This document shows positions 1 through 64,000 of a stretch of 64,000 bases of DNA, piece by piece; the stretch's first letter is position 1; each line of letters opens with the position of its first letter. Below the pieces are notes generated by a model. It was not told the origin of the DNA, did not search any database, and was given only the letters and a program-made list of their open reading frames with translations. Origin of the DNA: a virus; IMG/VR virus record IMGVR_UViG_3300017963_000003, positions 124,001 through 188,000 of that record. One strand, 5' to 3'. The translations under genes and the position numbers were made by a program.

Positions 1-209
1 GCCACGGCATCGGCCAGAGACAGGTGCTCGTGATCGCGCCCGATACTCTCGGAGTATACGCGAGCTATCTCCCGGTCCCGCTCCTCTACGGCAGCGAGGG
101 CGCGGAGTATGTCTTCATTCGTCCACTCGCAACAATCGTCTGGCTCCTCTGTAGCGTACTGCCGGTACTCTACGATCTCCTCCGCCGTCAGCGGCTTGTA
201 TTCAGTCAT
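1..209 (-). CDS. Hypothetical protein, partial (cut by window edge)
   Basis: An open frame starts at ATG 209 and runs off the left edge, giving 69 residues beginning MTEYKPLTAEEIVEYRQYA. It is acidic and probably helical, with a CCEW motif. Its start overlaps the stop of the upstream gene as ATGA, the usual sign of translational coupling in this operon. The family is not recognised. Confidence 0.6.
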   Translation of the reverse strand, partial: MTEYKPLTAEEIVEYRQYATEEPDDCCEWTNEDILRALAAVEERDREIARVYSESIGRDHEHLSLADAV

Positions 210-433
210 CGCGCATCCCCACACTTCCGCATCTCCCGATGCCCCTGCACCCACTCCTGGAGAGTCTTCTCACGGTACTTGCCGTGGTACTGTGCAAACC
301 ACAGCGCCACCTCTTCTAGAGTGACACGACGTTCGACCTCGGGACCGAGACGAAGCAGCTCTCCCTCAATGGACTCGATGACATCTGCGGGAGCGTTTTC
401 CGTCATCCACATCAGCGCGTTGCTTAGATCCAT
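206..433 (-). CDS. Hypothetical protein, 75 aa
   Basis: ATG 433 is preceded by AGGAG at good spacing. The protein (MDLSNALMWMTENAPADV...) is small and mixed-charge with no recognised domain. It overlaps the end of the upstream gene by about 68 bases, longer than usual here, so one of the two ends may be misjudged. It is part of the 1-1231 operon. Confidence 0.55.
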   Translation of the reverse strand: MDLSNALMWMTENAPADVIESIEGELLRLGPEVERRVTLEEVALWFAQYHGKYREKTLQEWVQGHREMRKCGDAR

Positions 434-695
434 CTCGGTTCTCCTCGTCTACGGCGACAATCACCCCCACCCACTCATTGGGGTAGTTGAAACGCAGATC
501 ACGAACGTTTCCAATGAGCACTCCGTCAACTGACGCGCTGCCGTCGTCCTTCCCTGAAAAAGAAATCCCCACCTTGAGTGGACCGTGACTGCGAAAGTCG
601 TCCCTACTGTGATAGGTGTGACGGTTGGCGTAGGTCACGACAGGCAGCTCGGGGTCCACCTGCCTGAGCACCTCAATCAGTTCCTTGACCTTCAT
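366..695 (-). CDS. Hypothetical protein, 109 aa
   Basis: The frame is open further upstream, but ATG 695 is chosen because AGGAGGG lies just before it and the upstream gene stops here. The protein begins MKVKELIEVLRQVDPELPVV, a pattern common in short phage proteins (helix, then an Asp-Pro turn and a beta-strand). The basic C-terminal tail overlaps the next gene in another frame. Function unknown. Confidence 0.6.
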   Translation of the reverse strand: MKVKELIEVLRQVDPELPVVTYANRHTYHSRDDFRSHGPLKVGISFSGKDDGSASVDGVLIGNVRDLRFNYPNEWVGVIVAVDEENRDGSKQRADVDDGKRSRRCHRVH

Positions 696-696
696 C

Positions 697-1167
697 TCAG
701 CCCTCCTCGCTCGTGGCCAGTGCGTAGACCATCTCGGGCACGGTACACTTCTCCTCCGAAGGCCAAGGCCACTCGGCCTTCTTGAAGCACTCGGGACAGA
801 TACGATGGCCAGACTGAACACCGTCGGCGGCCTTCGCCATGCGACCACACCTCGAACAAACCCAAAGAGGTCCTCCGAGCAACTTCGACAATCGCTCCAG
901 GGTATCTTGGTTCAGAACGCTGAAGCGGCTCTCGTGTTCGAGTATATTCTGACGCTCTGTGAGGCCCTGCACCATCCGTTCCAGCGCCCGCCTCTCCTGT
1001 GAGGCCTGCTGGTGCATATCTCGGAGAGTCAGGCAGCGGGCCTGGAGATTGGCAACACTCAGCTTCAAGCCCTCGCGGTCTTTGATCGTCGCGCGCAGCG
1101 CCGCCGACATTGCATCGATCTCATCGAGGATCTCAGCCTTGGTCCGTCTGTCCTTCGCATCACCCAT
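697..1167 (-). CDS. Coiled-coil protein with C-terminal zinc ribbon
   Basis: 156 residues. Residues about 5-95 are a heptad-like coiled coil; about 103-130 contain CSRCG and CPEC, a four-cysteine zinc ribbon. The start ATG 1167 has AGGAGG upstream and follows directly on a 20-codon leader ORF. The combination suggests a DNA- or RNA-binding oligomer, but no family is recognised. Confidence 0.65.
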   Translation of the reverse strand: MGDAKDRRTKAEILDEIDAMSAALRATIKDREGLKLSVANLQARCLTLRDMHQQASQERRALERMVQGLTERQNILEHESRFSVLNQDTLERLSKLLGGPLWVCSRCGRMAKAADGVQSGHRICPECFKKAEWPWPSEEKCTVPEMVYALATSEEG

Positions 1168-1168
1168 C

Positions 1169-1231
1169 TCAGTCCTCCTTCTTCATCCGCAGCAGATCCG
1201 TACCGCCACCGGAAAACCGAACATTGCCCAT
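1169..1231 (-). CDS. Short leader ORF, 20 aa
   Basis: The peptide MGNVRFSGGGTDLLRMKKED is preceded by GGAGG and its stop falls two bases from the next ATG. It is the first ORF after the promoter at 1272-1301. It could be a real micropeptide or a translational coupler for the zinc-ribbon gene. No homology claim is made. Confidence 0.4.
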   Translation of the reverse strand: MGNVRFSGGGTDLLRMKKED

Positions 1232-1271
1232 CGTTTCGATCCTCCGTACCAGATCACGTACGACCCTCTAT

Positions 1272-1301
1272 GCTATATCATAGGTCCAAGGTTCCTGTCA
1301 A
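1272..1301 (-). promoter_or_regulatory. Sigma70-like promoter of the 1-1231 operon
   Basis: Reading the minus strand, TTGACA (1301-1296) is followed after 18 bases by TATAGC (1277-1272). It points away from the CRISPR array into the small-gene operon. Confidence 0.6.
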
Positions 1302-1339
1302 GCAGAAATCTTCTCACTGTCACAGACCATTCCACTACC

Positions 1340-2590
1340 GTCGAGACTTCTAAACCGTCTCACAGACATCGAGGGGATCGGCCAGTCGAGACTTCTAAAC
1401 CGTCTCGCAGGTATTGTAAGCTGAGGCGATGAACCGTATTGCCAACACGGCCCGACAGTCGAGACTTCTAAACCGTCTCGCAGGTATTGGAAGCCCGCGA
1501 GAGTGAGCGCGTCTCCAGATGAGGCCAAGACGTCGAGACTTCTAAACCGTCTCGCAGGTATTGGAAGGGCCTCATGGTAGAGGATGTTGTCGGCGCGGTT
1601 GGGGGTCGAGACTTCTAAACCGTCTCGCAGGTATTGTAAGAAGAGCAACGGGCGAAGTGAGGGTACCAAGCACTTTGCGTCGAGACTTCTAAACCGTCTC
1701 GCAGGTATTGGAAGGGCGATCCCGAAAAAGATCGCGGCTTGGCCTCTCAGTCGAGACTTCTAAACCGTCTCGCAGGTATTGTAAGAACTGCGTGTTCGGG
1801 CTCCAGCTCAACCCGGCCTCTCAGTCGAGACTTCTAAACCGTCTCGCAGGTATTGTAAGCTCCGCGCGACGGAAGGGTAACGTCTACATCACCACGTCGA
1901 GACTTCTAAACCGTCTCGCAGGTATTGTAAGAGTGGACTGGCAACCACTCCAACGGAGAGTGGCGTCCGTCGAGACCTCTAAACCGTCTCGCAGGTATTG
2001 TAAACAAGGGACGGTGCGCGCCCTGGGCCAGGCCTCCGGGATGTCGAGACTTCTAAACCGTCTCGCAGGTATTGGAGGACCCCAACCGGGGAAAGCACAG
2101 TAGAAAAGGAATGTCGAGACTTCTAAACCGTCTCGCAGGTATTGTAAGTCGGGTACCAGCCGAGAAGGTGTGTACCTCTACCATCGTCGAGACCTCTAAA
2201 CCGTCTCGCAGGTATTGGAAGGGTCGGGTTGCGCGGTGGTCGGGATTCGACACCTCGGGTCGAGACTTCTAAACCGTCTCGCAGGTATTGGAAGCTGGTG
2301 ACGCAGGTCCGGGATGGGGCGTTCTGCAAGCTGTCGAGACTTCTAAACCGTCTCGCAGGTATTGGAAAAAGAGCAACGGGCGAAGTGAGGGTACCAAGCA
2401 CTTTGCGTCGAGACTTCTAAACCGTCTCGCAGGTATTGGAAGACGGAATGCGGCGTGAAGCTGGTGGAGCATCCGGGTGTCGAGACTTCTAAACCGTCTC
2501 GCAGGTATTGTAAGCAGGATTTCTCGGTCGAGCGTGCTGAGGTTGGCCATCTTCGTCGAGACTTCTAAACCGTCTCGCAGGTATTGTAAG
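1340..2590 (-). CRISPR. CRISPR array, 18 repeats, about 17 spacers
   Basis: On the plus strand each 36-base repeat starts with GTCGAGAC and ends with GGTATTGTAAG or GGTATTGGAAG. Repeat starts are 1340, 1385, 1458, 1532, 1605, 1679, 1750, 1824, 1896, 1969, 2043, 2113, 2186, 2259, 2333, 2407, 2479 and 2555. Spacers are 34-40 bases. Read on the minus strand, the repeat has GAGAC...GTCTC near its 3' end, the stem-loop expected of a type V crRNA handle. The copy at 1340 keeps only its first 22 bases and is 45 bases from its neighbour, so 1340 is the decayed trailer end and transcription runs from 2590 down. Two repeats (1969, 2186) carry T-to-C at base 10. The spacers at 1641-1678 and 2369-2406 are identical. 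The spacer at 2295-2332 nearly matches this genome at 38475-38512. Confidence 0.97.
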
Positions 2591-2756
2591 GGCGCTTCGC
2601 CAGATCACAACAATTTCAGCAAGTTTGCTCTATGATTTCGAGCGGTCCACCACGACTGCCGTCGCGCCCAGAATTTCTTCAATGGTTTCGAGCACCAGGC
2701 CTCACCACGACCACAGCGCTCGCCAAATTGTCAAAGAACCAACCGACCCGAACCGC
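2591..2756 (-). promoter_or_regulatory. CRISPR leader between effector gene and array
   Basis: This is the 166-base gap between the effector stop and the first repeat on the leader side. On the minus strand it contains a TTGACA near 2727-2732 without a convincing -10, and an AT-richer stretch (about 2605-2640) just before the first repeat. No anti-repeat resembling a tracrRNA was seen, which fits Cas12m-type effectors that work with crRNA alone. Confidence 0.5.
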
Positions 2757-4685
2757 TCACACCGAGGGCTGCGCAGCCTCCTGGGACTTACGCTGCTGAA
2801 CGATCTTCTTCCCCTTCTTGCGCCCTTTCTGACGTCTCGACATCTTCGGCTCGACAGGCACGCTCCCGTCGATCATCTTGAGGGTCTCGTCGTTCCTGTA
2901 CAGACGCATGATGTTCCGTGCGGCATTCGCATCCTGGTCCCACTTCGCACCGCACTCCACGCAGACATGATCGACCTCAGGAATAGCATCCCAGGGCTCC
3001 AGGCAACCGCACTCGAAGCACCGCTGGGTGGTCATGCGGGCATCGACCCAAACCACGGTCCCTCCGCGCGCGAGGAACGCCTGGACGAACATCATCCGCA
3101 GCTCGTAGCATGCGGCCTCTTTCTGCTGGTTGCGCGCGGCCTGGATCTCCACCTTCTCGCTCTCAGGGGGCTCGTGCTTCTGCGTCTCGGTGAGCTTGAA
3201 ATCCTCGATCACCAGCACCTTGTACTTCCGGGCCAGCTTGGCCGCCACCCTCCGGTAGTGGTCCTTACGGCGCCTGAGAGACTTCTGCTCCTGGCTCTCC
3301 TTCCACTGCCATAGGTGTCGGTCGCCTCCGTCCCTGCGGCCCAGGGACTCCTCGTAGGTCCCACTCAGCCAGTCCTTCAGGATCTGGAAGCCCTCTCCGT
3401 CTCCATCCCATCTCTTCTCCCCCCACTTGCGGAGGAGCCCAGCGTAGCGCTTCGGTGACTTCCACGAATGCAGGTATCGCACATCCTCACGGAACCACTC
3501 GGGCAGATTCTTCTTGTTCGACTTGATCCACCCCTTGAGACTCTTCTGCATCTCGTTCTGGTTCAAGGCCCGGATCGACTGAAGACTCTCCACCTTGTCG
3601 AACCCCCGGACCACCTCGGGCTCCATGAGCAGCTCGTCTCCGCGACCCAGCGGGTCCTGGCGGTCTCTCAAGTACGCCGCGTACTCATCCCCGTCCACCA
3701 GGTACGCCACCCTGATCTGATCCTCTCCGCGCTTTCTCCAACCGATGTCGACAGCCACTGCCCCACGTCCACTCCCGAACTCCTCGTGCTGGTACTCAGC
3801 AGGGAGGCCCAGGCTGAAGTGCACCGTCCACCGAGGACGATCAGAGATCATACGCCGCTTCACGACGGCCCACTTGATCCGCACCCCCTGGGGCAGCGGA
3901 CGGTGCATGATGATAGGGAACTCCGCCCAAACAGGACCTCTGCTCTTCGTACTCCCCACTCGGAGCCGCATCACCCCACGACGCTTCTTGCGCCGCGTCT
4001 TCGACACCACCCCCTCGGGTGGCGGCTCCATGTCTACCTGGAGGAACGTATCCTCCCCTGAGAAGATCTTCTCCACGGGGTGCTTGTCCCCTTGAAGCTG
4101 TACGGCAACCGTACCGTCACCCCTCCACTGGAGAAACTTCGGGTCGAGAGGTTGTCCGTGCTCGTCCCACATCTTCAGATCTCTCCGCGAATCCTCCATC
4201 GCGTTGTCCACCTGAAGGTAGGTTCCCCAGAACAAACCCTCCCGGCTGAACCCCTGCTGGGCCGCCTGGGACTTTTCCGAAGCTGTCAGGTTCGCCTCGC
4301 TCAACCTCTTCTGCAACTCCTCGTCGAGCTTCAACTCCTTCCGAGCCTCGCTCAACCTCTTCGCCACCTCCTGGGCCGCCTTGCGCGCTTCCTTGACGCG
4401 GGCTCGCTGCTCGGCCGTGTCTGAACGCGATCTCGTCTTCGCCCTCTGACGTTTGAGGTCCTCTGTGGCGCGCTTCAACTCGCTCTTCGCCACCTTGTCC
4501 TCTTCGACCAACCCCTCCAAGGCCAGATCACGTTCATCGTAGACCTCTCTTACCTTTTCTCTCCGCTCACGCTCGATCTCGATGAGCGCGTTCCGGTACT
4601 TATGCGCCAACCTCATCTGCTCCTCCACGAGATCAGCATTGACCGTCGGTCCCAGCGGCAACCCGTACACATACGTCTTCGTCAT
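2757..4685 (-). CDS. cas12m: Cas12m-like (type V-M / V-U1) CRISPR effector
   Basis: 642 residues, close to the roughly 600 of Cas12m. The middle resembles characterised Cas12m: FWGTYLQVDNAMEDS (about 152-166), WRGDGTVAVQLQ (187-198) and WKSPKRYAGLLRKWG (408-422) have counterparts in the mycobacterial protein. A long charged coiled coil fills about 35-130. The RuvC fold is split: RuvC-I AVDIGW with D313, RuvC-II VIEDF with E494, a zinc ribbon with C556, C559, C575 and C578, then RuvC-III WDQDANAARN with D583 and D585. The tail is highly basic. All three acidic positions look intact, whereas characterised Cas12m has a non-canonical site and binds DNA without cutting it. The gene has its own promoter, an AGGAGGG site, and sits 166 bases from the array on the same strand. 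No adaptation genes lie nearby. A TnpB origin is the alternative, but length, motif match and array argue for Cas12. Confidence 0.88.
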   Translation of the reverse strand: MTKTYVYGLPLGPTVNADLVEEQMRLAHKYRNALIEIERERREKVREVYDERDLALEGLVEEDKVAKSELKRATEDLKRQRAKTRSRSDTAEQRARVKEARKAAQEVAKRLSEARKELKLDEELQKRLSEANLTASEKSQAAQQGFSREGLFWGTYLQVDNAMEDSRRDLKMWDEHGQPLDPKFLQWRGDGTVAVQLQGDKHPVEKIFSGEDTFLQVDMEPPPEGVVSKTRRKKRRGVMRLRVGSTKSRGPVWAEFPIIMHRPLPQGVRIKWAVVKRRMISDRPRWTVHFSLGLPAEYQHEEFGSGRGAVAVDIGWRKRGEDQIRVAYLVDGDEYAAYLRDRQDPLGRGDELLMEPEVVRGFDKVESLQSIRALNQNEMQKSLKGWIKSNKKNLPEWFREDVRYLHSWKSPKRYAGLLRKWGEKRWDGDGEGFQILKDWLSGTYEESLGRRDGGDRHLWQWKESQEQKSLRRRKDHYRRVAAKLARKYKVLVIEDFKLTETQKHEPPESEKVEIQAARNQQKEAACYELRMMFVQAFLARGGTVVWVDARMTTQRCFECGCLEPWDAIPEVDHVCVECGAKWDQDANAARNIMRLYRNDETLKMIDGSVPVEPKMSRRQKGRKKGKKIVQQRKSQEAAQPSV

Positions 4686-4728
4686 CTCTTGCCCTCCTCG
4701 GCGTACCAGCCCTCATACCAACCTAGCC

Positions 4729-4758
4729 TATATAGCACAGAGACACGGCCGCTGTCAA
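4729..4758 (-). promoter_or_regulatory. Promoter of the Cas12m-like gene
   Basis: On the minus strand TTGACA (4758-4753) and TATATA (4734-4729) are 18 bases apart, about 45 bases before the start codon. It lacks the TGTCA half-site found at the early-operon promoters, so the effector may be expressed independently of them. Confidence 0.7.
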
Positions 4759-4988
4759 CCCTCAAGCCCATCTGGGTCTTCGTCAGAGGTTGGCGCAACC
4801 CTACCTGGGTTACCTTGGGTTGGGGTACCACTTGGCGCGGAGCGCCTACCTTGTGGTGAACCCCTGGTAGACCAGTCGCCGCAGGCGACGATCCTTACAA
4901 CAACCCTACCTCGGTACCTCAACCCCTCCGTAGATGTTCTCGAACCTCGTACACTTCAACCTACCTTGCCGCCGCCCCTTGCGACCTC

Positions 4989-5054
4989 CATCAAGTACCC
5001 ATCAAGTACCCATCAAGTACCCATCAAGTACCCATCAAGTACCCATCAAGTACC
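4989..5054 (+). repeat. Six tandem 11-base iterons
   Basis: The unit CATCAAGTACC is repeated six times without interruption. Direct repeats of this length, spaced one helical turn apart, are typical initiator-protein binding sites. The AT-rich block starts about 140 bases downstream. Confidence 0.85.
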
Positions 5055-5194
5055 AACCCTCCGTCAACCCTCGGCCTACCAGGTGCGAGCTACCCCACCT
5101 CGTGCACAGTTGTCCAGTACCGGTCTACCTTGGGCTACCTTGGCCGTCTATACGTGAGGGTACGACGTTGGCCCAATGTGGTCGAAAATGGGAC

Positions 5195-5290
5195 CCAAAA
5201 AATTTCCCAAAATTTTTCCCAATATTTTCAGGCACTTAGCCAGTATATATTGGCTATAAATGGAATTTTTTGGGAGAATTTTTGGGGTAT
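5195..5290. repeat. AT-rich dyad block (candidate unwinding element)
   Basis: A run of A/T tracts in otherwise GC-rich DNA. At its centre is the inverted repeat TAGCCA...TGGCTA (5237-5256) around TATATA. It is flanked by CCCAAAAAATTT-type and AATTTTTTGGG-type arms that are inverted copies of each other. Confidence 0.65.
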
Positions 5291-5459
5291 GGTGGGTGGG
5301 GTGAAGCCCGCGATCTCTTTCGCGATCCGTTGCAGATCGTACCCCCACCCCCGGCGATAATCACTTAATCCCCGCCAAGTATTGGGAATCATTGGCTAAT
5401 CTCCCGGTCCCAGCCGGACCTGCCCAGGGATTAGGCGATCCCATCGGCAACAGTAGGGC

Positions 5460-5527
5460 TTGACAAATCGTCAAGGCCTACCCTGTACCCCAGGGGTACA
5501 AGCGGGATCGGGTTGACGATTTGTCAA
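5460..5527. repeat. Paired TTGAC-N5-GTCAA palindromes around a central palindrome
   Basis: TTGACAAATCGTCAA (5460-5474) and its reverse complement (5513-5527) flank the perfect palindrome TGTACCCCAGGGGTACA (5484-5500). A third related site, TTGATTATTTGTCAA, lies at 5655-5669. The sites look like binding sites for a dimeric protein. Confidence 0.7.
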
Positions 5528-5764
5528 GGCGGGTAGAGGTACGCCCAAACCGGGCCAAAAGGGATCATCGGCCAAGGCTGGGCAATCATTGACTAATCCC
5601 CAGACAAGCCCCGCTAACCCCAGCTCAACCCTACCAGATCCATCGGGTGTGCCCTTGATTATTTGTCAAATCCATCGCCAACGATAGGGATTGTACCCCC
5701 ACCTCGGCCTACCTTGGCGAGGGATCGCGGAGGTACAAGATATATCGTCTATGTCTCGCGCGCG

Positions 5765-5845
5765 TGGATCGTGGGATCGCCGGGAGGGTACGGGCGGATC
5801 ATGGATCGGGGATCGCGGATTATTGGATCGCGCGATCTTTGGGGC
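5765..5845. other. GATC cluster
   Basis: Seven GATC tetramers fall within about 75 bases. GATC is generally frequent in this genome, but the density here is well above the surroundings. Such clusters mark methylation-regulated origins in some bacteria; the phage encodes an adenine methyltransferase (33889-34611) of unknown specificity. Confidence 0.4.
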
Positions 5846-6539
5846 TGCCCCCTATACCCCTGGATTATACCAATAAGGCTCACCCCTTGCTCTGTAATCC
5901 GCGCCAGGTTGAGCGGACCTGGTCGACCCTGGGGGATCGTACCCCTGGCCGGGTAATCCCTCGCGGATACCCCTGGTCGCCAGGTAGCCCACCGTACCCC
6001 CTGAGATACATCGGACCACATGGGGATTGTACCCCTGCCACCGTACCCCTGAGGTGTACCGCACCACATAGGGGGATCGCGCCTACCCTACCACACCCCA
6101 GGGATAGGGGGATCGCGCCTACCCTGGCGGCCTTAACCCCTTACCCACTCCCCCTATGGCGGCGATGGATAATCCCCACCCGTATCCTTGTCGGGATCAC
6201 CCCACCCCTACCCTGGGGATGGGGTACAATCCCACCTAACCCACCTGGCCAGCGGGGGTACAATACATCGCACCGCTACCCTTCTCAACCCCGGTAGGAT
6301 CAACCCCAGCCTACCTATGTGATTAACCATCGCCACCCTACCCTAATCCCATCGGGGGTCGCTGGGGATCACCCCCATGGTACCAATCCCGTGATCCTTC
6401 TCCGAACGTCTACCTTGGTCTATCGTGCCCCAACTGTTCAAGCCCTGCTTGGATCCCCCTTGTGGACGTCCACCCCGTACCATATAGAGAATCGAACCGC
6501 CCCAGGACACCAACCGACCCCACCCGCCCCAGCCGGGGC

Positions 6540-6715
6540 CTGCTCTGATAGCCCTGAGAGGGCCAGGAAGGGCCATTCTACCCCGGTTGACCCCTCAACG
6601 CATGCCCTGGGGTGGGTTGAAGGGCAACAGGGATAGAATCGCCGCACAGACCCCTTCTAGGCTTTCTGGGGTTAACCTGCCGGAATTGCAGGGGAAACGG
6701 CAAAAGCGCAGGGGG
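6540..6715 (+). repeat. Intergenic module 1 (upstream of first plus-strand operon)
   Basis: First copy of a module repeated before each plus-strand operon. It carries CTGATAGCCCTGAGAGG, then a C/G-rich stretch with GGTTGACCCC and CTGGGGTGGGTTG, then GGGGGTGTCA leading into the promoter. Confidence 0.7.
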
Positions 6716-6758
6716 TGTCAGAAAATGCTTGACAGCCGGGGGCTGGGCCTGCTATACT
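6716..6758 (+). promoter_or_regulatory. Early promoter P1 with operator
   Basis: The operator TGTCAGAAAATGCTTGACA (6716-6734) overlaps the -35 TTGACA (6729-6734). After 18 bases comes TATACT (6753-6758). The leader ends in GGAGGGCAAC-ATG. Confidence 0.85.
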
Positions 6759-6805
6759 ATCATAGACCAGCTGGGGACCACCCGGCGCAACCCAAGGAGG
6801 GCAAC

Positions 6806-7084
6806 ATGAACGAAGGGAACGCAACAAAGGCGCGCGAGGAGATCGACCGGCTGAATGCGAAGGTCAAAAGCCTTCGCGGCAATTTCCTGGACGCCGTGAT
6901 CGACGCGCAGCGCACGCAAAGCGACCTGCGAGACGAGATCACCCGTCTGAAGCGCGAGCGCAACGAGGCGCGCGAGGAGTGCGGGAGCCTGCGCCGACAG
7001 CGCGACAAGGCACGCGATGCGCTCGACAAGTCGCGGCTGGAAAGCGCACGGTTGCGTGAGAGACTCCACGACGACGAGGAGTAA
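6806..7084 (+). CDS. Coiled-coil protein, 92 aa
   Basis: The start at 6806 follows the conserved GGAGGGCAAC site; the upstream open frame is ignored. Almost the whole protein is a charged heptad-repeat helix (EEIDRLNAKVKSLRGNFLDA... to the end), so it should form an oligomeric coiled coil. It is the first gene of the P1 operon. Role unknown. Confidence 0.75.
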   Translation: MNEGNATKAREEIDRLNAKVKSLRGNFLDAVIDAQRTQSDLRDEITRLKRERNEAREECGSLRRQRDKARDALDKSRLESARLRERLHDDEE

Positions 7085-7094
7085 GAGGGACAAC

Positions 7095-7505
7095 ATGCAC
7101 GACAAACACATGGACGACGATTTCATGAGCACCAACCCCGCACACTGGATCGAACTGTTCAAGAAGGACATGATCGATTGTTGCGTCGAGCACAAGTGGA
7201 CGACGCTGGCACACAGCTTGTGTATGATGGGCTGTGACGACCCCTCCCACGTCGACCCGCACGATCCGGAGTTCATCGTCGAGGTCTTCGGGAGTGTCGA
7301 AGACTTCCGACGCTTCAACCGACGCGTCCACGGGATGATCAAGACCCACGCGTGTATCAAACCCCTCCGCCGGGTCGTTCTGCGCGATCTCCACACCAGC
7401 GTCGACTACATGGAAGGCAACGATTACGGGCGTATCTTCCTCAAGTCGTACGCCCGTCGTCTCCTCGATAGCTTCCTCGTCGAAAACCTCGATCCCGCTT
7501 GGTAG
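7095..7505 (+). CDS. Hypothetical protein, 136 aa
   Basis: Start ATG 7095 follows GAGGGACAAC. The protein begins MHDKHMDDDF and contains a Cys/His-rich middle (DCCVEHKWTT, LCMMGCDD, DPHDPEF) but no clear zinc-site spacing. It is the second gene of the P1 operon, 10 bases after the first. No family recognised. Confidence 0.7.
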   Translation: MHDKHMDDDFMSTNPAHWIELFKKDMIDCCVEHKWTTLAHSLCMMGCDDPSHVDPHDPEFIVEVFGSVEDFRRFNRRVHGMIKTHACIKPLRRVVLRDLHTSVDYMEGNDYGRIFLKSYARRLLDSFLVENLDPAW

Positions 7506-7989
7506 AAACCCCCTCGACAATCAAGCCGTACCACCCGCACGCCACCCCTGCGCGGCCTAACCCGTCTAACCCCGCGTTAGTACATCGACAATAGAAGCAC
7601 CTCCACCCCTCATGAGGGGCTGACCCCCACCCGTCGCGCGCTCGCGCTCGAACACTCCCAGCTGGTCCCTCTAACGTCTATAGGGCCAGGGGACACCAAC
7701 CGACCCACGCGCCCCGGCTGCTCGCCTCCCTGATAGCCCTGAGAGGCCCCAGAACGGCCGAGAGTGGCCGAGAGGGGGTCGGCCTATAGCCTGGCCTACC
7801 CTGAGGCCCGACCCCGGTTAAATCGCCGCCTAGCGGCTCTCAGAGGCATTCGGAGTTAAGCCCTGGGAATTGCTAGGCTTTCAGGCAAAATGCAGGGGGT
7901 GTCACTTTTTGCTTGACCCGGCAGCCCGCCGCATGCTATACTATCATAGACCAGCTGGGGACCACCCGGCGCAACCACGGAGGGCAACA
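7506..7989 (+). repeat. Intergenic module 2
   Basis: 484 bases without a gene. It begins with CGACAATCAAG, present after most operons here, then CTCATGAGGGGCTGACCCC, CTGATAGCCCTGAGAGG and CCCGACCCCGGTTAAATCG, and ends in promoter P2 and a leader with CGGAGGGCAACA. The order is the same as in modules 3-6. Confidence 0.75.
7900..7942 (+). promoter_or_regulatory. Early promoter P2 with operator
   Basis: The operator copy TGTCACTTTTTGCTTGACC has a changed last base. The -35 TTGACC (7913-7918) is 18 bases from TATACT (7937-7942). P2 is therefore probably slightly weaker than the others. Confidence 0.8.
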
Positions 7990-8160
7990 ATGAAGAAACA
8001 ATGTCACTGTCTGATCAGGCACGCCATCACGAAGGAAGAGCGCGAGCGCGCGACGGCGCGTCTCGAAGAGGCCAAGGCGAGCAATAACCAGACGGGTATG
8101 CTCCTCGCCCTCGCCGCGTTGACCCAAGACTGCCCCGCCCGCGACGAAGGAGACAAGTAG
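7990..8160 (+). CDS. Hypothetical protein, 56 aa
   Basis: Start ATG 7990 after the GGAGGGCAACA site. The peptide (MKKQCHCLIRHAITKEERERATARL...) starts with a CxC pair and continues as one charged helix. First gene of the P2 operon, two bases before the next start. Function unknown. Confidence 0.65.
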   Translation: MKKQCHCLIRHAITKEERERATARLEEAKASNNQTGMLLALAALTQDCPARDEGDK

Positions 8161-8162
8161 CC

Positions 8163-8690
8163 ATGACGACTGTAAGCGAAAAGATCAAAGCGCTGACGGA
8201 CAAGATCAAGGACGCACTCGGACCCTACCCCCGGGCTACGACGGTCGTAGCTCGTGCGGCGGACCCACGGACACCCAACGTCGCACCCGTCGTCCCGGCG
8301 ATGATGATCGCGGTCACGTACCACCAGACCGAGGTAGTTCGGATCTCCCTCGACGACGAAGGCAACCCCATCGACGTACAGCTCGATTCGGGCGGGTGGG
8401 AATCCAACACGACGAAGAAACGGATCAACGATACCCTCGCGGCGTTGTCGATCCCCTTCCGCGTCTGCCACGACAAGAAGACGATGATCTTCTGCGGGTT
8501 CTGGGAGAAAGACGCCAACGGGAAGTATCACAATCAGTCGATCCCGTTCGTCGAGCTGATGCGAATCCGATTGTTCAAGAACGGCGCGATCCGTTCCGTC
8601 GTCAACGTCTTCGGGATGCCCATCGGGATCGTTCGCCCGAAGACCTTCCGTCGCGCCGTCGACCGCATGACCATCAAGGAGGCCAGCTGA
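8163..8690 (+). CDS. Conserved phage protein (SGGWESNTTKKRIN type), 175 aa
   Basis: ATG 8163 follows AGGAGA. The central segment DSGGWESNTTKKRINDTL (about 75-92) is a signature I recall from a family of short phage proteins of unknown function with a beta-rich core. A conserved FCGFWEKDANGKYHN segment follows. Its stop overlaps the next start (TGATG). Role not known. Confidence 0.7.
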   Translation: MTTVSEKIKALTDKIKDALGPYPRATTVVARAADPRTPNVAPVVPAMMIAVTYHQTEVVRISLDDEGNPIDVQLDSGGWESNTTKKRINDTLAALSIPFRVCHDKKTMIFCGFWEKDANGKYHNQSIPFVELMRIRLFKNGAIRSVVNVFGMPIGIVRPKTFRRAVDRMTIKEAS

Positions 8691-9136
8691 TGTCTACCCC
8701 CGTTTTCAAACTCGTCGTTCTCGATGTCAACGATACGTGGATTCGCCTCGTTGACGAGTACAGCAGCCGCGAACTCGCACTGAGGGGCGCTCGCGCACAC
8801 GTCAAGCTCGACCTTCTCCGTGAGGGATTCCGCTTCGGGTTGTTCGAGATGACGGCCGCCCTGGAGTACACCGAGATCCCCATCGACGCCGACCCCGATC
8901 CGACCCCCGCGCCCGAACCGGCTGACGACGTTTTCGGTGACAACCTGGATCGCTGGATATACCTCCACGTCGACCGCCACAAGCCCGATCCCGCGCCCGC
9001 CTCGGCGGAAATGTCCCTCGCGTCGGCCCGCGCAATCGTCGACAGCTTCGAACGCTCGGATCGCCCCTTCGCGACCTTCGACGAGCGCAAGGCTGTCAAG
9101 ATCGTCAATGACGCCATCGCGAGAGGGGAGATTTAG
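8690..9136 (+). CDS. Hypothetical protein, 148 aa
   Basis: Translationally coupled to the previous gene by a one-base overlap. An N-terminal globular part (about 1-65) is joined by a DPDPTPAPEPADD linker to a helical C-terminal part rich in Ala and Arg. No family recognised. Confidence 0.65.
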   Translation: MSTPVFKLVVLDVNDTWIRLVDEYSSRELALRGARAHVKLDLLREGFRFGLFEMTAALEYTEIPIDADPDPTPAPEPADDVFGDNLDRWIYLHVDRHKPDPAPASAEMSLASARAIVDSFERSDRPFATFDERKAVKIVNDAIARGEI

Positions 9137-9137
9137 T

Positions 9138-9515
9138 ATGGGGTGGCGAGAGAAACGCAAGAAAACCGAGCGAGCGCGGGCGGCGGCGCCGCACGTGATC
9201 CTACTTCCTGACGGTACCCTGGACCCCGAAAACGTCTTCAAACATGCGGACGACGCCTTTGCCTACGTCGCCCGCGAGAAGATCGAGGGTGCGCGCGTCC
9301 TGCGCGTTCTCCCCTCGCTCCGGTACCGTGTTGATATCGACGGGGTGCCGCACCTGATTATCCGCGAGCACGGATCGGGGATCGAGAAGCGTTACATCTG
9401 CGCTCGCGCAGATGATCCCGACCGTCGACCGTATGTGTCGGTCCCCGCACCGGATCGTGACAACTTCGTGGGACGTATGACCACGGGTGGTCACGTCTAC
9501 ACCTTTCGCCCCTAG
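9138..9515 (+). CDS. Hypothetical protein, 125 aa
   Basis: ATG 9138 lies just after the previous stop, with GAGAGGGGAG upstream. The N-terminus is strongly basic (MGWREKRKKTERARAAAP), suggesting nucleic-acid contact; the rest alternates short beta-like segments. Last gene of the P2 operon. Confidence 0.65.
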   Translation: MGWREKRKKTERARAAAPHVILLPDGTLDPENVFKHADDAFAYVAREKIEGARVLRVLPSLRYRVDIDGVPHLIIREHGSGIEKRYICARADDPDRRPYVSVPAPDRDNFVGRMTTGGHVYTFRP

Positions 9516-9988
9516 TTAGACCCACACCCCGACAATCAAGACGTATCACCCGCACGCCACCCGTGCGAGACCCTCAACCCCTACCACCTAGCCGCACGCG
9601 TACAGACGCGCTAGACGCCTTTCTAACCGCTTTGTACGTCTACCCACGTCTTACCCCGTCCAACGTCTATAAGGGCGGTTCTCGGGCCGTCTGTCCTTCC
9701 TGGACGCCATCGCAGGCAGCGGCGGCCCGCTCTGATAGCCCTGAGAGGCCCGCTAAGGGGGTAGGAGCGGCCCGAAAGGGGTAGGGGTAGGCCCTGGCAT
9801 GCATCGGCGCTAGAGGCCGTCAGAATGGCGCACACGGCCTCTGAGGGCTAAGCAGGGTTAAGCTGCCGGAATCGCAAGGCTTTCGCACTTTCTGCCGGGG
9901 GTGTCGCTTTTTGCTTGACAGCCGGGCCGCTGGGCTGCTATACTATCAGAGACTAGGTGCATTGCGCCGCAACCCATGGAGGGCAACA
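9516..9988 (+). repeat. Intergenic module 3
   Basis: 473 bases without a gene. It repeats the order CGACAATCAAG, CCTGGACG-rich block, CTGATAGCCCTGAGAGG, promoter P3, and leader TGCATTGCGCCGCAACCC-ATGGAGGGCAACA. Confidence 0.75.
9902..9944 (+). promoter_or_regulatory. Early promoter P3 with operator
   Basis: The operator TGTCGCTTTTTGCTTGACA differs at one base of its left half-site. TTGACA (9915-9920), 18 bases, TATACT (9939-9944). Confidence 0.85.
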
Positions 9989-10906
9989 ATGACGATAGAC
10001 GCAACCCAACTGAAGATCGCGAGAAAGTCGAAGCTCGGAGCCGAGTGGAGGCTGCTTTACGTGTTGAAGACCAACACGCGAGGCGAAAAGATGGCGCGCA
10101 TCCTCGGTTACTGGCGCGACGGTTGGACCGATAACGGAGAAGACGTCTTTTCGATCAAAGAAGACGAGAATCGCGTAGTCACCGAGATCCGCGTACGCGA
10201 TCCCCTCTCCGACGAGTCCAAAGGCGAAGTCTACAGAACCCTCCGCGTGGTCAATCCCGCCCACGTGTCCACGTACGGGGAACCGCTCGAATTCGCCCTC
10301 AACGTCGAGAAGCTCCTACGGATCTTCACCTGCCAGGACGAGGCCAACCCGATCCATCTGATCGAATCCCCCGAAGAGGCGAAAGCGCGTGTGATCCAGC
10401 GCGCCCGCGACAACGGGCACGATCCCGTCCAGTACGGGGTGGACGAAGAAGGATTCGGGGAGCTGGAAGCGTTCGAGACTCTGCTGAAGGTGGTCACGGA
10501 TTTCGAGCTGGATCGCATCGAGGATCGTGTCCAAGGGATGGCGGACGACGTCAGCTCCCGCGTCAACGAGATCATGCGCGTGCAGGACGCAACCCCCGAC
10601 GACGAGAAATACGGACCTTCCGCGATCTTCGACGTCTACACCGGCAACGCCGCTTCGCGTCTGCTGCGCCACGTCAAGAGTTTCTCCCGTGCCGTCTACA
10701 ACGAGAAGAGGGATCGCGCCAGTCGCGCCGTCCACGAGATCGACGGAGTCCTCGGGGGCATGGCGTGCTACCCGGTCGTATTCTTCGGATTCCTACACAA
10801 ACTGTGCATGGACGACCGCGATACTTTCTTGACCCTTCAAGCGCACGTCAAGAGGACCATCGAAGATCTCTCCGACGACCACCCCCTTCGCAAGAAGATC
10901 TCCTAG
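9989..10906 (+). CDS. Hypothetical protein, 305 aa
   Basis: Start ATG 9989 chosen by the GGAGGGCAACA site. Only gene of the P3 operon. The N-terminal third is beta-rich (KLGAEWRLLYVLKTN, ARILGYWRDGW); the rest is mainly helical and acidic, ending in an Asp-rich basic tail. No catalytic motif or known family was recognised. Confidence 0.7.
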   Translation: MTIDATQLKIARKSKLGAEWRLLYVLKTNTRGEKMARILGYWRDGWTDNGEDVFSIKEDENRVVTEIRVRDPLSDESKGEVYRTLRVVNPAHVSTYGEPLEFALNVEKLLRIFTCQDEANPIHLIESPEEAKARVIQRARDNGHDPVQYGVDEEGFGELEAFETLLKVVTDFELDRIEDRVQGMADDVSSRVNEIMRVQDATPDDEKYGPSAIFDVYTGNAASRLLRHVKSFSRAVYNEKRDRASRAVHEIDGVLGGMACYPVVFFGFLHKLCMDDRDTFLTLQAHVKRTIEDLSDDHPLRKKIS

Positions 10907-11364
10907 TCCGTTCTACTCCCGAACAATATAGTCGTCCCGTCCTGCGACGGGTCTATCCGTCCTTTTCGACACAAGAAGCATTGAGCCACCCCTCATGAGG
11001 GGCTGACCCCCCACCCGTCGCGCGCCTGCGCCACCCGCGCACCCGTAGAGACCTAAGCAGGCCAGGGGACACCAACCGACCCACGCGCCCCGGCTGCTCG
11101 CCTCCCTGATAGCCCTCAGAGGCGCGAGGATGCCCCAAAAACGGCCGAAAGGGGGTTGGCCTATACCCTGGGGTGGGTTGGCGCTAAGGCCGCTCAGATT
11201 GGCGCACAAGCGCTCTAGCGGGGGAGGGCAGCTAAACCCCCGTAATCGCAAGGGAACCAGCAAAAGCGCAAGGGGTGTCAGAAAATGCTTGACAGCCGGG
11301 GGCTGGGCCGTGCTATAATATCAGAGACTAGGTGCATTGCGCACCGCAACCCATGGAGGGCAAC
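10907..11364 (+). repeat. Intergenic module 4
   Basis: 458 bases without a gene. It contains CTCATGAGGGGCTGACCCC (shared with module 2), CTGATAGCCCTCAGAGG, GGGTGGGTTGGCGC, promoter P4 and the TGCATTGCG leader. Confidence 0.75.
11276..11319 (+). promoter_or_regulatory. Early promoter P4 with operator
   Basis: Operator TGTCAGAAAATGCTTGACA (11276-11294), -35 TTGACA (11289-11294), then consensus TATAAT (11314-11319) after 19 bases. The longer spacer may offset the perfect -10. Confidence 0.85.
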
Positions 11365-11814
11365 ATGAAACGTACCGTAGTAGAAGCGCTCGCGTCTTCG
11401 ATCCAGGCGCGCATCAACTGTGTCGGGTCGAACAACGACGAGTGGAGGGAGAAACACGAGGAGCGTATCGAGAAGATCGCCCGCGAGTGCCTCCCGTCCG
11501 GGAGCGGTATCGACGCGGGTTGTTCGGTCATTCTCGAAGAGTCGACCGCGAACAAGATCGTCTTGAGCGTACCATTCCATCATATGAACGACGACGGTAT
11601 GTACATCGGATGGATCACGTACCGCGCGACTGCCCGTCCGTCGTTCATCGGCGGCATGACCCTCCACCTCGAAGCAATCAATCCTTTCGAGATCGCAGAC
11701 GAGGAAGATCCCGACAACGCGGACTACTTCGAATGCATGACGGAATCCACGATGGATTACCTGGCGGACGTCCTCTCCGACGTCCTCGCCACCGAGATCG
11801 ACGAGAAGGAGTAG
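11365..11814 (+). CDS. Hypothetical protein, 149 aa
   Basis: Start ATG 11365 after GGAGGGCAAC. The protein is acidic, with a helical N-terminus, a beta-rich middle (NKIVLSVPFHHMNDDGMYIGW) and an acidic helical end. First gene of the P4 operon. No recognised family. Confidence 0.7.
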   Translation: MKRTVVEALASSIQARINCVGSNNDEWREKHEERIEKIARECLPSGSGIDAGCSVILEESTANKIVLSVPFHHMNDDGMYIGWITYRATARPSFIGGMTLHLEAINPFEIADEEDPDNADYFECMTESTMDYLADVLSDVLATEIDEKE

Positions 11815-11818
11815 AACC

Positions 11819-12094
11819 GTGAAGAGAATCGAAATCACAATGACATCCGACGATTTCTACGGGGTCAAGACCGATCACGTGCTCAATCTCGAAGACAAGA
11901 GGTTCGGGATCGGCCTGGTACCGCCCGGACGCGAGGCCCGGCAGGTCTTCGAGGGTCCGATGGTTCCGGGTCCGTGGGCATACACGTACGGACTCGGGGT
12001 GTGCATCTGCGCGGACCCCCGGCGCAACACGGGTGCGGAGTCCGCGCGCAAGAAAGACGAAGGTACCGAGCACGTTATCGAACAGGAGGGCTAA
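11819..12094 (+). CDS. Hypothetical protein, 91 aa (GTG start)
   Basis: GTG 11819 starts four bases after the previous stop, with AAGGAG upstream. The sequence MKRIEITMTSDDFYGVKTDHVLNL looks globular and beta-rich up to about residue 65, followed by a charged tail. No family recognised. Confidence 0.6.
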   Translation: MKRIEITMTSDDFYGVKTDHVLNLEDKRFGIGLVPPGREARQVFEGPMVPGPWAYTYGLGVCICADPRRNTGAESARKKDEGTEHVIEQEG

Positions 12095-12095
12095 A

Positions 12096-12758
12096 ATGGA
12101 CTACACGATTCACGAGGAAGAGTACAAAGGCTTGACGATCCGCATCGAGCACGATCCTCTCGACGCGCCTAACCCTCTCCGAGATTTCGACTGCTACTCG
12201 GATCTCGTCACGGTGGTTTGCTTCCACTCTCGATACGATCTCGGGACCGAGAATCACGGATTCCGCGATCCCGACGAGGTTTGGGAGTACATCCGCAAGA
12301 CTCGCGCCGTCGCGCTCCCCTTGTACCTGTACGAGCACTCGGGGATCTCCATGTCGTGTTCGAACGGATCGTACCCGTTCAACTGTCCCTGGGACGCCGG
12401 GATGGTCGGGATCGCATTCATCGAGCGGGATAAGCTGATGCGCCAGCGCGGCCACAAGATCGCAACCAAGAAAGACAAGGAGTGGGCACGCGATTTCATC
12501 CTCACCACGATCAGCGAGTACGATCTCTACCTTCGCGGGGAGTCGTACGGATTCGTGATTGAGGACGAAAAGGGTGAACACCTCGATTCCTGTTGGGGAT
12601 TCTTGACCGACGAACCCGACGGAGGGTATCTCCTCGAAGAGGCGCGGGAAACGGCCAATTCCCACGTCAACCAGCGACGGTCGGATCACTTCGAACGCCT
12701 GAAGACCTGGATCAAGAATAACGTTCCCCTCTGCGCCCGCGAGTGCTGCCCCGCCTAG
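12096..12758 (+). CDS. Conserved phage protein, 220 aa
   Basis: Start ATG 12096 after CAGGAGGGCT. The segment LPLYLYEHSGISMSCSNGSYPFNCPWDAGMVGIAFI (about 86-121; key residues YEHSG and PWDAG) matches a widespread phage and plasmid family of unknown function. A later SYGFVIED...DSCWGF segment is also typical of it. Last gene of the P4 operon. Confidence 0.75.
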   Translation: MDYTIHEEEYKGLTIRIEHDPLDAPNPLRDFDCYSDLVTVVCFHSRYDLGTENHGFRDPDEVWEYIRKTRAVALPLYLYEHSGISMSCSNGSYPFNCPWDAGMVGIAFIERDKLMRQRGHKIATKKDKEWARDFILTTISEYDLYLRGESYGFVIEDEKGEHLDSCWGFLTDEPDGGYLLEEARETANSHVNQRRSDHFERLKTWIKNNVPLCARECCPA

Positions 12759-13185
12759 TCCGTACTCCTCCCGACAATCGAGACGTCCACCCGCGCCACC
12801 CGTGCGCGACTGACAAACCCCTACCTACTGACCACGTGCGTACGTGCGCGCCACCCGTGCGCCTGTAGAGACCGAAGCAGGCCGCCGAGGACGGCAACCC
12901 ACCCCACGCGCCCCGGCCGGGGCCTGCCCTGATAGCCCTGGAAGGACCGGGAGCGGGCCTAGAACGGCCGATAGGGGGTTGGCCTATAGCCTGGCCTACC
13001 CTGAGGCCCGACCCCGGTTAAATCGCCGCACACGGCCCCTCACGGATAAGCCCGCCCAAGCCCCCGGAATCGCTGAGCTTTCTGCCTTTTTGCAGGGGGT
13101 GTCACTTTTTGCTTGACAGCCGGGCCGCCGCCCTGCTATACTATCAGAGACTAGGCGCATTGCGCCGCAACCCATGGAGGGCAAC
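12759..13185 (+). repeat. Intergenic module 5
   Basis: 427 bases without a gene. Order as in module 2: CGACAATCGAG, CCCCGGCC-rich stretch, CTGATAGCCCTGGAAGG, CCCGACCCCGGTTAAATCG, promoter P5 and the GCGCATTGCG leader. Confidence 0.75.
13100..13142 (+). promoter_or_regulatory. Early promoter P5 with operator
   Basis: Operator TGTCACTTTTTGCTTGACA (13100-13118), -35 TTGACA (13113-13118), 18 bases, TATACT (13137-13142). Confidence 0.85.
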
Positions 13186-13470
13186 ATGGTACAGTTCGAG
13201 ACGAAGAAAGCCGACACGTTGCGCGACGGAGACGTCGTACTCTTCGACGGGATCGAGGTTCTCGTATGCGACCCGCGTATGTCGCCGCGCACGGGATTCC
13301 ACGACAAGGATCGCGTCGTATTCAACATGATCGCGATGGACCTCTCGAACGAGGATCGCGACGGGGAGCTTGTCCGCCTGGGCGCGGACTCCACGATCCC
13401 CGCTCGCCCGTTCTCCCTCGAAGAGGACGCGATCTTCCCCGAGGACATGGACGAGGAGGTAGCGGCGTGA
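13186..13470 (+). CDS. Hypothetical protein, 94 aa
   Basis: Start ATG 13186 after GGAGGGCAAC. A small acidic protein with a beta-rich N-terminus (DTLRDGDVVLFDGIEVLVCD) of the kind found in SH3-like or cold-shock-like folds, though this is not a family assignment. First gene of the P5 operon that ends in ardA. Confidence 0.65.
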   Translation: MVQFETKKADTLRDGDVVLFDGIEVLVCDPRMSPRTGFHDKDRVVFNMIAMDLSNEDRDGELVRLGADSTIPARPFSLEEDAIFPEDMDEEVAA

Positions 13471-13613
13471 TCCGTCGGTGCGAAGAATGCGGGTACGTCG
13501 GGCGTGACTTCGACTGCTACAAGGAGGAGTTCGACGAGGGAACCGAAGTCACCATCGAGGAGCTGTTCGACCTCGCGCGATCCGCGATCCGAAAGGAGAA
13601 GAGCGGTGCTTAG
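13467..13613 (+). CDS. Small protein, 48 aa (GTG start)
   Basis: GTG 13467 overlaps the previous stop (GTGA) with GAGGAGG upstream. The peptide begins with a CEECGYVGRDFDC segment, three cysteines that could be half of a zinc site, followed by an acidic helix. It falls below common gene-finder size limits but fits tightly between its neighbours. Confidence 0.6.
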   Translation: MIRRCEECGYVGRDFDCYKEEFDEGTEVTIEELFDLARSAIRKEKSGA

Positions 13614-13974
13614 CCCCACCCCCGATGTGATCCGGCGTGCAGTCGCGGAGACCAGATCCCGCCGCGAGGATCGCCCCCGCGACTGCCTCTTCGATAATCT
13701 CTCGGATTCCGAGGCGTGCGATCTCGTGTTCGATTTCCTCGCCGCGCTCGATCCGCGAGACTACAGCCTGGTCAGCTGGCACGACGGGCAGCCCCGTATC
13801 GTCGCCCCCGCGACCAACACCGCGCCCGCCGTCGAGCGCCCCGGAGTGGGGCTTTGGCTGCGCGAGGGCGGAGATCTCCCATGCCTCGTCGTGGCATGCG
13901 ACGAGCTTGGCAACTGGATCGTGCTCAACGAAGACGGGTACGTCCAACAATATCTGGGAAACGAGGTACAGTGA
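13606..13974 (+). CDS. Hypothetical protein, 122 aa (GTG start)
   Basis: GTG 13606 with AAAGGAGAAG upstream, overlapping the previous gene by eight bases. Helical N-terminus with DCLFDNLSDSEACDLVFDFLAALD, then a beta-rich C-terminus (LPCLVVACDELGNWIVLNEDG). Coupled to ardA by a one-base overlap. No recognised family. Confidence 0.65.
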   Translation: MLSPTPDVIRRAVAETRSRREDRPRDCLFDNLSDSEACDLVFDFLAALDPRDYSLVSWHDGQPRIVAPATNTAPAVERPGVGLWLREGGDLPCLVVACDELGNWIVLNEDGYVQQYLGNEVQ

Positions 13975-14516
13975 TGCGTACGATCAGCCTGGACGAAGAC
14001 CCCATGATCCGTGTTCAGATCAAGAAAGGCGACGAGATCGTCCCCTTCTCCGACGAGTTCACGGGTTGGATCGACTGCGAAGTCAACGACGTCGCGGACA
14101 TGATCCTCGACGAGATCAACGAGATGATGGAATCCGTCGGCGGCGACTCGTGGAAGATCGTCGCGTCGGATGGATTCGGCGGCTGGGAAAACCCCGACGA
14201 CGATCTCGAAGAGATCGAGAAATTCGTCGAGATCTGCCGCATGCCCGAGATCAACGGGCGCAATGACGTGGTGGGGGTCATGGCCGCTAACGGCTACTAC
14301 GTTGATCTCGATGCGGTCGAAAGCGCGATCCGGGACCGGTTCGTCGGTATCGTCAACTGTTTCCGCGACTACGCGGCGGATTTCCTCGACGACATAGGGG
14401 ATATCCCCGAGTTCATCGTGCACTACATCGACCTGGATCGGTTCGCACGGGATCTCGAATCGGACTATGAGACTTACGAGACCCCCAGCGGCGAGACCGT
14501 GATCCTCCACGCCTAG
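13974..14516 (+). CDS. ardA: ArdA-like antirestriction protein
   Basis: 180 residues, close to the 165-180 usual for ArdA. It is strongly acidic with the ArdA layout: GWIDCEVNDVADMILDEIN near the N-terminus, WKIVASDGFGGW in the middle, and the C-terminal HYIDLDRFARDL followed by a short beta-strand ending in VILHA. ArdA is a DNA mimic that blocks type I restriction-modification enzymes by occupying their DNA-binding groove. Expression from an early promoter fits a counter-defence role. The match is by pattern; the acidic surface itself cannot be shown here. Confidence 0.78.
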   Translation: MRTISLDEDPMIRVQIKKGDEIVPFSDEFTGWIDCEVNDVADMILDEINEMMESVGGDSWKIVASDGFGGWENPDDDLEEIEKFVEICRMPEINGRNDVVGVMAANGYYVDLDAVESAIRDRFVGIVNCFRDYAADFLDDIGDIPEFIVHYIDLDRFARDLESDYETYETPSGETVILHA

Positions 14517-14882
14517 ACAACTCCCCCGACAATCAAGACGTCCACGCCACCCGCGCACCCGTAGAGACCTAAGCAGGCCAGGGGACACCAACCGACCCAC
14601 GCGCCCCGGCTGCTCGCCCCTGATAGCCCTGAGAGGCCCCAGAACGGCCGAGAGTGGCCGAGAGGGGATTGGCCTATACCCTGGCCTACCCTGAAGCCCG
14701 ACCCCGGTTAAATCGCCGCCTAGCGGCTCTCAGAGGCATTCGGCAAAAGCCCTGCAATTCCGAGCACTTGCAGAAAATTGCCGGGGGTGTCAAAAAATGC
14801 TTGACAGCCGGGCCGCCGCCCTGCTATACTATCAGAGACTAGTCGGGAACTGCCCGGCGCAACCCACGGAGGGCAACGAGTT
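14517..14882 (+). repeat. Intergenic module 6
   Basis: 366 bases without a gene. It starts CCCGACAATCAAGACG and shares long identical stretches with modules 2 and 4, including GACACCAACCGACCCACGCG and CTGATAGCCCTGAGAGG, before promoter P6. Confidence 0.75.
14788..14830 (+). promoter_or_regulatory. Early promoter P6 with operator
   Basis: Operator TGTCAAAAAATGCTTGACA (14788-14806), -35 TTGACA (14801-14806), 18 bases, TATACT (14825-14830). Confidence 0.85.
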
Positions 14883-15152
14883 ATGGAAAAGATGAATTAC
14901 GAAATGATAGAAAGCCTCGCACGGGAGATGTCCAGGGGCAATTTCCAATCCGACGAATGGTTGCTAGAAAAGCGCTTGCAGGAGTACTACAAGGACGAAA
15001 CAGACGTCACCTGGGATGAGATCTCCGAGAGCGAGTCGCCCGTGCGGGTAGTGGTACACGGAGACGGCACGTGCTCCGCCGCCTACCTCGACCACGACGA
15101 CCCCAACGGGATCGAGATCGTGCCGTTGGGTATCCTCGATTCCGACGCCTAG
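14883..15152 (+). CDS. Hypothetical protein, 89 aa
   Basis: ATG 14883 lies farther than usual from GGAGGG (GGAGGGCAACGAGTT-ATG), so translation may be weaker. The protein is acidic with a helical N-terminus and a beta-like end (VRVVVHGDGTCSAAYLDHDD). Single-gene transcript from P6 and last gene of the plus-strand block. Confidence 0.65.
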   Translation: MEKMNYEMIESLAREMSRGNFQSDEWLLEKRLQEYYKDETDVTWDEISESESPVRVVVHGDGTCSAAYLDHDDPNGIEIVPLGILDSDA

Positions 15153-15607
15153 ACAACTCCCCCGACAATCAAGACGTCCACGCCACCCTCACGCCACCCG
15201 CGCACGTAGGATCTCAACCCCACCAGGCTGCACGCGTACCCGCCCCCGGACAAGTCACCTTACCTTATACCGGCGCAGCCCGCGCCGCCCGGCTCGACCC
15301 CTCGGCCGCCCTGGGCTGGGGGTGAGCCTGGTAGATAGCCCTGAGAGTCACCAGGACGCCCGTCAGCAGCCGTTGAGGCTCGACCCTATAGCCGAGCCTA
15401 CCCGGACACTCGCGCCGGTTCTCCGGCCATCCTGAGGCCTCTCGCAGGGTCCGACCGCCCATCCTGGACTCGACGTTCGTCTATATAGAAAAAGTGACCC
15501 CCGGCGCGACCGAGAACACGCCGGGGGTCGGGTGCGGGGTGACTAATCCCGCATGGAGGCAACACACGCGCAAGGAGTCAACGCGTGGAGACGTTTACGG
15601 TACGCCT
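15153..15607. other. Convergent intergenic region
   Basis: 455 bases between convergent operons. It begins with the same CGACAATCAAGACG element as the modules and holds one more GATAGCCCTGAGAG copy near 15335, but no promoter. The hairpin at 15496-15529 lies inside. No gene is seen. Confidence 0.7.
15489..15529 (-). terminator. Intrinsic terminator of the minus-strand helicase operon
   Basis: An 11-base-pair stem, GACCCCCGGCG (15496-15506) with CGCCGGGGGTC (15519-15529). On the minus strand it is followed closely by TTTTT (15493-15489). Located about 80 bases after the stop at 15608. Confidence 0.75.
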
Positions 15608-16072
15608 CTAACCGGATTTCCCAGAGTCGATACCAGTCGTGTACAGGGACAGCCCGCGCTCGAATCGCTGCGCGCGTTTGTCCCTCCACCGCTCGACCTT
15701 TTCGTCCTCGTCGAGATCATCAAGGACGTGGATCTCAGAGTACGCCAACTTGATCGCATGGATCTTGTCACGTATCGACGTGATCTGAGGAGACAGCTCG
15801 CGCCGGGGATCGAGAGGGAACGACGTCTCCAGCTCGGCCCATTGACCGGGCATGATCTCGACGAAGAATCGGGTCTCGACTAAGAACTGCCGCTTCTCGG
15901 GATCGGATTCGTCTCCGTGGTATCGCAGCTTACGATACTCGTCGGGCAGATTCTCGCGCAACACGTGACGGAGCAAGCTCTTCATCTGCGCGAACGGATG
16001 ATCGTACGTCGAGGGAAACTCGACCTCGGCCGCCAGATCCTCTACACGCGTGATTGTCTTTTTCGCTCTCAT
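15608..16072 (-). CDS. Hypothetical protein, 154 aa
   Basis: The frame is open upstream, but ATG 16072 is chosen because GAGGAGGG precedes it and the upstream gene ends there (ATGA). Starts MRAKKTITRVEDLAAEVEF; alpha/beta mix with a charged C-terminal helix (LDEDEKVERWRDKRAQRFERG). Last gene of the helicase operon. No recognised family. Confidence 0.68.
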   Translation of the reverse strand: MRAKKTITRVEDLAAEVEFPSTYDHPFAQMKSLLRHVLRENLPDEYRKLRYHGDESDPEKRQFLVETRFFVEIMPGQWAELETSFPLDPRRELSPQITSIRDKIHAIKLAYSEIHVLDDLDEDEKVERWRDKRAQRFERGLSLYTTGIDSGKSG

Positions 16073-16272
16073 CGTACGTGACCCTCCTCGTCCTCCCACC
16101 AGAGCAAGACACTGACGATCCGCTCCAGCATTGTATCTGTGATCTCTCGCTCCTGGATCGCGCTCCACGTGCGTTCCACGAGAGGCATCATGACCTCGGG
16201 CAGCGGGTGGCGATCCTCTATCACCATCTGGATCATCTGCTCCAACTGCTCCCGACACAACGGGGTACCCAT
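16069..16272 (-). CDS. Hypothetical protein, 67 aa
   Basis: ATG 16272 with GGAGGG upstream, overlapping both neighbours by 1-4 bases. Helical and amphipathic (EQLEQMIQMVIEDRHPLPEVM). Its position in a tightly coupled operon supports it as a real gene. Function unknown. Confidence 0.65.
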   Translation of the reverse strand: MGTPLCREQLEQMIQMVIEDRHPLPEVMMPLVERTWSAIQEREITDTMLERIVSVLLWWEDEEGHVR

Positions 16273-16613
16273 TACGCGCGCCCTCCGACGAGCATACGAG
16301 CGATACGCAGCTCGCGCTCGCCCGCCTCGACCTCCAAACCGAACTCATCCGCGACGGTCAATGCGTCCTCGACGTACATCCCGATACGAAATTCCTTGCC
16401 TTCGAGGTCGAGAACGGGAACCGACGCATGGTCGCTGATCTTGACGGCTCGTGTGTGATCGATCCAGAGAACGTCGTCCTCGGTCGTGTGAGGGTATTTA
16501 CCCGACCGGTCAGCAACAGCGATCCGGGACTCGTGCGCGCCCGTGGTGGCAACGAAGAACCGATGACCATTTTTGAAGTCGAGCACCTTCTTCCACGCGT
16601 ATTCTCCACTCAT
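16272..16613 (-). CDS. Hypothetical protein, 113 aa
   Basis: Directly downstream of the helicase with a nine-base gap. Beta-rich first half (KKVLDFKNGHRFFVATTG, SRIAVADRSGKY), helical acidic end. No recognised family; coupling suggests co-expression with the helicase. Confidence 0.65.
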   Translation of the reverse strand: MSGEYAWKKVLDFKNGHRFFVATTGAHESRIAVADRSGKYPHTTEDDVLWIDHTRAVKISDHASVPVLDLEGKEFRIGMYVEDALTVADEFGLEVEAGERELRIARMLVGGRA

Positions 16614-16622
16614 CGTCCCCTC

Positions 16623-19055
16623 CTATCGTTCCCGAATGTAATCGCAGTACTCCGAGTACTCCAACCGGTCCGTGTGGTCCACGTCGTCGTCCGGGTCGAG
16701 CAGACGCTCGAAGAACTCGACGATGTTGACCGATCCCTCGACCTCGATACCCTGGTTGATTGCGTCGAGGATCTGCTCCTTTTCCTTGATCAAACCGATC
16801 AGATCCGAATCGAACGTCCCCTCGGCGTACAGCCAGTAGGAGTTGACAGAATCGGCGTCCGTACCAAGTCGGTGACACCGCGATTCAGCCTGATACAACG
16901 TAGCGGAATTCCACGGAAATTCGACGAACGCCACGTTGCTCGCCGCCTGCTGCAATCCGTCGAGTCCGGTACCGGCAGCCTGAATCGACGCCACCATAAC
17001 GCGGCACGAGGGATCGTCCTGGAACCGCTTGACCTCCGCTGCGCGGGTGGAGTCGGAATCTCCCCCTCGGATCTTGGCCGGGCATGCACACGCCAACGCG
17101 GCATGCAGACGATCCTGCACGTCCCGATGGTGGGCGAACACGACGATCTTCTCGTCGGACCCTTCCAGGAACGACTTGATCCACTCGATGCACGATTGGA
17201 TCTTGTGGGCCACGACGATCTGCTTCAGCCCCTCGATCCGTACCAGAGCCTCGGCCGTGTATTCGGAACGCGATGTACTCGCGTCTCCGCGCTTCGCCGC
17301 CATCCACCCGATCAGATCCTCCAGGCCGCGACGATACACCTCGATACGATCCAGCTCGACCGGGATCTCGGTACGCTGAAGGGCGGGGAGTTCTTTCGCC
17401 ACGTCTTTTTTCTCGCGCCTGACCATGCACTTGGATCGCAGGTGCGCCGCGAGATTGTCCAGGTTGCTCGCCCCTTTCATATCCCAATACCCGTTGATCT
17501 TCTTGGCATCGCAGTACGTCTTGACGAAACCCCAGAATCCACCGAGATCGTCCAGGCGATCCAGGAACGACAGCTGGTTGACCAACTCGACCGGACGATT
17601 GAGGATCGGGGTAGCAGTCAGCGCGAGCTTGTACACGACCGACGGCAGCCTCCCCAGCTCGATAACAGCCTTCGACCGTTGGGCCTTACGGCTCTTGATA
17701 TAGTGCGACTCGTCGAGGATGATGGTCTGGAACGGGATCGTGAGGAGCTTGTCCAGGTGCTTCGTGAGCACATCGTAATTGATCACGAGGTAGTCAGCGC
17801 GATACGCATCGTCACCCGAGATCTTACCCCCGTTGAGAATCCTCACGGATCGCGACGGGAGCCAGCGGCGCACTTCGTTCGCGAAGTGATGCTTCGTCGC
17901 CTTCGGACAGATGATCAACGCGGGGAACGCGTCCGCCACGTGCGGGACCAGGATCGACTGAGGGGTTTTCCCGAGTCCGGTATCATCCCCGAGGATCGCC
18001 CGCTTGGCGTCGAGGCAGTAGGCGATCCCGGCAGCCTGGAACGGGTAGGGAGCCAATCCCTCGGCCACCCCCTGCACGTCCAGATCCGCGCTCGCCGCGC
18101 TGCTAGCCGCGATCCGCGCCTTCGCCTCCTCGCCCTGGGCGTCCAGCCTGGCGCGGGTGGAGTCGGACATTGTCCAGCTGTACCGCTCGGCCAGGGCGAG
18201 CACCGCGTCGGACGCCATGGCGTCCAGCGGGCAGGTGTTGACCTTGCGCTGACCATCCCAACGTCGTCCAGGGATCTGGCGCATCGCCTCGACCGCAGCA
18301 GGATCGTAGGGGGTGCGCAGGACGATCTTGCCCTTCTCGATCTGGACGTTGTCGGGGGCCTCGGCCTGGGCCTTGCGCGAAGCTCGGTCGGCGCGCTCGA
18401 TCCCCTCGTCGACCTTGGCCCGGTCGGCGTCACGGATCGCGAACTCGAACCGGTCCAGGATCGCGGGGACCTCGGCCAGGCCCGCACCGACGACCTCCCA
18501 CCGGCAACGTCCACCGTTCCACTTACGGACCTTCCAATCGATAGCCTTGATCGCATCGATCAGGTCAGAATCGCGCGGGGAGTAGAAGGCGATCCCCTCC
18601 AGGATCTTCCCTCGGATCTCGATGGTCCCGGTCCACTCGGCCCAATAGAGCCGCTTGCCGTAGTGCTCGCGGAGATCCTCACGGGTAGCCTCGCCGCGCC
18701 CGTAGCGCTCGCGCAGCTGCTCACCTTCGATCCGCCCGGCCTTGGTCTTGAGGGACTTGCGCCGCTTGGCCGGGGTAGCGTCCCCGCCCCACTCACGCGG
18801 CGGCACGGTCAGCTCGGAGTACGTGATCCCGAACCCGCTGAGCTGCTTGGAGTACTTCTTGAGCATGCGATGGACTTCGAAACAGGTCTCGCGATCCCAC
18901 GAGGACTCGTCGACCAGGGCAATCGAGCGACCGAACGACGTATCGCTGGAATTGAACCCCATCCGGTCGTCTTCTCGCGCACCGTCGCAGACGACAGCGA
19001 GACTCATGGCGGCCTGGCGAAGCTCCGTGGCGATGCTGAGAAGATCGTTGTCCAT
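16623..19055 (-). CDS. SNF2-family helicase, SMARCAL1/HARP-like
   Basis: 810 residues. The C-terminal half is a superfamily 2 SNF2 ATPase: motif I GDDTGLGKT (about 356-364), motif II DESH (447-450), ALTATP (motif III) and the motif VI region QAESRCHRLGT. Residues about 243-292 (KIVLRTPYDPAAVEAMRQIP...) and about 175-206 resemble the HARP repeats of SMARCAL1-type annealing helicases, which rewind DNA at stalled forks. Phage homologues are thought to act in replication or recombination. First gene of its operon, start ATG 19055 after CGGAGGGCAAC, with its own promoter. Motif I reads DDTGLGKT where DEMGLGKT is more usual; the catalytic GKT is kept. Confidence 0.88.
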   Translation of the reverse strand: MDNDLLSIATELRQAAMSLAVVCDGAREDDRMGFNSSDTSFGRSIALVDESSWDRETCFEVHRMLKKYSKQLSGFGITYSELTVPPREWGGDATPAKRRKSLKTKAGRIEGEQLRERYGRGEATREDLREHYGKRLYWAEWTGTIEIRGKILEGIAFYSPRDSDLIDAIKAIDWKVRKWNGGRCRWEVVGAGLAEVPAILDRFEFAIRDADRAKVDEGIERADRASRKAQAEAPDNVQIEKGKIVLRTPYDPAAVEAMRQIPGRRWDGQRKVNTCPLDAMASDAVLALAERYSWTMSDSTRARLDAQGEEAKARIAASSAASADLDVQGVAEGLAPYPFQAAGIAYCLDAKRAILGDDTGLGKTPQSILVPHVADAFPALIICPKATKHHFANEVRRWLPSRSVRILNGGKISGDDAYRADYLVINYDVLTKHLDKLLTIPFQTIILDESHYIKSRKAQRSKAVIELGRLPSVVYKLALTATPILNRPVELVNQLSFLDRLDDLGGFWGFVKTYCDAKKINGYWDMKGASNLDNLAAHLRSKCMVRREKKDVAKELPALQRTEIPVELDRIEVYRRGLEDLIGWMAAKRGDASTSRSEYTAEALVRIEGLKQIVVAHKIQSCIEWIKSFLEGSDEKIVVFAHHRDVQDRLHAALACACPAKIRGGDSDSTRAAEVKRFQDDPSCRVMVASIQAAGTGLDGLQQAASNVAFVEFPWNSATLYQAESRCHRLGTDADSVNSYWLYAEGTFDSDLIGLIKEKEQILDAINQGIEVEGSVNIVEFFERLLDPDDDVDHTDRLEYSEYCDYIRER

Positions 19056-19106
19056 GTTGCCCTCCGGGTTGCGCGAGTCGGTCAGAACCCGCTAGCCTAT
19101 GCTGCC

Positions 19107-19135
19107 AATATAGCATAGGCTCACCCCGCTGTCAA
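19107..19135 (-). promoter_or_regulatory. Promoter of the helicase operon
   Basis: Minus-strand TTGACA (19135-19130), 17 bases, TATATT (19112-19107). The TGTCA half-site of the other early promoters is absent here. Confidence 0.75.
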
Positions 19136-19146
19136 GCCCTTTCTCC

Positions 19147-20148
19147 CTACTCGATACCCGTCGTGAGCCGACCGACCTCATTCCCGTATCCGTACCTGGA
19201 CGGCACGTGTACACGGATCTCCACCCCGTCGACCGTGAACAACTCGCGATCCAGGATCTCGCGCACCTCACGGATCAGATCCGCTTCGTTGTCGTCCTCA
19301 TAGGGATTCCACGCCAACGGCACCTCGACCGTCGGCCGGTTCCAGTTTTCGTTCCCTCTCCGATCCTTGTCCGGTTCCGGGCACCAGACGATGTGCGCCA
19401 TACGCACGTCGTCCTCGTCCCCCACGCCGCGCCGAACACGCACGTCCACGTGCACGGGAGGATGGAGGCGCTCCGACTGGTTGAACACGTCGATGGCCCG
19501 CTGGATACGGTCACGTGTCTCGGAGATTGACGACAGCAACCTCTGCACCGACTCCACGACGTAGGTGCGCGGGCTGTCAGTACCGTCGTCCTCGTGACCA
19601 CCCGCCTCGACAATCAGGTCAGCGGGGATCTCCCGGAGTGTCTGCTCGGACAACGCATCGACCTCCGCTGTGAACTCGCGCAGCATCTCGGGAGTGATCT
19701 CCGCTAGCGGGGTCTCTCTGATCGTCCGATGGAAACGACCCCTCAACTTCGTCGCCGGGGTAGCTCTACTGAACCGGAACGAGCCTTCCTGAGCGGCACC
19801 CACGATCCACGTGAGCCACTTGCGGAGCGTAAACGATCCGTCATACGCGGGACGACCGGGACGGTCGAGATCGTACTCGCGCTCCTGGCGCTCGTGAGAC
19901 TCCTTGAACGCGCGGGCGCAACCCGGACAGCGACCCTCCCCAGTGCGGTCCTCGCGGATCTTCACCTCGCGACCCTCCAGGAGAGAGATCCCGTCGAGCT
20001 TCTTTTCGATGAACCGCTGAGCCGCCGCCTTCGAGTCGTGCTTGCATTGCGCGAGCGCCCGGTGACGGATCTTGTCGGAGACCTCTCCGATCTCGCAAAG
20101 GGGAGTACCGTCGACTTCGATGAGACACTTGATACGCTTGGAACCCAT
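19147..20148 (-). CDS. Hypothetical protein, 333 aa
   Basis: ATG 20148 follows CGGAGGGCAAC. The N-terminal 90 residues are alpha/beta with a CPGC pair (about 74-77); the middle is helical (PATKLRGRFHRTIRETPLAEI, VQRLLSSISETRDRIQRAI); the end is beta-rich (VHVDVRVRRGVGDEDDVRM). No family recognised. Single-gene transcript from its own promoter. Confidence 0.7.
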   Translation of the reverse strand: MGSKRIKCLIEVDGTPLCEIGEVSDKIRHRALAQCKHDSKAAAQRFIEKKLDGISLLEGREVKIREDRTGEGRCPGCARAFKESHERQEREYDLDRPGRPAYDGSFTLRKWLTWIVGAAQEGSFRFSRATPATKLRGRFHRTIRETPLAEITPEMLREFTAEVDALSEQTLREIPADLIVEAGGHEDDGTDSPRTYVVESVQRLLSSISETRDRIQRAIDVFNQSERLHPPVHVDVRVRRGVGDEDDVRMAHIVWCPEPDKDRRGNENWNRPTVEVPLAWNPYEDDNEADLIREVREILDRELFTVDGVEIRVHVPSRYGYGNEVGRLTTGIE

Positions 20149-20197
20149 GTTGCCCTCCGTGTCGCCGGCCAGCGGTCATCACCAGCCTGATAAACCC

Positions 20198-20239
20198 AGC
20201 TTACCACCCTTTGCAGCCGGTGTCAAGCAAAAAATGACA
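20198..20239 (-). promoter_or_regulatory. Minus-strand early promoter M2 with operator
   Basis: Operator TGTCATTTTTTGCTTGACA (minus strand, 20239-20221), -35 TTGACA, 17 bases, TAAGCT (20203-20198). Confidence 0.8.
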
Positions 20240-20244
20240 CCCGG

Positions 20245-20613
20245 CTAACTATTCCCGGTCGAGGCGACCCAGCTCCTTCGCTCGCGGTCCCTCGTTACGT
20301 CATACACGGCATCGTACACGTCCTCGATCATCGCCTGTAACGCGAGCTGGCACACGATACCAGGGGTCCCCGCAGACGTATCGAGATCCATGCTGCCAAT
20401 ATCCATCGAATAGAGATTGTTACTCGCGCCCAGGATCGTCAACGAGAAGCGATAGTTCAGCTGACGATCCGACGAGAACGGGGTCGAATGGATCGCATCC
20501 TCGACGATCCCCAAGCCCTCGCCCTCGAAGTCCGCATCGAACCCCGCTGCGATCAGTCCCTTAGCCAGATCCGTGACCACCTCGAAATACTCCTCGGAAC
20601 CCATCGGTGTCAT
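20245..20613 (-). CDS. Hypothetical protein, 122 aa
   Basis: Start ATG 20613 selected by GGGAGGCTGAG upstream, ignoring a longer frame. Begins MTPMGSEEYFEVVTDLAKGL; a helix-strand mix. Its end lies only a few bases from the next promoter's operator. No recognised family. Confidence 0.65.
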   Translation of the reverse strand: MTPMGSEEYFEVVTDLAKGLIAAGFDADFEGEGLGIVEDAIHSTPFSSDRQLNYRFSLTILGASNNLYSMDIGSMDLDTSAGTPGIVCQLALQAMIEDVYDAVYDVTRDRERRSWVASTGNS

Positions 20614-20644
20614 CTCAGCCTCCCTGGTAGCGATCCCTCTATGT

Positions 20645-20899
20645 CTAACGACGCCAGTGGTCGAAACGAGATTTCGCGCGCTCGACCACATAGGTCGTCG
20701 GTGTCCAGCTCCGTGCGCAATCGTCGCACACCAGGCGACCCGTGCCGAGCGCGGTAGGAGATCCCTCGTTGGTCTCGACGAGATCCCCGCGCTCCACGCA
20801 GCCGCGCTCTACACGATCCACCTCGAAGGTCCGCACGACCCTCTCCACGTAGAGCAGTCGGCCCCCGCAGTCCAGGCACACCGGGCGTGAGCTAGGCAT
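20645..20899 (-). CDS. Zinc-ribbon protein, 84 aa
   Basis: Start ATG 20899, overlapping the upstream stop by eight bases. Two CxxC pairs, CLDC near residue 8 and CDDC near residue 59, form a probable zinc ribbon. One of many small zinc-binding proteins in this block; such proteins often bind nucleic acid or RNA polymerase, but no target can be named. Confidence 0.65.
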   Translation of the reverse strand: MPSSRPVCLDCGGRLLYVERVVRTFEVDRVERGCVERGDLVETNEGSPTALGTGRLVCDDCARSWTPTTYVVERAKSRFDHWRR

Positions 20900-21488
20900 C
20901 GTCCCCTTCCTCCTCGTCGTCGGCGTTCCGGTCGTCATCTTCCTGGCACCAGCGGCAGATCCGGTTCCCATCGGCATCCGTGAAAGACAGCTTCTCGCCG
21001 CCCTCCTCGGCCGGATCGATGATCCCGTCGCACCGCTCGCATCGGTCGCAGAAACAATCCTCACAGAGAACGGTCGTGAACACGATCCCGATCCCGCCGT
21101 CGCCATGGTAGGCGTTCTCGTCGTGGAGAGCGCCAGACGACAGAGATCCCTCGCGGGGATAGGTGCGCTCCCCGCAGTACGAGCACTCGTAAAACATCTT
21201 GTTACGACCGAGAATCTTGTTCACCCTCGCGCACACACGCCCGACGTTGGTCGGGTTGTTCTCACGGGCGAACTCCAGGATCGAAGCGTTGTCGCGCAGA
21301 TCGTACACGTAGACCCCGCGCTCGTCATCGGCGCTCGCGGCGACCCGACGGGCTTCGTCGGGATCGGTGATCCCCTTGTAGCCCGACGATGCGACGTCTG
21401 CGAACTCCCCGTTGTCCCCCAGGAGAAAAAAATTCCACTCCCAGATACAACCATCGTACCCGCCACCCTTGTACTGTACCAGTTTCAT
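20892..21488 (-). CDS. Zinc-binding protein, 198 aa
   Basis: Start ATG 21488 after CGGAGGGCAACGCG. The N-terminal half is globular (MKLVQYKGGGYDGCIWEWNFF). The C-terminal half has several CxxC pairs: CSYC, CEDC, CDRC, ERC, CRWC, suggesting two zinc sites, then an acidic tail. First gene of the M3 operon. Family not recognised. Confidence 0.7.
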   Translation of the reverse strand: MKLVQYKGGGYDGCIWEWNFFLLGDNGEFADVASSGYKGITDPDEARRVAASADDERGVYVYDLRDNASILEFARENNPTNVGRVCARVNKILGRNKMFYECSYCGERTYPREGSLSSGALHDENAYHGDGGIGIVFTTVLCEDCFCDRCERCDGIIDPAEEGGEKLSFTDADGNRICRWCQEDDDRNADDEEEGDDA

Positions 21489-21540
21489 CGCGTTGCCCTC
21501 CGTGTTGTCGCCAGCGAGTCACCGCCAGCCTGATAAGCCC

Positions 21541-21582
21541 AATCTATCATACCCGGAGCCGGGTGTCAAGCAAAAAATGACA
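21541..21582 (-). promoter_or_regulatory. Minus-strand early promoter M3 with operator
   Basis: Operator TGTCATTTTTTGCTTGACA (21582-21564), 17-base spacer, -10 TAGATT (21546-21541). A CCCGGCTCCGGG inverted repeat fills much of the spacer. Confidence 0.8.
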
Positions 21583-21583
21583 C

Positions 21584-21787
21584 CTATCTCGACCTGACCT
21601 CGGCATGGCGGAACTCGTACCCCCTCAGCAGACCCTCTTGGTACGCCAACTCAAGATCGTCGTCGTCCGAGTAACGATAGTACACGCACGGACCATCACC
21701 ACCAAGCCAACGAGCATACGAGAGATTGGACCGGACCTGCATAGCCGCATAGAGCAGCTGACACTCCTCGCAGCCGCAGAGGATCAT
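21584..21787 (-). CDS. Hypothetical protein, 67 aa
   Basis: ATG 21787 overlaps the previous stop (TGATG) with GGAGGCGCG upstream. Begins MILCGCEECQLLYAAM, a CxCxxC cluster, followed by DGPCVYYRYSDDDDLELAYQEG. Possibly zinc-binding. The longer frame upstream is a shadow of the preceding gene. Confidence 0.6.
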   Translation of the reverse strand: MILCGCEECQLLYAAMQVRSNLSYARWLGGDGPCVYYRYSDDDDLELAYQEGLLRGYEFRHAEVRSR

Positions 21788-22044
21788 CACGCGCCTCCGG
21801 GTCCGTCGGATTCGACCGCCAGAGACACCTCGACCACACCCCCGGAGAACAGAACGTGCAGCTCCGCGAACTTGTTGATCGCAGCAGCACGTTCGTCGCA
21901 CACGATCTCCACGACCGCCGACTCGGAATCCCCGTAGACGACGATCTGGATCTGCGCCACCCGCGATCCGTCGCTGAGCGTTCCCTCCACGAGACGAAGT
22001 TCGATCTCCGGTTGCGGTCGGGATCGCTCGATGCACTTGGACAT
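21787..22044 (-). CDS. Hypothetical protein, 85 aa
   Basis: Starts MSKCIERSRPQPEIELRLVE with GGAGAAAGGTGACCCAAC upstream. Mainly beta-strands (RVAQIQIVVYGDSESAVVEIV). Coupled to the next gene. No recognised family. Confidence 0.62.
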   Translation of the reverse strand: MSKCIERSRPQPEIELRLVEGTLSDGSRVAQIQIVVYGDSESAVVEIVCDERAAAINKFAELHVLFSGGVVEVSLAVESDGPGGA

Positions 22045-22072
22045 GTTGGGTCACCTTTCTCCTCTAGCGCCC

Positions 22073-22306
22073 CTAGTTGTCGGACAGCCCAGCCTCGTCG
22101 AGCATGTCCGAGACGAGGTAACGCACCGCATGGATCTCGATCTCGGTCGGCAGCTGTCCCGCGACGACGTCGAGTGCCATCGCCTTGATCGCATGGACGC
22201 GTTGAGGGCGGCTCATATAGCGCCAGGTTGACCGACCCCCGACAGCAGCGATGGTCCCCTTAACGAATCCCCGGACCTGCTCTCTGTCCCAGTTGCGATT
22301 GTCCAT
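22073..22306 (-). CDS. Hypothetical protein, 77 aa
   Basis: Start ATG 22306 after CGGAGGGCGGC. Helical throughout (REQVRGFVKGTIAAVG, RPQRVHAIKAMALDVVAGQL). Transcribed from promoter M4. Function unknown. Confidence 0.65.
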   Translation of the reverse strand: MDNRNWDREQVRGFVKGTIAAVGGRSTWRYMSRPQRVHAIKAMALDVVAGQLPTEIEIHAVRYLVSDMLDEAGLSDN

Positions 22307-22355
22307 GCCGCCCTCCGTGTCGCCAGCCAGCGGTCATCGCCTGCCTGATAACCCT

Positions 22356-22397
22356 AAGCTACCACATCCGGAGCCGGAAGTCAAGCAAAAAATGACA
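22356..22397 (-). promoter_or_regulatory. Minus-strand early promoter M4 with operator
   Basis: TGTCATTTTTTGCTTGACT (22397-22379), the -35 being TTGACT; 17 bases; TAGCTT (22361-22356). Its core is nearly identical to M6 and M9. Confidence 0.8.
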
Positions 22398-22408
22398 CCC
22401 CGTCGCTG

Positions 22409-22807
22409 CTAATCCCCCTCGACCTCGTTCAGCAGCTCCGTGTAGGCTGCGCCGCCGAGCAGGAACGACAGCTCGCGCACCTGATCCACGCACTCGCGGA
22501 ACGTGCGCTCGGCCCGGCGAGAATCGGTGTCGAATCCGATATTCTCCGCCCACTCCTCGAACGAATCGACGTCCTCGACATACCTGCAATCGCTGGCCAG
22601 GCACTCCAGGACCCCGTCCACCGTCGGAGGACCCTTGATCCCGGTCCCCTGGGAGAACGGCACTTCCATGCGCTTGCCGCCCACCACGAGGGTACACAGG
22701 TAGTGGTTCGCCTGCCACCTCGGATCGGAATCCATGTTGGGGTTGGAGTCGGCGTCCTCTACCGTCATCTCGATCTCGTGCTTCTCGACGAATTCTTCGA
22801 AGTTCAT
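22409..22807 (-). CDS. Hypothetical protein, 132 aa
   Basis: Start ATG 22807 after CGGAGGGCAGT. Begins MNFEEFVEKHEIEMTVEDADSNPNM; the core has beta-strands (YLCTLVVGGKRMEVPFSQG) and an acidic helical end. Similar short proteins occur in other phages, with no known role that I can name. Confidence 0.68.
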   Translation of the reverse strand: MNFEEFVEKHEIEMTVEDADSNPNMDSDPRWQANHYLCTLVVGGKRMEVPFSQGTGIKGPPTVDGVLECLASDCRYVEDVDSFEEWAENIGFDTDSRRAERTFRECVDQVRELSFLLGGAAYTELLNEVEGD

Positions 22808-22840
22808 ACTGCCCTCCGTTTCCTCAGCCTCTCAAGCCCA

Positions 22841-22882
22841 ACTATACCACAGGCTCACCAGCCTGTCAAGCAAAAAACTACA
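22841..22882 (-). promoter_or_regulatory. Minus-strand early promoter M5, degenerate operator
   Basis: TTGACA (22869-22864), 17 bases, TATAGT (22846-22841). The distal half-site reads TGTAG rather than TGTCA, so binding of the shared regulator may be weaker. Confidence 0.75.
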
Positions 22883-22884
22883 CC

Positions 22885-23322
22885 CTAGCCGATCTCCCGG
22901 ACCCACCGACCCCTGACCGTGGAACCGCAATGCTTGCACACGTGCTCCTCGTCGTCTTTCCAGACGTCCAAGAGCACCGCTCCCGCGTTGGGAGTGCCGA
23001 AATCAGACAGAGGAGCCTCCAGCGGATCGGCCCCGTACCCGTCATCACCCCTATCGTACACGAGGATGCCTTCGTAATAGGGGATCTCGTCGGCGTCGAG
23101 CAGACGGAACCGGACACGGACGAGACGATCCTCGGGCAGCGCGGCGAACCGGGCCTTGACGTCATCGTACTGACTCGGCCCGCAGATCCCCACGTTGTAA
23201 CCCTTGGTGGGATCGTCGTCGGAGGTCGGAGTATTTCCCTCTTCGTTCTCGATGAAGTCGTGCGTGATCTCCCAGATGTGGTTGATCTCTTCCGGCGGGA
23301 CGTCGCCTTTGCTCCAGTACAT
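22885..23322 (-). CDS. Hypothetical protein with C-terminal CxxC, 145 aa
   Basis: Start ATG 23322 (MYWSKGDVPPEEINH) chosen by CGGAGGGTAGT upstream. Globular alpha/beta protein ending in EEHVCKHCGSTVRGRWV, one CxxC pair. Follows the previous gene by one base. No recognised family. Confidence 0.65.
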   Translation of the reverse strand: MYWSKGDVPPEEINHIWEITHDFIENEEGNTPTSDDDPTKGYNVGICGPSQYDDVKARFAALPEDRLVRVRFRLLDADEIPYYEGILVYDRGDDGYGADPLEAPLSDFGTPNAGAVLLDVWKDDEEHVCKHCGSTVRGRWVREIG

Positions 23323-23323
23323 A

Positions 23324-23659
23324 CTACCCTCCGCACGTGGGGAGCGACGTCTCCACGGAGATCGCCACCACCGCACTCGTGTCGAACTCATTGACGTGCA
23401 CGAGCTGCCCGATCCTGGGGAACAACTCGATCTTCTCGTCGTCGGTGCAGACGACCGTCCGGTGAACGGTCTCCCCGTTGGCGAGCTTGACGGTGAGATC
23501 GTGGATGCGTGTGGTGCGCTCGAACCGGTGACCCGCGCAGCCGTCCTCCTCGATGGGGTTGCCGCACATGAGGCAGCAGGGGTCCACGGTGTCGTCCAGC
23601 AGCGGGCTACGGTACCCGCAGCGCCAGCAAAGAACCGAAACGATGGTGTTGAACGTCAT
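23324..23659 (-). CDS. N-terminal zinc-ribbon protein, 111 aa
   Basis: Start ATG 23659 after CGGAGGGCAGCA. CWRC (about 11-14) and CCLMC (about 28-32) form a zinc ribbon at the N-terminus; the remainder is beta-rich (RIHDLTVKLANGETVHRTVV). First gene of the M6 operon. Confidence 0.67.
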   Translation of the reverse strand: MTFNTIVSVLCWRCGYRSPLLDDTVDPCCLMCGNPIEEDGCAGHRFERTTRIHDLTVKLANGETVHRTVVCTDDEKIELFPRIGQLVHVNEFDTSAVVAISVETSLPTCGG

Positions 23660-23709
23660 TGCTGCCCTCCGTTGTCTGGACCAGCGGTCATCGCCTGCCT
23701 GATAACCCT

Positions 23710-23751
23710 AAGCTACCACATCCGGAGCCGGAAGTCAAGCAAAAAATGACA
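23710..23751 (-). promoter_or_regulatory. Minus-strand early promoter M6 with operator
   Basis: TGTCATTTTTTGCTTGACT (23751-23733), 17 bases, TAGCTT (23715-23710). Essentially a copy of M4. Confidence 0.8.
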
Positions 23752-23754
23752 CCC

Positions 23755-24075
23755 CTAGTCGCCGTCCTCTATCGCCGCGAGCAGATCCGACCCGCAACTC
23801 GGACAACGAAACTCCCCCGGCCGCTCCCCCAGACGTTCGTCGTCAGTTCCGGTCTCGAAACACTCCCCGCACTCCCAGGTATCCTTGTCGAAGAACTCGG
23901 TACCATCCCACGAAGGATCGTCCTCGGGATTTGCGATCTCCTCGGTCCTCGCCACCGAGCAGTACGCCGCACCCTCTTCAGCCTCCCGCGCCAACGCGGA
24001 GATCTCGAAAAGGTTGGGATCGGTCACCTCGGGGTCCGTCCAGATCACGATGGTTGTTTTCTGTAGCTTCCGCAT
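23755..24075 (-). CDS. Zinc-ribbon protein, 106 aa
   Basis: Starts MRKLQKTTIVIWTDPEVTDP, an alpha/beta N-terminus, then CGECF and CPSCG separated by about 20 residues, a zinc ribbon near the C-terminus. Upstream site AGAGAGGTAGGTC. No recognised family. Confidence 0.65.
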   Translation of the reverse strand: MRKLQKTTIVIWTDPEVTDPNLFEISALAREAEEGAAYCSVARTEEIANPEDDPSWDGTEFFDKDTWECGECFETGTDDERLGERPGEFRCPSCGSDLLAAIEDGD

Positions 24076-24078
24076 GAC

Positions 24079-24483
24079 CTACCTCTCCGCGTAGACGACC
24101 CGGTCCAGGCCCATGCTGTCCTCGGAGATCCGGGCAGTTGTGTTGAGCCGAGCCTCTCCGCGCTCCTCGATAACAGCGGGGCAGCGGCGACCGTACATGC
24201 CGCGCCCCGAATACATGTAATCGACCTTGAAGAACTGCTCCTCGGCGTCGTCGACGAACTGTTGCTGGTTCTTGGACAGTTCGTACCGGGGGCTCGGCTC
24301 CATCTGGCCCGCGTCCCGGATCACGTCTTCGAACGTGGTTCCGTCGAAGTCGTTCACGAGCGAGGAACCTTGCACAACGAGACCAGGACCGCTCGGCCCC
24401 GCGTCATCTGCCGCATAGAGTAGATCGACGAGGAAATCGGCAAGAAGCTCCTTGGCCTTATCTGGACTGAGACGTTCTCTCAT
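24079..24483 (-). CDS. Hypothetical protein, 134 aa
   Basis: Start ATG 24483 (MRERLSPDKAKELLADFLVD) follows CGGAGGGTAGCT; the longer frame is rejected because it runs through promoter M7. Helical N-terminus, and QQFVDDAEEQFFKVDYMYSG in the middle. Function unknown. Confidence 0.65.
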   Translation of the reverse strand: MRERLSPDKAKELLADFLVDLLYAADDAGPSGPGLVVQGSSLVNDFDGTTFEDVIRDAGQMEPSPRYELSKNQQQFVDDAEEQFFKVDYMYSGRGMYGRRCPAVIEERGEARLNTTARISEDSMGLDRVVYAER

Positions 24484-24532
24484 AGCTACCCTCCGTGGTT
24501 GAGACCGGTTGTCATCGCCAGCCTGATAGCCT

Positions 24533-24574
24533 ACCGTACCATACCCGGAGCCGGGTGTCAAGCAAAAAAGGACA
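24533..24574 (-). promoter_or_regulatory. Minus-strand early promoter M7, variant operator
   Basis: TGTCCTTTTTTGCTTGACA (24574-24556), one base changed in the distal half-site; 17 bases; TACGGT (24538-24533), a poor -10. Confidence 0.7.
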
Positions 24575-24577
24575 CCC

Positions 24578-24787
24578 CTACCCTTCGTCCTCGGAGAGGG
24601 TCAACCCGTCCATGACCCCCAGGGTCTCAATGCACTCGAACGCCGACCGAGACATACTGTCCTCGATGTATTTCCGATTCTTCGACAACCACTCCTCTGC
24701 CTCTTCCCGGGACAGGTCGAAGAGCTGCTGAACGTCCTCTGCCGCGAAAGTAGAGGAAGCGATTACTTTATCCGAATGGTCACCCAC
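24578..24787 (-). CDS. Hypothetical protein, 69 aa (GTG start)
   Basis: The frame also has ATG at 24799, but that ATG is part of ATGGAGGGTAAC, the ribosome site itself. GTG 24787 is therefore the likely start, matching the GGAGGGCAAC-start layout of its neighbours. Mostly one acidic helix (AEDVQQLFDLSREEAEEWLSKN). Function unknown. Confidence 0.6.
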   Translation of the reverse strand: MGDHSDKVIASSTFAAEDVQQLFDLSREEAEEWLSKNRKYIEDSMSRSAFECIETLGVMDGLTLSEDEG

Positions 24788-24824
24788 GTTACCCTCCATG
24801 CTGCCGACACCAACACAACACCCG

Positions 24825-25259
24825 CTACAGAGTATCGAAGTCTATCTCCTCCCCGAACTTGACGACCGTGATCGGCTCACCTTCGCTACGTCGGATCTCG
24901 ATTCCCTCGCGAGTCACGACGTACAGATACTCAATGTCTCCGTGAAGTTCCGTACACAAACCGTGCCCCAAAAACTTGCCACGATTGATGTGCGCCTGGA
25001 GATCCTCTTCCGATTTGGTTGACCAGTAGGAACCCGGCTCCCGGTACGTCTCCTCGTTGTGCGCCTGATAGTCCGCAATGAGCTTCGCGCAGAGGTGGGC
25101 GATCATGTACTCCTCGTCCCATCCGCGCCACTTCAAAAACTCTTCGCAGATCGGCTTGAGCGCCGCTACGACCCCGTTCTTGGTGCCGGGGTAGCCATCG
25201 CTGTGACGGTAGAGGTAGACGGGGTTCCCTTCGACCTGGATCTGACATCTGGTGCTCAT
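24825..25259 (-). CDS. Conserved MSTRCQI-type phage protein, 144 aa
   Basis: Start ATG 25259 after CGGAGGGCAAC. The N-terminus MSTRCQIQVEGNPVYLYRHS with DGYPG is a recognisable motif of a widespread phage and bacterial family of unknown function, predicted to have an alpha/beta fold. Length is typical of the family. Confidence 0.78.
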   Translation of the reverse strand: MSTRCQIQVEGNPVYLYRHSDGYPGTKNGVVAALKPICEEFLKWRGWDEEYMIAHLCAKLIADYQAHNEETYREPGSYWSTKSEEDLQAHINRGKFLGHGLCTELHGDIEYLYVVTREGIEIRRSEGEPITVVKFGEEIDFDTL

Positions 25260-25308
25260 GTTGCCCTCCGTGTTGTGAGCCAGCGGTCATCGCCAGCCTG
25301 TGAAGCCC

Positions 25309-25350
25309 ATCCTACCACAGCCGAGAGCAGGTGTCAAGCAGAAAATGACA
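25309..25350 (-). promoter_or_regulatory. Minus-strand early promoter M8 with operator
   Basis: TGTCATTTTCTGCTTGACA (25350-25332), 17 bases, TAGGAT (25314-25309). Confidence 0.78.
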
Positions 25351-25352
25351 CC

Positions 25353-25790
25353 CTACCGGCTCGTTCTCTTCTCGTCCTCTTCCTCCAGGATCTCTTCGAT
25401 TTCGTCCATGACGCACGCAGAGCATTTGTCTCCGGAGCGGATAATGACCCGCGCCCCGCAAACCAAGCACTGATCCAGATCCTCTTCACAGGTATCGAAC
25501 GGATCACCCGCTGCATCCAGGATCTCCCCGTCGCGTTCGATCTGAGCCACACGATCCTTGAGAGCCTTGAGCAGCTCCGAGGCTGTCACCTTCTCCGACG
25601 GGTTCAACGTGTACAGCTCGAAACCTATGGTGTACCCGTGGTTGTAGTAGGTGTAACGCTTTTCGTCCAGGTGAGAGTGGATTTCCGCCCCGCAGATGGG
25701 GCAATCTGCCGCTTCACCCTCCGGTACCATGATGGTGTCCTCGTTGCCGCACTCGTCGCACGTACACTCGATGAGTCTCTTCTCAGCCAT
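25353..25790 (-). CDS. Double zinc-ribbon protein, 145 aa
   Basis: Start ATG 25790 after CGGAGGGCGTC. CDEC and CPIC (about 11-34) form one zinc ribbon; CLVC and CSAC (about 108-127) form a second; a helical linker lies between. This rubredoxin-like layout suggests nucleic-acid or protein binding, without a known partner. Confidence 0.7.
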   Translation of the reverse strand: MAEKRLIECTCDECGNEDTIMVPEGEAADCPICGAEIHSHLDEKRYTYYNHGYTIGFELYTLNPSEKVTASELLKALKDRVAQIERDGEILDAAGDPFDTCEEDLDQCLVCGARVIIRSGDKCSACVMDEIEEILEEEDEKRTSR

Positions 25791-25840
25791 GACGCCCTCC
25801 GTTGTTGAGACCAGCGAGTCACCGCCAGCCTGATAACCCT

Positions 25841-25882
25841 AAGCTACCACATCCGGAGCCGGAAGTCAAGCAAAAAATGACA
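25841..25882 (-). promoter_or_regulatory. Minus-strand early promoter M9 with operator
   Basis: TGTCATTTTTTGCTTGACT (25882-25864), 17 bases, TAGCTT (25846-25841). A third near-copy of M4 and M6. Confidence 0.8.
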
Positions 25883-25884
25883 CC

Positions 25885-26487
25885 CTAGACGGGGCAGTCC
25901 TGAACAACGTCCTCGGCCTGCTCACGACGGTCTTCGATCCACTGGTCTACCCCCTCGGAGCGGGCCTCTTCGATCTGGTCTTCCTCACTCATCCCGGCAT
26001 CGCGCTCTCGGGGATCGATCTCCACGTCGCTCTCGTCGAAATCATCCGCAAACGATCCCGCCAACTCAGACGCCGCGCTCTCGATCTCCGAGGCCCAGCT
26101 GTCCAGCTCGTTTGCCTTCTCCTCGCACTCATCGGCAGTAGGGGAGTCGGAGAAGGTGTCCCGAATGTTGTCGCATGACTCCTGGTACTCCTCGGAGACC
26201 TCGCGAACAGTCTCCGCGAACCGGTTGAGTATCTCCTGGAGGTCCGCCGCGTCCTCGTCGCACCACTTGCCGATCTCTTCGAGCGCGTCTTCCTGGGCGT
26301 CGTAGACGATCCCCATCTTCGACGACGTCATCTCGCTCGGACGGAACTGACAGAACTCGCAGCGAACCTTCTTGCCTCCGTACCGGGGCTTGATCCACTT
26401 GTAGGGATCACCGACCTTGATCTCCTTGTCGCAGCGACCACACCGTCCCTGATCCTTGCGTGCCTTCTGGACGTGGTTGATCCTCAT
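25885..26487 (-). CDS. Zinc-finger plus acidic-helix protein, 200 aa
   Basis: Residues about 9-50 (RCGRCDKEIKVGDPYKWIKP, then RCEFC) match a zinc-binding module seen in other phage proteins, a PARP-finger-like CxxC...CxxC with GDPY. The rest is a long, very acidic helical region. The upstream site is GGGAGGAGCT. It may bind nucleic acid through the finger; function unknown. Confidence 0.7.
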   Translation of the reverse strand: MRINHVQKARKDQGRCGRCDKEIKVGDPYKWIKPRYGGKKVRCEFCQFRPSEMTSSKMGIVYDAQEDALEEIGKWCDEDAADLQEILNRFAETVREVSEEYQESCDNIRDTFSDSPTADECEEKANELDSWASEIESAASELAGSFADDFDESDVEIDPRERDAGMSEEDQIEEARSEGVDQWIEDRREQAEDVVQDCPV

Positions 26488-26539
26488 AGCTCCTCCCTTA
26501 CAGAATCTCCCGATCCCCTCGAACCAAATGGCCGATTGT

Positions 26540-26680
26540 CTACTTGAGACGGGCCAGCTTCTTCTCGATCAGCTTGAGGCGCAGCCGTTCGAGACGCTTG
26601 GACAGGGCGGCGCGCTCTACCCCATCGCGGGTGGTAGCGATCTTCTCCTCCAGCACCTTGATTCTCTTGTTCAGCTTCAT
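26540..26680 (-). CDS. Small coiled-coil protein, 46 aa
   Basis: Start ATG 26680 with AAGGAGGGCAAC directly upstream and promoter M10 further up. Sequence MKLNKRIKVLEEKIATTRDG followed by a basic leucine-rich helix; almost certainly a single coiled coil. Easily missed because of its length, but promoter and ribosome site both fit. Confidence 0.65.
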   Translation of the reverse strand: MKLNKRIKVLEEKIATTRDGVERAALSKRLERLRLKLIEKKLARLK

Positions 26681-26727
26681 GTTGCCCTCCTTGTTGCCGC
26701 TCGGCGTCACCCGAGCCTGATAAGCCT

Positions 26728-26769
26728 AATCTATCACACCCGGAGCCGGGTGTCAAGCAAAAAATGACA
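26728..26769 (-). promoter_or_regulatory. Minus-strand early promoter M10 with operator
   Basis: TGTCATTTTTTGCTTGACA (26769-26751), 17 bases, TAGATT (26733-26728). Near-identical to M3. Confidence 0.8.
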
Positions 26770-26771
26770 CC

Positions 26772-26963
26772 CTAGTCAGTATCGGAATCTCGGGCCTGTT
26801 GGAGGGAGCGGCAGCTCGCACAGATGCAGTCAGGGGATTCGTAAATGTCCATCTCGGGGTTGGGGGACTCCAGCTCGACTGTTCGACCGCAAGAGGTGCA
26901 CAGGAAGACAATGCGTTTATCCACCACAGGGATTCTGTACTTCGTGAACGTGAACTCAGGCAT
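26772..26963 (-). CDS. Zinc-ribbon protein, 63 aa
   Basis: Begins MPEFTFTKYRIPVVDKRIVF, then CTSC and CASC about 25 residues apart: a compact zinc ribbon. Its ribosome site (AAGGTGCAAC) is weaker than its neighbours'. Function unknown. Confidence 0.62.
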   Translation of the reverse strand: MPEFTFTKYRIPVVDKRIVFLCTSCGRTVELESPNPEMDIYESPDCICASCRSLQQARDSDTD

Positions 26964-27022
26964 GTTGCACCTTGGGCCTCATCGTAACAAAGGATGGATC
27001 GGTGGTCTAAAAATCTACCTTG

Positions 27023-27793
27023 CTACTTCACGGCAGCCCCCAGACCCGCGTGCATGGCGATGAAACGGGATAGGTACTCTCCGGCCAGGTGATGACCATC
27101 CCCGGTGTGGTACTGCGGTTGCTTGACCGTACGCTCCTCGACCTCGACCTCCCGCTTCGCCAGCCAGGAATCCGCAACGTGATCCTCGTTGATCGCCAGA
27201 GCAGTTGACTCGTGGTTCTCCTGCTGCGGTGCGTTCTCGCGCTCCTCTTTCCACCGACGAGCGAGTCCGGTCACGATCCCAAAACACATCTCGGACTTGG
27301 CCGTCTCCGTGTAGGACTCGAACGTCGGCCACGCCTTCGCCTGGAGCGGATGCTTCTCCCAGAGTTCACGACGCACCGTGTAGGAATCGGCGGCGCGCTG
27401 GATCTCGTTGAGGCACGATTCGAACCCATGCGCGGCGATCTCCGAGACGGTCTTGATCCCGTAGTAGGTCAGCTGACCGTCCTGATGCGGTGTGGCCTCG
27501 ACGTAGTGGACTCGCGTGGAGAAGTAGTCAGCCACGCTGATCGCCAGGGACAAGACCCACTTGTCCGGCACCTTGAGCGCCAGGGTCACGACGGTCTCCC
27601 CACCGGGACCGTCCTCGACGAACACCCCCTCAAGCTCGTGCTGCTCGATCCCGTACTGGAGCATGAGCTTCTTGGCGGTCTCCATGGCGGCATCGGCCTC
27701 GTGGTCAACCCCGTCCGCATCGGGGATCGGATGCTGCGCCCGGTTGACGAGTCCCCGAATCTTCGAGATGATCCTGTCGCGCTTAGCAGGCAT
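27023..27793 (-). CDS. DUF2786-domain protein, 256 aa
   Basis: Start ATG 27793 (MPAKRDRIISKIRGLVNRAQ) follows GGAGGGAACCG. The N-terminal segment with KIRGLVNRAQHP and the EADAAMETAKKLMLQYGI helix matches DUF2786, a helical domain common in phages and bacteria. The middle resembles the associated alpha/beta domain (VLSLAISVADYFSTRVHYV). The role of the family is not established. Overlaps the upstream gene by 11 bases. Confidence 0.78.
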   Translation of the reverse strand: MPAKRDRIISKIRGLVNRAQHPIPDADGVDHEADAAMETAKKLMLQYGIEQHELEGVFVEDGPGGETVVTLALKVPDKWVLSLAISVADYFSTRVHYVEATPHQDGQLTYYGIKTVSEIAAHGFESCLNEIQRAADSYTVRRELWEKHPLQAKAWPTFESYTETAKSEMCFGIVTGLARRWKEERENAPQQENHESTALAINEDHVADSWLAKREVEVEERTVKQPQYHTGDGHHLAGEYLSRFIAMHAGLGAAVK

Positions 27794-27965
27794 CGGTTCC
27801 CTCCTCGACCGCACTCAGCCGAGATTCTAAAAAGCATACCCGCTCCTCCAGCTCATCGAGACGATCCAAAAGTGCACCATAAGGAGAACAATCCCGGCAT
27901 AGTCCTTCCCCGTCCAAGTCTTCGTAGTAGACCCTGCACCGGCACTTGCTGCAACGATCACTCAT
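27783..27965 (-). CDS. Zinc knuckle plus coiled-coil protein, 60 aa
   Basis: Starts MSDRCSKCRCRVYYEDLDGE with CxxC followed by CRDC, a short zinc knuckle, then a coiled coil (LLDRLDELEERVCFLESRL). Overlaps both neighbours by a few bases, as is usual in this operon. Confidence 0.65.
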   Translation of the reverse strand: MSDRCSKCRCRVYYEDLDGEGLCRDCSPYGALLDRLDELEERVCFLESRLSAVEEGTDAC

Positions 27966-28095
27966 CGTGATCCCCTACGTACCGGACGAACGTGACTGCT
28001 GCACAGCCATCCCGGTGACAGCGCACATTCACCGCATCCCCTCGACGCGCACACCAACCGTCCACCTCGAAGGGCTTGACCATCTCCTCAACCAC
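27958..28095 (-). CDS. Hypothetical small protein, 45 aa (GTG start, uncertain)
   Basis: The frame is open from 28158 to the stop at 27958, which overlaps the next start. No ATG fits; GTG 28095 with GAGGAG upstream is the best candidate. The sequence EEMVKPFEVDGWCARRGDAV and what follows looks protein-like, more so than the arginine-rich alternative frame on the same strand. Confidence 0.4.
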   Translation of the reverse strand: MVEEMVKPFEVDGWCARRGDAVNVRCHRDGCAAVTFVRYVGDHDE

Positions 28096-28158
28096 CGCCT
28101 CGCGCTCCTCTTTCTTGTATCGAATTCGCGCTTGATAGGTTCCGATTTGTACCCGGAG

Positions 28159-29100
28159 CTACTCATCGTCATCCTCCTCGCTCTCGACCATACCCTGGCG
28201 GTCCATGTACTCTGCCAGCTCAACATAGTTCTCCGCGAAAGCGCGCATCTCGGCCCGCATGCGCGCCTCTTCCTCCACCAACTCTGCCCACTTGCCCAGA
28301 TCGAGGAAGGACTCTACCGTGGTCGTGACCATCCGGTCCAGTTCCTTCGGTTCGACCGCGTCCAGCTCCCAGGACGAGTAGCCGTGCTGGGCAATGTAGT
28401 CCTTGGCCCGGGAGTCGGTGAGCTTCGCCGGATTCTCCGGAGGCTGAAGCTCCTCGATCTGCTCCCAGAGAAGAGCAAGACGTTGGAACTCCACGGGGCC
28501 ACCTGAGAACAGGCTCAGCCGCTCCTCGACGTCCCTGTCCATGTCCAAGCCCGAGGGGTCGTGGTCCCCCAGATAGAGCACCACAATGCGCTTCCTACGA
28601 AACCTGCGAAGCTTCTTCAGATCCTCACCGATGCGCCACATCGTCGACTGAGAGGAGTAGCCTTTGTTGGCGATGAAGTTGACGTCCAGGCGCTTACAGA
28701 CCGGCTCCAGCACACCCTCCAAGGCCTGCTTCTCCACTGCCACCATGACGTGGCACGGCTGCGTCTCCCACTTGTCGATACGGAACGAATTCGAAGCCGC
28801 CTGGATAATGTCGGCCGGGTCGCTCCAGTGGGGAGGCTCGACGAGCTTACGACCTCGGTCGACGATCTGCCCCCAATCCAGCAGACCCGCCATGCGACCG
28901 TCGTTGACGAGCGTACCGAGGTTCTTGTACTCACGCTGGTTGTTGGGAATAATGTCCCGGCTGACGAGCTGGTAGTAGAGCTGTCTCAGTGACAGATCGT
29001 ATCCTTGCTCGGCGTAGCTGTTCATGATGCTGTTGATCATGCCGAGCAGCTCCAGCTTATCGTCGCGGAAGTTCTTCTCGATGTATGCGATCTTCGGCAC
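28159..29100 (-). CDS. Toprim-domain protein, topoisomerase VI A-like, 313 aa
   Basis: GTG 29100 is taken as start because CGGAGGGCAAC precedes it directly. The N-terminal part (LSLRQLYYQLVSRDIIPNNQ) resembles the winged-helix region of TopoVI-A/Spo11-like proteins. A Toprim fold follows: a conserved Glu in AVEKQAL (E123) and GDHDPSGLDMDRD with D179 and D181. Toprim proteins bind Mg2+ and act in DNA cleavage, topology or nucleotidyl transfer. Proteins of this size are common in phages, but the exact reaction is unknown. Confidence 0.75.
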   Translation of the reverse strand: MPKIAYIEKNFRDDKLELLGMINSIMNSYAEQGYDLSLRQLYYQLVSRDIIPNNQREYKNLGTLVNDGRMAGLLDWGQIVDRGRKLVEPPHWSDPADIIQAASNSFRIDKWETQPCHVMVAVEKQALEGVLEPVCKRLDVNFIANKGYSSQSTMWRIGEDLKKLRRFRRKRIVVLYLGDHDPSGLDMDRDVEERLSLFSGGPVEFQRLALLWEQIEELQPPENPAKLTDSRAKDYIAQHGYSSWELDAVEPKELDRMVTTTVESFLDLGKWAELVEEEARMRAEMRAFAENYVELAEYMDRQGMVESEEDDDE

Positions 29101-29144
29101 GTTGCCCTCCGTATGGGTGCTGGTGTCATCCAGCTTACAGACCC

Positions 29145-29173
29145 ACCTTACCATATCAGCAGGTGGCTGTCAA
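29145..29173 (-). promoter_or_regulatory. Promoter of the Toprim gene operon
   Basis: TTGACA (29173-29168), 17 bases, TAAGGT (29150-29145), identical in -10 to the Y-RNA promoter at 31534-31562. Confidence 0.7.
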
Positions 29174-29217
29174 TATACCGGAGGTTCTTTTTTCGCGGAA
29201 AGTTTGTTCAGGTGGGA

Positions 29218-30885
29218 TTACTGCTGCGGACGCTGCGACCGGGGGACCGATCCGCTCATCTCCCCAGCGAACCGGAGGATGGCATCCGACCACCCGCCGA
29301 GGATGAACGTGCGGTCGTAGAACTCGGGCACGATGGTGTCCTGGTAACCAGCAATCTGCACCAGGTAGACCATGACGTTCGGGTTCACCTTGTTCCGGTA
29401 CTCGATGATGAGCTTCGGAACATCGATGTGATTCCCGCTGCCCGGCCACACGTACCGCATGTAGTCGGCCGAGTTGACCCCGTACAGACCACCGTGACCG
29501 GCCTGCATGTCCGAGTACACGAACACGTGGTCCCAATGCTCGCCGTTCTTGATCGCCTGGTCCCAGAACAACCAGATACCGTTCTCGGTGCCAGCGCCGA
29601 TACGCTGACCCTTCCGGTTGAGTTGCTCAGTCTGCTCGAACACCGAGGCCTTCTTACGAATCGGCATCGTCACCAGACGGTCACCGAACACTCCGGCATA
29701 CCCTTCCTCGGAAGCCATCCCAGTGATGACACCGGTCAGGTTACCGATCTCGGCCACGTGCATCGTCCCCGACGAGGAGGTCATCGAACCCCAGGCAGAG
29801 CCGCTGTTGTCGCACAGAGACATGCACCGACCCTTGAAGACCGGAACGTTCTCCAAGATCGCCACCTCCAGACACTCCTCGACGGCGTCCAGGAGCAACG
29901 GAGACGGGTTCTCCGCCTTCAGGGCATTGTAGGCCGCGAAGTACCGGAACGGCAGCTGACGTCCCTCAGGGGCACCGTCGACGAGCTTGCCCACGAACTC
30001 CTTGGGGTCCACGCCGGCCTGAGTCAGGTTCCGCAGGTTCCGCAACAGCGCCATGTGGCCCATCTTCTCGATGGACTCACGCCACGCAGCCTTGGTCGAC
30101 CCCTTCTCCGAGATCAACGCCTCCCAGGTATCACCGGTCACCTTCAGCTCACCCTTGGAGAGCTTCGACACCGCATCCGACGCCGGATGGCAGATGTTGA
30201 CGACGTCCACGAGCTTCACCTCGCGAGACTCCATCCGGTACTTGGCCAGCTGGTACTCGCTGAACCCTTCCAGGACGAGCTTCCACGCCTTCTTGAGCGC
30301 GTTCGGAATCCGCTGTCGTCCGTACTTCTGGATCTGGTAGGCCAGTTGCACAGCCGGTTCATCCGCTCGCACCATGACCTGCTGGGCGTACTTGCGCACC
30401 AATCCCGTACCCTTGACCGACGGGTGATGGGCCGCGCGGACCATGATCACCTGCGGGGTCGTACGGATGTTGTACGTGCGCCCCCGCAGCTCAACCGCCA
30501 GCTGGAGAGTCCCCTCGGGGTCGTGCCCCAGGGCCGCGTCGATGGCGGACTCCATCAGCTCGGCCGGCTCCATGCCCCTCCACTCCCGAGGGTCTTTGGC
30601 GTCCAAGGTCTCCCGGAGATGCTGCAACTGGCGGTTGTCGAGGCGGCACCACCTGTCCATCGTCATCACGTTCTTGCGCCGCCTCGTCTGATCCCCGTGG
30701 TAGTACATCGGCTCACCGAAGAAGCACGAGGCCGCAGCCATCCGCAGCTGGTCGAGGGGGTTGTCCACGGAGTAGGAGCGCCCGCCCATCCAGTTCAGAT
30801 GCGCGTTCTCCGCTGCGTACTCTTCGTGTTCTCGTCGTTGCCGTCGATGCTTGACCGACGCCGTCGCAGTTCGATTGATGCCCAT
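29218..30885 (-). CDS. rsr: Ro60 / TROVE-domain RNA-binding protein
   Basis: 555 residues, the usual length for bacterial Ro60 (Rsr). The N-terminal two thirds are the helical TROVE ring, with GRSYSVDNPLDQLRMAAASC at its start and HHPSVKG, AYQIQKYGRQRIPNALKKAW and GHMALLRNLRNL inside. The C-terminal von Willebrand A domain has a complete DxSxS metal site (D359, S361, S363). Ro60 binds Y RNAs on its outer surface and misfolded RNA 3' ends in its central hole; in bacteria the Y RNA links it to exoribonucleases. Three Y-RNA-like genes lie immediately upstream on the same strand, strongly supporting the call. AGGTGAGG lies before ATG 30885. Confidence 0.92.
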   Translation of the reverse strand: MGINRTATASVKHRRQRREHEEYAAENAHLNWMGGRSYSVDNPLDQLRMAAASCFFGEPMYYHGDQTRRRKNVMTMDRWCRLDNRQLQHLRETLDAKDPREWRGMEPAELMESAIDAALGHDPEGTLQLAVELRGRTYNIRTTPQVIMVRAAHHPSVKGTGLVRKYAQQVMVRADEPAVQLAYQIQKYGRQRIPNALKKAWKLVLEGFSEYQLAKYRMESREVKLVDVVNICHPASDAVSKLSKGELKVTGDTWEALISEKGSTKAAWRESIEKMGHMALLRNLRNLTQAGVDPKEFVGKLVDGAPEGRQLPFRYFAAYNALKAENPSPLLLDAVEECLEVAILENVPVFKGRCMSLCDNSGSAWGSMTSSSGTMHVAEIGNLTGVITGMASEEGYAGVFGDRLVTMPIRKKASVFEQTEQLNRKGQRIGAGTENGIWLFWDQAIKNGEHWDHVFVYSDMQAGHGGLYGVNSADYMRYVWPGSGNHIDVPKLIIEYRNKVNPNVMVYLVQIAGYQDTIVPEFYDRTFILGGWSDAILRFAGEMSGSVPRSQRPQQ

Positions 30886-31017
30886 TAGGATACCTCACCT
30901 CGAACGGCAGAGCGTTCACTGCTGCCGTGATAACAAAAAGCAGGGAGAATAACGGGACGGTGTTGGCCAGAGTGATAGTCTGAAGGAACCGTCCGATCAC
31001 TACCCTGCGCTACTCGT

Positions 31018-31164
31018 AAAAAACGCGAAGAGAATTAGCGGAAGGGTGTCTTTACCACCGATGCTCTGTCCGCTGAGCTACTTCCCTCCAGCTAGGGAAG
31101 GCGGGATTTGAACCCACGACCCTCGGTCCCTTGAGAAGTATCCCTACCTGTCACTGCTTCGCGT
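31018..31164 (-). ncRNA. Y-RNA-like gene C with permuted tRNA-like module
   Basis: Read on the minus strand: outer stem ACGCGAAG / CTTCGCGT, then GTGACAGGTAGGG, a T-arm (GTGGG-TTCAAAT-CCCGC), an acceptor-like hairpin (CTTCCC...GGGAAG with an 8-base loop), then a D-arm (GCTC...GAGC). The T-arm precedes the D-arm, so the tRNA-like part is circularly permuted, joined to the rest where the anticodon arm would be. TTTTTT follows the outer stem, giving an intrinsic terminator. The gene ends about 130 bases before Ro60. Confidence 0.8.
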
Positions 31165-31243
31165 ACAGTCTCATACCAGTTTGCCCTCCGTAAAAGATGC
31201 CCGGCGGGGCGTCACCCTATCGAGCTGTCAAGCAGCACCGGGC

Positions 31244-31323
31244 AAAAAAAAATTGGGGAGCAAAAAACGCGACGGGGGTCTTTCGTCCATTGAATGAAGT
31301 ACCCGCCACTGTCACTTCCCCAA
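31244..31323 (-). ncRNA. Y-RNA-like gene B, short, without tRNA module
   Basis: Outer stem TTGGGGA / TCCCCAA followed by nine T residues. Inside are GTGACAG...GGG.TACTTC and AAAGAC.CCC, shared with gene C, where GTGAC pairs with GTCGC across an internal loop. It keeps the presumed Ro60-binding helix but has only a short loop instead of the tRNA-like domain. A GCCCGG / CCGGGC inverted repeat of unknown role lies at 31199-31243, between B and C. Confidence 0.65.
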
Positions 31324-31338
31324 ACTCACAAACCACCC

Positions 31339-31521
31339 GCTTGGTTCCTTGAAAAGTGCCTCACCGGAGAAAAGTCGACAGGGAAACGTTAGCGCTCTTT
31401 CCAACTGAGCTACACCCCGACTGACGTCGGGGTGACAGGACTCGAACCTGCGACCTCTCACTTAGCAAGTGGAGTAGCCCTACCTGTCACTACCCGTGAG
31501 CCACTTTTCAAAGAACCAAGC
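31339..31521 (-). ncRNA. Y-RNA-like gene A with 20-bp basal stem and permuted tRNA-like module
   Basis: The two ends, 31502-31521 and 31339-31358, pair over 20 bases with a single G-U step. Inside, GTGACAGG pairs with CCTGTCGAC leaving one bulged base, a typical Y-RNA Ro60 site. Next come a T-arm (GCAGG-TTCGAGT-CCTGT), an acceptor hairpin (CACCCCGAC-GTCA-GTCGGGGTG) and a D-arm (GCTC...GAGC). The D- and T-arms are close to real tRNA, but no anticodon stem can form, so it is not an ordinary tRNA gene. Confidence 0.85.
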
Positions 31522-31533
31522 TTCGAGGTTCCC

Positions 31534-31562
31534 ACCTTAGCAGAGGAGAATGAGGCTGTCAA
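31534..31562 (-). promoter_or_regulatory. Promoter of the Y-RNA cluster
   Basis: TTGACA (31562-31557), 17 bases, TAAGGT (31539-31534). The predicted transcript would start within about ten bases of the 20-bp basal stem of Y RNA A. Confidence 0.75.
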
Positions 31563-31631
31563 TAGAAAAAAGGAGGCTTCGGATAAAAGAAGGCTCACCA
31601 AAGACGTCTTTAGACGTCGTATACGTAGAGG

Positions 31632-32231
31632 CTAGAGGATACCCTTCCGGCGAGCTTCGGCCAGAACGCGCTCCCCCAGCTCACGAGGATACATCTCACC
31701 GATGTTGAGCACGATGTCCACCGTCTCGTAACCGCAGCCCTTCATGTCCTGGATGGCCGTGATGACGTCCACGTAGCCTTCCTGGCCGATACGCAACCCT
31801 GCCGTCTCCTCAGAGAGCCTCATAGGCCCCTCAAGCGGCGAGAGCACCCGGAACTCCCCAGGGTCCATGTCCATCTGAATGTCGGCCTTCCTGGCCGTCG
31901 TGGGCGGCTGGAGGCTGTACGTCGAGGCAAGCTCGGCGTCTTCGACCGTGGTCACGTTCTCCGGAACCTGGGCACCTTGTTGATCCGCTGGCATGACGAC
32001 CTTGGACGTAGTGTCGTCGGGGTTCCCCACGACCAACCACTCGTCACCCTCCTGATCGTAGACCGGCTGACCCTGTTGAAGCTGCGTGGGGTCGAGCGCC
32101 TGTCCAGTACCAGGATCGGTCATCTCCTGCGCGTACCTGGACGCCAACTCCTCGAAGAGAGAGTAGTCCACGGTGCGCGCACGGCGACACAGGGAGCGGG
32201 CAATACGGGACGGTGTGGCGTGCAGTTCCAT
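31632..32231 (-). CDS. Hypothetical protein with N-terminal SRIAR motif, 199 aa
   Basis: Starts considered are ATG 32240 and ATG 32231. The latter (MELHATPSRIARSLCRRART) is preferred because 32240 lies inside the -10-like TGTAGAAT and neither has a ribosome site; translation may be leaderless. The N-terminal SRIAR resembles the RRIA motif of the 40-46 kb family. The C-terminus is alpha/beta (GQEGYVDVITAIQDMKGCGY). Possibly a virion protein. Confidence 0.6.
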   Translation of the reverse strand: MELHATPSRIARSLCRRARTVDYSLFEELASRYAQEMTDPGTGQALDPTQLQQGQPVYDQEGDEWLVVGNPDDTTSKVVMPADQQGAQVPENVTTVEDAELASTYSLQPPTTARKADIQMDMDPGEFRVLSPLEGPMRLSEETAGLRIGQEGYVDVITAIQDMKGCGYETVDIVLNIGEMYPRELGERVLAEARRKGIL

Positions 32232-32238
32232 GCCGGAC

Positions 32239-32272
32239 ATTCTACACCAGGGATGCTCGGAATTCTAAAATT
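32239..32272 (-). promoter_or_regulatory. Candidate late promoter L1
   Basis: Minus strand: TTTAGAATTCC (32269-32259), 12 bases, TGTAGAAT (32246-32239). One of four sites with this layout. It ends within 9 bases of the presumed start codon. Confidence 0.5.
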
Positions 32273-32276
32273 GAGG

Positions 32277-33164
32277 TCAGATCTCCTCAGCCGTGGCACC
32301 CATCCGACGTGCATGAGAAGTTACCTTCTTGTCGTACTGCGGGGAATGCCTCCCTGGCCAGTACGCCCACGGTCGATCCGTACTGTGCCACCTCTCGCGA
32401 TCCGCCATGTGCTTGACCTGCCAGTAGAAACCCTCCCAGGTCAGCAGATCCTCACGCGACCCCTCCACCCTGGCGTCCTTGCAGTCCGCCAGGTAGTAGA
32501 TATCGAGGGTCTGCAAGAGTCCAAGATCGAACGCACGGAAGTTCGCCTGGAGCTTTGGATCAGCCAACGCCTTCACCACGTCTTTGTAGGTGTGCGAGAT
32601 GGTCAGCTTCGAAGACTTGAGGATCGGCTTACCGCTCTTGGACGTGAGCCGATAGGCGGCCTGCCGAGGATGGAGACCAAACGCACACAGATCGAACGCT
32701 GACTCGTTGGCCATAGTGCCGAAGACACCCCACGGGTTGGTGCGCATCTTCTGCTTCTCTCGATCCCACGTAGCGTTGACGATGTGGAAAGCAACCTTAC
32801 TCGACAGCTCGCGCGCCTCTTCCCCAACGTAGGGTAGCCCACAGAAGTAGTACGGGCGGTTTCCTCTGGCGGTCTTCCACTTCCAGATGCCGTCGGCCAT
32901 CCTGCCTATCAGGCGCAGTTGATCCTTCGACGGGAACTCCGGGACCGTCGGCTCCGCACAAACCGGGAAAGGGTCGGGAACCTCCAAACCTGCCCACTCG
33001 TCGAGAGTGCGACGTTCCTCTGGAGTCTCGGTAGTCGACTCGACGATCTTCTCGGGTGTACTCGTGGTATGGGACTCTTGAGGTCCGGAACTAGCCGCAG
33101 CAGCTACGAGAGCCACAAGCAGCATGATACCAAAAATCAAAGTTATTTCAGTTGCTTGACGCAT
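32277..33164 (-). CDS. Membrane-anchored lytic transglycosylase-like protein
   Basis: 295 residues; start ATG 33164 chosen by GGAGGTG upstream. Residues about 7-25 (ITLIFGIMLLVALVAAAA) are an N-terminal membrane anchor or signal. A lysozyme-like fold of the soluble lytic transglycosylase type is suggested by the catalytic Glu in ANESAFD (E154) and the later GLLQ motif (215-218). Such enzymes cut peptidoglycan glycan strands during DNA entry or lysis. The match is by motif; cysteines (C69, C108, C160, C228) suggest disulfides outside the cytoplasm. Confidence 0.65.
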   Translation of the reverse strand: MRQATEITLIFGIMLLVALVAAAASSGPQESHTTSTPEKIVESTTETPEERRTLDEWAGLEVPDPFPVCAEPTVPEFPSKDQLRLIGRMADGIWKWKTARGNRPYYFCGLPYVGEEARELSSKVAFHIVNATWDREKQKMRTNPWGVFGTMANESAFDLCAFGLHPRQAAYRLTSKSGKPILKSSKLTISHTYKDVVKALADPKLQANFRAFDLGLLQTLDIYYLADCKDARVEGSREDLLTWEGFYWQVKHMADRERWHSTDRPWAYWPGRHSPQYDKKVTSHARRMGATAEEI

Positions 33165-33196
33165 GAAAACACCTCCATCCTCATAAACGAGTAACC

Positions 33197-33228
33197 ATCC
33201 TACAGGACAGAACCGTAGGAATCCTAAA
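33197..33228 (-). promoter_or_regulatory. Candidate late promoter L2
   Basis: TTTAGGATTCC (33228-33218), 13 bases, TGTAGGAT (33204-33197), about 30 bases before the ribosome site of the transglycosylase gene. Confidence 0.45.
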
Positions 33229-33265
33229 GCTGGGATCTCCCCAATATAGGCGCAATGGCTCCGTA

Positions 33266-33901
33266 CTACCCAAAGAACTGTTCGTACTGGTCCTCGTACA
33301 ACGCCGGCATCTTCTCGTAGAACTTCTGTAGTACCTGCAACATGACGCCCCGGATGATGGGGTGCGCCGGAGTGTCGCAGCGCATCTTGAAGATGTGCCT
33401 CCACTCTCTGAGGTTGGCGCCGATGACGATCTCCGACTTGAGCCCGATAGGCAGCACCGACCGTGCGTGTTCGGACTTCACGCCAAAGCTGAGAAGCGCA
33501 AGGTAGTCCTTCTCGGCCCGCTCCATCATGGACTCCCAGACCCCCTGGTGCACTTCGGGGATTCCGGGCTGCCTGATGACCGTGATCTCACCCCCGAACT
33601 TCCCCTTGCCGTAGTTGCAATACCGCGTGCTCTCCTGGGCGAAGCTTGCCAGACGGTGCCGCACCAGCTCATGAGTCAGCCCCCGGTCGGCAATGATGCG
33701 TGCCGTGGCGTAGCCAAACTCCAGCATCGCATGGTGCCCAAGATCGCAGATCATGCGCACGAACTTGTCCGCAGACTCCTCAGTGATCCGGTCTTCTGAC
33801 TTGTAGCAAGTGCGGCCAGCGGCCTCGATACACTGCTCAGGAGTCTTGCCGTCCTCGGCTTCGAAGAAGGTCACCTCTACCGAAGGGTTCACGATTTGCA
33901 T
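33266..33901 (-). CDS. thyX: Flavin-dependent thymidylate synthase ThyX
   Basis: 211 residues, in the normal ThyX range. The signature RHRxxSxxxxSxR is exact: RHRLASFAQESTR at 81-93. Upstream is the conserved GHHAMLEFGYATARI segment. ThyX makes dTMP from dUMP using FAD, NADPH and methylene-tetrahydrofolate, without dihydrofolate release; phages use it to feed DNA replication. ATG 33901 overlaps the end of the methyltransferase gene by 13 bases, suggesting translational coupling. Residues for flavin and dUMP binding appear intact. Confidence 0.97.
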   Translation of the reverse strand: MQIVNPSVEVTFFEAEDGKTPEQCIEAAGRTCYKSEDRITEESADKFVRMICDLGHHAMLEFGYATARIIADRGLTHELVRHRLASFAQESTRYCNYGKGKFGGEITVIRQPGIPEVHQGVWESMMERAEKDYLALLSFGVKSEHARSVLPIGLKSEIVIGANLREWRHIFKMRCDTPAHPIIRGVMLQVLQKFYEKMPALYEDQYEQFFG

Positions 33902-34611
33902 GAGCACTCCTTGTCCAGCTGAAGAGCAACGTCGATGCCGTGTCCGAACTCCTCCACCACAGTCTGGACGTTGCGTTTCTTGACCGACGTGTTGTCGACC
34001 CAATAGAACCGGGTGCCCAGACCCTTGAGCTGCTCCCCTAGCCAGAAGAAGCAGGCGTACTCGGTGTAGTCGGTCCCGATGCCGTCGAAAGAGATACGAC
34101 GGACAAACGTCGCGATCTCGTGAGGGGGTCGGTTGCGCCAGAGATGCATTCGCTTCTCCGACCCTACCACCTGGAGACGCAACAGGAAGACCATGACTCC
34201 CCAAGGGTCCAGCAACTCCAGGCTCTTCGTGATGAAGCTCTCGGCAACCGAAAACGGTGGGTTGGTCGCGATGAGGTCGAACTTCCCCCGAGAGTTAGAG
34301 AACGGCGCCAACTCCTCATCCGTGAGTGTCATGAAGTCCCTGCCATACCAGAGCAGAGGGAGCTTTCCGGTCTCGCCCTCACCGGACAACTCCACACCGA
34401 GAGCTTGCTTGAACGGATGCTGCTCCACAGCGGAATGCAGGAACGGCGCTCCTCCCCCGCAACCGGGTTCGAGAACGTACATGGGTGGATTGTGCCCCGT
34501 GCAGCTGCGCGCAGCTTCAGACATCGCCAAGGCGCGCTTCACGGCCCAGTCAGAGTACAGCTTCGGGGTGGGGTAGTGGTCGCGACCACCACGCGCAGGG
34601 TTCTGTGCCAT
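33889..34611 (-). CDS. N6-adenine DNA methyltransferase
   Basis: 240 residues. Motif I VLEPGCGGG (46-54) binds S-adenosylmethionine, and motif IV NPPF (117-120) is the catalytic site for exocyclic amino groups, so adenine-N6 is the likely target. DHYPTPKLYSDW at the N-terminus is the usual motif X-like start. No restriction gene is adjacent, so it is an orphan enzyme, probably protecting phage DNA or marking it. The recognition sequence cannot be read from the protein. The ribosome site is CAGGAGG. Confidence 0.9.
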   Translation of the reverse strand: MAQNPARGGRDHYPTPKLYSDWAVKRALAMSEAARSCTGHNPPMYVLEPGCGGGAPFLHSAVEQHPFKQALGVELSGEGETGKLPLLWYGRDFMTLTDEELAPFSNSRGKFDLIATNPPFSVAESFITKSLELLDPWGVMVFLLRLQVVGSEKRMHLWRNRPPHEIATFVRRISFDGIGTDYTEYACFFWLGEQLKGLGTRFYWVDNTSVKKRNVQTVVEEFGHGIDVALQLDKECSCKS

Positions 34612-34653
34612 AGTTTCAACCTCCTGCTCTTAATATACAAGAAAAGGTAGGAG

Positions 34654-34772
34654 TCATCGGTACCAAGGAAGGGTTCACCGCAACGTACGGAGGGCAGTCC
34701 GTTGAGGGCCAGACCGGATGACTAGGCCGGTCCTTTGGAATGGCAGGGTGAACCCCTCCTTGGTACCGATGA
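34654..34772 (-). ncRNA. Structured RNA element or three-way hairpin
   Basis: Arms 34654-34679 and 34747-34772 pair over 26 bases with one mismatch. The 67-base interior holds two further hairpins, ACGGA...TCCGT and GACCGG...CCGGTC, giving a three-way junction. It lies between the lipoprotein stop and the methyltransferase start. It could be an RNase III site, an attenuator or a stable small RNA. A run of T is missing directly after the stem, so it is not a standard terminator. Confidence 0.6.
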
Positions 34773-34780
34773 TTAGAGAC

Positions 34781-35389
34781 CTACTCGCAGTAGTCGTCGC
34801 CGGGAGCCTGCACGCACGCGTCCTCGCCACACGGAGAAAAATCAAGAGAGTAGAAGCACTCTCCGGGTGTCCCCGTGTAGGAGCCTGAAACATCACAAAG
34901 CCCCTCCTCGGCGTAAGTCACCAGGGTATCCGGACCCATTGTGCCCTCCCATTCTGTACCTTGGGCGCAGAAATCATCCGGGGGATCATCGCAGACTACC
35001 TCATCGCACGGAGTCTCCTTACAATAAGCGTCGGTGTCTTCCAGAGGTACGCACTCGAAACCACAGTCCAAGATGTCGAACTCGTACGTGCACTGACCGT
35101 CCGAACACACGGCGTCTCCGGTGTAGTGGATCAAGGTCTCGCTACCCTCGCACACATCAAGTGGAGGGTCCAGACAGTCCTCGATACTCGAACACGACTG
35201 GTCGTCTTCAGTGCCGGTGTCGTCGTCGGTATCGGCACCCCCGTCACCGTCAACCCCTCCGTCGCCGTCATCTGTATCGTCGGTGTCGTCGACGTCATCC
35301 GTATCGTCGAAACCGTCGCCGGAACCACCGACCTTTTCCGCGCACGCACCAGTGCACAAAAGAATCAAGAACAGAAACAAAACTCGCAT
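34781..35389 (-). CDS. Cys-rich, Asp-rich lipoprotein
   Basis: 202 residues. A signal peptide MRVLFLFLILLCTGAC ends in a lipobox-like TGAC, so the mature protein should be lipid-anchored at C16. A DD/DT/DG-rich linker (about 25-62) resembles calcium-binding low-complexity stretches. The rest has about 18 cysteines in repeated CxxxxDxC-type units (PPLDVCEG, PPDDFCAQ). This style is common in lipoproteins of Myxococcota and related bacteria, suggesting acquisition from such a host. It may modify the host surface, for example by excluding other phages (inference). Confidence 0.75.
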   Translation of the reverse strand: MRVLFLFLILLCTGACAEKVGGSGDGFDDTDDVDDTDDTDDGDGGVDGDGGADTDDDTGTEDDQSCSSIEDCLDPPLDVCEGSETLIHYTGDAVCSDGQCTYEFDILDCGFECVPLEDTDAYCKETPCDEVVCDDPPDDFCAQGTEWEGTMGPDTLVTYAEEGLCDVSGSYTGTPGECFYSLDFSPCGEDACVQAPGDDYCE

Positions 35390-35433
35390 AGCTTACCCTC
35401 CGTTGTTAGAGCCAGGCGTCAACTGACTCTCAA

Positions 35434-35462
35434 TATATACCACAGCCTCCCCCAGCTGTCAA
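35434..35462 (-). promoter_or_regulatory. Promoter of the lipoprotein gene
   Basis: TTGACA (35462-35457), 17 bases, TATATA (35439-35434), overlapping the end of the upstream gene. The lipoprotein can therefore be expressed independently. Confidence 0.75.
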
Positions 35463-35872
35463 CCCTCTTCTTCCCAGAAGAACTCCGAAACATCCGGCCT
35501 GGCGATGGAAGTGACCACGTCCCGGTCCCCGACGGGTTCGGTGACGTCGGCACCAGGCTCCTCCACCGGAGGAGTGTAGTCGAGCGTACGAGGCGGCGCT
35601 GCCGGACCCTCCTCGAAGAGAACCCGGCTCGGTGTCGTTGCCGGCGTCCCCAGCTCCGAAGTCCCCGCCAGGGCAGCAGCGATCTCAGGCATCAAGGTAG
35701 CCTGGGCGTACTCCTGAGCGGTCTGTTCGGCAGCGGTGAGGTCGGACTCCGGGACCTCGGCCTCGAAGTACAATCCCACCTCGAAGACCTCCATGCGGAT
35801 CACCTGACCCTCGGCATTCGTGACCTTGACTCCGACTGCGATGTTACGCCCCACGGGCGGTGTATCTGACAT
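35459..35872 (-). CDS. Hypothetical protein, 137 aa
   Basis: Start ATG 35872 after AAAGGAGCCATCTG. N-terminal beta-strands (NIAVGVKVTNAEGQVIRMEV), a helix, then a Pro/Glu-rich tail. No recognised family. Confidence 0.65.
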   Translation of the reverse strand: MSDTPPVGRNIAVGVKVTNAEGQVIRMEVFEVGLYFEAEVPESDLTAAEQTAQEYAQATLMPEIAAALAGTSELGTPATTPSRVLFEEGPAAPPRTLDYTPPVEEPGADVTEPVGDRDVVTSIARPDVSEFFWEEEG

Positions 35873-36165
35873 CAGATGGCTCCTTTCTCGTCGCGGCCGA
35901 TCATATCACAAGCCTTGTGGATCTCCCTTAACTTCCGGAACTTGTCTTCGGAGTCCAGACATCCTCGACAACGCTGGGCCACCGGCATCCCCTTGAGGAC
36001 AGCCCGAACACGCAGGAGAACGTCGAACCTCAAACACTTTCCGAAGGTCTTACCCATGTTGGCAAAATACGGACACAGGTCCCGAGAAGGGGTCATGCAC
36101 ACCCTGTCCCCGCACTCTATCTCGAAGACAGAGAGAAGGTGCCTAGAGCTTCCCATCCATCTCAT
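35872..36165 (-). CDS. Cysteine-containing hypothetical protein, up to 97 aa
   Basis: The start is uncertain: ATG 36165 or ATG 36156, neither with a strong ribosome site. The protein holds six cysteines (ECGDRVC, DLCPYF, KCLRF, RCRGC) and basic segments; it may bind zinc or an iron-sulfur cluster. Its stop overlaps the next start. No recognised family. Confidence 0.5.
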   Translation of the reverse strand: MRWMGSSRHLLSVFEIECGDRVCMTPSRDLCPYFANMGKTFGKCLRFDVLLRVRAVLKGMPVAQRCRGCLDSEDKFRKLREIHKACDMIGRDEKGAI

Positions 36166-36361
36166 CCGCGAGGCGTTGCAGCTCAGCCTGTTCCTTGGCT
36201 GCCTTCTTCGCCGCTGCGGCCTCTTCGGCTGCCTGGTGCTTTTCGCGATCCCTGATGTTGTCCCTGCACTTCTGACACCGCGTCTTGCCGTCTGGGAGCC
36301 TCTCCAGGGTATACCAAGGGGCCTCCCTGTTGCAGGTATCGCAATGGTTATGACCCGACAT
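36143..36361 (-). CDS. Zinc-knuckle plus helical protein, 72 aa
   Basis: ATG 36361 follows CAGGAGGTAGGG; the longer frame is rejected. CDTC and CQKC (about 7-31) form a zinc knuckle; an Ala/Lys/Glu helix follows. Function unknown. Confidence 0.62.
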   Translation of the reverse strand: MSGHNHCDTCNREAPWYTLERLPDGKTRCQKCRDNIRDREKHQAAEEAAAAKKAAKEQAELQRLADEMDGKL

Positions 36362-36363
36362 CC

Positions 36364-36573
36364 CTACCTCCTGGGGGTCCTGAGGAAGCCTGAAGCCCCC
36401 CTGGACCCCAAAATGTTCGACACCACCCCCGGAGGGGGAGTACTGGTACTGTTGAAGGACGCGCCGATACGGTCGAGAGCGCGCCGCTGCAAAGAAGACT
36501 TCCAAGCTCGACCAATTATCACCCAACCTCCGATGAGGAGTCCCATGCCGAGAAACATCCCGAAAAGTGACAT
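36364..36573 (-). CDS. Small membrane protein, 69 aa
   Basis: Start ATG 36573 after GGAAGGGGGACTG, overlapping the previous stop (TGATG). Residues about 2-23 (SLFGMFLGMGLLIGGWVIIG) are one membrane span; a basic soluble tail follows. A holin or envelope role is possible but unproved. Confidence 0.6.
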   Translation of the reverse strand: MSLFGMFLGMGLLIGGWVIIGRAWKSSLQRRALDRIGASFNSTSTPPPGVVSNILGSRGASGFLRTPRR

Positions 36574-36935
36574 CAGTCCCCCTTCCACCGACTCGGAGCG
36601 AACTCGTGATCCCCAAGAGCACACAGCTGCTGCTGGATCTCATCCAGCTTCTCCCGCAGCATCACACGGGCAGACATGACAGCCTCTCCCGTAGTGGAGA
36701 AGCACTCGCTGTGGTTCTTCTGGACAACGATACCGCCCCCAGGACCCTTGTCCCCTACCAGCCGGGGGCGACCATCGGCGCTCGTACACTCCACGAAGAA
36801 GTACTCGTTGGTAGTTCCACGCCAGATGATCTCCGTGACCTTCCCCGCCAGGATCTGCATCGGAGGATCTTCAGGGAACACGCCGGTCTGGGCGAAGAAG
36901 ACGCGATCCCCCTCTCGGGCCTGTCCGGGTTCCAT
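36573..36935 (-). CDS. Hypothetical protein, 120 aa
   Basis: Begins MEPGQAREGDRVFFAQTGVF; a beta-rich N-terminal half (KVTEIIWRGTTNEYFFVECT) and a helical C-terminus. Coupled to its neighbours at both ends. No recognised family. Confidence 0.65.
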   Translation of the reverse strand: MEPGQAREGDRVFFAQTGVFPEDPPMQILAGKVTEIIWRGTTNEYFFVECTSADGRPRLVGDKGPGGGIVVQKNHSECFSTTGEAVMSARVMLREKLDEIQQQLCALGDHEFAPSRWKGD

Positions 36936-37168
36936 CAGTGAAACGCGTCTTTCTTGTTCGGAGGTACCGCTACCGTGGGTTCGGTGTGCTGCACAGGGAC
37001 CACCAGAGTGATCTCCTTGGTCTGCGGATTGAGGTTGATGACGGTTCCGGGATGTCGAGGTACACGCTCCCTGATCCCGGCTTCGATGTACTGCGCCAAC
37101 GCCTCAACCGCACTGGTGAAGTCCAAGACGTACACCGCCTGCTCCTGGGAGCCTTTCTTTATCTTCAC
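36935..37168 (-). CDS. Hypothetical protein, 77 aa (GTG start)
   Basis: GTG 37168 with GAGGAGACAGAC upstream is the likely start; the longer frame overlaps the zinc-finger gene. Short basic start (KIKKGSQEQAVYVLDF), a helix and two beta-strands (TVINLNPQTKEITLVVPV). No recognised family. Confidence 0.6.
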   Translation of the reverse strand: MKIKKGSQEQAVYVLDFTSAVEALAQYIEAGIRERVPRHPGTVINLNPQTKEITLVVPVQHTEPTVAVPPNKKDAFH

Positions 37169-37178
37169 GTCTGTCTCC

Positions 37179-37568
37179 TCAGAAGGGGATGTCTTCGTCG
37201 TCTCCGCCACCGGCACCACTACCGGGTCCGGGGTGGCCGCTGAGGGCGATCCAGTCTTCGTCGAGGAGTTTTCGTGTTCCTTTGCAAACAGGATATTTCG
37301 TACAACCCCAAAAAAGATCTCCCGAAACCCCATTAGATTTTACCTTCATGAGCGCATTGCACTTCGGACAGTGTACCTCTCGATGAGCCCCCTCGGGGAG
37401 AGAGGCGGGTGAACTGCCAGCGGCTGCCCTACGCTCTTTGCGATCCACGTAGAAGAGGATCAACCTGCCGTTGTCCATCGCGGTTCCAGTGATGTAGATG
37501 TCCCCCACTGAGTCCAACCACCCTTGGATTCTGCCCTGGTGCACCTCTGTGAAAACCACTACCTTCAT
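37179..37568 (-). CDS. Topoisomerase-type zinc-finger protein with SSB-like tail
   Basis: 129 residues. Residues about 68-99 form a C4 topoisomerase zinc finger (CPKC...WGCTKYPVC), which binds single-stranded DNA. The last ten residues, GGGDDEDIPF, match the acidic C-terminal tip of bacterial single-stranded DNA-binding proteins, the docking site for repair and replication enzymes. A Gly-rich linker joins the two. It may be a non-OB-fold SSB-like hub (inference). Confidence 0.7.
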   Translation of the reverse strand: MKVVVFTEVHQGRIQGWLDSVGDIYITGTAMDNGRLILFYVDRKERRAAAGSSPASLPEGAHREVHCPKCNALMKVKSNGVSGDLFWGCTKYPVCKGTRKLLDEDWIALSGHPGPGSGAGGGDDEDIPF

Positions 37569-37756
37569 GAACCTGCGATCTCCCTGTCGGGGATTCTCTG
37601 CTCACCCTCTTCGTACTCAGCCACCCACTCCCGTTGATAGATGTCGTAGACCATCCGAGGGGGAGCTGAGCCGTACCTCTTCTCGAACTTCGACCACGCC
37701 ACCTTGGCCGCCCTGGGCCTCTTGGGCGCACTGCTGAATGAAATCAACTTACCCAA
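37565..37756 (-). CDS. Hypothetical protein, 63 aa
   Basis: Starts MGKLISFSSAPKRPRAAKVA, basic, then an acidic half. Overlaps both neighbours by a few bases, including an ATGA with the zinc-finger gene. Function unknown. Confidence 0.6.
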   Translation of the reverse strand: MGKLISFSSAPKRPRAAKVAWSKFEKRYGSAPPRMVYDIYQREWVAEYEEGEQRIPDREIAGS

Positions 37757-38030
37757 CCTCTATGACTCCTGTATCGATGAAAACCGGCGTACCCTCACCG
37801 ACGTACGCGCCCGCTACGTTGTAGTCGAAGAACTCTTCGGCCATCTCGTAGGTCATGCCGTCCCTCTCCATGAGGATCTCGACGCACTTCTCCCGGCTGT
37901 ACGCTACCACCGGAGGTGCGCAGGCGCGGCAGGCGATCCCGATTATGGCCGCCTCGAACCCATCAGCCAGGCACGCCTCGGGGTTGATCTCCGAGATGTT
38001 CTCCCTGATTATCTCAACCGGGTCAGACAC
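37749..38030 (-). CDS. Hypothetical protein, 93 aa (GTG start)
   Basis: GTG 38030 is taken as start because GGAGGAGG lies six bases before it. Mixed alpha/beta protein with cysteines (IGIACRACAPPVV) and a helical segment (MTYEMAEEFFDYNVAG). No recognised family. Confidence 0.6.
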   Translation of the reverse strand: MSDPVEIIRENISEINPEACLADGFEAAIIGIACRACAPPVVAYSREKCVEILMERDGMTYEMAEEFFDYNVAGAYVGEGTPVFIDTGVIEVG

Positions 38031-38310
38031 AGACACCCTCCTCCCACATGTTGATCCGAAACACGGACTCCTCTTCCTCCGGGTCAACCTCTTCCTCGAC
38101 TTCGTCCTCGAACTCTTCGCGCTCCAATAGATGAGGAAACGACCAGATGTAGCAACCCGTGATCATGCAATGGTACTCGAACGTCGGAACCTCAGCCCCT
38201 TGAAGCATCGACAGCAGGGGACGACCGTAAGTGCCGCTGACAGAATAGATGTCGGGGATCACGCACTGTAGCTTATCCCGTATCATCTCCTTGCTCAGTA
38301 GAGGTCTCAT
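38023..38310 (-). CDS. Hypothetical protein, 95 aa
   Basis: ATG 38310 (MRPLLSKEMIRDKLQCVIPD) lies six bases after a -10-like TATATT and has no ribosome site, so it may be translated without a leader. Ends in an acidic tail with EEEVDPEEEE. Function unknown. Confidence 0.6.
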   Translation of the reverse strand: MRPLLSKEMIRDKLQCVIPDIYSVSGTYGRPLLSMLQGAEVPTFEYHCMITGCYIWSFPHLLEREEFEDEVEEEVDPEEEESVFRINMWEEGVCV

Positions 38311-38329
38311 GTTCTTAATATACAAGAAG

Positions 38330-38710
38330 CTAGGAGTTGCTCACTACGAGCTTGAGCGGGGGCTTCTTGTTCTTCTGGACAGCTTCCTCCAGTGTCATCA
38401 TGTTCGGCACACGCTGCGGCATGATGGCGGGCATCCTGGCGCTCCACCAGAAGTAGGTACCTCTGAGATTCCGCAACTTGCAGAACGCCCCATCCCGGAC
38501 CTGCACGACCAGCTCGCCGCCCTGGTGGAACACGAAGACCTCTCCGAGCACCCGGCCCTGCTCGTTCCCAACCATGTACTTCCCCGGCTTAGCGGGCATC
38601 TCCCGCTGCCAATGACCGTTGAGAAAGCACGCCCAGGCGTGGGGGATCGGGCTGTCCTTCTCGACGCCGTCCACGAGCATCTTGACTTCGAATTTACGGT
38701 TCTCGCTCAT
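38330..38710 (-). CDS. Hypothetical protein, 126 aa; near-match of a CRISPR spacer
   Basis: Start ATG 38710 after CGGAGGGCGAG. Beta-rich protein (GKYMVGNEQGRVLGEVFVFH, ELVVQVRDGAFCKL, RGTYFWW) with a Pro/Lys tail. Bases 38475-38512 match the spacer at 2295-2332 in 34 of 38 positions, keeping the reading QVRDGAFCKL. A homologue in another phage is therefore the likely target. No family recognised. Confidence 0.72.
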   Translation of the reverse strand: MSENRKFEVKMLVDGVEKDSPIPHAWACFLNGHWQREMPAKPGKYMVGNEQGRVLGEVFVFHQGGELVVQVRDGAFCKLRNLRGTYFWWSARMPAIMPQRVPNMMTLEEAVQKNKKPPLKLVVSNS

Positions 38711-38750
38711 CTCGCCCTCCGTTTCTGCCAGGTGTCGCCTGACTCTCTAA

Positions 38751-38779
38751 TATATACCACAGGTGGCTTCAGAAGTCAA
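38751..38779 (-). promoter_or_regulatory. Promoter before the 38.3-38.7 kb gene
   Basis: TTGACT (38779-38774), 17 bases, TATATA (38756-38751), overlapping the end of the upstream gene. Confidence 0.65.
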
Positions 38780-39167
38780 TCCTCTTCGAGCAAATCGCCT
38801 TGACGTACCCACGGAGGTCCTCCGTGAACCAGAAACTCAGAGGACGACACGTCGGAAAGGGGGCCTCGAAGGCGTTGCAGCCATGGAGGAGCCAGCTGTC
38901 ACGCAAGATGGCGTCGTCACCCACCGAGAAGGGTACGAGAGGTCGATGAGACCTCTCAGGTATCATCACCGACAGGGCATCCGGGCACACCTCGTTGGCG
39001 AGGTGCCTCAACGTCAAAGACTCCTCGGGGGAGGCCTCTCCGATAGCGACCACCACTCCGTCCCCCTCCCAGTGATTGTACCAAGCCCGAATGGTCATCA
39101 AAGATAGACGTACCTTGGATTCGAGAGGCATCGCCTGCCTCTCGATGAGCCGGTCCAGCGAAGGCAT
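38769..39167 (-). CDS. Truncated PAPS-reductase-like protein, 132 aa
   Basis: The segment RAWYNHWEGDGVVVAIGEAS then PEESLTLRHLANEVCPDALS has the shape of the N-terminal region of phage PAPS-reductase-family (PP-loop) proteins. The nucleotide-binding SGGKDS motif is replaced by GEASPEES, and the protein is about half the usual length. If the relationship is right, it is unlikely to be catalytic. Alternative: an unrelated alpha/beta protein. Confidence 0.4.
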   Translation of the reverse strand: MPSLDRLIERQAMPLESKVRLSLMTIRAWYNHWEGDGVVVAIGEASPEESLTLRHLANEVCPDALSVMIPERSHRPLVPFSVGDDAILRDSWLLHGCNAFEAPFPTCRPLSFWFTEDLRGYVKAICSKRIDF

Positions 39168-39180
39168 CGAAGCGAGACCC

Positions 39181-39711
39181 CTACCCTTCTTGACCGAACC
39201 AACGACCAGCTGAGATCAGCTCACTGTGCAGGTAACGGCCGAAGTGACCCATCGACTCCAGGTACCGCGCAAGATGCTCCTCCTCGGAAGCGGTCTGCTC
39301 GGCCGCCCATCCCGGCTCCCCTCCGGCAGACTCCTCGCCCGCATACTTCTGCTCTACCTCTCGGATGGCGTCACTGAGGGTAGAGAACGCGTACGAAAAC
39401 AAATCGTCCCACCACGCCGCGAAATCAGGAGGAACCACCGCGCCCCTGCGCCTCGCCGTCACGATCCTGTACGCCGGCTGAAGGGTCAGGTCGTCCACAA
39501 GACGCGTCAGCACAGCAGACTCTAAACCCTCGGGCATCATCTCCAGCTGCGCGTAGATGTTATCCAGAAGCTGGAGGGCCTCCTCGTCGGCGTCTGCATC
39601 GAGATCGGCGTCGGCCTGTCTACGCCTCACAGGAGAGGACTTCCCCACCGAGGCTGCGATGCGGTCCCAGGAACGCTCGCAGACGTTGAACTCTTCTCTA
39701 ATACGCTTCAT
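39181..39711 (-). CDS. Hypothetical helical protein, 176 aa
   Basis: Starts MKRIREEFNVCERSWDRIAA; an Asp/Ala-rich segment (ADADLDADADEEAL), then helices. Contains DRIAAS near the N-terminus, loosely like the RRIA motif of the genes upstream. Possibly a virion-associated protein. Confidence 0.6.
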   Translation of the reverse strand: MKRIREEFNVCERSWDRIAASVGKSSPVRRRQADADLDADADEEALQLLDNIYAQLEMMPEGLESAVLTRLVDDLTLQPAYRIVTARRRGAVVPPDFAAWWDDLFSYAFSTLSDAIREVEQKYAGEESAGGEPGWAAEQTASEEEHLARYLESMGHFGRYLHSELISAGRWFGQEG

Positions 39712-39877
39712 CGTCGATCTCCTTCAGAAGCAGCCAGTCGCAGAAGGACTGAAAGTCTTCATCGTCTCGTTGACGTTGTTCAGCCGTCATCCCTCGACGC
39801 TCGCGCTCGAAAACGTTCACGAGAGTCGAAGGGTGGTTGTAGTCCAGGTCCTCGGTATTAACGTCGTCCGGTCTCAT
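39698..39877 (-). CDS. Hypothetical small protein, 59 aa
   Basis: ATG 39877 with AGAGGTAGG upstream; stop overlaps the next gene by 14 bases, and the start overlaps the upstream stop as ATGA. Acidic and helical (MRPDDVNTEDLDYNHPSTLV and following). The tight fit between neighbours supports it. Confidence 0.6.
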   Translation of the reverse strand: MRPDDVNTEDLDYNHPSTLVNVFERERRGMTAEQRQRDDEDFQSFCDWLLLKEIDDEAY

Positions 39878-40428
39878 CCTACCTCTTCTCGTTGAGGATC
39901 ATAAAACTCCAAGAACTCGACAGGTATCTTGCCGTCGAAGAGCAGCAAGCAGTCCCCGAATGTCGTGTCGGAAAAAGAGAAGCCCTCTACCACTCCCGAC
40001 ATCGCTTCGAGGTCCACCACGATGGCAACCTCTCCGTAAGAACTACTCATCTCCGGATCGAGACCCACGCAGGCCATATGGATGTTGGGGTGGGCTTCCT
40101 TGAGGAGTTCTTCCACCTCTTCAAACCACGGATGACCGTCAGGAAGATTCCGCTTCCACTCCGAAGGGTGACCGTACTTCTCGTCCAGGATGTCCTGGTA
40201 CTCGTACGGAAGCTCGCAGTACATGTACCCGGCGTGGTGTTCTCCAGGGGTCCAGTTCTGTGTGCCCAGACCCTCACGCATGATCTTCTCGGCGTTCTCT
40301 CTCGAAGTCCAGTGCCACCCCTTCCCGTGACCACCGATGCCGCCAGCCTCGTAGAACGGACATTCCCGCCGCTCGACCTCTTGAGCTATGCGACGAATAC
40401 CGGAGTCTGAAATGCCTTGGAGTTTCAT
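39874..40428 (-). CDS. RRIA-family protein with ADP-ribosyltransferase-like segment, 184 aa
   Basis: Start ATG 40428. N-terminal tag MKLQGISDSGIRRIAQ is shared by neighbours. After the tag, KGWHWTSRENAEKIMREGL and the beta-rich GEVAIVVDLEAMSG resemble short ADP-ribosyltransferase (ART) folds, where a His/Trp-Thr strand precedes an Ile..Gly-Leu helix. A catalytic Glu cannot be assigned. Such proteins in T4 (Alt) are packaged and injected. Confidence 0.6.
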   Translation of the reverse strand: MKLQGISDSGIRRIAQEVERRECPFYEAGGIGGHGKGWHWTSRENAEKIMREGLGTQNWTPGEHHAGYMYCELPYEYQDILDEKYGHPSEWKRNLPDGHPWFEEVEELLKEAHPNIHMACVGLDPEMSSSYGEVAIVVDLEAMSGVVEGFSFSDTTFGDCLLLFDGKIPVEFLEFYDPQREEVG

Positions 40429-40835
40429 TCTTCCACCATTGCAGGAGACCACCAGCGCTCGATGTCCTTCACCTCTTCTACGTCCGTCACCACGTACCCG
40501 TCTTCATCCATCTCAGGATAAGCTTCGAATTGAGAAGCGGTAGGATCAAAGATACTCCCGTTCACATCTAACCAAGTGTGCCCCTCTGGCTCGGAATCGT
40601 CCCCGTAAAGATCATAAAACCCATGATGCACTTCTACGTCGAAACCAGCCGAGTCCAACAACACAGCCCATTTAGCAGAAGCCTCATGGCATCCGTATAT
40701 GACTCCTACAACACCCATATTCTCCCTGACGAAGGTCTTGAGATTGTCACCCGCCAAAGGAGAAAACCAGTATCCATCAAAAGCCGTTTGAGCAATCCTC
40801 CTCAAGCCGGAATCTGGGATGCCTTGGAGTTTCAT
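40425..40835 (-). CDS. RRIA-family protein, 136 aa
   Basis: ATG 40835 overlaps the upstream stop as TGATG. N-terminal tag MKLQGIPDSGLRRIAQ. The body resembles a papain-like or transglutaminase-like fold by pattern only: VIYGCHEASAKWAVLLDSAG, VEVHHGFYDLYGDD and GHTWLDVNGSIFDPTA give Cys, His and Asp in the right order. Hydrolase activity is therefore possible but unproved. Confidence 0.6.
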   Translation of the reverse strand: MKLQGIPDSGLRRIAQTAFDGYWFSPLAGDNLKTFVRENMGVVGVIYGCHEASAKWAVLLDSAGFDVEVHHGFYDLYGDDSEPEGHTWLDVNGSIFDPTASQFEAYPEMDEDGYVVTDVEEVKDIERWWSPAMVEE

Positions 40836-41653
40836 CAAGGGGTACTCCAGCGCTCCACTACATCAATGAAGTTGTCGTGAGCGTCTTCCTCGGTGTGTGC
40901 GTGCCACGTCTCCGTCTTGCCATCAGCCCACACCACCTGGACCGTCTTTCCGAAGCGGTACACTGTGCACGACTGGGTCTCGGGGTAAGGAGAATCCATC
41001 CAAGGGATGTGCTCCTCCTCGTCGGGCTCCTGCGTATCCACCAGAGCCTGCGCAGACTTCTTGTCCAGCCACACCGAGTCGATCAGGGCATAGATCAAGT
41101 CCTCCTGCTCCGGGGTGAATACCCACCGGACACCCATGTTCTCTTCGGCCCACCCACGAGGAGTATTCCCGCGTTCCTCGGACGTCGCCATCCAGTCAGC
41201 AACCATCTCAGCAATGTCGAGAACTCCCATCCCGCTACCATCGATAGGTCGCTCCGCAGGGCCGTCCCGATCCTCTTCGTTGAGGACGTCCAGCGTTTCG
41301 AGCTGATGGTACTCCGGATGGTGGGGGTTGTTCAGAATGTGATGCTGAGTGGCCGCCTTGATCGCGTCGTCCATCCCCTCTGGGAGCTGGCACTCAACGC
41401 CGTCGTCCTGGCACTTGTAGCGCCACGTCAACCAGACGTACGGGTCCAGCTCGGGTTCGTCAAACTTCCCCGCATCGTGCTCTTCTCCGCGCTCGATCAA
41501 CCCATCCAACCCATCCCACGCGTCCTCCAGGAGGCGACAGTACTTCTGAACCAGGGCTATGTGCCGTTCAGTGCGCTCGACGAAGTGACGCTTCATCTCG
41601 TCGTCGAGCATCTCCGCAATACGCCTCAGCGCCGCCCCTGTGATGCCTCTCAT
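40835..41653 (-). CDS. RRIA-family protein with DUF5662-like HD domain, 272 aa
   Basis: Start ATG 41653, tag MRGITGAALRRIAEM. The body (HIALVQKYCRLL, GEEHDAGKFDEPE, AATQHHILNNPHHPEYH) matches the DUF5662 pattern, an HD-like metal-binding helical family common in phages. The C-terminal 70 residues form a separate beta-rich part (SCTVYRFGKTVQVVWADGKT). Substrate unknown. Confidence 0.68.
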   Translation of the reverse strand: MRGITGAALRRIAEMLDDEMKRHFVERTERHIALVQKYCRLLEDAWDGLDGLIERGEEHDAGKFDEPELDPYVWLTWRYKCQDDGVECQLPEGMDDAIKAATQHHILNNPHHPEYHQLETLDVLNEEDRDGPAERPIDGSGMGVLDIAEMVADWMATSEERGNTPRGWAEENMGVRWVFTPEQEDLIYALIDSVWLDKKSAQALVDTQEPDEEEHIPWMDSPYPETQSCTVYRFGKTVQVVWADGKTETWHAHTEEDAHDNFIDVVERWSTP

Positions 41654-41655
41654 CC

Positions 41656-42186
41656 TCACCTCTGGGACTCTTGCTTCCCGGCCCACTCGCCGGTCACAGC
41701 GTACGCGGCCTCTTCGAGGTGGTTCCCATGGTAGGCCTCCTCCCCGCGCATCCACGCCTGGAAGGAAGCGCTGGCATAGGAGAGCGCACCCGCCGCCACC
41801 CACGAGATGCCCCCACAAAGGGCTCCCGGTACCGGAGAGCCTGCGCTCCACGAGAGCAAGAACATCGTCAATCCGTACAGGAACCCAAGCAGCATCGCGG
41901 CCTCGTACTGCTCACTGTGGAAGTGCTCGTGGAACTCCACTGGAGTGTCGATGCCCTCGCCACCGGCTGCCGTGGGGAAGAACATGCCACCATGACCGAG
42001 ACAGTTGCCGCCCATCTTGAACTTCCGGTCAGGCCACGAGCCTTCCTTGAACTCGAACCAAAGACCTTCCAGCCAGTGAAGCTTGTGACCCCAGAGCGCC
42101 CATGCGGTCAGGATGACGACCCACGAGATGATGTCCCACGGCCACGTCCACAGGTAGGTCAGGTAGTAGCGTGCTGGACGTTTCAT
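41656..42186 (-). CDS. Membrane protein with metal-site-like histidines, 176 aa
   Basis: Two N-terminal hydrophobic segments (about 7-33: YLTYLWTWPWDIISWVVILT...) and a long C-terminal one (about 98-140) indicate a multi-span membrane protein. Between them is VEFHEHFHSEQYE, which with YHGNHLEEAAY could form a metal site like those of membrane metalloproteases. It lacks the RRIA tag of its neighbours but is coupled to both. Confidence 0.6.
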   Translation of the reverse strand: MKRPARYYLTYLWTWPWDIISWVVILTAWALWGHKLHWLEGLWFEFKEGSWPDRKFKMGGNCLGHGGMFFPTAAGGEGIDTPVEFHEHFHSEQYEAAMLLGFLYGLTMFLLSWSAGSPVPGALCGGISWVAAGALSYASASFQAWMRGEEAYHGNHLEEAAYAVTGEWAGKQESQR

Positions 42187-43469
42187 AGCGCCTCCTCGTA
42201 CTCGCGCATCAACTGGTACGCTTCTTCAAAGCGCCCAACCCAAGGATTGCGTTCAATCACCACAGGTACCTCACCAAGTCCGGCACGCTGAGCAGCGAAC
42301 CAGCGGTGGTGCCCATCCTCGATGAGGTAGAGACCGTCCCCGACAGGAGTTACCGTCAACGGCCCCATGTACCGGGGCCAACCCTCGGCCTTGTAGAACT
42401 GGTCTTCGATGTCATTTATCGAGGAGGGGTCTTTCTCTTCTAGAGGTTCCGTAGGGTACAACGAGTCCACCGGAACCCACGTTGCCGATGACAGGTCTTC
42501 AGGTAGCGCCTCGGCAATGCGACGAACTCCGTTGCCCAGCTGAAGCTCAGGCTCCTCTTTCTCCTCCAGAGGCACGTAGTAAATGTCTTTATAGTCCTCC
42601 GGATTAGGCCATGTAGGCTCCACTACTCCTTGCTCCGCGACTCCCCGAGGAAGTTCTATTTCGAGAATCACAGGGTCTTCCAAAGATCCGTCCCAGCCCC
42701 CTTTGCGGGCGTACTCACGCGCAGACACCAGCGTACCAAACAGGTACACCCCGTACCCCCAATCCCCCCACCCACCCCAAAACCCTTCACGCTCGATACT
42801 GTCAGCAGACTCCCTATCGGTGACGTGGTAATAGGTCTCCGTACGCTGAGCCTCAGCAACACGACGCTCCTCCAAAGGATGGTCGGGCATCAGGTAGTCG
42901 TTCTGCCAATACAACACCTCCGGCTCGCCGTAGTGCTCTGAGAACTCGTTCTCAATTATCTCGCCGGTCTCTTCTCGGTCGAACGCCTTCTCCGGATCAA
43001 TGGTATCCCAGTCTTCGAGAGGAACCCACCTCTCGCCGTTCCAGACGAACACTTCCTCGGGGTCGACATCATCGACGATCCAGGCATCCGCGAAAGCGTC
43101 TCGTGTACCGATCTCGTCGCGCTTCAAACCCTCGAAGACGTTGGTACGCACCGCGAGCACCACAGGGAAGGTGCCGGTGAAGAACTCCTGCTCGTCACCG
43201 ACCAACTCATTCTGCCCCCAGTCCTCCGACCGGCTGTACCAGAATAGAAGACCGTCCCAAGTCGTTGTAAAGACGCCCTGCTTGCTGTGCTCCGAGTAAC
43301 CAGCGCCCTGCCCTACCCCACCTCCCACGTCTCCGAGAAGACCCTCTTCAGAGATACCATCGAGATTCCGATAGTAGGTCACGTGGTACACAACATCCGG
43401 AACGTCCCCAAAGAACCCCTCCTGCGCGATCCTCCTCAATCCGGAATCTGGGATACCTCTCAACCTCAT
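42183..43469 (-). CDS. RRIA-family modular protein: two ART-like parts plus ParB-like part
   Basis: 428 residues, start ATG 43469. Three modules follow three RR(I/V)A(Q/E) motifs: RRIAQ at 12-16, then VVYHVTYYRNLDGISEEGL (ART-like); RRVAE at 202-206, then TYYHVTDRESADSIEREGF and GYGVYLFGTLVSAREYA (ART-like); RRIAE at 316-320, then WVPVDSLYPTEP...EDGHHRWFAAQRAG (ParB/sulfiredoxin-like nuclease fold). ART domains transfer ADP-ribose to host targets; ParB-like folds can bind or cut nucleotides. The repeated motif at every junction suggests processing into separate proteins. Confidence 0.7.
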   Translation of the reverse strand: MRLRGIPDSGLRRIAQEGFFGDVPDVVYHVTYYRNLDGISEEGLLGDVGGGVGQGAGYSEHSKQGVFTTTWDGLLFWYSRSEDWGQNELVGDEQEFFTGTFPVVLAVRTNVFEGLKRDEIGTRDAFADAWIVDDVDPEEVFVWNGERWVPLEDWDTIDPEKAFDREETGEIIENEFSEHYGEPEVLYWQNDYLMPDHPLEERRVAEAQRTETYYHVTDRESADSIEREGFWGGWGDWGYGVYLFGTLVSAREYARKGGWDGSLEDPVILEIELPRGVAEQGVVEPTWPNPEDYKDIYYVPLEEKEEPELQLGNGVRRIAEALPEDLSSATWVPVDSLYPTEPLEEKDPSSINDIEDQFYKAEGWPRYMGPLTVTPVGDGLYLIEDGHHRWFAAQRAGLGEVPVVIERNPWVGRFEEAYQLMREYEEAL

Positions 43470-44149
43470 CTCGGCCCCTCGTAAGGTCCCCATCTGGAGA
43501 GGGCCGCCTCAAACATCTCAGGCGTGACGCCGTTGACCCCGACGATATACTCAGGGGGAACGAAGCCCGTGAACACGACACCTCCTGGATGGAGGTCCCC
43601 TCCAAGAGGGACGCTCCCGTCCAGAGGAACATCAACAGTCACCCAAGGGAAATGCTTGTTATGCCGCTCAGATTCACTCGAAGGGTGGTTGACGCCTACT
43701 CCGAAAACAGACGTCGGTGACTCACTGCTTCTCCCAGCGCCCTCTGGTTGCGACACGAGGCCTTGAGAAAGGATAGACTGCATGAGGACCAGGCCTATAC
43801 CGCCTTGCATGCCCGCAGAGTGAGAGAAACGGAAAGTCCCTTCTAGGGGTGAAGGAAGGTACCGTTCGTCCTGCACAGCACTCCAGGCCTCCATTGCAAT
43901 AGGTCTGATGAGGTCCCACTCATCCGTGTATTGTAGCTCTCTGAACTCCTCGGCAGACATCCCCAGAAGATCGCCCATGATCGACGCAAACGCGTCCGCG
44001 TCGTACATGAGGTTGCCCACATCGGACCAACGCAACGCGAAATAGGCCGCCATCTCCTCCACATCAGGGAGTGCGATGTCGCGCCCATCCCCTTCTGCGG
44101 ACTGTGCGATCCTTCTCAATCCGGAATCTGGGATGCCTTGGAGTTTCAT
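43466..44149 (-). CDS. RRIA-family protein, 227 aa
   Basis: Tag MKLQGIPDSGLRRIAQ, then a helical part (VEEMAAYFALRWSDVGNLMY) and a beta-rich C-terminal part (FPWVTVDVPLDGS, GGVVFTGFVPPEYIVGVNGV) whose end resembles the last strands of ART-like folds. Start ATG 44149 overlaps the upstream stop. Function unproved. Confidence 0.62.
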   Translation of the reverse strand: MKLQGIPDSGLRRIAQSAEGDGRDIALPDVEEMAAYFALRWSDVGNLMYDADAFASIMGDLLGMSAEEFRELQYTDEWDLIRPIAMEAWSAVQDERYLPSPLEGTFRFSHSAGMQGGIGLVLMQSILSQGLVSQPEGAGRSSESPTSVFGVGVNHPSSESERHNKHFPWVTVDVPLDGSVPLGGDLHPGGVVFTGFVPPEYIVGVNGVTPEMFEAALSRWGPYEGPR

Positions 44150-44538
44150 CAGTACAGCTTCATCCCCAAGCTTTTAGCCTTCTCCGCACGCTCAGGTCTC
44201 GTAGATCCAGCATCCAACGAGATGTCTCCATCTCCTGTGATGCGATAACGCGCGTACCCTCCGTCACCGTAGAGAACCCATACGTAGCTATCACGCATAA
44301 GTTCCCAATAGTCCTCTTCATCCCGGTAAGGCAACGACTCCTCCAAAGCCTCTTCCAGCCTCTGGAGGATTCCGCCCCAGGAGTACTCGGAATCTTCCGC
44401 AACACTGCGTCGTGCCCACGACTCACCCTCTATCTGAGTGAGTACCTCAAGGACACCGTCAGGGTCCTCCAAGACGTTCAGACCTCCCGACTGCGCGATC
44501 CTCCTCAACCCGGAATCTGGGATGCCTTGGAGTTTCAT
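44149..44538 (-). CDS. RRIA-family protein, 129 aa
   Basis: Tag MKLQGIPDSGLRRIAQ is identical to that of the neighbouring gene, while the bodies are unrelated. The body is acidic and helical, with a short beta part (VWVLYGDGGYARYRITGDG). No recognised domain. Confidence 0.62.
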   Translation of the reverse strand: MKLQGIPDSGLRRIAQSGGLNVLEDPDGVLEVLTQIEGESWARRSVAEDSEYSWGGILQRLEEALEESLPYRDEEDYWELMRDSYVWVLYGDGGYARYRITGDGDISLDAGSTRPERAEKAKSLGMKLY

Positions 44539-45893
44539 TACAGATCACGCCCCCAGTCGCCGCCCCCGAAACTGCTCAAGTACCCCATGACCTCCCGGTA
44601 CGAGGGGTCGTCGTGAGCCTCTCCCCACGTACGGTCCGCGAAGTCCTGGCCAAGCTCACGAGTCAGATCGTACAGTTCGCTGGAGGCTGCGAACTCCACC
44701 TCGTTCCACGAGGAGCCGAACTCGTAGTGTCCAGATGCACCAGCATCCTCCTCGAACGTTAGCTCCCGGTCCCATTCTGTGAGCAACGCCTCGGCAGCGG
44801 CACGATGCTCCTCGAAGGAACTTACGGAGCGAACCTGGTCCCGGAGACGAAGAAGGTTCCGAGAGGTCTGCCGCTGGAACTCATGGACTTCGTCCATCGT
44901 GTACGTGCGCTGGGCGATGCGCCGCATCATCGCGACCACCCTGCCCCCACTATCACCAGACTCTCGATACGGAGGGCTCGGAGGCTCGGGAAGTTCACCC
45001 TGGAGATGCGGAGCGGCTTCAAGCAGACGCTTCAGGGTAGTGCCGTGGTACTCGATGCTGCGTGGTTGGTACTGGGTCTCCGAGAACAAGGAGGTCTGAT
45101 CGCTCTCAGGCTCTCCCCAAACGAGCTGCTCCTCGAAATCAAAGTAGCCCCCGTAGACGTCATCGATCCAGGGGATGTTGAACCCCGGCCAGCGAGATTC
45201 CAACTCGCCCTCCGCGTTATCGTAGTCCTCCATCTCGGTAGCAACCGGAGTGATGAACCAGACCGCGCGAACACGGTCAGCCCCTACGTCTTCGGTGTAC
45301 CGGTACTGGTCCGTAGCCAACATCAACAGCTCAGAGGAGAAGTCACCTGTCTGCATGTACTTCCGGAACGCATCCGGGAACCCCGACTCCTCTACAAGAC
45401 CAGACAGCGGGTTACCGAAGTGGTAGAACGTCCCCTCCGCGATCATACTCAAAGGATCGGTCGAAGAGGCATCAGGCTCTGTATCCGACTCCAAGATGTC
45501 GAACGCGGCATCGCGAATCTCCTCGTCAGAGGAGTCGACTGTCAAGTCGTGCCACCCTGCCATCTCCTGGAGATGAAGCTCCAAGACTTCCCAAACCATC
45601 TCCTCGGCGTCGTAATCCGTCTGCGGCTCGTGACCGCTCATGTCCAGGGCGACCACCACGGGATAGTCGGTTACGTAGTGAACATCGTTCTCGTCCGAAT
45701 CAGTGTAGGACTGCGCGACACGACCCACCGCGTACTGAGCAGCGATCTTGAGATCACCCGTAGTGTGGAAACCCGGATGCGTGGTTACCCCTTTATACTT
45801 CTCTCCCACTGAGTAAGGCGGTTCGGCCAGGAAGTCGCCTACCTTGCGAGAGATCCTGTGAAGGGCCTGATCTGTGATGCCAGGAAGCCGCAT
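44538..45893 (-). CDS. RRIA-family modular protein, 451 aa
   Basis: Variant tag MRLPGITDQALHRISRKV. Module 1 (about 30-300) has VTTHPGFHTTGDLKIAAQYA and later strands (YPVVVALDMSG), compatible with an ART-like fold; a second YHF..PLSGLVEESG segment follows. An internal MRRIAQ (323-328) marks a junction, after which about 120 helical residues form module 2. A DSGG just before the junction echoes the DSGL of the tag. Confidence 0.65.
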   Translation of the reverse strand: MRLPGITDQALHRISRKVGDFLAEPPYSVGEKYKGVTTHPGFHTTGDLKIAAQYAVGRVAQSYTDSDENDVHYVTDYPVVVALDMSGHEPQTDYDAEEMVWEVLELHLQEMAGWHDLTVDSSDEEIRDAAFDILESDTEPDASSTDPLSMIAEGTFYHFGNPLSGLVEESGFPDAFRKYMQTGDFSSELLMLATDQYRYTEDVGADRVRAVWFITPVATEMEDYDNAEGELESRWPGFNIPWIDDVYGGYFDFEEQLVWGEPESDQTSLFSETQYQPRSIEYHGTTLKRLLEAAPHLQGELPEPPSPPYRESGDSGGRVVAMMRRIAQRTYTMDEVHEFQRQTSRNLLRLRDQVRSVSSFEEHRAAAEALLTEWDRELTFEEDAGASGHYEFGSSWNEVEFAASSELYDLTRELGQDFADRTWGEAHDDPSYREVMGYLSSFGGGDWGRDL

Positions 45894-45896
45894 GTA

Positions 45897-46190
45897 CTAC
45901 TCAAACAAGTCAGGGTTCGCACCCCACATCGAATCCAGCAGGGTGTTGAGTTCCTGAGACAAGGTCTCCACGTTCTGTACGCATTCGACAAAGCTCTCTG
46001 CGTGGTCTCTGCCGAAGCGGCCCTCGTCCATGGCTTGGCTGAACTCCTGAAGGGAGCCCGCAGCGAACGTAGCGTTCGAGAGCAGTCGAGCCAGGATGTC
46101 CCTATCGCCGTCAGAGATCTCCGCAACTACCTGACGCTCTCCGTTCCGCGCAATCCGGCGTATCCCGTCATCAGTGATTCCACGCTTCAT
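45897..46190 (-). CDS. RRIA-family protein, 97 aa
   Basis: Tag MKRGITDDGIRRIARNGERQ. The body is one helical domain (RDILARLLSNATFAAGSLQEF). First tagged gene in transcription order; it overlaps the upstream lipoprotein-like gene by four bases. Confidence 0.62.
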   Translation of the reverse strand: MKRGITDDGIRRIARNGERQVVAEISDGDRDILARLLSNATFAAGSLQEFSQAMDEGRFGRDHAESFVECVQNVETLSQELNTLLDSMWGANPDLFE

Positions 46191-46405
46191 CGAGTCCTCC
46201 TAACGGTAACCTTCTTGGGCAGAGGACCACACTGAAGAGTGGCTTCAGTATACCCCAACCCCTTGTCTTCGATCTTGAGAACCTCGCAACCAGGGTGCTT
46301 GGCGCGCAGGTACCGCATCAACTCACGGTCCGCACAACCACCTTGAATTGCTAGAAAAACAGCTACAACGGCAGAAAGAATGAGTCCGACGTAGCGAGTA
46401 GTCAT
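46187..46405 (-). CDS. Small secreted or lipoprotein-like protein, 72 aa
   Basis: Start ATG 46405 or 46408, just after GGAGGGC. Residues about 4-24 (YVGLILSAVVAVFLAIQGGC) are a signal peptide ending at a cysteine; the lipobox is poor. The mature part is short and basic. First gene of the RRIA operon, directly behind a promoter. Confidence 0.6.
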   Translation of the reverse strand: MTTRYVGLILSAVVAVFLAIQGGCADRELMRYLRAKHPGCEVLKIEDKGLGYTEATLQCGPLPKKVTVRRTR

Positions 46406-46427
46406 CATGCCCTCCAAGTACCCTCCC

Positions 46428-46456
46428 TATATAGCACAGCCTTAGAGGGTTGTCAA
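46428..46456 (-). promoter_or_regulatory. Promoter of the RRIA-family operon
   Basis: TTGACA (46456-46451), 17 bases, TATATA (46433-46428). It would drive the operon from 46.4 down to about 39.2 kb. Confidence 0.72.
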
Positions 46457-46459
46457 CAA

Positions 46460-47956
46460 CTACTCCCTCTTCGAGCTGGCCTTGAGATCGTCCCAACGCA
46501 CCTTGATGAGACGGCCGTCATCGAGGCGCATGAAGTAGTAGTCACCCTGCTTGTCGAACTGCGACTCCGCGTACCCCCTCGTCCCCTTCGGATAGGTGGT
46601 GGTCTGGCCCCAGCCGGTAGTGACGGTCACGTCGTTCTTGAGCTGAACACGCTCGTTGGAGTTGAACGCGTACTGCTCGTCCTCGATGAGTCCAGGATCG
46701 AGGTCATGCCGGATGTTACCCAACTCGTCCTCGCGCTCCTCAGCGGTTTCGATCTCCTCGAAGGCGAGCTTGATCTGATCGGCACGTGAACCACGCGGAG
46801 GAACGCGTACGTTCACTGAGTCCTCGATGAGGCCAACCCCGTCACTGGGAATGCTGTGCTGGGGAGGGTTACCCATCGGGTCATGCTCGTCGGAAGGGGG
46901 TCCGATAGGGTCGGCCTCGGAGAGTTTGTTCGGGAAATCGTCCGAATTGCCCAAGGGCGCTCGGTCGATCTTCATCTCGCCCTGCTCGACAGGACCCATG
47001 CCAGGGGTACGGATCTGCGGACGACCGGGCTCAGTACGAGCCGGCATCGCATCAGCGACACGGAAGGGAGTGGAGAGGTCCACCCCCTCCATCAGGACCA
47101 CACCGGCCGTCAAGGGCGTCTGAAGATCCACACCCTCCATGAGTTCTGCAAGGTCGTCAGCCATGTTGGGGGCCTTCTCGACCGGGCTCATGGGGGTCTC
47201 GTGGACATTCTGCTGGAGAGCCGACAGCAGGAGGTCTTCCATCTGACGCTCGATCTCCTGACGCTTCTTCCAGGTACCGGCGCACTCCACGTTGTTCATG
47301 CGGTCACGAACATCGAGAAGCTCACGCACCTTGGCAATCGCCGCGCCTTCGAGCGGGTCTCCGGCGAAGCAATCGAGGAACTCAGAGATCGAGTCCACTC
47401 CCCAACACGAGGTCTTGCGGCTACCCTGGACGACGATGACGATCTGGTCTGCCGGAGCGGCCTTCATGCGCTCCAGGTTGAGCATGTTCAGCTCGTGACA
47501 GATCTTCGACTCCTCGTCCCATTGCGCGCTCAACTCCTTGTCGTACTCGTCACTCTCCAGGTCGAGGGCGAAGAGCTGCTCCAGGAGAGCCACGGCCTCC
47601 TGCTCGAAGGGCGTACCCTTGAGCTTGTAGAACCAGTCCTCCCAATACATCGACTCGCTGTATGCGCGCTTCTTCGACATCGCCGTAGCCTCCAGGGCGC
47701 CAGCCCCCTCTCCGAGCGTCCCCCGCTGGGATTCGAAGAGGTCGACCGCTGCCTCGCTCACGTAGGTCAGGATTTCGTTCGAGCCGTCGAGGAACTCGTT
47801 CTCGCCTTCAAAATCGTCCAGGTTCACTGGGATCTCTACCTGCCAAGGGAGACCCGAACTCTCCGTCACGCTGACCAGGTACGTACCTTCGGTGTCACTG
47901 GGTTCTACCAGAACATCGAAGCCTCGGATGATTGTGGTGAAGCTGTCCTGCGACAT
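46460..47956 (-). CDS. Probable virion protein, 498 aa
   Basis: Acidic protein with a beta-rich N-terminus (TTIIRGFDVLVEPSDTEGTY), a helical middle (SKICHELNMLNLERMKAAPA), a Pro-rich linker with repeated LMEGVDL-TP motifs (about 272-295), and a C-terminal SH3-like part (DDGRLIKVRWDDLKASSK). Size and position among other large proteins suggest a structural or internal virion role. No recognised family. Confidence 0.6.
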   Translation of the reverse strand: MSQDSFTTIIRGFDVLVEPSDTEGTYLVSVTESSGLPWQVEIPVNLDDFEGENEFLDGSNEILTYVSEAAVDLFESQRGTLGEGAGALEATAMSKKRAYSESMYWEDWFYKLKGTPFEQEAVALLEQLFALDLESDEYDKELSAQWDEESKICHELNMLNLERMKAAPADQIVIVVQGSRKTSCWGVDSISEFLDCFAGDPLEGAAIAKVRELLDVRDRMNNVECAGTWKKRQEIERQMEDLLLSALQQNVHETPMSPVEKAPNMADDLAELMEGVDLQTPLTAGVVLMEGVDLSTPFRVADAMPARTEPGRPQIRTPGMGPVEQGEMKIDRAPLGNSDDFPNKLSEADPIGPPSDEHDPMGNPPQHSIPSDGVGLIEDSVNVRVPPRGSRADQIKLAFEEIETAEEREDELGNIRHDLDPGLIEDEQYAFNSNERVQLKNDVTVTTGWGQTTTYPKGTRGYAESQFDKQGDYYFMRLDDGRLIKVRWDDLKASSKRE

Positions 47957-47962
47957 CTCGAC

Positions 47963-50941
47963 CTACCAATCTGCATCGCTGCGACCACCCGCGCCGTACT
48001 CACCCCACGGGATGGACTCGGTGTCCACCATCGGCTCTTCCTCGGCGTCGTACCACTCCTGGAACAGATCGAACCATCCCTTGTCGGCCATCACCTGATC
48101 CAGGATCTCGCTGACCTCTGTCTCCCTGACGGGATAGAAGTCGCCAAGGATGTACGGCAGCTCGTCGTAGACCTTGCGCGGACCAAGCGCGACCAGGGCA
48201 TCGTAGATATTCTCAGCGCCCAAGGCCTCCTTGGACGTCGCGTTCTTGTGATCCGTACCCGGACGAGGACGACCCCGGCTGACGCCCCACTGGTTGATGG
48301 AGAACCCGTCGTTGACCAGGTGCTTGTACCACTGGTCACGGGAGCACGTCGGCAACCGGCGCAGGATGTAGTTCTTCTCGATGTGCGAGTAGGGGCGAGG
48401 GAAGGTGTCGTAGCCTAGCTCCTCGGCCTCTACCATGTCTCCGAGCACGAGATCGTATCCAGGAGGGGTCATCCTGACCAGCTCGAAGTCCTCTGGGTCT
48501 TCCTCCCCGGAACGCTGACCCATGCCCTCCATGTCCCTGACCTGATCGGCCAGGTCCGTGGCGGCGGCTTTCTGCCCCAGCTTACCGCGACTCTCCAGGA
48601 TGGAAAATATCGCAGCCCCTACGATGGGGCTGTGCGAAGTGGCCGCCATCTCAGCCAAGTCTTCGTCCGACAAGCCCTGAAGCTGGTCAGCGGCTGCGGA
48701 CACGTCCCGCATGAAGTCGTCCACATCCTCCGGCAACTCAGACGACCACTCCCAGAACTCCTCGCCCTGCGCAGTCTTCTGCGCGTGAACGAACCGCTGC
48801 CAGTACCGAGGGTCGACCTCATCAGTCGGGATCTCCGGCATGAAACCGCCCTTGAGATCCTTGAGCAGCGCATCTGCGGTACGCTCGTCGCCCTCGTCGT
48901 AGGCGTCCTTGGCCTCCTTGGCCAGGTTGGCGTAGTAGGAGAACTCCTCGTCAGTGAACGACTCGGAGCCGGCTTCGAGGTGCCCCAGAAACTCCTCGAC
49001 CTCCTGCACGAACCCCTTGGCAGCCATGCGCTTCCCGAACCGACGACGACCCGAAAGGTGCTCGGCCATCAAGAAAGCAGCCTTGCGGCCCTGGACAGCC
49101 GTGGCAGCGCCCTGACCGAGATAACTCTGCAAGTCCTCAAGCAGGTTGTACCACTCGACCTCTTGCGGAGAGATGTTGAGACTGTTGAGCAGCGGTGAAA
49201 CCGAATCGTACAGCATCTCCACCTGCGTATCGGCATTCGGATTCAACGCAGCCGAGACCTGCTGGACGATGAAGTCGTTCGCCGTGATCTGGTGGAAGAG
49301 GTTGTCGGTCAGGGTGGCCGGCGCGCTCGGTGTCGACATCGGGGTCATCGGGACTCCGGCCCCCTCCATCGGAGCAACCATGGTGGGATCGGTCACGGAG
49401 GTGTCAGCATCCGGCGCCTGAGGCGCCTGAGGACGCTCGACCCTCGTCCCCTCATCCTGCGCGTACTTGGAGGCAGCGCGCATACCTTGCGCGGCCTTGA
49501 CCACACCCTCACCGACCTGGTCCCAGTTGATCTCACCCATCTCGTTGATCCCCGTGTAGGTATCTTCACCGTACACGTCACTGAAACCCTGCTCGGCCTG
49601 GAGCAGCTGACCGAAGTTGGAGATCGAGTTAGAGATTTGAGCCAGCTCAGCCGCACGGGAGAAGTTCATCTCGTTGCCCACGATGTTGTAGTAGGCCCGC
49701 TTGGTAGCGACGTTGTCGAACCCCTCCAAGTCCTCGGCAGGCTCTTCTTCCTCGTTCTTGCTCCACGGCCACGAGAAAGCCTCGCGAGAAGACTCCTTAC
49801 CGGTCCCCTCGTTCTTCTTGCGGTCCCGCTTCACCTCGTCGGCGTGGTCCTTGTTGCGATCCTGCTCACGCTTACGCTCGGGGCTCTTCGGCATATCGCG
49901 CTTGTACGAAGAGTCGAGATCCTTGGGGCTGTGGTCTTTCTCGACCTGCAACCCGTGAGAGTCCTCCTCGGTGGGGCGACCCTCCACGTTCCAGTCCTTG
50001 TCACCAAAGTCCTGCGCGACACGAGACAGGATCTCAGACCACGCGCGCTTCTTGCGTGCCACGTGGACTTCCTTCTCGCCGGGCTGGATGACATCAATGA
50101 TGGTGTCCTCGTACCCGGAGGTCTCCATGCCGGTGCGAGGATCAACGCCATGGAACCCTGCACGACCGCCGTAGAGGTCGGGCACGCGTTCGGTCACGGT
50201 GGCCACGAGGTAGCTGCCGGGGCTGGTCTCGAACAGCACCATGTCGCCTTCCTCGTAGTACACGCCCTGCGGCTCGCCCTTCTCCTCGACCGGGAGGATG
50301 CCGTAGGTACGACGAAGACCCCCAGCGTCCAACCGAACCTGGCGAGGCTGGTAGCCACGCTGGTTGCGCTCAGCCACAGCACGGTCGATCTCGTCCCCCT
50401 CCAGCGGAGGATCATACTGACCCCGGAGCGGCTCCAGCTCGTACGTGGTGTTGCGCTGCAAGATCTCATCCACGGTACTCTGCGCGAGGATGCGCATACG
50501 ACCGTTGTGGATGAGCGTCGACGGAGGTACCACGCTCCCTGCGGTGACGTGCACCGGGAGCACAGCATGGCACTGTACACCGCTCAGAGAGGCGAACTTC
50601 ACGTTGAACTGGATCTCGGCGTCCACCACCGCGTTCTCGTCGTGAGCAGCGTAACGGACAAACTTCGAGGCGCCGTACGTGATGCTGGGACGTACCGGGA
50701 ACTCGCAAGCATCCAGACACGACTGCGCGGTGATCGCAGCTTCCTGGATGTAAGCATTGAGAGAGCGGTCTTCTCCCCGCAGACCCACAGAGGAACGCTG
50801 CAAGAAGATGTCCGAGAGGTCCACCCCGCCAGCCGTCCGCGACATGTTCTCCCGCATGGCCACGATGCGCTTATCGTGCTCCCGGAACAAGGGATGGTTG
50901 GCAACGTGGTTCCTCTGCTTCAGCTCTTCGAACTTAGGCAT
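47963..50941 (-). CDS. Large probable virion protein, 992 aa
   Basis: Start ATG 50941 (MPKFEELKQRNHVANHPLFR). The first 330 residues are structured (beta-rich, VVDAEIQFNVKFASLSGVQC). A charged linker (about 330-420) and a helical Ala-rich region follow. RVAQ (in SEILSRVAQDFGD) and RMAAKG occur at segment borders, similar to the RRIA motifs of the 40-46 kb family. Probably a structural or internal head protein; no family recognised. Confidence 0.6.
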   Translation of the reverse strand: MPKFEELKQRNHVANHPLFREHDKRIVAMRENMSRTAGGVDLSDIFLQRSSVGLRGEDRSLNAYIQEAAITAQSCLDACEFPVRPSITYGASKFVRYAAHDENAVVDAEIQFNVKFASLSGVQCHAVLPVHVTAGSVVPPSTLIHNGRMRILAQSTVDEILQRNTTYELEPLRGQYDPPLEGDEIDRAVAERNQRGYQPRQVRLDAGGLRRTYGILPVEEKGEPQGVYYEEGDMVLFETSPGSYLVATVTERVPDLYGGRAGFHGVDPRTGMETSGYEDTIIDVIQPGEKEVHVARKKRAWSEILSRVAQDFGDKDWNVEGRPTEEDSHGLQVEKDHSPKDLDSSYKRDMPKSPERKREQDRNKDHADEVKRDRKKNEGTGKESSREAFSWPWSKNEEEEPAEDLEGFDNVATKRAYYNIVGNEMNFSRAAELAQISNSISNFGQLLQAEQGFSDVYGEDTYTGINEMGEINWDQVGEGVVKAAQGMRAASKYAQDEGTRVERPQAPQAPDADTSVTDPTMVAPMEGAGVPMTPMSTPSAPATLTDNLFHQITANDFIVQQVSAALNPNADTQVEMLYDSVSPLLNSLNISPQEVEWYNLLEDLQSYLGQGAATAVQGRKAAFLMAEHLSGRRRFGKRMAAKGFVQEVEEFLGHLEAGSESFTDEEFSYYANLAKEAKDAYDEGDERTADALLKDLKGGFMPEIPTDEVDPRYWQRFVHAQKTAQGEEFWEWSSELPEDVDDFMRDVSAAADQLQGLSDEDLAEMAATSHSPIVGAAIFSILESRGKLGQKAAATDLADQVRDMEGMGQRSGEEDPEDFELVRMTPPGYDLVLGDMVEAEELGYDTFPRPYSHIEKNYILRRLPTCSRDQWYKHLVNDGFSINQWGVSRGRPRPGTDHKNATSKEALGAENIYDALVALGPRKVYDELPYILGDFYPVRETEVSEILDQVMADKGWFDLFQEWYDAEEEPMVDTESIPWGEYGAGGRSDADW

Positions 50942-50945
50942 CGCC

Positions 50946-51320
50946 CTACCTTTTCTTTGTCGCAACCGGCATCGCGGTCTTACCTACCGTGACACGCCCA
51001 CCGGGTACCATCGGGGCAGAAGCCGCCTGTACCGTCTGCCGCTCCCGTTGAGATCTCAAATCAGGCTGAACGGGCTTGTTCTCAAAGGACTCCGGACGTA
51101 CGCAAACGACTTTCGTGGAGTCTATGATAATGCCCGGATACGATCCCGCTTCCGGAGGAGACCAGAACCTCAAACCAGGATCACCCTCGTCGGTCCTGCG
51201 CTCCAAGATCCTCGCCCACAACGCCTCCTCGGTATTCTCGGCAGCGAGTACACGAAAAACAGAACCGCTATCACAATACACGATGTAGGCAAAAAGCGAG
51301 TCTGGGCACTTAGTAGTCAA
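50946..51320 (-). CDS. Hypothetical protein, about 124 aa (uncertain non-ATG start)
   Basis: The frame is clear but the start is not: TTG 51320, GTG 51329 and TTG 51335 are possible; GAGGGTGAAGACC favours TTG 51320. Globular N-terminus (LFAYIVYCDSGSVFRVLAAE) and a basic C-terminal tail. No recognised family. Confidence 0.5.
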   Translation of the reverse strand: MTTKCPDSLFAYIVYCDSGSVFRVLAAENTEEALWARILERRTDEGDPGLRFWSPPEAGSYPGIIIDSTKVVCVRPESFENKPVQPDLRSQRERQTVQAASAPMVPGGRVTVGKTAMPVATKKR

Positions 51321-51918
51321 GGTCTTCACCCTCAATGGCGTGAAGGAGGCTCTCCTCCCTCAAAGCAAGGATTGTCTCGTGGTGTACTGCGAGACGGTCC
51401 TTGTGATACGCGTCCAGATCCTGCTGAGAGTAGGCCAACAGGAGAACTCGGTCCCCCACGTCGACACCTTTGTCAGAGGCAAACCCTGCGTTCACCTCGA
51501 CAACACCGTCGCACCCCTCACAGCTCCAGCGATCAACACCACCGACCCGCGTACTCTCTTCCAGGGCCAGAACTTCCCCGTCCCGCAGGAAGATCACGTC
51601 CAGAGGGAAACCCACAGATCCTTGGTGGAAGACCACGTCGCAGTAACCGGGGTACGGGAAATACAACCCCTCGTTCTCTTCGAGCGAAGAATAGCCCTGG
51701 AGACCTTGACGCTTCTCTTGGTCAGTGGCAGCAACCTTGCACTCCACCTTGACGTCCTTGTCCATCCAGCGGGCCTTCACCTTCACCACCTGACGGGGTC
51801 GCATCCTTTCGCCAAGCCGCACTATCCCGCTCTCGAACATGTGGATGTAGGGACGCTCTCCGTCAACGAGCATCCCGAAATCATCCGTATACGTACGAGA
51901 CTGCAACTTGACCAGCAC
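51310..51918 (-). CDS. DUF192-domain protein, 202 aa (GTG start)
   Basis: GTG 51918 has GAGGTAGCC upstream. Residues about 56-160 match DUF192: VECKVAATDQEKRQGLQGYS, then FHQGSVGFPLDVIFLRDGEV and SCEGCDGVVEVNAG. DUF192 is a small beta-barrel of unknown activity found in bacteria and many phages. The N-terminal 50 residues are an added beta-rich part. Confidence 0.75.
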   Translation of the reverse strand: MLVKLQSRTYTDDFGMLVDGERPYIHMFESGIVRLGERMRPRQVVKVKARWMDKDVKVECKVAATDQEKRQGLQGYSSLEENEGLYFPYPGYCDVVFHQGSVGFPLDVIFLRDGEVLALEESTRVGGVDRWSCEGCDGVVEVNAGFASDKGVDVGDRVLLLAYSQQDLDAYHKDRLAVHHETILALREESLLHAIEGEDLDY

Positions 51919-51929
51919 GGGCTACCTCG

Positions 51930-52346
51930 CTACTTGCGCTTCTTCTTACCCTTGGGGGCCTTCTTGGGCTTCGCCGGCTCCTCGGTCTGAGGCGGCTCCT
52001 CAGGCTCCTTCGGCGGCTCCTCAGGCTCCTTCGGCGGCTCCTCAGGCTCCTTCGGCGGCTCTTCCTTGGGGGCCTCGACCTCTTTCTCCTCACGCAGCTC
52101 CTCGATGGAGGGGTGCGCGAGGATCTTGGCCACCTCGGGCAGCGACCTCAGAACCTCCGACGACACGCCCGTCGCCTCGACAAGGTCCACAACACGTGCG
52201 TGCGGGATAACGACGCTCCGGACACCCTCGCGAGCCAGCTTACGCCGCTTGTGCTTGGGGGTCTCGGGAGGAAATTCCACGGGAGGGTAGACCATGAAGG
52301 CCACCTGGCCCTGCCCGACATTCCGTACTCTCAGCGAATCACCCAT
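51930..52346 (-). CDS. Hypothetical protein with EPPKEPE repeats, 138 aa
   Basis: A short globular part (about 1-85) is followed by EEPPKEP units (about 95-118, from tandem DNA repeats near 51980-52060) and a Lys-rich end (KPKKAPKGKKKRK). The tail suggests a flexible, DNA- or surface-binding structural protein, perhaps a head decoration or tail component. No family recognised. Confidence 0.6.
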   Translation of the reverse strand: MGDSLRVRNVGQGQVAFMVYPPVEFPPETPKHKRRKLAREGVRSVVIPHARVVDLVEATGVSSEVLRSLPEVAKILAHPSIEELREEKEVEAPKEEPPKEPEEPPKEPEEPPKEPEEPPQTEEPAKPKKAPKGKKKRK

Positions 52347-52361
52347 CGGGGGCTCCTTTCA

Positions 52362-55300
52362 CTACTGAAGAAGGCTCGAAAAGCTCTTGTTGCTCGCGAG
52401 ACCAAAAAGATCCCGCGCCTCTTGCATCGTCATGCCCAGCTCGGTGAGCAGACGCTCCGCGAGCTTGCTGGCCTTCATCGACGTCACCTGCTCGGGGCTA
52501 CTGGCCTCGACCGACATCTGCTGAATCTCAGAGAGGATCTGGAACGCACGCTCTTCGTTGGAAAGACCGCTCTCCATACCACTCTCGGGAGTCGGAGGCT
52601 GCACGGGGGCAGTGGGCTTGGCCGGAGCTGCCGGAGCACCCGGAGTCGGAGCACCCGGAGTCGGAGCACCCGGAGTCGGAGCCGACGGTTGCACGGGAGC
52701 AGCGGGCTGCGGCGCCGGGGCCGCCTGGGCCTGCATCATCCTGCGACGGTTGATCTTGCGCAGCACGAGCTTGGCCATGCGCGCTGCCGTCGGAGGGGCA
52801 ACAGGCGCAGCAGGAGATGCCGGCGGTGCAGCAGGAGATGCCGGCGGTGCAGCGGGAGATGCCGGGGCCGGGGTACCCGCAGCAGGGGGTGCGGCAGGGG
52901 CTGCCGGTGTCTTCTGCTGTCCCGGAGTGGTAGGCTTCGCCTGAGTGCCCGGCTTGGCTAGCTGGATCTGGAGGATCTTCTGCTTGTCCTCGGGGTCCAT
53001 CAGATTGATGTCTTCGACAGCCCAACCCAGGGTCTGAAGACCTTGATCGCCCGCACCCATCGGGGCGCCCTTGGGAGCCGGAGCCCCACCAGGTACCGCA
53101 GGTGCAGGAGCGCCAGGAGCGCCAGGAGCGCTAGGAGCAGCCGGAGCGGGGGCCGGGGCCGCAGGTGCCGGAGCTGCCGGCTGTGCTGCCGGGGCTGCCG
53201 CCTGGGCCTCTCGACGCGCCCTCAACCACGCAGCGCGACGAGCAGCCTTCTCATCCTTCTTGGGACCAGAGGGCTTCTCATCCTTCTTGGGACCAGAGGG
53301 CTTCGACTCGGAAGTGTCACCCTTGGACAGCTCCTTGCCGTAACCACCCATGTAGTCCTCCCAGTACTTCTTGGCGCCCTCATCGACAGCCTCGACGTCA
53401 CCCTCAGGGTCCGCATCGCCTTCCTTGTCCTTGCGCCCTCCGCCACCGCATCCGGCCTCAAGGTCGAAAGGGCGACCGCCCCTCCTTGCACTCACGGCCT
53501 GCGGAGCTGCGGCAGCCGGGGTAGCCTGCGCGGGATCGACGGTCCCCTCGGCCTGATCGGCCTCCTCGGCACCGGGCATGCTCGGACGATACTTGCTCCA
53601 GTCGACCTCTTCCCCGCCCAGAGCCAACGTCAAGCCGTGCAGCTCCTCCGCCGACTCGGCTTCGAGGTCACGACTGTAGTTGCCGTCGCCGCCCCAGTTC
53701 TCCTTGAGGCGCGGACCGGCCTCGCGACGAGACTCCTTACCTCCACCTTGCTCCTTGGTCTTGTACCCCTCGCCCTTCATCCAGTTGGCGAGCGCCCACG
53801 GATTGTCCACTCCAGCCTCACCCTTCAGGTCCTTGACCACGCGCTCCCACCCAGAGCCATCCGGAGCTTTGGCGATCCTGTATGCAACACGCACGGCGTC
53901 ACCCGTAGCCGCCTGGAGAGCCTCTTCAATCATCTGTGCAGTCTGTGGGTCGAGTTGCGCCCCTTGCATATACTGAATGACTATGTCGGAGGCCTGCATC
54001 TCGTCCACCCCCTGAGAAACGAGATATTCGATAGCAGCCTGTTCCATCTGATCGTCACCAAGCGCCCACTGGGCAACACGCAGAATGGCCTGGCGTCGAC
54101 CGTACGGGCTAAACCCGTGAAAGTCGGGATCACCGCGATACTCGTCGAACTCGTCAGAGAAAGGCTCATCGTCGGAGTCGCCACGATACTCCAAAACGGG
54201 GTGACCGTCTTCGAGCAGGACCACATTCTCTCCGGCAACGCTACCGTAGCCCTCGGAAGACATCTCAACGAACTCGTCGTAGGCCGACTCAGCCTCCTGG
54301 AAGGTATCACCCTTGTAGACCGTCTCCTGGCCCACGAGAACCTCGTACATGCCCGTCTTGGGCATGAAGACGTTGTTGGCCGCCCACTTGTCTTCGTCCA
54401 TGATGTCGCGAAGGAGGGTCTCACTGGGGCGCGCAGCAGACATCCTACGATAGATGTCTGAGGCATCCGAAGTCGGCTCGGTGAAAGAGTCCACCAGGCG
54501 ACCCATCTTCGCCTGCCCCTCTTCCTCGTCCTTCAAGTCTTTGCCGCCACCCTGAGGGGTGTGGATGACCTTGGCCGGGTCAGAGGGCTTCTCACCGTCG
54601 TTCTTCTTCTTGCCGGGCTCTTCCTGAACCTTGGGGTTGTAGGGATCGGAGTCCTCGGCCCGACGGCGCGCTGCGGCACCTCCAGCGGGAGCGCTGCCGC
54701 TGCCATCACTACCGTCCACCATCGGAGCGCCGTCCTCTTCACCCATCTGGGCCTTGCCAGAGCCGAGCTGACCAGGGCCGCGCTTGGGCTTCTTCACCTC
54801 GTGGAGACCTCGACGACGAGCTTCATGCCCGTGCAGATCGGCATAGTCCTCCAAAAGATCCGCAGCGATGGCATGCCAATCTACCTCGCGCCACTCCACA
54901 TTCGGACCCGGCATCTCGTAGAACGCCTCTTCAACCTGAGGAGCCAGTTCCTGCGGAGAATCAGGCCCCTCCGCCAACTCCATGGCGTAGCGGTATGCAC
55001 CATCATCGTTCATGATCCACAGGTACACCTCGTTGGTGTCCCAGTTCATGTTGTCACGCGCGTTGCGGCGACGAGCGTTCTTGCCGTCCTCCTGGATGCG
55101 CACCACGCGGTCACGCCAGTTGGTGCTGTTCCCGGAAGTATCCGAGCCCAGGTTGGTATCCGGCAAACCACCCCGACCCTCCTCGGAACGAGGACGCTTG
55201 TTGCCGGCCGGGTTGAAGTGCGAGGGATTGTGACTCGTCGAGTCCGGACCCAGGTTGGTGTTGGGCTTTGAGGTGCCCTTCGGGTCCGTCCCCTTCGGAC

Positions 55301-55661
55301 GCTTGTTGATCTCGGGCTTGAACTTACCCTTGGGCTCCTTGCTCGCGGAGTCCTCACCGAGGACCTCAGCAGGTCCACCAGGCAGTTTCACCTGATCGCC
55401 CTGCGTCTCGTTGACGCCAGGAATGGGCATCGCGGCGTTCTTACAAAACGCCGTCACCGCAGCATCCAAGTGGAAAAGGGGAGCCTCGAACGCCTGGTCT
55501 GGTGAATTCTCCGGCGGGAAGACCTCCACCATGTCGGTATCAGCGTTGATCCGAATCAACCAGCCCCCGTGCTCAACCATGCGGTCGTTGAACAACGCGT
55601 GCTTCACGTGGCCCGGATTGACCTTCTGGCTATCAGTGCGCTGCGTCCGTGTTCTTGACAT
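52362..55661 (-). CDS. Large Pro/Ala-rich probable virion protein, 1099 aa
   Basis: ATG 55661 (MSRTRTQRTDSQKVNPGHVK) follows GAGGGATAAA. Structured segments (about 1-80, 190-290, 410-560) are separated by low-complexity linkers: KPNTNLG-type, SGPKKDEKP direct repeats, and a long APAAPAAP-type stretch (about 830-1040) encoded by tandem DNA repeats. RVAQ and RIAK motifs flank structured parts (LRVAQWALG, YRIAKAPDG). A long flexible structural or internal protein is likely; no family recognised. Confidence 0.6.
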   Translation of the reverse strand: MSRTRTQRTDSQKVNPGHVKHALFNDRMVEHGGWLIRINADTDMVEVFPPENSPDQAFEAPLFHLDAAVTAFCKNAAMPIPGVNETQGDQVKLPGGPAEVLGEDSASKEPKGKFKPEINKRPKGTDPKGTSKPNTNLGPDSTSHNPSHFNPAGNKRPRSEEGRGGLPDTNLGSDTSGNSTNWRDRVVRIQEDGKNARRRNARDNMNWDTNEVYLWIMNDDGAYRYAMELAEGPDSPQELAPQVEEAFYEMPGPNVEWREVDWHAIAADLLEDYADLHGHEARRRGLHEVKKPKRGPGQLGSGKAQMGEEDGAPMVDGSDGSGSAPAGGAAARRRAEDSDPYNPKVQEEPGKKKNDGEKPSDPAKVIHTPQGGGKDLKDEEEGQAKMGRLVDSFTEPTSDASDIYRRMSAARPSETLLRDIMDEDKWAANNVFMPKTGMYEVLVGQETVYKGDTFQEAESAYDEFVEMSSEGYGSVAGENVVLLEDGHPVLEYRGDSDDEPFSDEFDEYRGDPDFHGFSPYGRRQAILRVAQWALGDDQMEQAAIEYLVSQGVDEMQASDIVIQYMQGAQLDPQTAQMIEEALQAATGDAVRVAYRIAKAPDGSGWERVVKDLKGEAGVDNPWALANWMKGEGYKTKEQGGGKESRREAGPRLKENWGGDGNYSRDLEAESAEELHGLTLALGGEEVDWSKYRPSMPGAEEADQAEGTVDPAQATPAAAAPQAVSARRGGRPFDLEAGCGGGGRKDKEGDADPEGDVEAVDEGAKKYWEDYMGGYGKELSKGDTSESKPSGPKKDEKPSGPKKDEKAARRAAWLRARREAQAAAPAAQPAAPAPAAPAPAPAAPSAPGAPGAPAPAVPGGAPAPKGAPMGAGDQGLQTLGWAVEDINLMDPEDKQKILQIQLAKPGTQAKPTTPGQQKTPAAPAAPPAAGTPAPASPAAPPASPAAPPASPAAPVAPPTAARMAKLVLRKINRRRMMQAQAAPAPQPAAPVQPSAPTPGAPTPGAPTPGAPAAPAKPTAPVQPPTPESGMESGLSNEERAFQILSEIQQMSVEASSPEQVTSMKASKLAERLLTELGMTMQEARDLFGLASNKSFSSLLQ

Positions 55662-55693
55662 TTTATCCCTCAACCTCGTTGTGGAAACCAACG

Positions 55694-57640
55694 CTACATC
55701 ACGTACAGTTTTCCGTCATCCCCTACATAGAGATACTGCTCACCGAACAGTTGAGCTGCCCGTGACAGGCGCTCGCCCACTTCTCCAACATCGCGATCCC
55801 AGAAACCCGCCCCGTGACCGTTACGGGTCAACCAGAAGTCGTGACCAGCCTGAGCCGACCACATCTCATCCCCTGACCAGTCCGGCCCATGCCCGAGCAA
55901 CGATGCGTACGATTCTAGATCCTCTCGATTCTCCGACTGGAAACGACGACAGTCATCTGCCATCTTAGTCAGAGCTTCAGGAGAGAGGTCCTCTGGTCCG
56001 TAGTTCTCGTCGAGGGGCCGACCACCACTGTCGTCGCTCTCATCGGTCGACGACCAGATGGCGGCTTCGATGTACCCTTCCGTGAAGGAGTCAACACCGG
56101 CCTGAGCTTCGCGGCCAGGAACTCCATCTTCCTCGCGCTGCGCCTCGTAAGGATCGTCAACCGCAACCCCGAGACCTTGAAGACGCGTGCCGTACTCGTC
56201 CCACGCGTCCATGTAGTCCTCGTCCCACATCCAACTATCGGAAGATCCCGGAATGAACGCCAAGATGTAGGCTGCCCGGTATGCGGGGTCGTCCGCATCC
56301 TCTCGATTCTCCGCCGCAAGACCTTCTTCCCACGTTCCGCCTCTGTAAGCGGCATCGTAGTTCCCGGAATTGAAACCCTTGGAAAGCTGCGACCACTCCT
56401 CGTCGCCCCGAGCCTGGCGACTGGCGGAGGGTCCCTCCTCAAAAGGGCGCTCACCCTCCTCGTCGTCCTCATTATCCTCGAATTCTATACCAAGGAACTT
56501 CTCTCGGTTGTACGAATTCTGGATGCCTTCGATCATCTGCCGAAGTTCCGCAGCCGTCGTCGTGAACGCGAAGCCATCGTACGCTTCGGTCAGCGGATCG
56601 TAACCTTCGCGCTCTTCAGTCTTCCACCGCTCGTCCATCTCCTCCGGAGACAGCCGCTCGGAGTCCCAGTCCTCCAGCTCGGCAAAAGCCTCCTGGAGGG
56701 CCTCGTCCTCGCTGCCCCAGCCCTGCTGAATCCACACAGCGGAGGAAGGGGTAAAGCTCGAACTGTCGTGAACGACACCCACGTAAACGGGATCGTCGTT
56801 CAGTGACAGATAAGTATCTCCACCAACTCGTGCTACAGCGGTAGAATCGAACGCCGGGGTCTGCTGGGCGCGCTTACGCGCCTTCGGCCCCGTGGTCCGC
56901 ACACGCTGCTGGGGGACAGGGGCGTCTCCCTCGAAAGGGCGACCCGCCTCGTCTCCGTCCTCCCCACAAAAGGATGGACCGAAATCCATCCCCTCCAGGA
57001 GGTAACGCTCGCCGGAATCCACCTCGTTGATGAGGCCCAGAACGAACCTACGCGACTTCACTTGATGCGGAAGAGGGCCGTTCAGACCGTGGTAGACCAT
57101 CGCCCGGTCGAAGTCCTCCTGAGTGTGGATGTCGGAGGCGATACGCGTCAGATCGGACAACGGCAACGTCGTGTAGCCCTCCTGTCCGATCTGCTCGATG
57201 ACGGCAGCGGCAGCCGAACGAGGGAAGTTGCGCTTGTAGTGATCGTGCAGAATCAAGTACTGCTCCGCAGTGATCGATCCCGTACGATTCTTCTTCCACA
57301 TGCGCTCCAGGTGCCCGTGCAGAGCACGAAGACCCGCGTCCTTGTCCCGGCCAGCATGGCCTTTGACGCGCATGAACGCGTCGTAGACAGACGCCACCGG
57401 GAGCTTCGCGTTCACCTCGGAAGCTTCCGCTTCGAGACGCTCCGCGATGAGCTTCTGTACACGAGCAACGTGCGGGACGTTGAGCCGGAACTCGTTCTCG
57501 TACTCGGCCTCCTTGGCCTGACGCTCTTCCACCGCCCGTGCGTAACGAGACCGAAGACGGTTCGCGTCCACACCATGAACGGAGCGGCCCGAGAGGTCCG
57601 CGAGATCCTGGCATACATTCCTGCCGTATCGGGTTGTCAT
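55694..57640 (-). CDS. Probable virion protein with conserved C-terminal domain, 648 aa
   Basis: Start ATG 57640 (MTTRYGRNVCQDLADLSGRS) with GAGGTAAAACA upstream. The N-terminal 200 residues are helical. The C-terminal 90 residues contain AGHDFWLTRNGHGAGFWDRD, a motif I recall in small phage proteins of unknown role. The repeated RPFEGD / RPFEEG / RPLDEN strings may be linker-borne processing signals. Acidic overall. Confidence 0.62.
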   Translation of the reverse strand: MTTRYGRNVCQDLADLSGRSVHGVDANRLRSRYARAVEERQAKEAEYENEFRLNVPHVARVQKLIAERLEAEASEVNAKLPVASVYDAFMRVKGHAGRDKDAGLRALHGHLERMWKKNRTGSITAEQYLILHDHYKRNFPRSAAAAVIEQIGQEGYTTLPLSDLTRIASDIHTQEDFDRAMVYHGLNGPLPHQVKSRRFVLGLINEVDSGERYLLEGMDFGPSFCGEDGDEAGRPFEGDAPVPQQRVRTTGPKARKRAQQTPAFDSTAVARVGGDTYLSLNDDPVYVGVVHDSSSFTPSSAVWIQQGWGSEDEALQEAFAELEDWDSERLSPEEMDERWKTEEREGYDPLTEAYDGFAFTTTAAELRQMIEGIQNSYNREKFLGIEFEDNEDDEEGERPFEEGPSASRQARGDEEWSQLSKGFNSGNYDAAYRGGTWEEGLAAENREDADDPAYRAAYILAFIPGSSDSWMWDEDYMDAWDEYGTRLQGLGVAVDDPYEAQREEDGVPGREAQAGVDSFTEGYIEAAIWSSTDESDDSGGRPLDENYGPEDLSPEALTKMADDCRRFQSENREDLESYASLLGHGPDWSGDEMWSAQAGHDFWLTRNGHGAGFWDRDVGEVGERLSRAAQLFGEQYLYVGDDGKLYVM

Positions 57641-57684
57641 TGTTTTACCTCGCTCTGCCGCAAAACTTCTCAGTTTCGTTAGAC

Positions 57685-57718
57685 AGTTGTACCACGGGGG
57701 GTTTGCGGAGTTCTAAAC
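57685..57718 (-). promoter_or_regulatory. Candidate late promoter L3
   Basis: TTTAGAACTCC (57717-57707), 12 bases, TGGTACAA (57694-57687), about 45 bases before the 648-aa gene. Confidence 0.45.
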
Positions 57719-58072
57719 TCCAGCCGACCTTTTTTCACTTTTCAGGAGATCGCGCATCAGCTTGCCCATGAAGTACTCAACGCCACACGATTTGCATCTC
57801 ACTTTGAGGGGCAACGTACCGAAAACAGTAGACAGTTGAGCGTCACAACAAGGGCTGGTCACATCCCGACAGTCCTCTACATCCTCGGGACAATCTTGAT
57901 CGGAAGAGGACTCGGCGTCTGGCTCATCCTGAGAAGAAGCTTGACTCCGCGTCTGACGAAGCAGCGCCAGCAACTCGGATAGCTTGGCCTGACGCTCCTC
58001 CCCGTGAGGAGAGGCTTTAATGATGTCCTGGATGGCTTCGTGGAGAGATTCTGCGGAAGGTGGGGTGGGCAT
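57713..58072 (-). CDS. Helical plus zinc-ribbon protein, 119 aa
   Basis: Start ATG 58072 (MPTPPSAESLHEAIQDIIKA), overlapping the upstream stop. Helical N-terminus, acidic linker, then CCDAQ...CKSCG, a zinc ribbon like those of transcription factors. Function unknown. Confidence 0.62.
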   Translation of the reverse strand: MPTPPSAESLHEAIQDIIKASPHGEERQAKLSELLALLRQTRSQASSQDEPDAESSSDQDCPEDVEDCRDVTSPCCDAQLSTVFGTLPLKVRCKSCGVEYFMGKLMRDLLKSEKRSAGV

Positions 58073-58926
58073 TACTTCTTGGCGTTGGACGGCGACAGCA
58101 TCTTCGGCACCACCGACACCCACTTCTCGCCGTACTCACCGAAGTACGACTTCCAGTAGTCAGCAGCTGCCTCGTCGACACCGTTCTTGCGGAGCCACTC
58201 GCGGGCAAGGTCGGCCCGGACGCGCTTCTTGACCTCCCGCACCAGCTCCTCACCATACGGTCCGTAGTAGCTGGCCCAGTACGCCTGAGCCTTCTCGTCG
58301 GCCGCCATGCGGTGCGATCCGGGCTCGATGTAGCCCGAGAGGACCTCAGCTACCCGCGCCACCACTTCGTCCTTGGCCGCCGTCTTGGCCTGATCACCCT
58401 GCTTGAGGTACATCACGGCAGCCCGAACATCCCCGCGAGGAACATCTGCGAGTTGGTCCAGGATGTCCGCCGTGACCATGAACGGGAGGTTGAGGTACTT
58501 CGACGCCAACCGCACCTTGATCCCCTGCGCGACAGACTGCCTGGCGTGATCGATGTGCTCAGCGCCGAACGCCCTGCGAAGCTCTTCCCACGAGTAGACA
58601 CGCGGAGCTTCGTTGCTGCGATCAGCCGCGTTGAACCGCCGAGCCACACCCTCCGGGATCTCACTGATCAGCGTCGGGTCGTCGACCATGTCAGCACCGA
58701 ACAGACCCAAGTAAGCCGCGCACTTCTCCGCAGCGATACGCCGCGAAAGGTCAGAAGAAGCGTTCCTGCGCTCTTCGTCGACCCCTTCGAACTTCTCAGC
58801 CTCCAGTTTGTTGCGGCGCACCTGGGGTACGCCGCGCTCGTCGGCCTGCGCGCTCCACATGTGATGCGCACGACGAGGCGCCTGCCGGCCCTCGCCCTCC
58901 CCGTTGTTCCTGCGCTGCGTATACAT
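58072..58926 (-). CDS. Hypothetical helical protein, 284 aa
   Basis: Start ATG 58926 (MYTQRRNNGEGEGRQAPRRA) after GGAGGAGAAGG. Basic N-terminus, then helical repeats. A motif is duplicated near the end: YWASYYGPYGEELVREVKKR and YWKSYFGEYGEKWVSVVPKM. The preserved spacing of WxSYxGxYGE suggests a short tandem repeat domain. No recognised family. Confidence 0.62.
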   Translation of the reverse strand: MYTQRRNNGEGEGRQAPRRAHHMWSAQADERGVPQVRRNKLEAEKFEGVDEERRNASSDLSRRIAAEKCAAYLGLFGADMVDDPTLISEIPEGVARRFNAADRSNEAPRVYSWEELRRAFGAEHIDHARQSVAQGIKVRLASKYLNLPFMVTADILDQLADVPRGDVRAAVMYLKQGDQAKTAAKDEVVARVAEVLSGYIEPGSHRMAADEKAQAYWASYYGPYGEELVREVKKRVRADLAREWLRKNGVDEAAADYWKSYFGEYGEKWVSVVPKMLSPSNAKK

Positions 58927-58943
58927 CGTCCTTCTCCTCCAGC

Positions 58944-59270
58944 CTAGTAATAGGTGTGAGTCCAAGTATCCGGCTCTGCCGGGCCACCACCAACCTGTTG
59001 GTAGTTGTACCCGTACTCGGTCTTGAGCCGCTGATCCTCTTTCTCCTTGCGCCTATCGTCCAACCACGACTTGAGCAACTTCGCTATTGCAGCAAGCTTC
59101 CAGTCCAGGCTTCCGATAGCAACCACCTCCAAGGCGTTGGCCGCACCCTCCAAGAGGTTCGACCAGTACGAGTTCTCCAGAGGATTCCCAGCTACCTTCC
59201 GGAAAGCAAGCATGTCAAGGCCTGCTCTCTTAATAACGCTCGCCAGGAATTTTTCATCCTCTGGTCTCAT
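58944..59270 (-). CDS. Hypothetical protein, 108 aa
   Basis: ATG 59270 (MRPEDEKFLASVIKRAGLDM) follows a -10-like TATAGTATAC within 5-15 bases and has no ribosome site, so translation may be leaderless. Helical, ending in an NYQQVGGGPAEP tail. Function unknown. Confidence 0.6.
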   Translation of the reverse strand: MRPEDEKFLASVIKRAGLDMLAFRKVAGNPLENSYWSNLLEGAANALEVVAIGSLDWKLAAIAKLLKSWLDDRRKEKEDQRLKTEYGYNYQQVGGGPAEPDTWTHTYY

Positions 59271-59279
59271 GATGAGTAT

Positions 59280-59313
59280 ACTATACAACAGGCTAATTGG
59301 GGATTCTAAAATT
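59280..59313 (-). promoter_or_regulatory. Candidate late promoter L4
   Basis: TTTAGAATCCC (59310-59300), 12 bases, TGTATAGT (59287-59280). The transcript would begin close to the start codon at 59270. Confidence 0.5.
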
Positions 59314-59321
59314 GGTGAGAT

Positions 59322-60209
59322 TTAGATGATCGCCGCAGACTTACCCTGATCGGCCATCAGCTTCTCGGCGTGCACGGAGCCCTCGTTGGTCAGCATCATC
59401 TGCTGAGAATCCTTATCGTCGAACCTAAGCAGGTCGGGATGCCGGTAGACTTCCCTCCGCGTGTTGTTCTTCCTCGCGGGCTTGCCCTCGTTGGTCAAAA
59501 TGCGTTGACGCAAATCACCTACGTCTGCACGACCACCCATCTCGTGGAGGGCCAAGAGGAGCTTGTCGAAGAAAGACAAACCGCTCCGAGCAGGTGTCTT
59601 TTTCTTCCGGGCGGTACGCTTACGGACCGGGAGAACTTGGTGCAGATCGAAATAGATCGGACGCAAGCGTGACGCCTTGATCGGGTCAGGTACGAGAGCA
59701 TACTTGTCGTCAGATATCTGCTCGATCTTGGGCATCCCCCGCATCAAGGACTGCACCACGTCCACGGGAGCGTTCGTCATGATCAGATCACCCTCAAGGG
59801 CGTTGATGCACGCGCAGTAGCGCTTGGACCTGATCTTCTTCAGCACGTAGTCGTGCCGGGTATACGAGGACCGACGGATATCGAGCAGGTAGCACTTACC
59901 CCTAAGACCGTTCTTACAGATGTGCTGGCGTCGGAACTCCTGAAAGGAGAGGTTGAAGTAGCGCCGAATCCAGTGGTAGATGGTGACGAAGCTCACCCCA
60001 ATGTAGGCCGCCATACCCTCGGCGCTCCGGAAGGTGCTGGCCTGTAGGAGAATGTCCTTGATCGGTGCGTCGTGATCAGCCTGCGCCACCAACACCCGGT
60101 AAGAGTGCTCATCGCGACACTGACCGCAGAAGTAGTATCCCTTGATCGGGCGCTTCAACCTCGCGCTCGGGATCAACTTTCCGCAATAGGGAGTGTCGCA
60201 CTGCTGCAT
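59322..60209 (-). CDS. Zinc-finger and helix-turn-helix protein, probable regulator, 295 aa
   Basis: The N-terminus has CDTPYCGK and CGQC, a zinc knuckle. Residues about 62-90 (SAEGMAAYIGVSFVTIYHWI) are a helix-turn-helix of the MerR/Xre helical type with the typical hydrophobic spacing. A basic middle (KRTARKKKTPARS) follows, then a possible second winged-helix (LLALHEMGGRADVGDLRQRI). A transcription regulator is the best reading; its sites are unknown. Located directly upstream of late promoter L4. Confidence 0.65.
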   Translation of the reverse strand: MQQCDTPYCGKLIPSARLKRPIKGYYFCGQCRDEHSYRVLVAQADHDAPIKDILLQASTFRSAEGMAAYIGVSFVTIYHWIRRYFNLSFQEFRRQHICKNGLRGKCYLLDIRRSSYTRHDYVLKKIRSKRYCACINALEGDLIMTNAPVDVVQSLMRGMPKIEQISDDKYALVPDPIKASRLRPIYFDLHQVLPVRKRTARKKKTPARSGLSFFDKLLLALHEMGGRADVGDLRQRILTNEGKPARKNNTRREVYRHPDLLRFDDKDSQQMMLTNEGSVHAEKLMADQGKSAAII

Positions 60210-60211
60210 GA

Positions 60212-60658
60212 TCAGCCCACCTGCACCTCGAAGTACGTCTTCAAGAAGTTGTCGAACCTCAACAGTTGATCGGGGATGTAGAGCTTACCCCCTTCACGGA
60301 ACTCAACCATGTCCACGTAGGTGTGAAGCTCACGCTTGAACTTGTCCAAACGAACCGACGGAGCCTTGGGGTCGAAAATACGCTTCCCTTTCTTGACGTC
60401 CTCCTCGGTAACCGGCGCCGCCTCCATCGAAGGAAGCTCCTTCATCTCCCCCGGAACCGGCACCCCCAGCACCTCGTCGTAGAGATGGGTGCAGCCATCA
60501 TGGTCGTGCATCTCTACCCGCTTCATCATCGACTGGAACGTCTCCAAGGTCATCCTGTCCTCGGGTTCCCCAATCGGAGGAGTGTCCCCCGGACACCTCC
60601 CCGTAGCCTTGATGTGATCGACGGCCCACTCAGCCCACGTCCGCAGTTTCTCCCTCAT
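60212..60658 (-). CDS. Hypothetical protein, 148 aa
   Basis: Start ATG 60658. A Trp-containing helical start (REKLRTWAEWAVDHIKATGR), an acidic middle and a beta/helix end (YIPDQLLRFDNFLKTYFEVQ). Overlaps the end of the trigger-factor-like gene by 29 bases. No recognised family. Confidence 0.62.
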   Translation of the reverse strand: MREKLRTWAEWAVDHIKATGRCPGDTPPIGEPEDRMTLETFQSMMKRVEMHDHDGCTHLYDEVLGVPVPGEMKELPSMEAAPVTEEDVKKGKRIFDPKAPSVRLDKFKRELHTYVDMVEFREGGKLYIPDQLLRFDNFLKTYFEVQVG

Positions 60659-61967
60659 TGACCCACCTCACGTTGTCGAGCATGCTCTCGAACATCTCAT
60701 CCGAGCCGGGCTCGACGTTGAACATCTCCTGATACTTGCGCAGCGCCAACTGCTGCATGAACTCCCGGTACACCGCCCCCTTGAAGCACTCAACGAAGTC
60801 CGCCTCTTTCTTGACTCCGACGGCCTCCATGGCGGCCTTCTTGGACCCCAGCTGCTGGACCTGAGCATCCGCCATGCGCGACATCTGGATGTGCAACCAC
60901 TCCTGGGGAAGCGGGGGTATCGTCGAATGGCGCATGATCTGATCGATCACCTGGTTGGCCACGGTACTCCGAAGGGCGCCGTCAACCTGCTTGGCGTAGT
61001 CCTCCTCGAAACGCTCACGGAACGCCTCCAGATCGTCGAACCCGCCATCCTTAGCCAGCTCGTCGTCAACCCCCGGAGTACTGATCTGCTGCAAGCCGTG
61101 AACCTTGATCGTAGCCGAGACAGGCTTTCCGGCGTGCTCGGGATCATGCTTACTCGCAGGGAACTCGCACTCGAACAGATCACCTACCTTGTGACCCATG
61201 AGGTGCCCACGCAACTCCTCGATGGGTATCCCGGCGATCTCGACCCACTGGCGCTGGAAGGTCCCGTTGAGGTACACCTCCCCGTCTACGCTAGCCGTGA
61301 TGTCCAGGCACGCGCTGCTCTCTGCCCCGATCACCCCATCGGGATCATCCGTCAGCGTACGGAATTGACGCTGAAGCTCCTTGAGTCGTTGATCGTACAT
61401 CTCGCTCTTCGGAACGATCTGCGGCTTCTTGATCGCCCAGTTGATCTCGCCGCTCATCTTGAGGCTCGGCGTGAAGTAGACCACCGTTACCAGCTGAGGT
61501 GACTTATCGGGCTGGAAATCGAACAGCTCCATCCCGTCGAAGAACAGGATGTCGTCCTCGATCTTCTCGCTCACGAGCTTCGTCAGTAGATCACCGTAGA
61601 CGCGCTTCAGGGGGTAGCGCTGCTCCACCATCTTCCGGGCACCGAGTATCTTACCGCCCTTGGCCTTCTTCCCCTTCACCTTGAGGGCGCCGACGATGCG
61701 ATCCTCGTTCTCGCGCCAGTACTCGTCCATCTGCTTGCGCAGATCATCGTACCTGAACCAGATGACCACGCGGTACGGAGGAGCCAGGGGTTCGATCACG
61801 GGCTCCCTGAGGGGGATCTCCCCCAGCTCCCCCTTCTCCATCTGATCCTGGAGCTTTCGGTCGATGTCGGCGGTATCCACGAGTACGGCGTCCTCGGGGA
61901 TGCTGGACTCAGGTTGATCGACTGAGGTGTCTTCGGACGGTGAGTTCTGTTCGTGGTTCTCCGACAT
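60630..61967 (-). CDS. tig: Trigger-factor-like chaperone
   Basis: 445 residues, like bacterial trigger factor. After an acidic N-terminal tail, about 65-185 resembles the ribosome-binding domain; about 220-290 is the FKBP-like insertion (CLDITASVDGEVYLNG, HKVGDLFECEFP, AGKPVSATIKVHGLQQI); about 296-430 are the C-terminal arms, with the typical PGVDDELAKDGGFDDLEAFR. Trigger factor meets nascent chains at the ribosome exit. The ribosome-docking GFRxGK signature is missing; KVKGKKAKGGKILG (96-109) stands in its place. The phage protein may therefore act on phage structural proteins off the ribosome, or dock differently (inference). Confidence 0.8.
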   Translation of the reverse strand: MSENHEQNSPSEDTSVDQPESSIPEDAVLVDTADIDRKLQDQMEKGELGEIPLREPVIEPLAPPYRVVIWFRYDDLRKQMDEYWRENEDRIVGALKVKGKKAKGGKILGARKMVEQRYPLKRVYGDLLTKLVSEKIEDDILFFDGMELFDFQPDKSPQLVTVVYFTPSLKMSGEINWAIKKPQIVPKSEMYDQRLKELQRQFRTLTDDPDGVIGAESSACLDITASVDGEVYLNGTFQRQWVEIAGIPIEELRGHLMGHKVGDLFECEFPASKHDPEHAGKPVSATIKVHGLQQISTPGVDDELAKDGGFDDLEAFRERFEEDYAKQVDGALRSTVANQVIDQIMRHSTIPPLPQEWLHIQMSRMADAQVQQLGSKKAAMEAVGVKKEADFVECFKGAVYREFMQQLALRKYQEMFNVEPGSDEMFESMLDNVRWVNEGETADVG

Positions 61968-62394
61968 ACTGGATGTCCCCTTTCGTGATCCTCTGAACGG
62001 TCATCTTGCAGATCAACCTATCGTCTGCGAGGATGGCCGACGCCCTTGCTCCTCTAACCCCTTTCACCTTGATCCCCTGCATGGCGTCACAGACTATCGC
62101 AGGTAAGTTGTCCAGATCAGGTTCATGGGCTCTCTCTACATAAAATACAAGATCAACCTCAACGGGATAATCAATCGGCAACCTACCCCCCTGACGACGG
62201 TACTGGGTATAGAGTAGGTTGGACATCCGATCACGAGCGTTACTCATCTCCGTAGAGTGCCCCACGAAAGCCCCGGTACGAGCCTTGGGGTTGCGGTACA
62301 TGATGATCAAGTTGTTCTTCTGCACCCAGGGTTTGCCGGGAACCCGGAAAAAGTACGACTCTATTGGGATTTTTATGGGGCGAGGGTACGTCAT
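61909..62394 (-). CDS. rusA: RusA-like Holliday-junction resolvase
   Basis: 161 residues, slightly longer than RusA (about 120). The core PDLDNLPAIVCDAMQGIKVK, followed by AILADDRLI, gives the conserved Asp residues and Lys of the RusA active site. The N-terminal FRVPGKPWVQKNN is also typical. RusA cuts four-way junctions symmetrically; phages use it to clear branches before packaging. It overlaps the trigger-factor-like gene by 59 bases. Confidence 0.85.
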   Translation of the reverse strand: MTYPRPIKIPIESYFFRVPGKPWVQKNNLIIMYRNPKARTGAFVGHSTEMSNARDRMSNLLYTQYRRQGGRLPIDYPVEVDLVFYVERAHEPDLDNLPAIVCDAMQGIKVKGVRGARASAILADDRLICKMTVQRITKGDIQYVGEPRTELTVRRHLSRST

Positions 62395-62645
62395 CTACAG
62401 AGGAATCGTCGTATGATCTCCATCACCTTCTCGTCGTGAGAAAGCCACAGATGCTTTACCACGAAATCCCGCTGCTCCGCACCTTCGAAAAATAATTGAG
62501 AAACGTACTGGCCAGCAAAAGGTCCACTGAGAAGGACGATATCCTCGCCCTCTACCTGGTACTCCACCTTCTCTACCTTGCGAGCCTGACGAGCAGCCTT
62601 CTGCCCGGCCTTCTCGCGGCGTACCATGCTGGCCGGTCCACCCAT
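62391..62645 (-). CDS. Small protein with DUF3820-like segment, 84 aa
   Basis: ATG 62645 overlaps the upstream stop (TGATG). A basic helix (REKAGQKAARQARKVEKVEY) is followed by SGPFAGQYVSQLFFEG and HLWLSHDEKVMEIIRRFL, loosely like DUF3820 or the C-terminus of exonuclease X-type proteins. The match is weak. Next to rusA and the gp46-like gene, so a recombination role is possible. Confidence 0.5.
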   Translation of the reverse strand: MGGPASMVRREKAGQKAARQARKVEKVEYQVEGEDIVLLSGPFAGQYVSQLFFEGAEQRDFVVKHLWLSHDEKVMEIIRRFLCR

Positions 62646-63100
62646 CACGGTACCGGACGGAGGGCTCTCTGCGCGTCCTGCGCGTTCGGGATAACGATCC
62701 CGGACTCCTTGGAGCGCAAGTCGAGGATGGCCCTCTCGTACTCCTGAACCAGACGCTTGTCATTGGTCCGGTCAGACCTGAGGTAGTAGACAGACTCCGG
62801 CTGGAGAAAGTGGAAAGGCAGTACCCCTACCATGTGAAAGATCGGAGCCATCATGGGCTGGACCCCTGCGGGAACCCCCTCGGAGGTATGCTGAACCCCC
62901 TCAGCGTACATCAAGGGTAGGAAAACTTCCTGCAACCCAGACTCGCAGAGGTTGGCCATGGAGCCGATCAGAGCACGTCCTGCCGATGTCGTGATGAGCA
63001 CCATCACGGTACCCTTGGCCTCCGGCAGCGGGCTCTCGATGCCCTCCATGGCGAACTCCTGTTTGAGCCAGCCCAAAAAGTCGTTCTTCTCTTCTTCCAC
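62645..63100 (-). CDS. Hypothetical protein, 151 aa
   Basis: Starts MEEEKNDFLGWLKQEFAMEG with GGAGGTGTGAAGT upstream. The middle is hydrophobic (GTVMVLITTSAGRALIGSMA, FLPLMYAEG, MMAPIFHMVGVLPFHFLQ) but not clearly membrane-spanning. Two bases after the recombination gene. No recognised family. Confidence 0.6.
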   Translation of the reverse strand: MEEEKNDFLGWLKQEFAMEGIESPLPEAKGTVMVLITTSAGRALIGSMANLCESGLQEVFLPLMYAEGVQHTSEGVPAGVQPMMAPIFHMVGVLPFHFLQPESVYYLRSDRTNDKRLVQEYERAILDLRSKESGIVIPNAQDAQRALRPVP

Positions 63101-63101
63101 T

Positions 63102-64000
63102 TCACACCTCCAGTACGGTCATGCCATTCGTTTTGCGGGCCGTCCACACCTCGTTGAACTCCATCAGGTTGCTCACGTGACCCGAGTTATCCGTAACCAG
63201 TGTCGTGCCCGCCACGACGTCCTTGAAGCTCTCTGCGAGCCGCTGAGAGTTGCTCGCGTCCACGAAGGAGAAGATCTCGTCCAGCAGTACAAGGTTGCAC
63301 CCATGTCCCGCACTGGTAGCCAAATCGTGCAGGGCACGAATCAAGGCATTCGAGATCTTCGAAGTCTCCCCATCCGAGTACAAGCGGGGATCGATGTTCT
63401 TTCCCCCGTCGACGACCTCTACCTTGATCTCCGACTTGAGCAGGTCTTTGACGTCCCCTGCCCCCTTGCCAGACTTCTTCTCTCGGAAACTGCTCAGGTT
63501 GACACGTACGGTATCCCCCATCTCCGAAAGGTACCGATTCACGAGTTCCGACAAATGGGACATCGCCACCGACATCCGGTGCAGCTTCACGAACGGTATG
63601 TTGGAGATCAACCACTCCATGACGGATAGGTCGGCAAGGTCCCCCTCGATGGCCTGCTTCAGCTCGCTCACTGATTTCTTCCGATCTTCGATCTTCTGCG
63701 CCACCGACTGAACCTCTTCCTCCTTCGCCTTCGCCTCCCGCAGATAACCCTCCGTCTGGAGGATCTTATGAGATAGCGCAGAGGCTTCCGACTGGAGAAC
63801 GCGAATAGCGGCGTTAGCCTCCTGAACACGACCAGAGAGCCTCTCGTACTCCAAACTGCTCTCCTGCAACTTGGTGTTCAGCGCATCCAGTTGGGAACGA
63901 AGACGGTCGGCCTCCGCAAGACGCTCACGGTACTTCTGATCTCGGGCTTTGCTGACTTGGTCCTGGGCCTGCTGCTGAGCGTACACGGCCTTCTCGTGTG
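63102..64000 (-). CDS. gp46/Rad50/SbcC-like recombination ATPase, C-terminal part
   Basis: The frame continues past the right edge. Visible are a coiled coil (about the first 110 residues), then the ATPase C-lobe: signature-like YSDGETSKISNALIRALHDL, Walker B NLVLLDEIFSFVD, and a final H-loop-like TLVTDNSGHV. In T4 gp46 and Rad50 this subunit works with an Mre11/gp47 nuclease to process DNA ends for recombination-dependent replication. Its partner would lie outside the window. Confidence 0.82.
   Translation of the reverse strand, partial: HEKAVYAQQQAQDQVSKARDQKYRERLAEADRLRSQLDALNTKLQESSLEYERLSGRVQEANAAIRVLQSEASALSHKILQTEGYLREAKAKEEEVQSVAQKIEDRKKSVSELKQAIEGDLADLSVMEWLISNIPFVKLHRMSVAMSHLSELVNRYLSEMGDTVRVNLSSFREKKSGKGAGDVKDLLKSEIKVEVVDGGKNIDPRLYSDGETSKISNALIRALHDLATSAGHGCNLVLLDEIFSFVDASNSQRLAESFKDVVAGTTLVTDNSGHVSNLMEFNEVWTARKTNGMTVLEV

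What the first reader, a model, noticed from the sequence alone, without database searches (positions are those of the whole stretch)
39874..46190. Eight genes share an N-terminal RRIA tag in front of unrelated bodies
Seen: MKLQGIPDSGLRRIAQ or close variants begin the proteins starting at 40428, 40835, 41653, 43469, 44149, 44538, 45893 and 46190, while the bodies differ (ART-like, HD-like, hydrolase-like, helical). Established: T4 packages internal proteins through a short N-terminal capsid-targeting sequence that is then cleaved. Inference: the tag is a packaging and processing signal for a set of injected effectors.
Basis: partly seen in the sequence, partly recalled or inferred. Interest (0 to 1): 0.87.

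Follow-up and report, generated by a model that had tools for sequence, protein, structure and literature searches.

The report
Shared N-terminal tag on phage effectors
An uncultivated family of large tailed phages puts the same short "address label" on the front of dozens of otherwise unrelated small proteins, one of them a restriction blocker, most likely so that they are packed into the virus head and injected into the bacterium with the DNA.

Summary
Eight minus-strand ORFs at window 39874-46190 begin with M(K/R)xxGI(P/S/T)DxG(L/I)RRIAQ or a close variant, and their bodies are unrelated. The tag is constrained as protein: it starts at the ATG, and five copies show pS 0.58 against pN 0.09. 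It is not local to the window. In contigs sharing this phage's capsid gene I found 55 tagged proteins in 45 body clusters, where Markov-shuffled DNA gave none. Every tagged gene is on the major-capsid strand. Many lie in the head-lysis-neck operon.

One relative carries a full-length ArdA anti-restriction protein behind the tag, 5.7 kb after the capsid gene. Other bodies are GNAT, HAD, ParB/Srx, DUF5661, DUF5662 and ART-like. A more distant pair of relatives uses a different tag (MKFFL-NSNYKRIAE), and in one of them two adjacent unrelated genes share it. A head maturation protease lies beside the capsid gene.

The best reading is a capsid-targeting signal working like, but not shown to be related to, the T4 CTS, on a swappable arsenal of co-injected counter-defence proteins. 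Packaging, injection and tag cleavage are inferred. No cleavage site is conserved behind the tag. I class it as a new variant of a known kind.

The parts
45897..46190 (-). Tagged ORF, 97 aa; tag MKRGITDDGIRRIAR (46146-46190)
44538..45893 (-). Tagged ORF, 451 aa; tag MRLPGITDQALHRISR (45846-45893); body conserved in G001, G013, G019, G022; extra C-terminal module behind an internal tag-like copy
44910..44930 (-). Internal tag-like copy MMRRIAQ at the point where homologues end (fusion junction)
44149..44538 (-). Tagged ORF, 129 aa; tag MKLQGIPDSGLRRIAQ (44491-44538); no family match
43466..44149 (-). Tagged ORF, 227 aa; tag MKLQGIPDSGLRRIAQ (44102-44149); no family match
42183..43469 (-). Tagged ORF, 428 aa; tag MRLRGIPDSGLRRIAQ (43422-43469); ART-like N-terminal half (motif impression only), ParB/Srx-like C-terminus
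42510..42539 (-). Internal tag-like copy LGNGVRRIAE just before the ParB-like domain; the homologous ParB domain in relative G019 is a separate gene with its own N-terminal tag
41656..42186 (-). Untagged hydrophobic protein inside the cluster; homologue in relative G018
40835..41653 (-). Tagged ORF, 272 aa, DUF5662 (PF18907); tag MRGITGAALRRIAE (41612-41653); 68% identical homologue in G007, which also carries tag-like N-terminal sequence
40425..40835 (-). Tagged ORF, 136 aa; tag MKLQGIPDSGLRRIAQ (40788-40835); only weak transglutaminase-like and DUF7421 hits
39874..40428 (-). Tagged ORF, 184 aa; tag MKLQGISDSGIRRIAQ (40381-40428); ART-like by motif only, no family match
46460..47956 (-). 498-aa protein directly upstream of the tagged cluster, conserved in G007, G013 and G021
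47963..50965 (-). 1000-aa protein upstream of the cluster, conserved in G007, G013, G021; weak homologue in Rctr197k is the gene next to terminase

Best explanation
The tag is a capsid-targeting (cargo-loading) signal. A 14-16 residue N-terminal segment, M(K/R)x(0-2)-G-I-(S/T/P)-D-x-G-(L/M/I/F)-x-R-I-A-(Q/K/R), probably a short N-capped amphipathic helix, is recognised during head assembly by a shell or core component (scaffold, major capsid protein or head protease). Whatever small protein is fused behind it is thereby built into the prohead and injected with the DNA. The bodies are a rapidly exchanged set of counter-defence and host-takeover proteins: ArdA anti-restriction, GNAT, HAD, ParB/Srx, DUF5661, DUF5662 and ART-like. 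Shown here: the tag, its protein-level constraint, its spread through the capsid-gene family, the body diversity, the operon context, the tagged ArdA, and the head maturation protease. Inferred: binding partner, packaging, injection, and any removal of the tag.
For: (1) 55 tagged proteins fall into 45 body clusters, 39 of them singletons; 58 tagged ATG ORFs against 0 in each of three shuffles. (2) Protein-level constraint: five window copies pS 0.58, pN 0.09; similarity starts at the ATG. (3) Found by their capsid genes, the relatives carry tagged genes in the compact MCP-RRXRR-holin-spanin-neck block: G000 2, G001 11, G002 3, G010 2, G018 4, G020 2, G021 2, G012 1, G023 1, G007 2 within 16 kb downstream of MCP; all 55 on the MCP strand. 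(4) In G018 the tagged gene 5.7 kb after MCP, among holin and structural genes, is full-length ArdA (PF07275 5.8e-34; phrog_2059 8.9e-41). A restriction blocker made late protects incoming DNA only if it is carried in. (5) In G019, which lacks the main tag, two adjacent unrelated genes in the neck-tail operon share MKFFL(D/N)NSNYKRIAEV, and one is a homologue of the window's 451-aa tagged protein; G022 has MKFFLNDKNYKKIAEA on the same homologue. The tag thus changes in step within a lineage, as expected of a ligand following its receptor. (6) Head maturation protease next to scaffold and MCP (phrog_18299, 10 of 10 homologues, 1.2e-32); in the related phage PaBG, MCP shrinks about 20% on maturation and other virion proteins are processed (PMC7412058). 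(7) ART, ParB/Srx, GNAT and ArdA are recurrent domains of proteins packaged and injected by phages (PMC5512222). (8) The MCP N-terminus of the family (NPYKRIS/A, or NPYRKLAS in G019 and G022) resembles the tag core, suggestive only.
Against: No proteomics or cultured member. The window cluster itself lies about 105 kb from the MCP gene, beside proteins of unknown role. The MCP strand carries most genes in these genomes, so strand agreement is weak. No cleavage motif is conserved behind the tag. Most bodies have no known function. AlphaFold models failed (pLDDT 44 and 35), so the helix and ART assignments are unsupported by structure. Because relatives were recruited by their capsid gene, short contigs can only show tagged genes near it.
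Confidence: 0.68

Rival explanations
1. The tag is a protein-level localisation or interaction signal, but not for the head: it addresses new proteins inside the infected cell (host RNA polymerase, membrane or replication complex) or to the tail.
For: Nothing here shows the compartment directly. Many tagged genes in the large contigs lie far from the MCP gene: eight in G000, six in G007. In G019 and G022 they sit between neck and tail genes.
Against: Tagged genes recur in the head-lysis-neck block of many relatives. A tagged late-operon ArdA makes little sense unless carried into the next cell. The bodies match domain types of head-packaged phage proteins (PMC5512222).
Confidence: 0.17
2. The tag is mainly a prohead-protease recognition or cleavage element; internal copies mark polyproteins cut into separate effectors.
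For: Head maturation protease encoded. Internal tag-like copies sit exactly at domain junctions in 42183-43469 and 44538-45893, and in double-tagged ORFs of G001 and G013. A candidate (V/I)(K/Q)(A/G)QE element follows the tag in a minority: 9 of 55 carry [VIL][KQRL][AGS]Q against a shuffle mean of 1; A-x-E is the SPN3US protease motif (ALE-111 in PMC5694885).
Against: The AQE-like element is absent from the eight window copies and was picked out after looking. Internal copies are degenerate and can be relics of gene fusion: the ParB domain behind one of them is a separate tagged gene in G019.
Confidence: 0.08
3. No function as a tag: a recombination-prone 5' cassette or recent duplications spread one N-terminus over unrelated genes.
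For: Five window copies are alike in DNA (92-94% over 47-49 bp for some pairs); the cluster looks like a gene-swapping hotspot.
Against: Synonymous sites strongly diverged while the protein is conserved (pS 0.58, pN 0.09); conserved positions G, I, D, G, R, I, A across many lineages; no conserved DNA upstream of the ATG.
Confidence: 0.04
4. A translation-level element: the first codons form an RNA signal controlling expression of these genes.
For: The repeats sit exactly at translation starts, and the genes overlap or abut.
Against: Third codon positions vary freely (GGA/GGG/GGC/GGT, AGG/AGA/CGT), which an RNA signal would not allow; relatives keep the peptide, not the DNA.
Confidence: 0.02

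Closest known systems
T4 internal proteins IpI-IpIII with the capsid-targeting sequence (CTS)
   Same: Short N-terminal sequence shared by small proteins with no other homology; hypervariable set; anti-restriction bodies; head maturation protease encoded (PMC3012670, PMC12373910, PMC5694885).
   Different: Different phage family; the tag reads M(K/R)xxGIxDxGLxRIA; 55 tagged proteins in 45 body clusters; bodies include known enzyme and ArdA families; no conserved cleavage site found; packaging not shown.
P1 defence-against-restriction proteins (DarB N-terminal signal)
   Same: N-terminal packaging signal (first 30 residues of DarB sufficient) on injected anti-restriction proteins (PMC9024508).
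   Different: In P1 this was shown for one very large protein; here one compact tag is reused on many small unrelated proteins.
Phage polyvalent proteins (DdrB, MuF-ART and similar)
   Same: Same kinds of effector domain: ART, ParB/Srx, GNAT, ArdA (PMC5512222).
   Different: There the domains are strung together in long polypeptides; here most are separate genes, each with its own tag, with occasional two-unit fusions.
SPN3US/phiKZ head ejection proteins
   Same: Large myovirus, many putative inner-head proteins, prohead protease.
   Different: Their propeptides are mostly over 100 residues (PMC5694885); the tag here is about 15.
Virus Rctr197k and the PaBG group
   Same: Homologous MCP, portal and sheath in Rctr197k; MCP homology and similar head-tail gene order in PaBG.
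   Different: No tag found in Rctr197k (197 kb) and no shared N-terminal tag in the 41 kb of PaBG examined.

Membership tests
T4-type CTS-tagged internal proteins | Short N-terminal sequence shared by proteins with unrelated bodies | tested here: met
   55 proteins, 45 body clusters
T4-type CTS-tagged internal proteins | Proteins incorporated in the head and injected | not testable with these tools
   no virions or proteomics; indirect context only
T4-type CTS-tagged internal proteins | Head maturation protease encoded | tested here: met
   phrog_18299, 1.2e-32, beside scaffold and MCP
T4-type CTS-tagged internal proteins | Conserved protease site directly behind the tag | tested here: inconclusive
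   no site common to all; AQE-like element in a minority, absent from the eight window copies
T4-type CTS-tagged internal proteins | Sequence homology of the tag to the T4 CTS | not tested
   no alignment to the T4 sequence was run
T4-type CTS-tagged internal proteins | Tag sufficient to load a foreign protein | not testable with these tools
   needs a reporter fusion
Polyvalent proteins | Two or more effector domains in one polypeptide | tested here: not met
   most tagged proteins are short (mean 171 aa); only a few are two-unit fusions (42183, 44538, G013 L085:1771, G001 L032:1815)
ArdA (PF07275) | Profile match above the curated cut-off | tested here: met
   tagged G018 protein 118 bits against cut-off 27, profile 1-152 of 155
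ParB/Srx domain in window 42183-43469 | Profile match above the curated cut-off | tested here: inconclusive
   PF02195 20.6 bits, below cut-off 26.3; phrog_1033 6.1e-9; ParB structures at about 1e-3
ADP-ribosyltransferases (bodies at 39874, 42183, 44538) | Profile or structural match to an ART | tested here: inconclusive
   no ART profile hit beyond PTS_2-RNA at E 0.023; AlphaFold model unusable

The most novel reading that the evidence does not exclude
A family-wide, modular protein-delivery system: one short N-terminal address, co-varying with a head component within each lineage, loads an open-ended, freely exchanged set of anti-restriction proteins, transferases and nuclease-like proteins into the heads of a whole family of uncultivated large phages, so that any gene captured behind the tag becomes an injected effector.
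Probability: 0.55. Interest if true: 0.82.

Novelty: new variant of a known kind. Interest (0 to 1): 0.72.

Why it matters
The tag works as a sequence-only detector of candidate injected effectors: one short profile pulls 55 mostly uncharacterised proteins out of metagenomic phages. Every body behind it becomes a candidate counter-defence protein, as the tagged ArdA illustrates. If packaging is confirmed, it is a second, apparently independent example of the T4 internal-protein strategy and a compact tag for loading cargo into a phage head.

Tried and rejected
AlphaFold2 of the head protease (10-sequence alignment, pLDDT 43.7) and of window 42183-43469 (single sequence, pLDDT 34.7): too poor for fold search, not used. 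Single-protein IMG/VR searches with window 44538 and 40835 found no relatives; the alignment query found only contigs already known. Translation-level RNA signal and recent duplication: rejected on substitution pattern. All-pairs N-terminus comparison first timed out, then worked vectorised and found no shared tag in Rctr197k or the PaBG stretch. Candidate AQE cleavage element: kept only as a lead, since it is post hoc and absent from the window copies. Loose first pattern scan: 23 hits, only one of which looked like a real tagged N-terminus.
Full report
WHAT WAS CHECKED. The window is G000:C1:124001-188000 of a 192,260-bp virus record. On the minus strand, eight ORFs at 39874-46190 begin with the reported peptide or a variant. 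Five are near-identical (MKLQGIPDSGLRRIAQ) and three divergent. Upstream DNA is unrelated; similarity begins at the ATG and ends at about codon 16. Among five copies, synonymous differences reach 0.58 per site and nonsynonymous 0.09, so the peptide is what is being kept.

THE TAG IS A FAMILY TRAIT. A strict DNA pattern scan of IMG/VR found one other contig (G001), rich in tagged ORFs. Its major capsid gene (phrog_2522) is 87% identical to one in G000 at 59818-61071. A search with that capsid protein gave 23 IMG/VR contigs, and the phage collection gave Virus Rctr197k at 62% and, distantly, the PaBG group. I fetched stretches of these contigs and scored N-termini with a 12-position profile. There were 58 tagged ATG ORFs, near-duplicate contigs included, and none in three Markov-shuffled versions. 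After duplicates and three implausible ORFs were removed, 55 proteins remained, in 45 body clusters, 39 of them singletons. Core consensus over 55: G 49, I 44, S/T/P 46, D 35, G/A 53, hydrophobic, R at position 9 in 54, I/L/V 55, A/S 50. Within-genome tags are more alike than expected when genome labels are permuted (12 of 2000; 45 of 2000 without G000). Two of the 55 are the same ORF counted from an internal second tag (G001 L032:1815-2216, G013 L085:2941-3432).

GENOMIC CONTEXT. All 55 tagged genes lie on the MCP strand, but that strand carries most genes, so this alone is weak. More telling, in G000, G001, G002, G007, G010, G012, G018, G020, G021 and G023, tagged genes occur within 16 kb downstream of MCP, in the compact block that also holds an RRXRR protein, a holin-like and spanin-like genes, and the neck genes. 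Short contigs recruited by MCP can only show that neighbourhood; the long contigs G000, G007 and G021 also carry distant tagged genes. G013 is cut near its MCP gene, so one of its tagged genes would fall about 9 kb downstream if the genome is circular; that is an inference. The window cluster lies about 105 kb from MCP. It follows a 498-aa and a 1000-aa protein, both conserved in G007, G013 and G021; the weak Rctr197k homologue of the 1000-aa protein lies directly before its terminase gene.

WHAT THE TAG CARRIES. In G018, a tagged 255-aa protein is ArdA over its whole profile (PF07275 5.8e-34; phrog_2059 8.9e-41). It lies 5.7 kb after MCP, two genes after the holin-like gene. A restriction blocker made with the structural proteins is useful to incoming DNA only if carried in the particle; this is the strongest functional argument. 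By contrast, an ArdA-like ORF in the window (13974-14516) lies on the opposite strand and has no tag. Other bodies: three GNATs, HAD_SAK_1, DUF7249, DUF5661, DUF5662 (window 40835) and a ParB/Srx-like domain (window 42183). ART-likeness of 39874, 42183 and 44538 rests on motif impression only. ART, ParB/Srx, GNAT and ArdA are recurrent in proteins packaged or predicted to be packaged by phages (PMC5512222).

MODULARITY. The window's 451-aa protein has homologues in G013, G019 and G022 that end before its internal MMRRIAQ, with a fourth match in G001. In G019 the ParB domain matching the C-terminus of 42183 is a separate gene with its own N-terminal tag. Internal tag-like copies thus mark joins between formerly separate tagged units. 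G001 and G013 also have double-tagged ORFs.

A DIFFERENT TAG IN A SISTER LINEAGE. G019 and G022 lack the main tag, but in G019 two adjacent unrelated genes between neck and tail both begin MKFFL(D/N)NSNYKRIAEV, and G022 has MKFFLNDKNYKKIAEA on the same homologue. The address changes between lineages and agrees within G019. The MCP N-termini (NPYKRIS/A; NPYRKLAS in G019 and G022) resemble the tag core; suggestive only.

MACHINERY AND PROCESSING. The gene just upstream of the scaffold-like gene, in the same block as MCP, encodes a head maturation protease (phrog_18299, 1.2e-32, 10 of 10 homologues). PaBG's MCP loses about 20% on maturation and several virion proteins are processed (PMC7412058). 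But no site is conserved behind the tag. A (V/I)(K/Q)(A/G)QE element is enriched in a minority (9 of 55 for [VIL][KQRL][AGS]Q, shuffle mean 1), found after looking and absent from the eight window copies. Whether the tag is removed is open.

COMPARISON. [quoted passage not shown] IpI-IpIII share only their N-terminal leader and block different type IV restriction enzymes (PMC12373910). P1 DarB has an N-terminal packaging signal within 30 residues (PMC9024508). Membership in the T4 CTS family is not claimed: homology was not tested and packaging not shown.

VERDICT. A functional protein-level tag is close to certain (about 0.94); capsid loading and injection is the best reading (0.68); cleavage is unproven.

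Noticed in passing
window 13974-14516 (+): ArdA-like anti-restriction ORF (180 aa, PF07275 8e-13) on the strand opposite to most genes, in a run of small plus-strand ORFs, without the tag.
   Followed up: partly
L038:6395-10789 (-) (G000 66395-70789): Portal protein gene (phrog_16240) interrupted by intein/homing-endonuclease domains (Hint, LAGLIDADG); 1464 aa.
   Followed up: no
L066 (QMZE01000009.1): A contig in an Archaeoglobales MAG has the same length and MCP match as IMG/VR contig 3300014914_000057 (G002): a phage contig binned into an archaeal genome, or a hint at the host.
   Followed up: no
L067:15899-18895: Rctr197k has head protease and scaffold-like protein in one 998-residue reading frame (annotated as a misc_feature); in G000 they are two adjacent genes.
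   Followed up: partly
L037 56053-58274 (G000 coordinates): Holin-like and spanin-like genes nested between head and neck/tail genes, interleaved with tagged genes; similar layout in G001 and G018.
   Followed up: partly
L037:12742-13458 (-): DUF5661 protein between neck genes; its closest hits in isolated phages are short matches, one inside a DUF2213 protein of a Vibrio phage; the apparent G002 counterpart begins with a tag-like sequence.
   Followed up: partly
L040 around 1472 (-) (G000 about 101472): Further ORF beginning MKMRRIAETGALGRL, possibly a truncated tag.
   Followed up: no
window 55694-57640 (-): 648-aa protein whose last 135 residues (phrog_1915) match hypothetical proteins in 402 phage records of very different hosts.
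   Followed up: no
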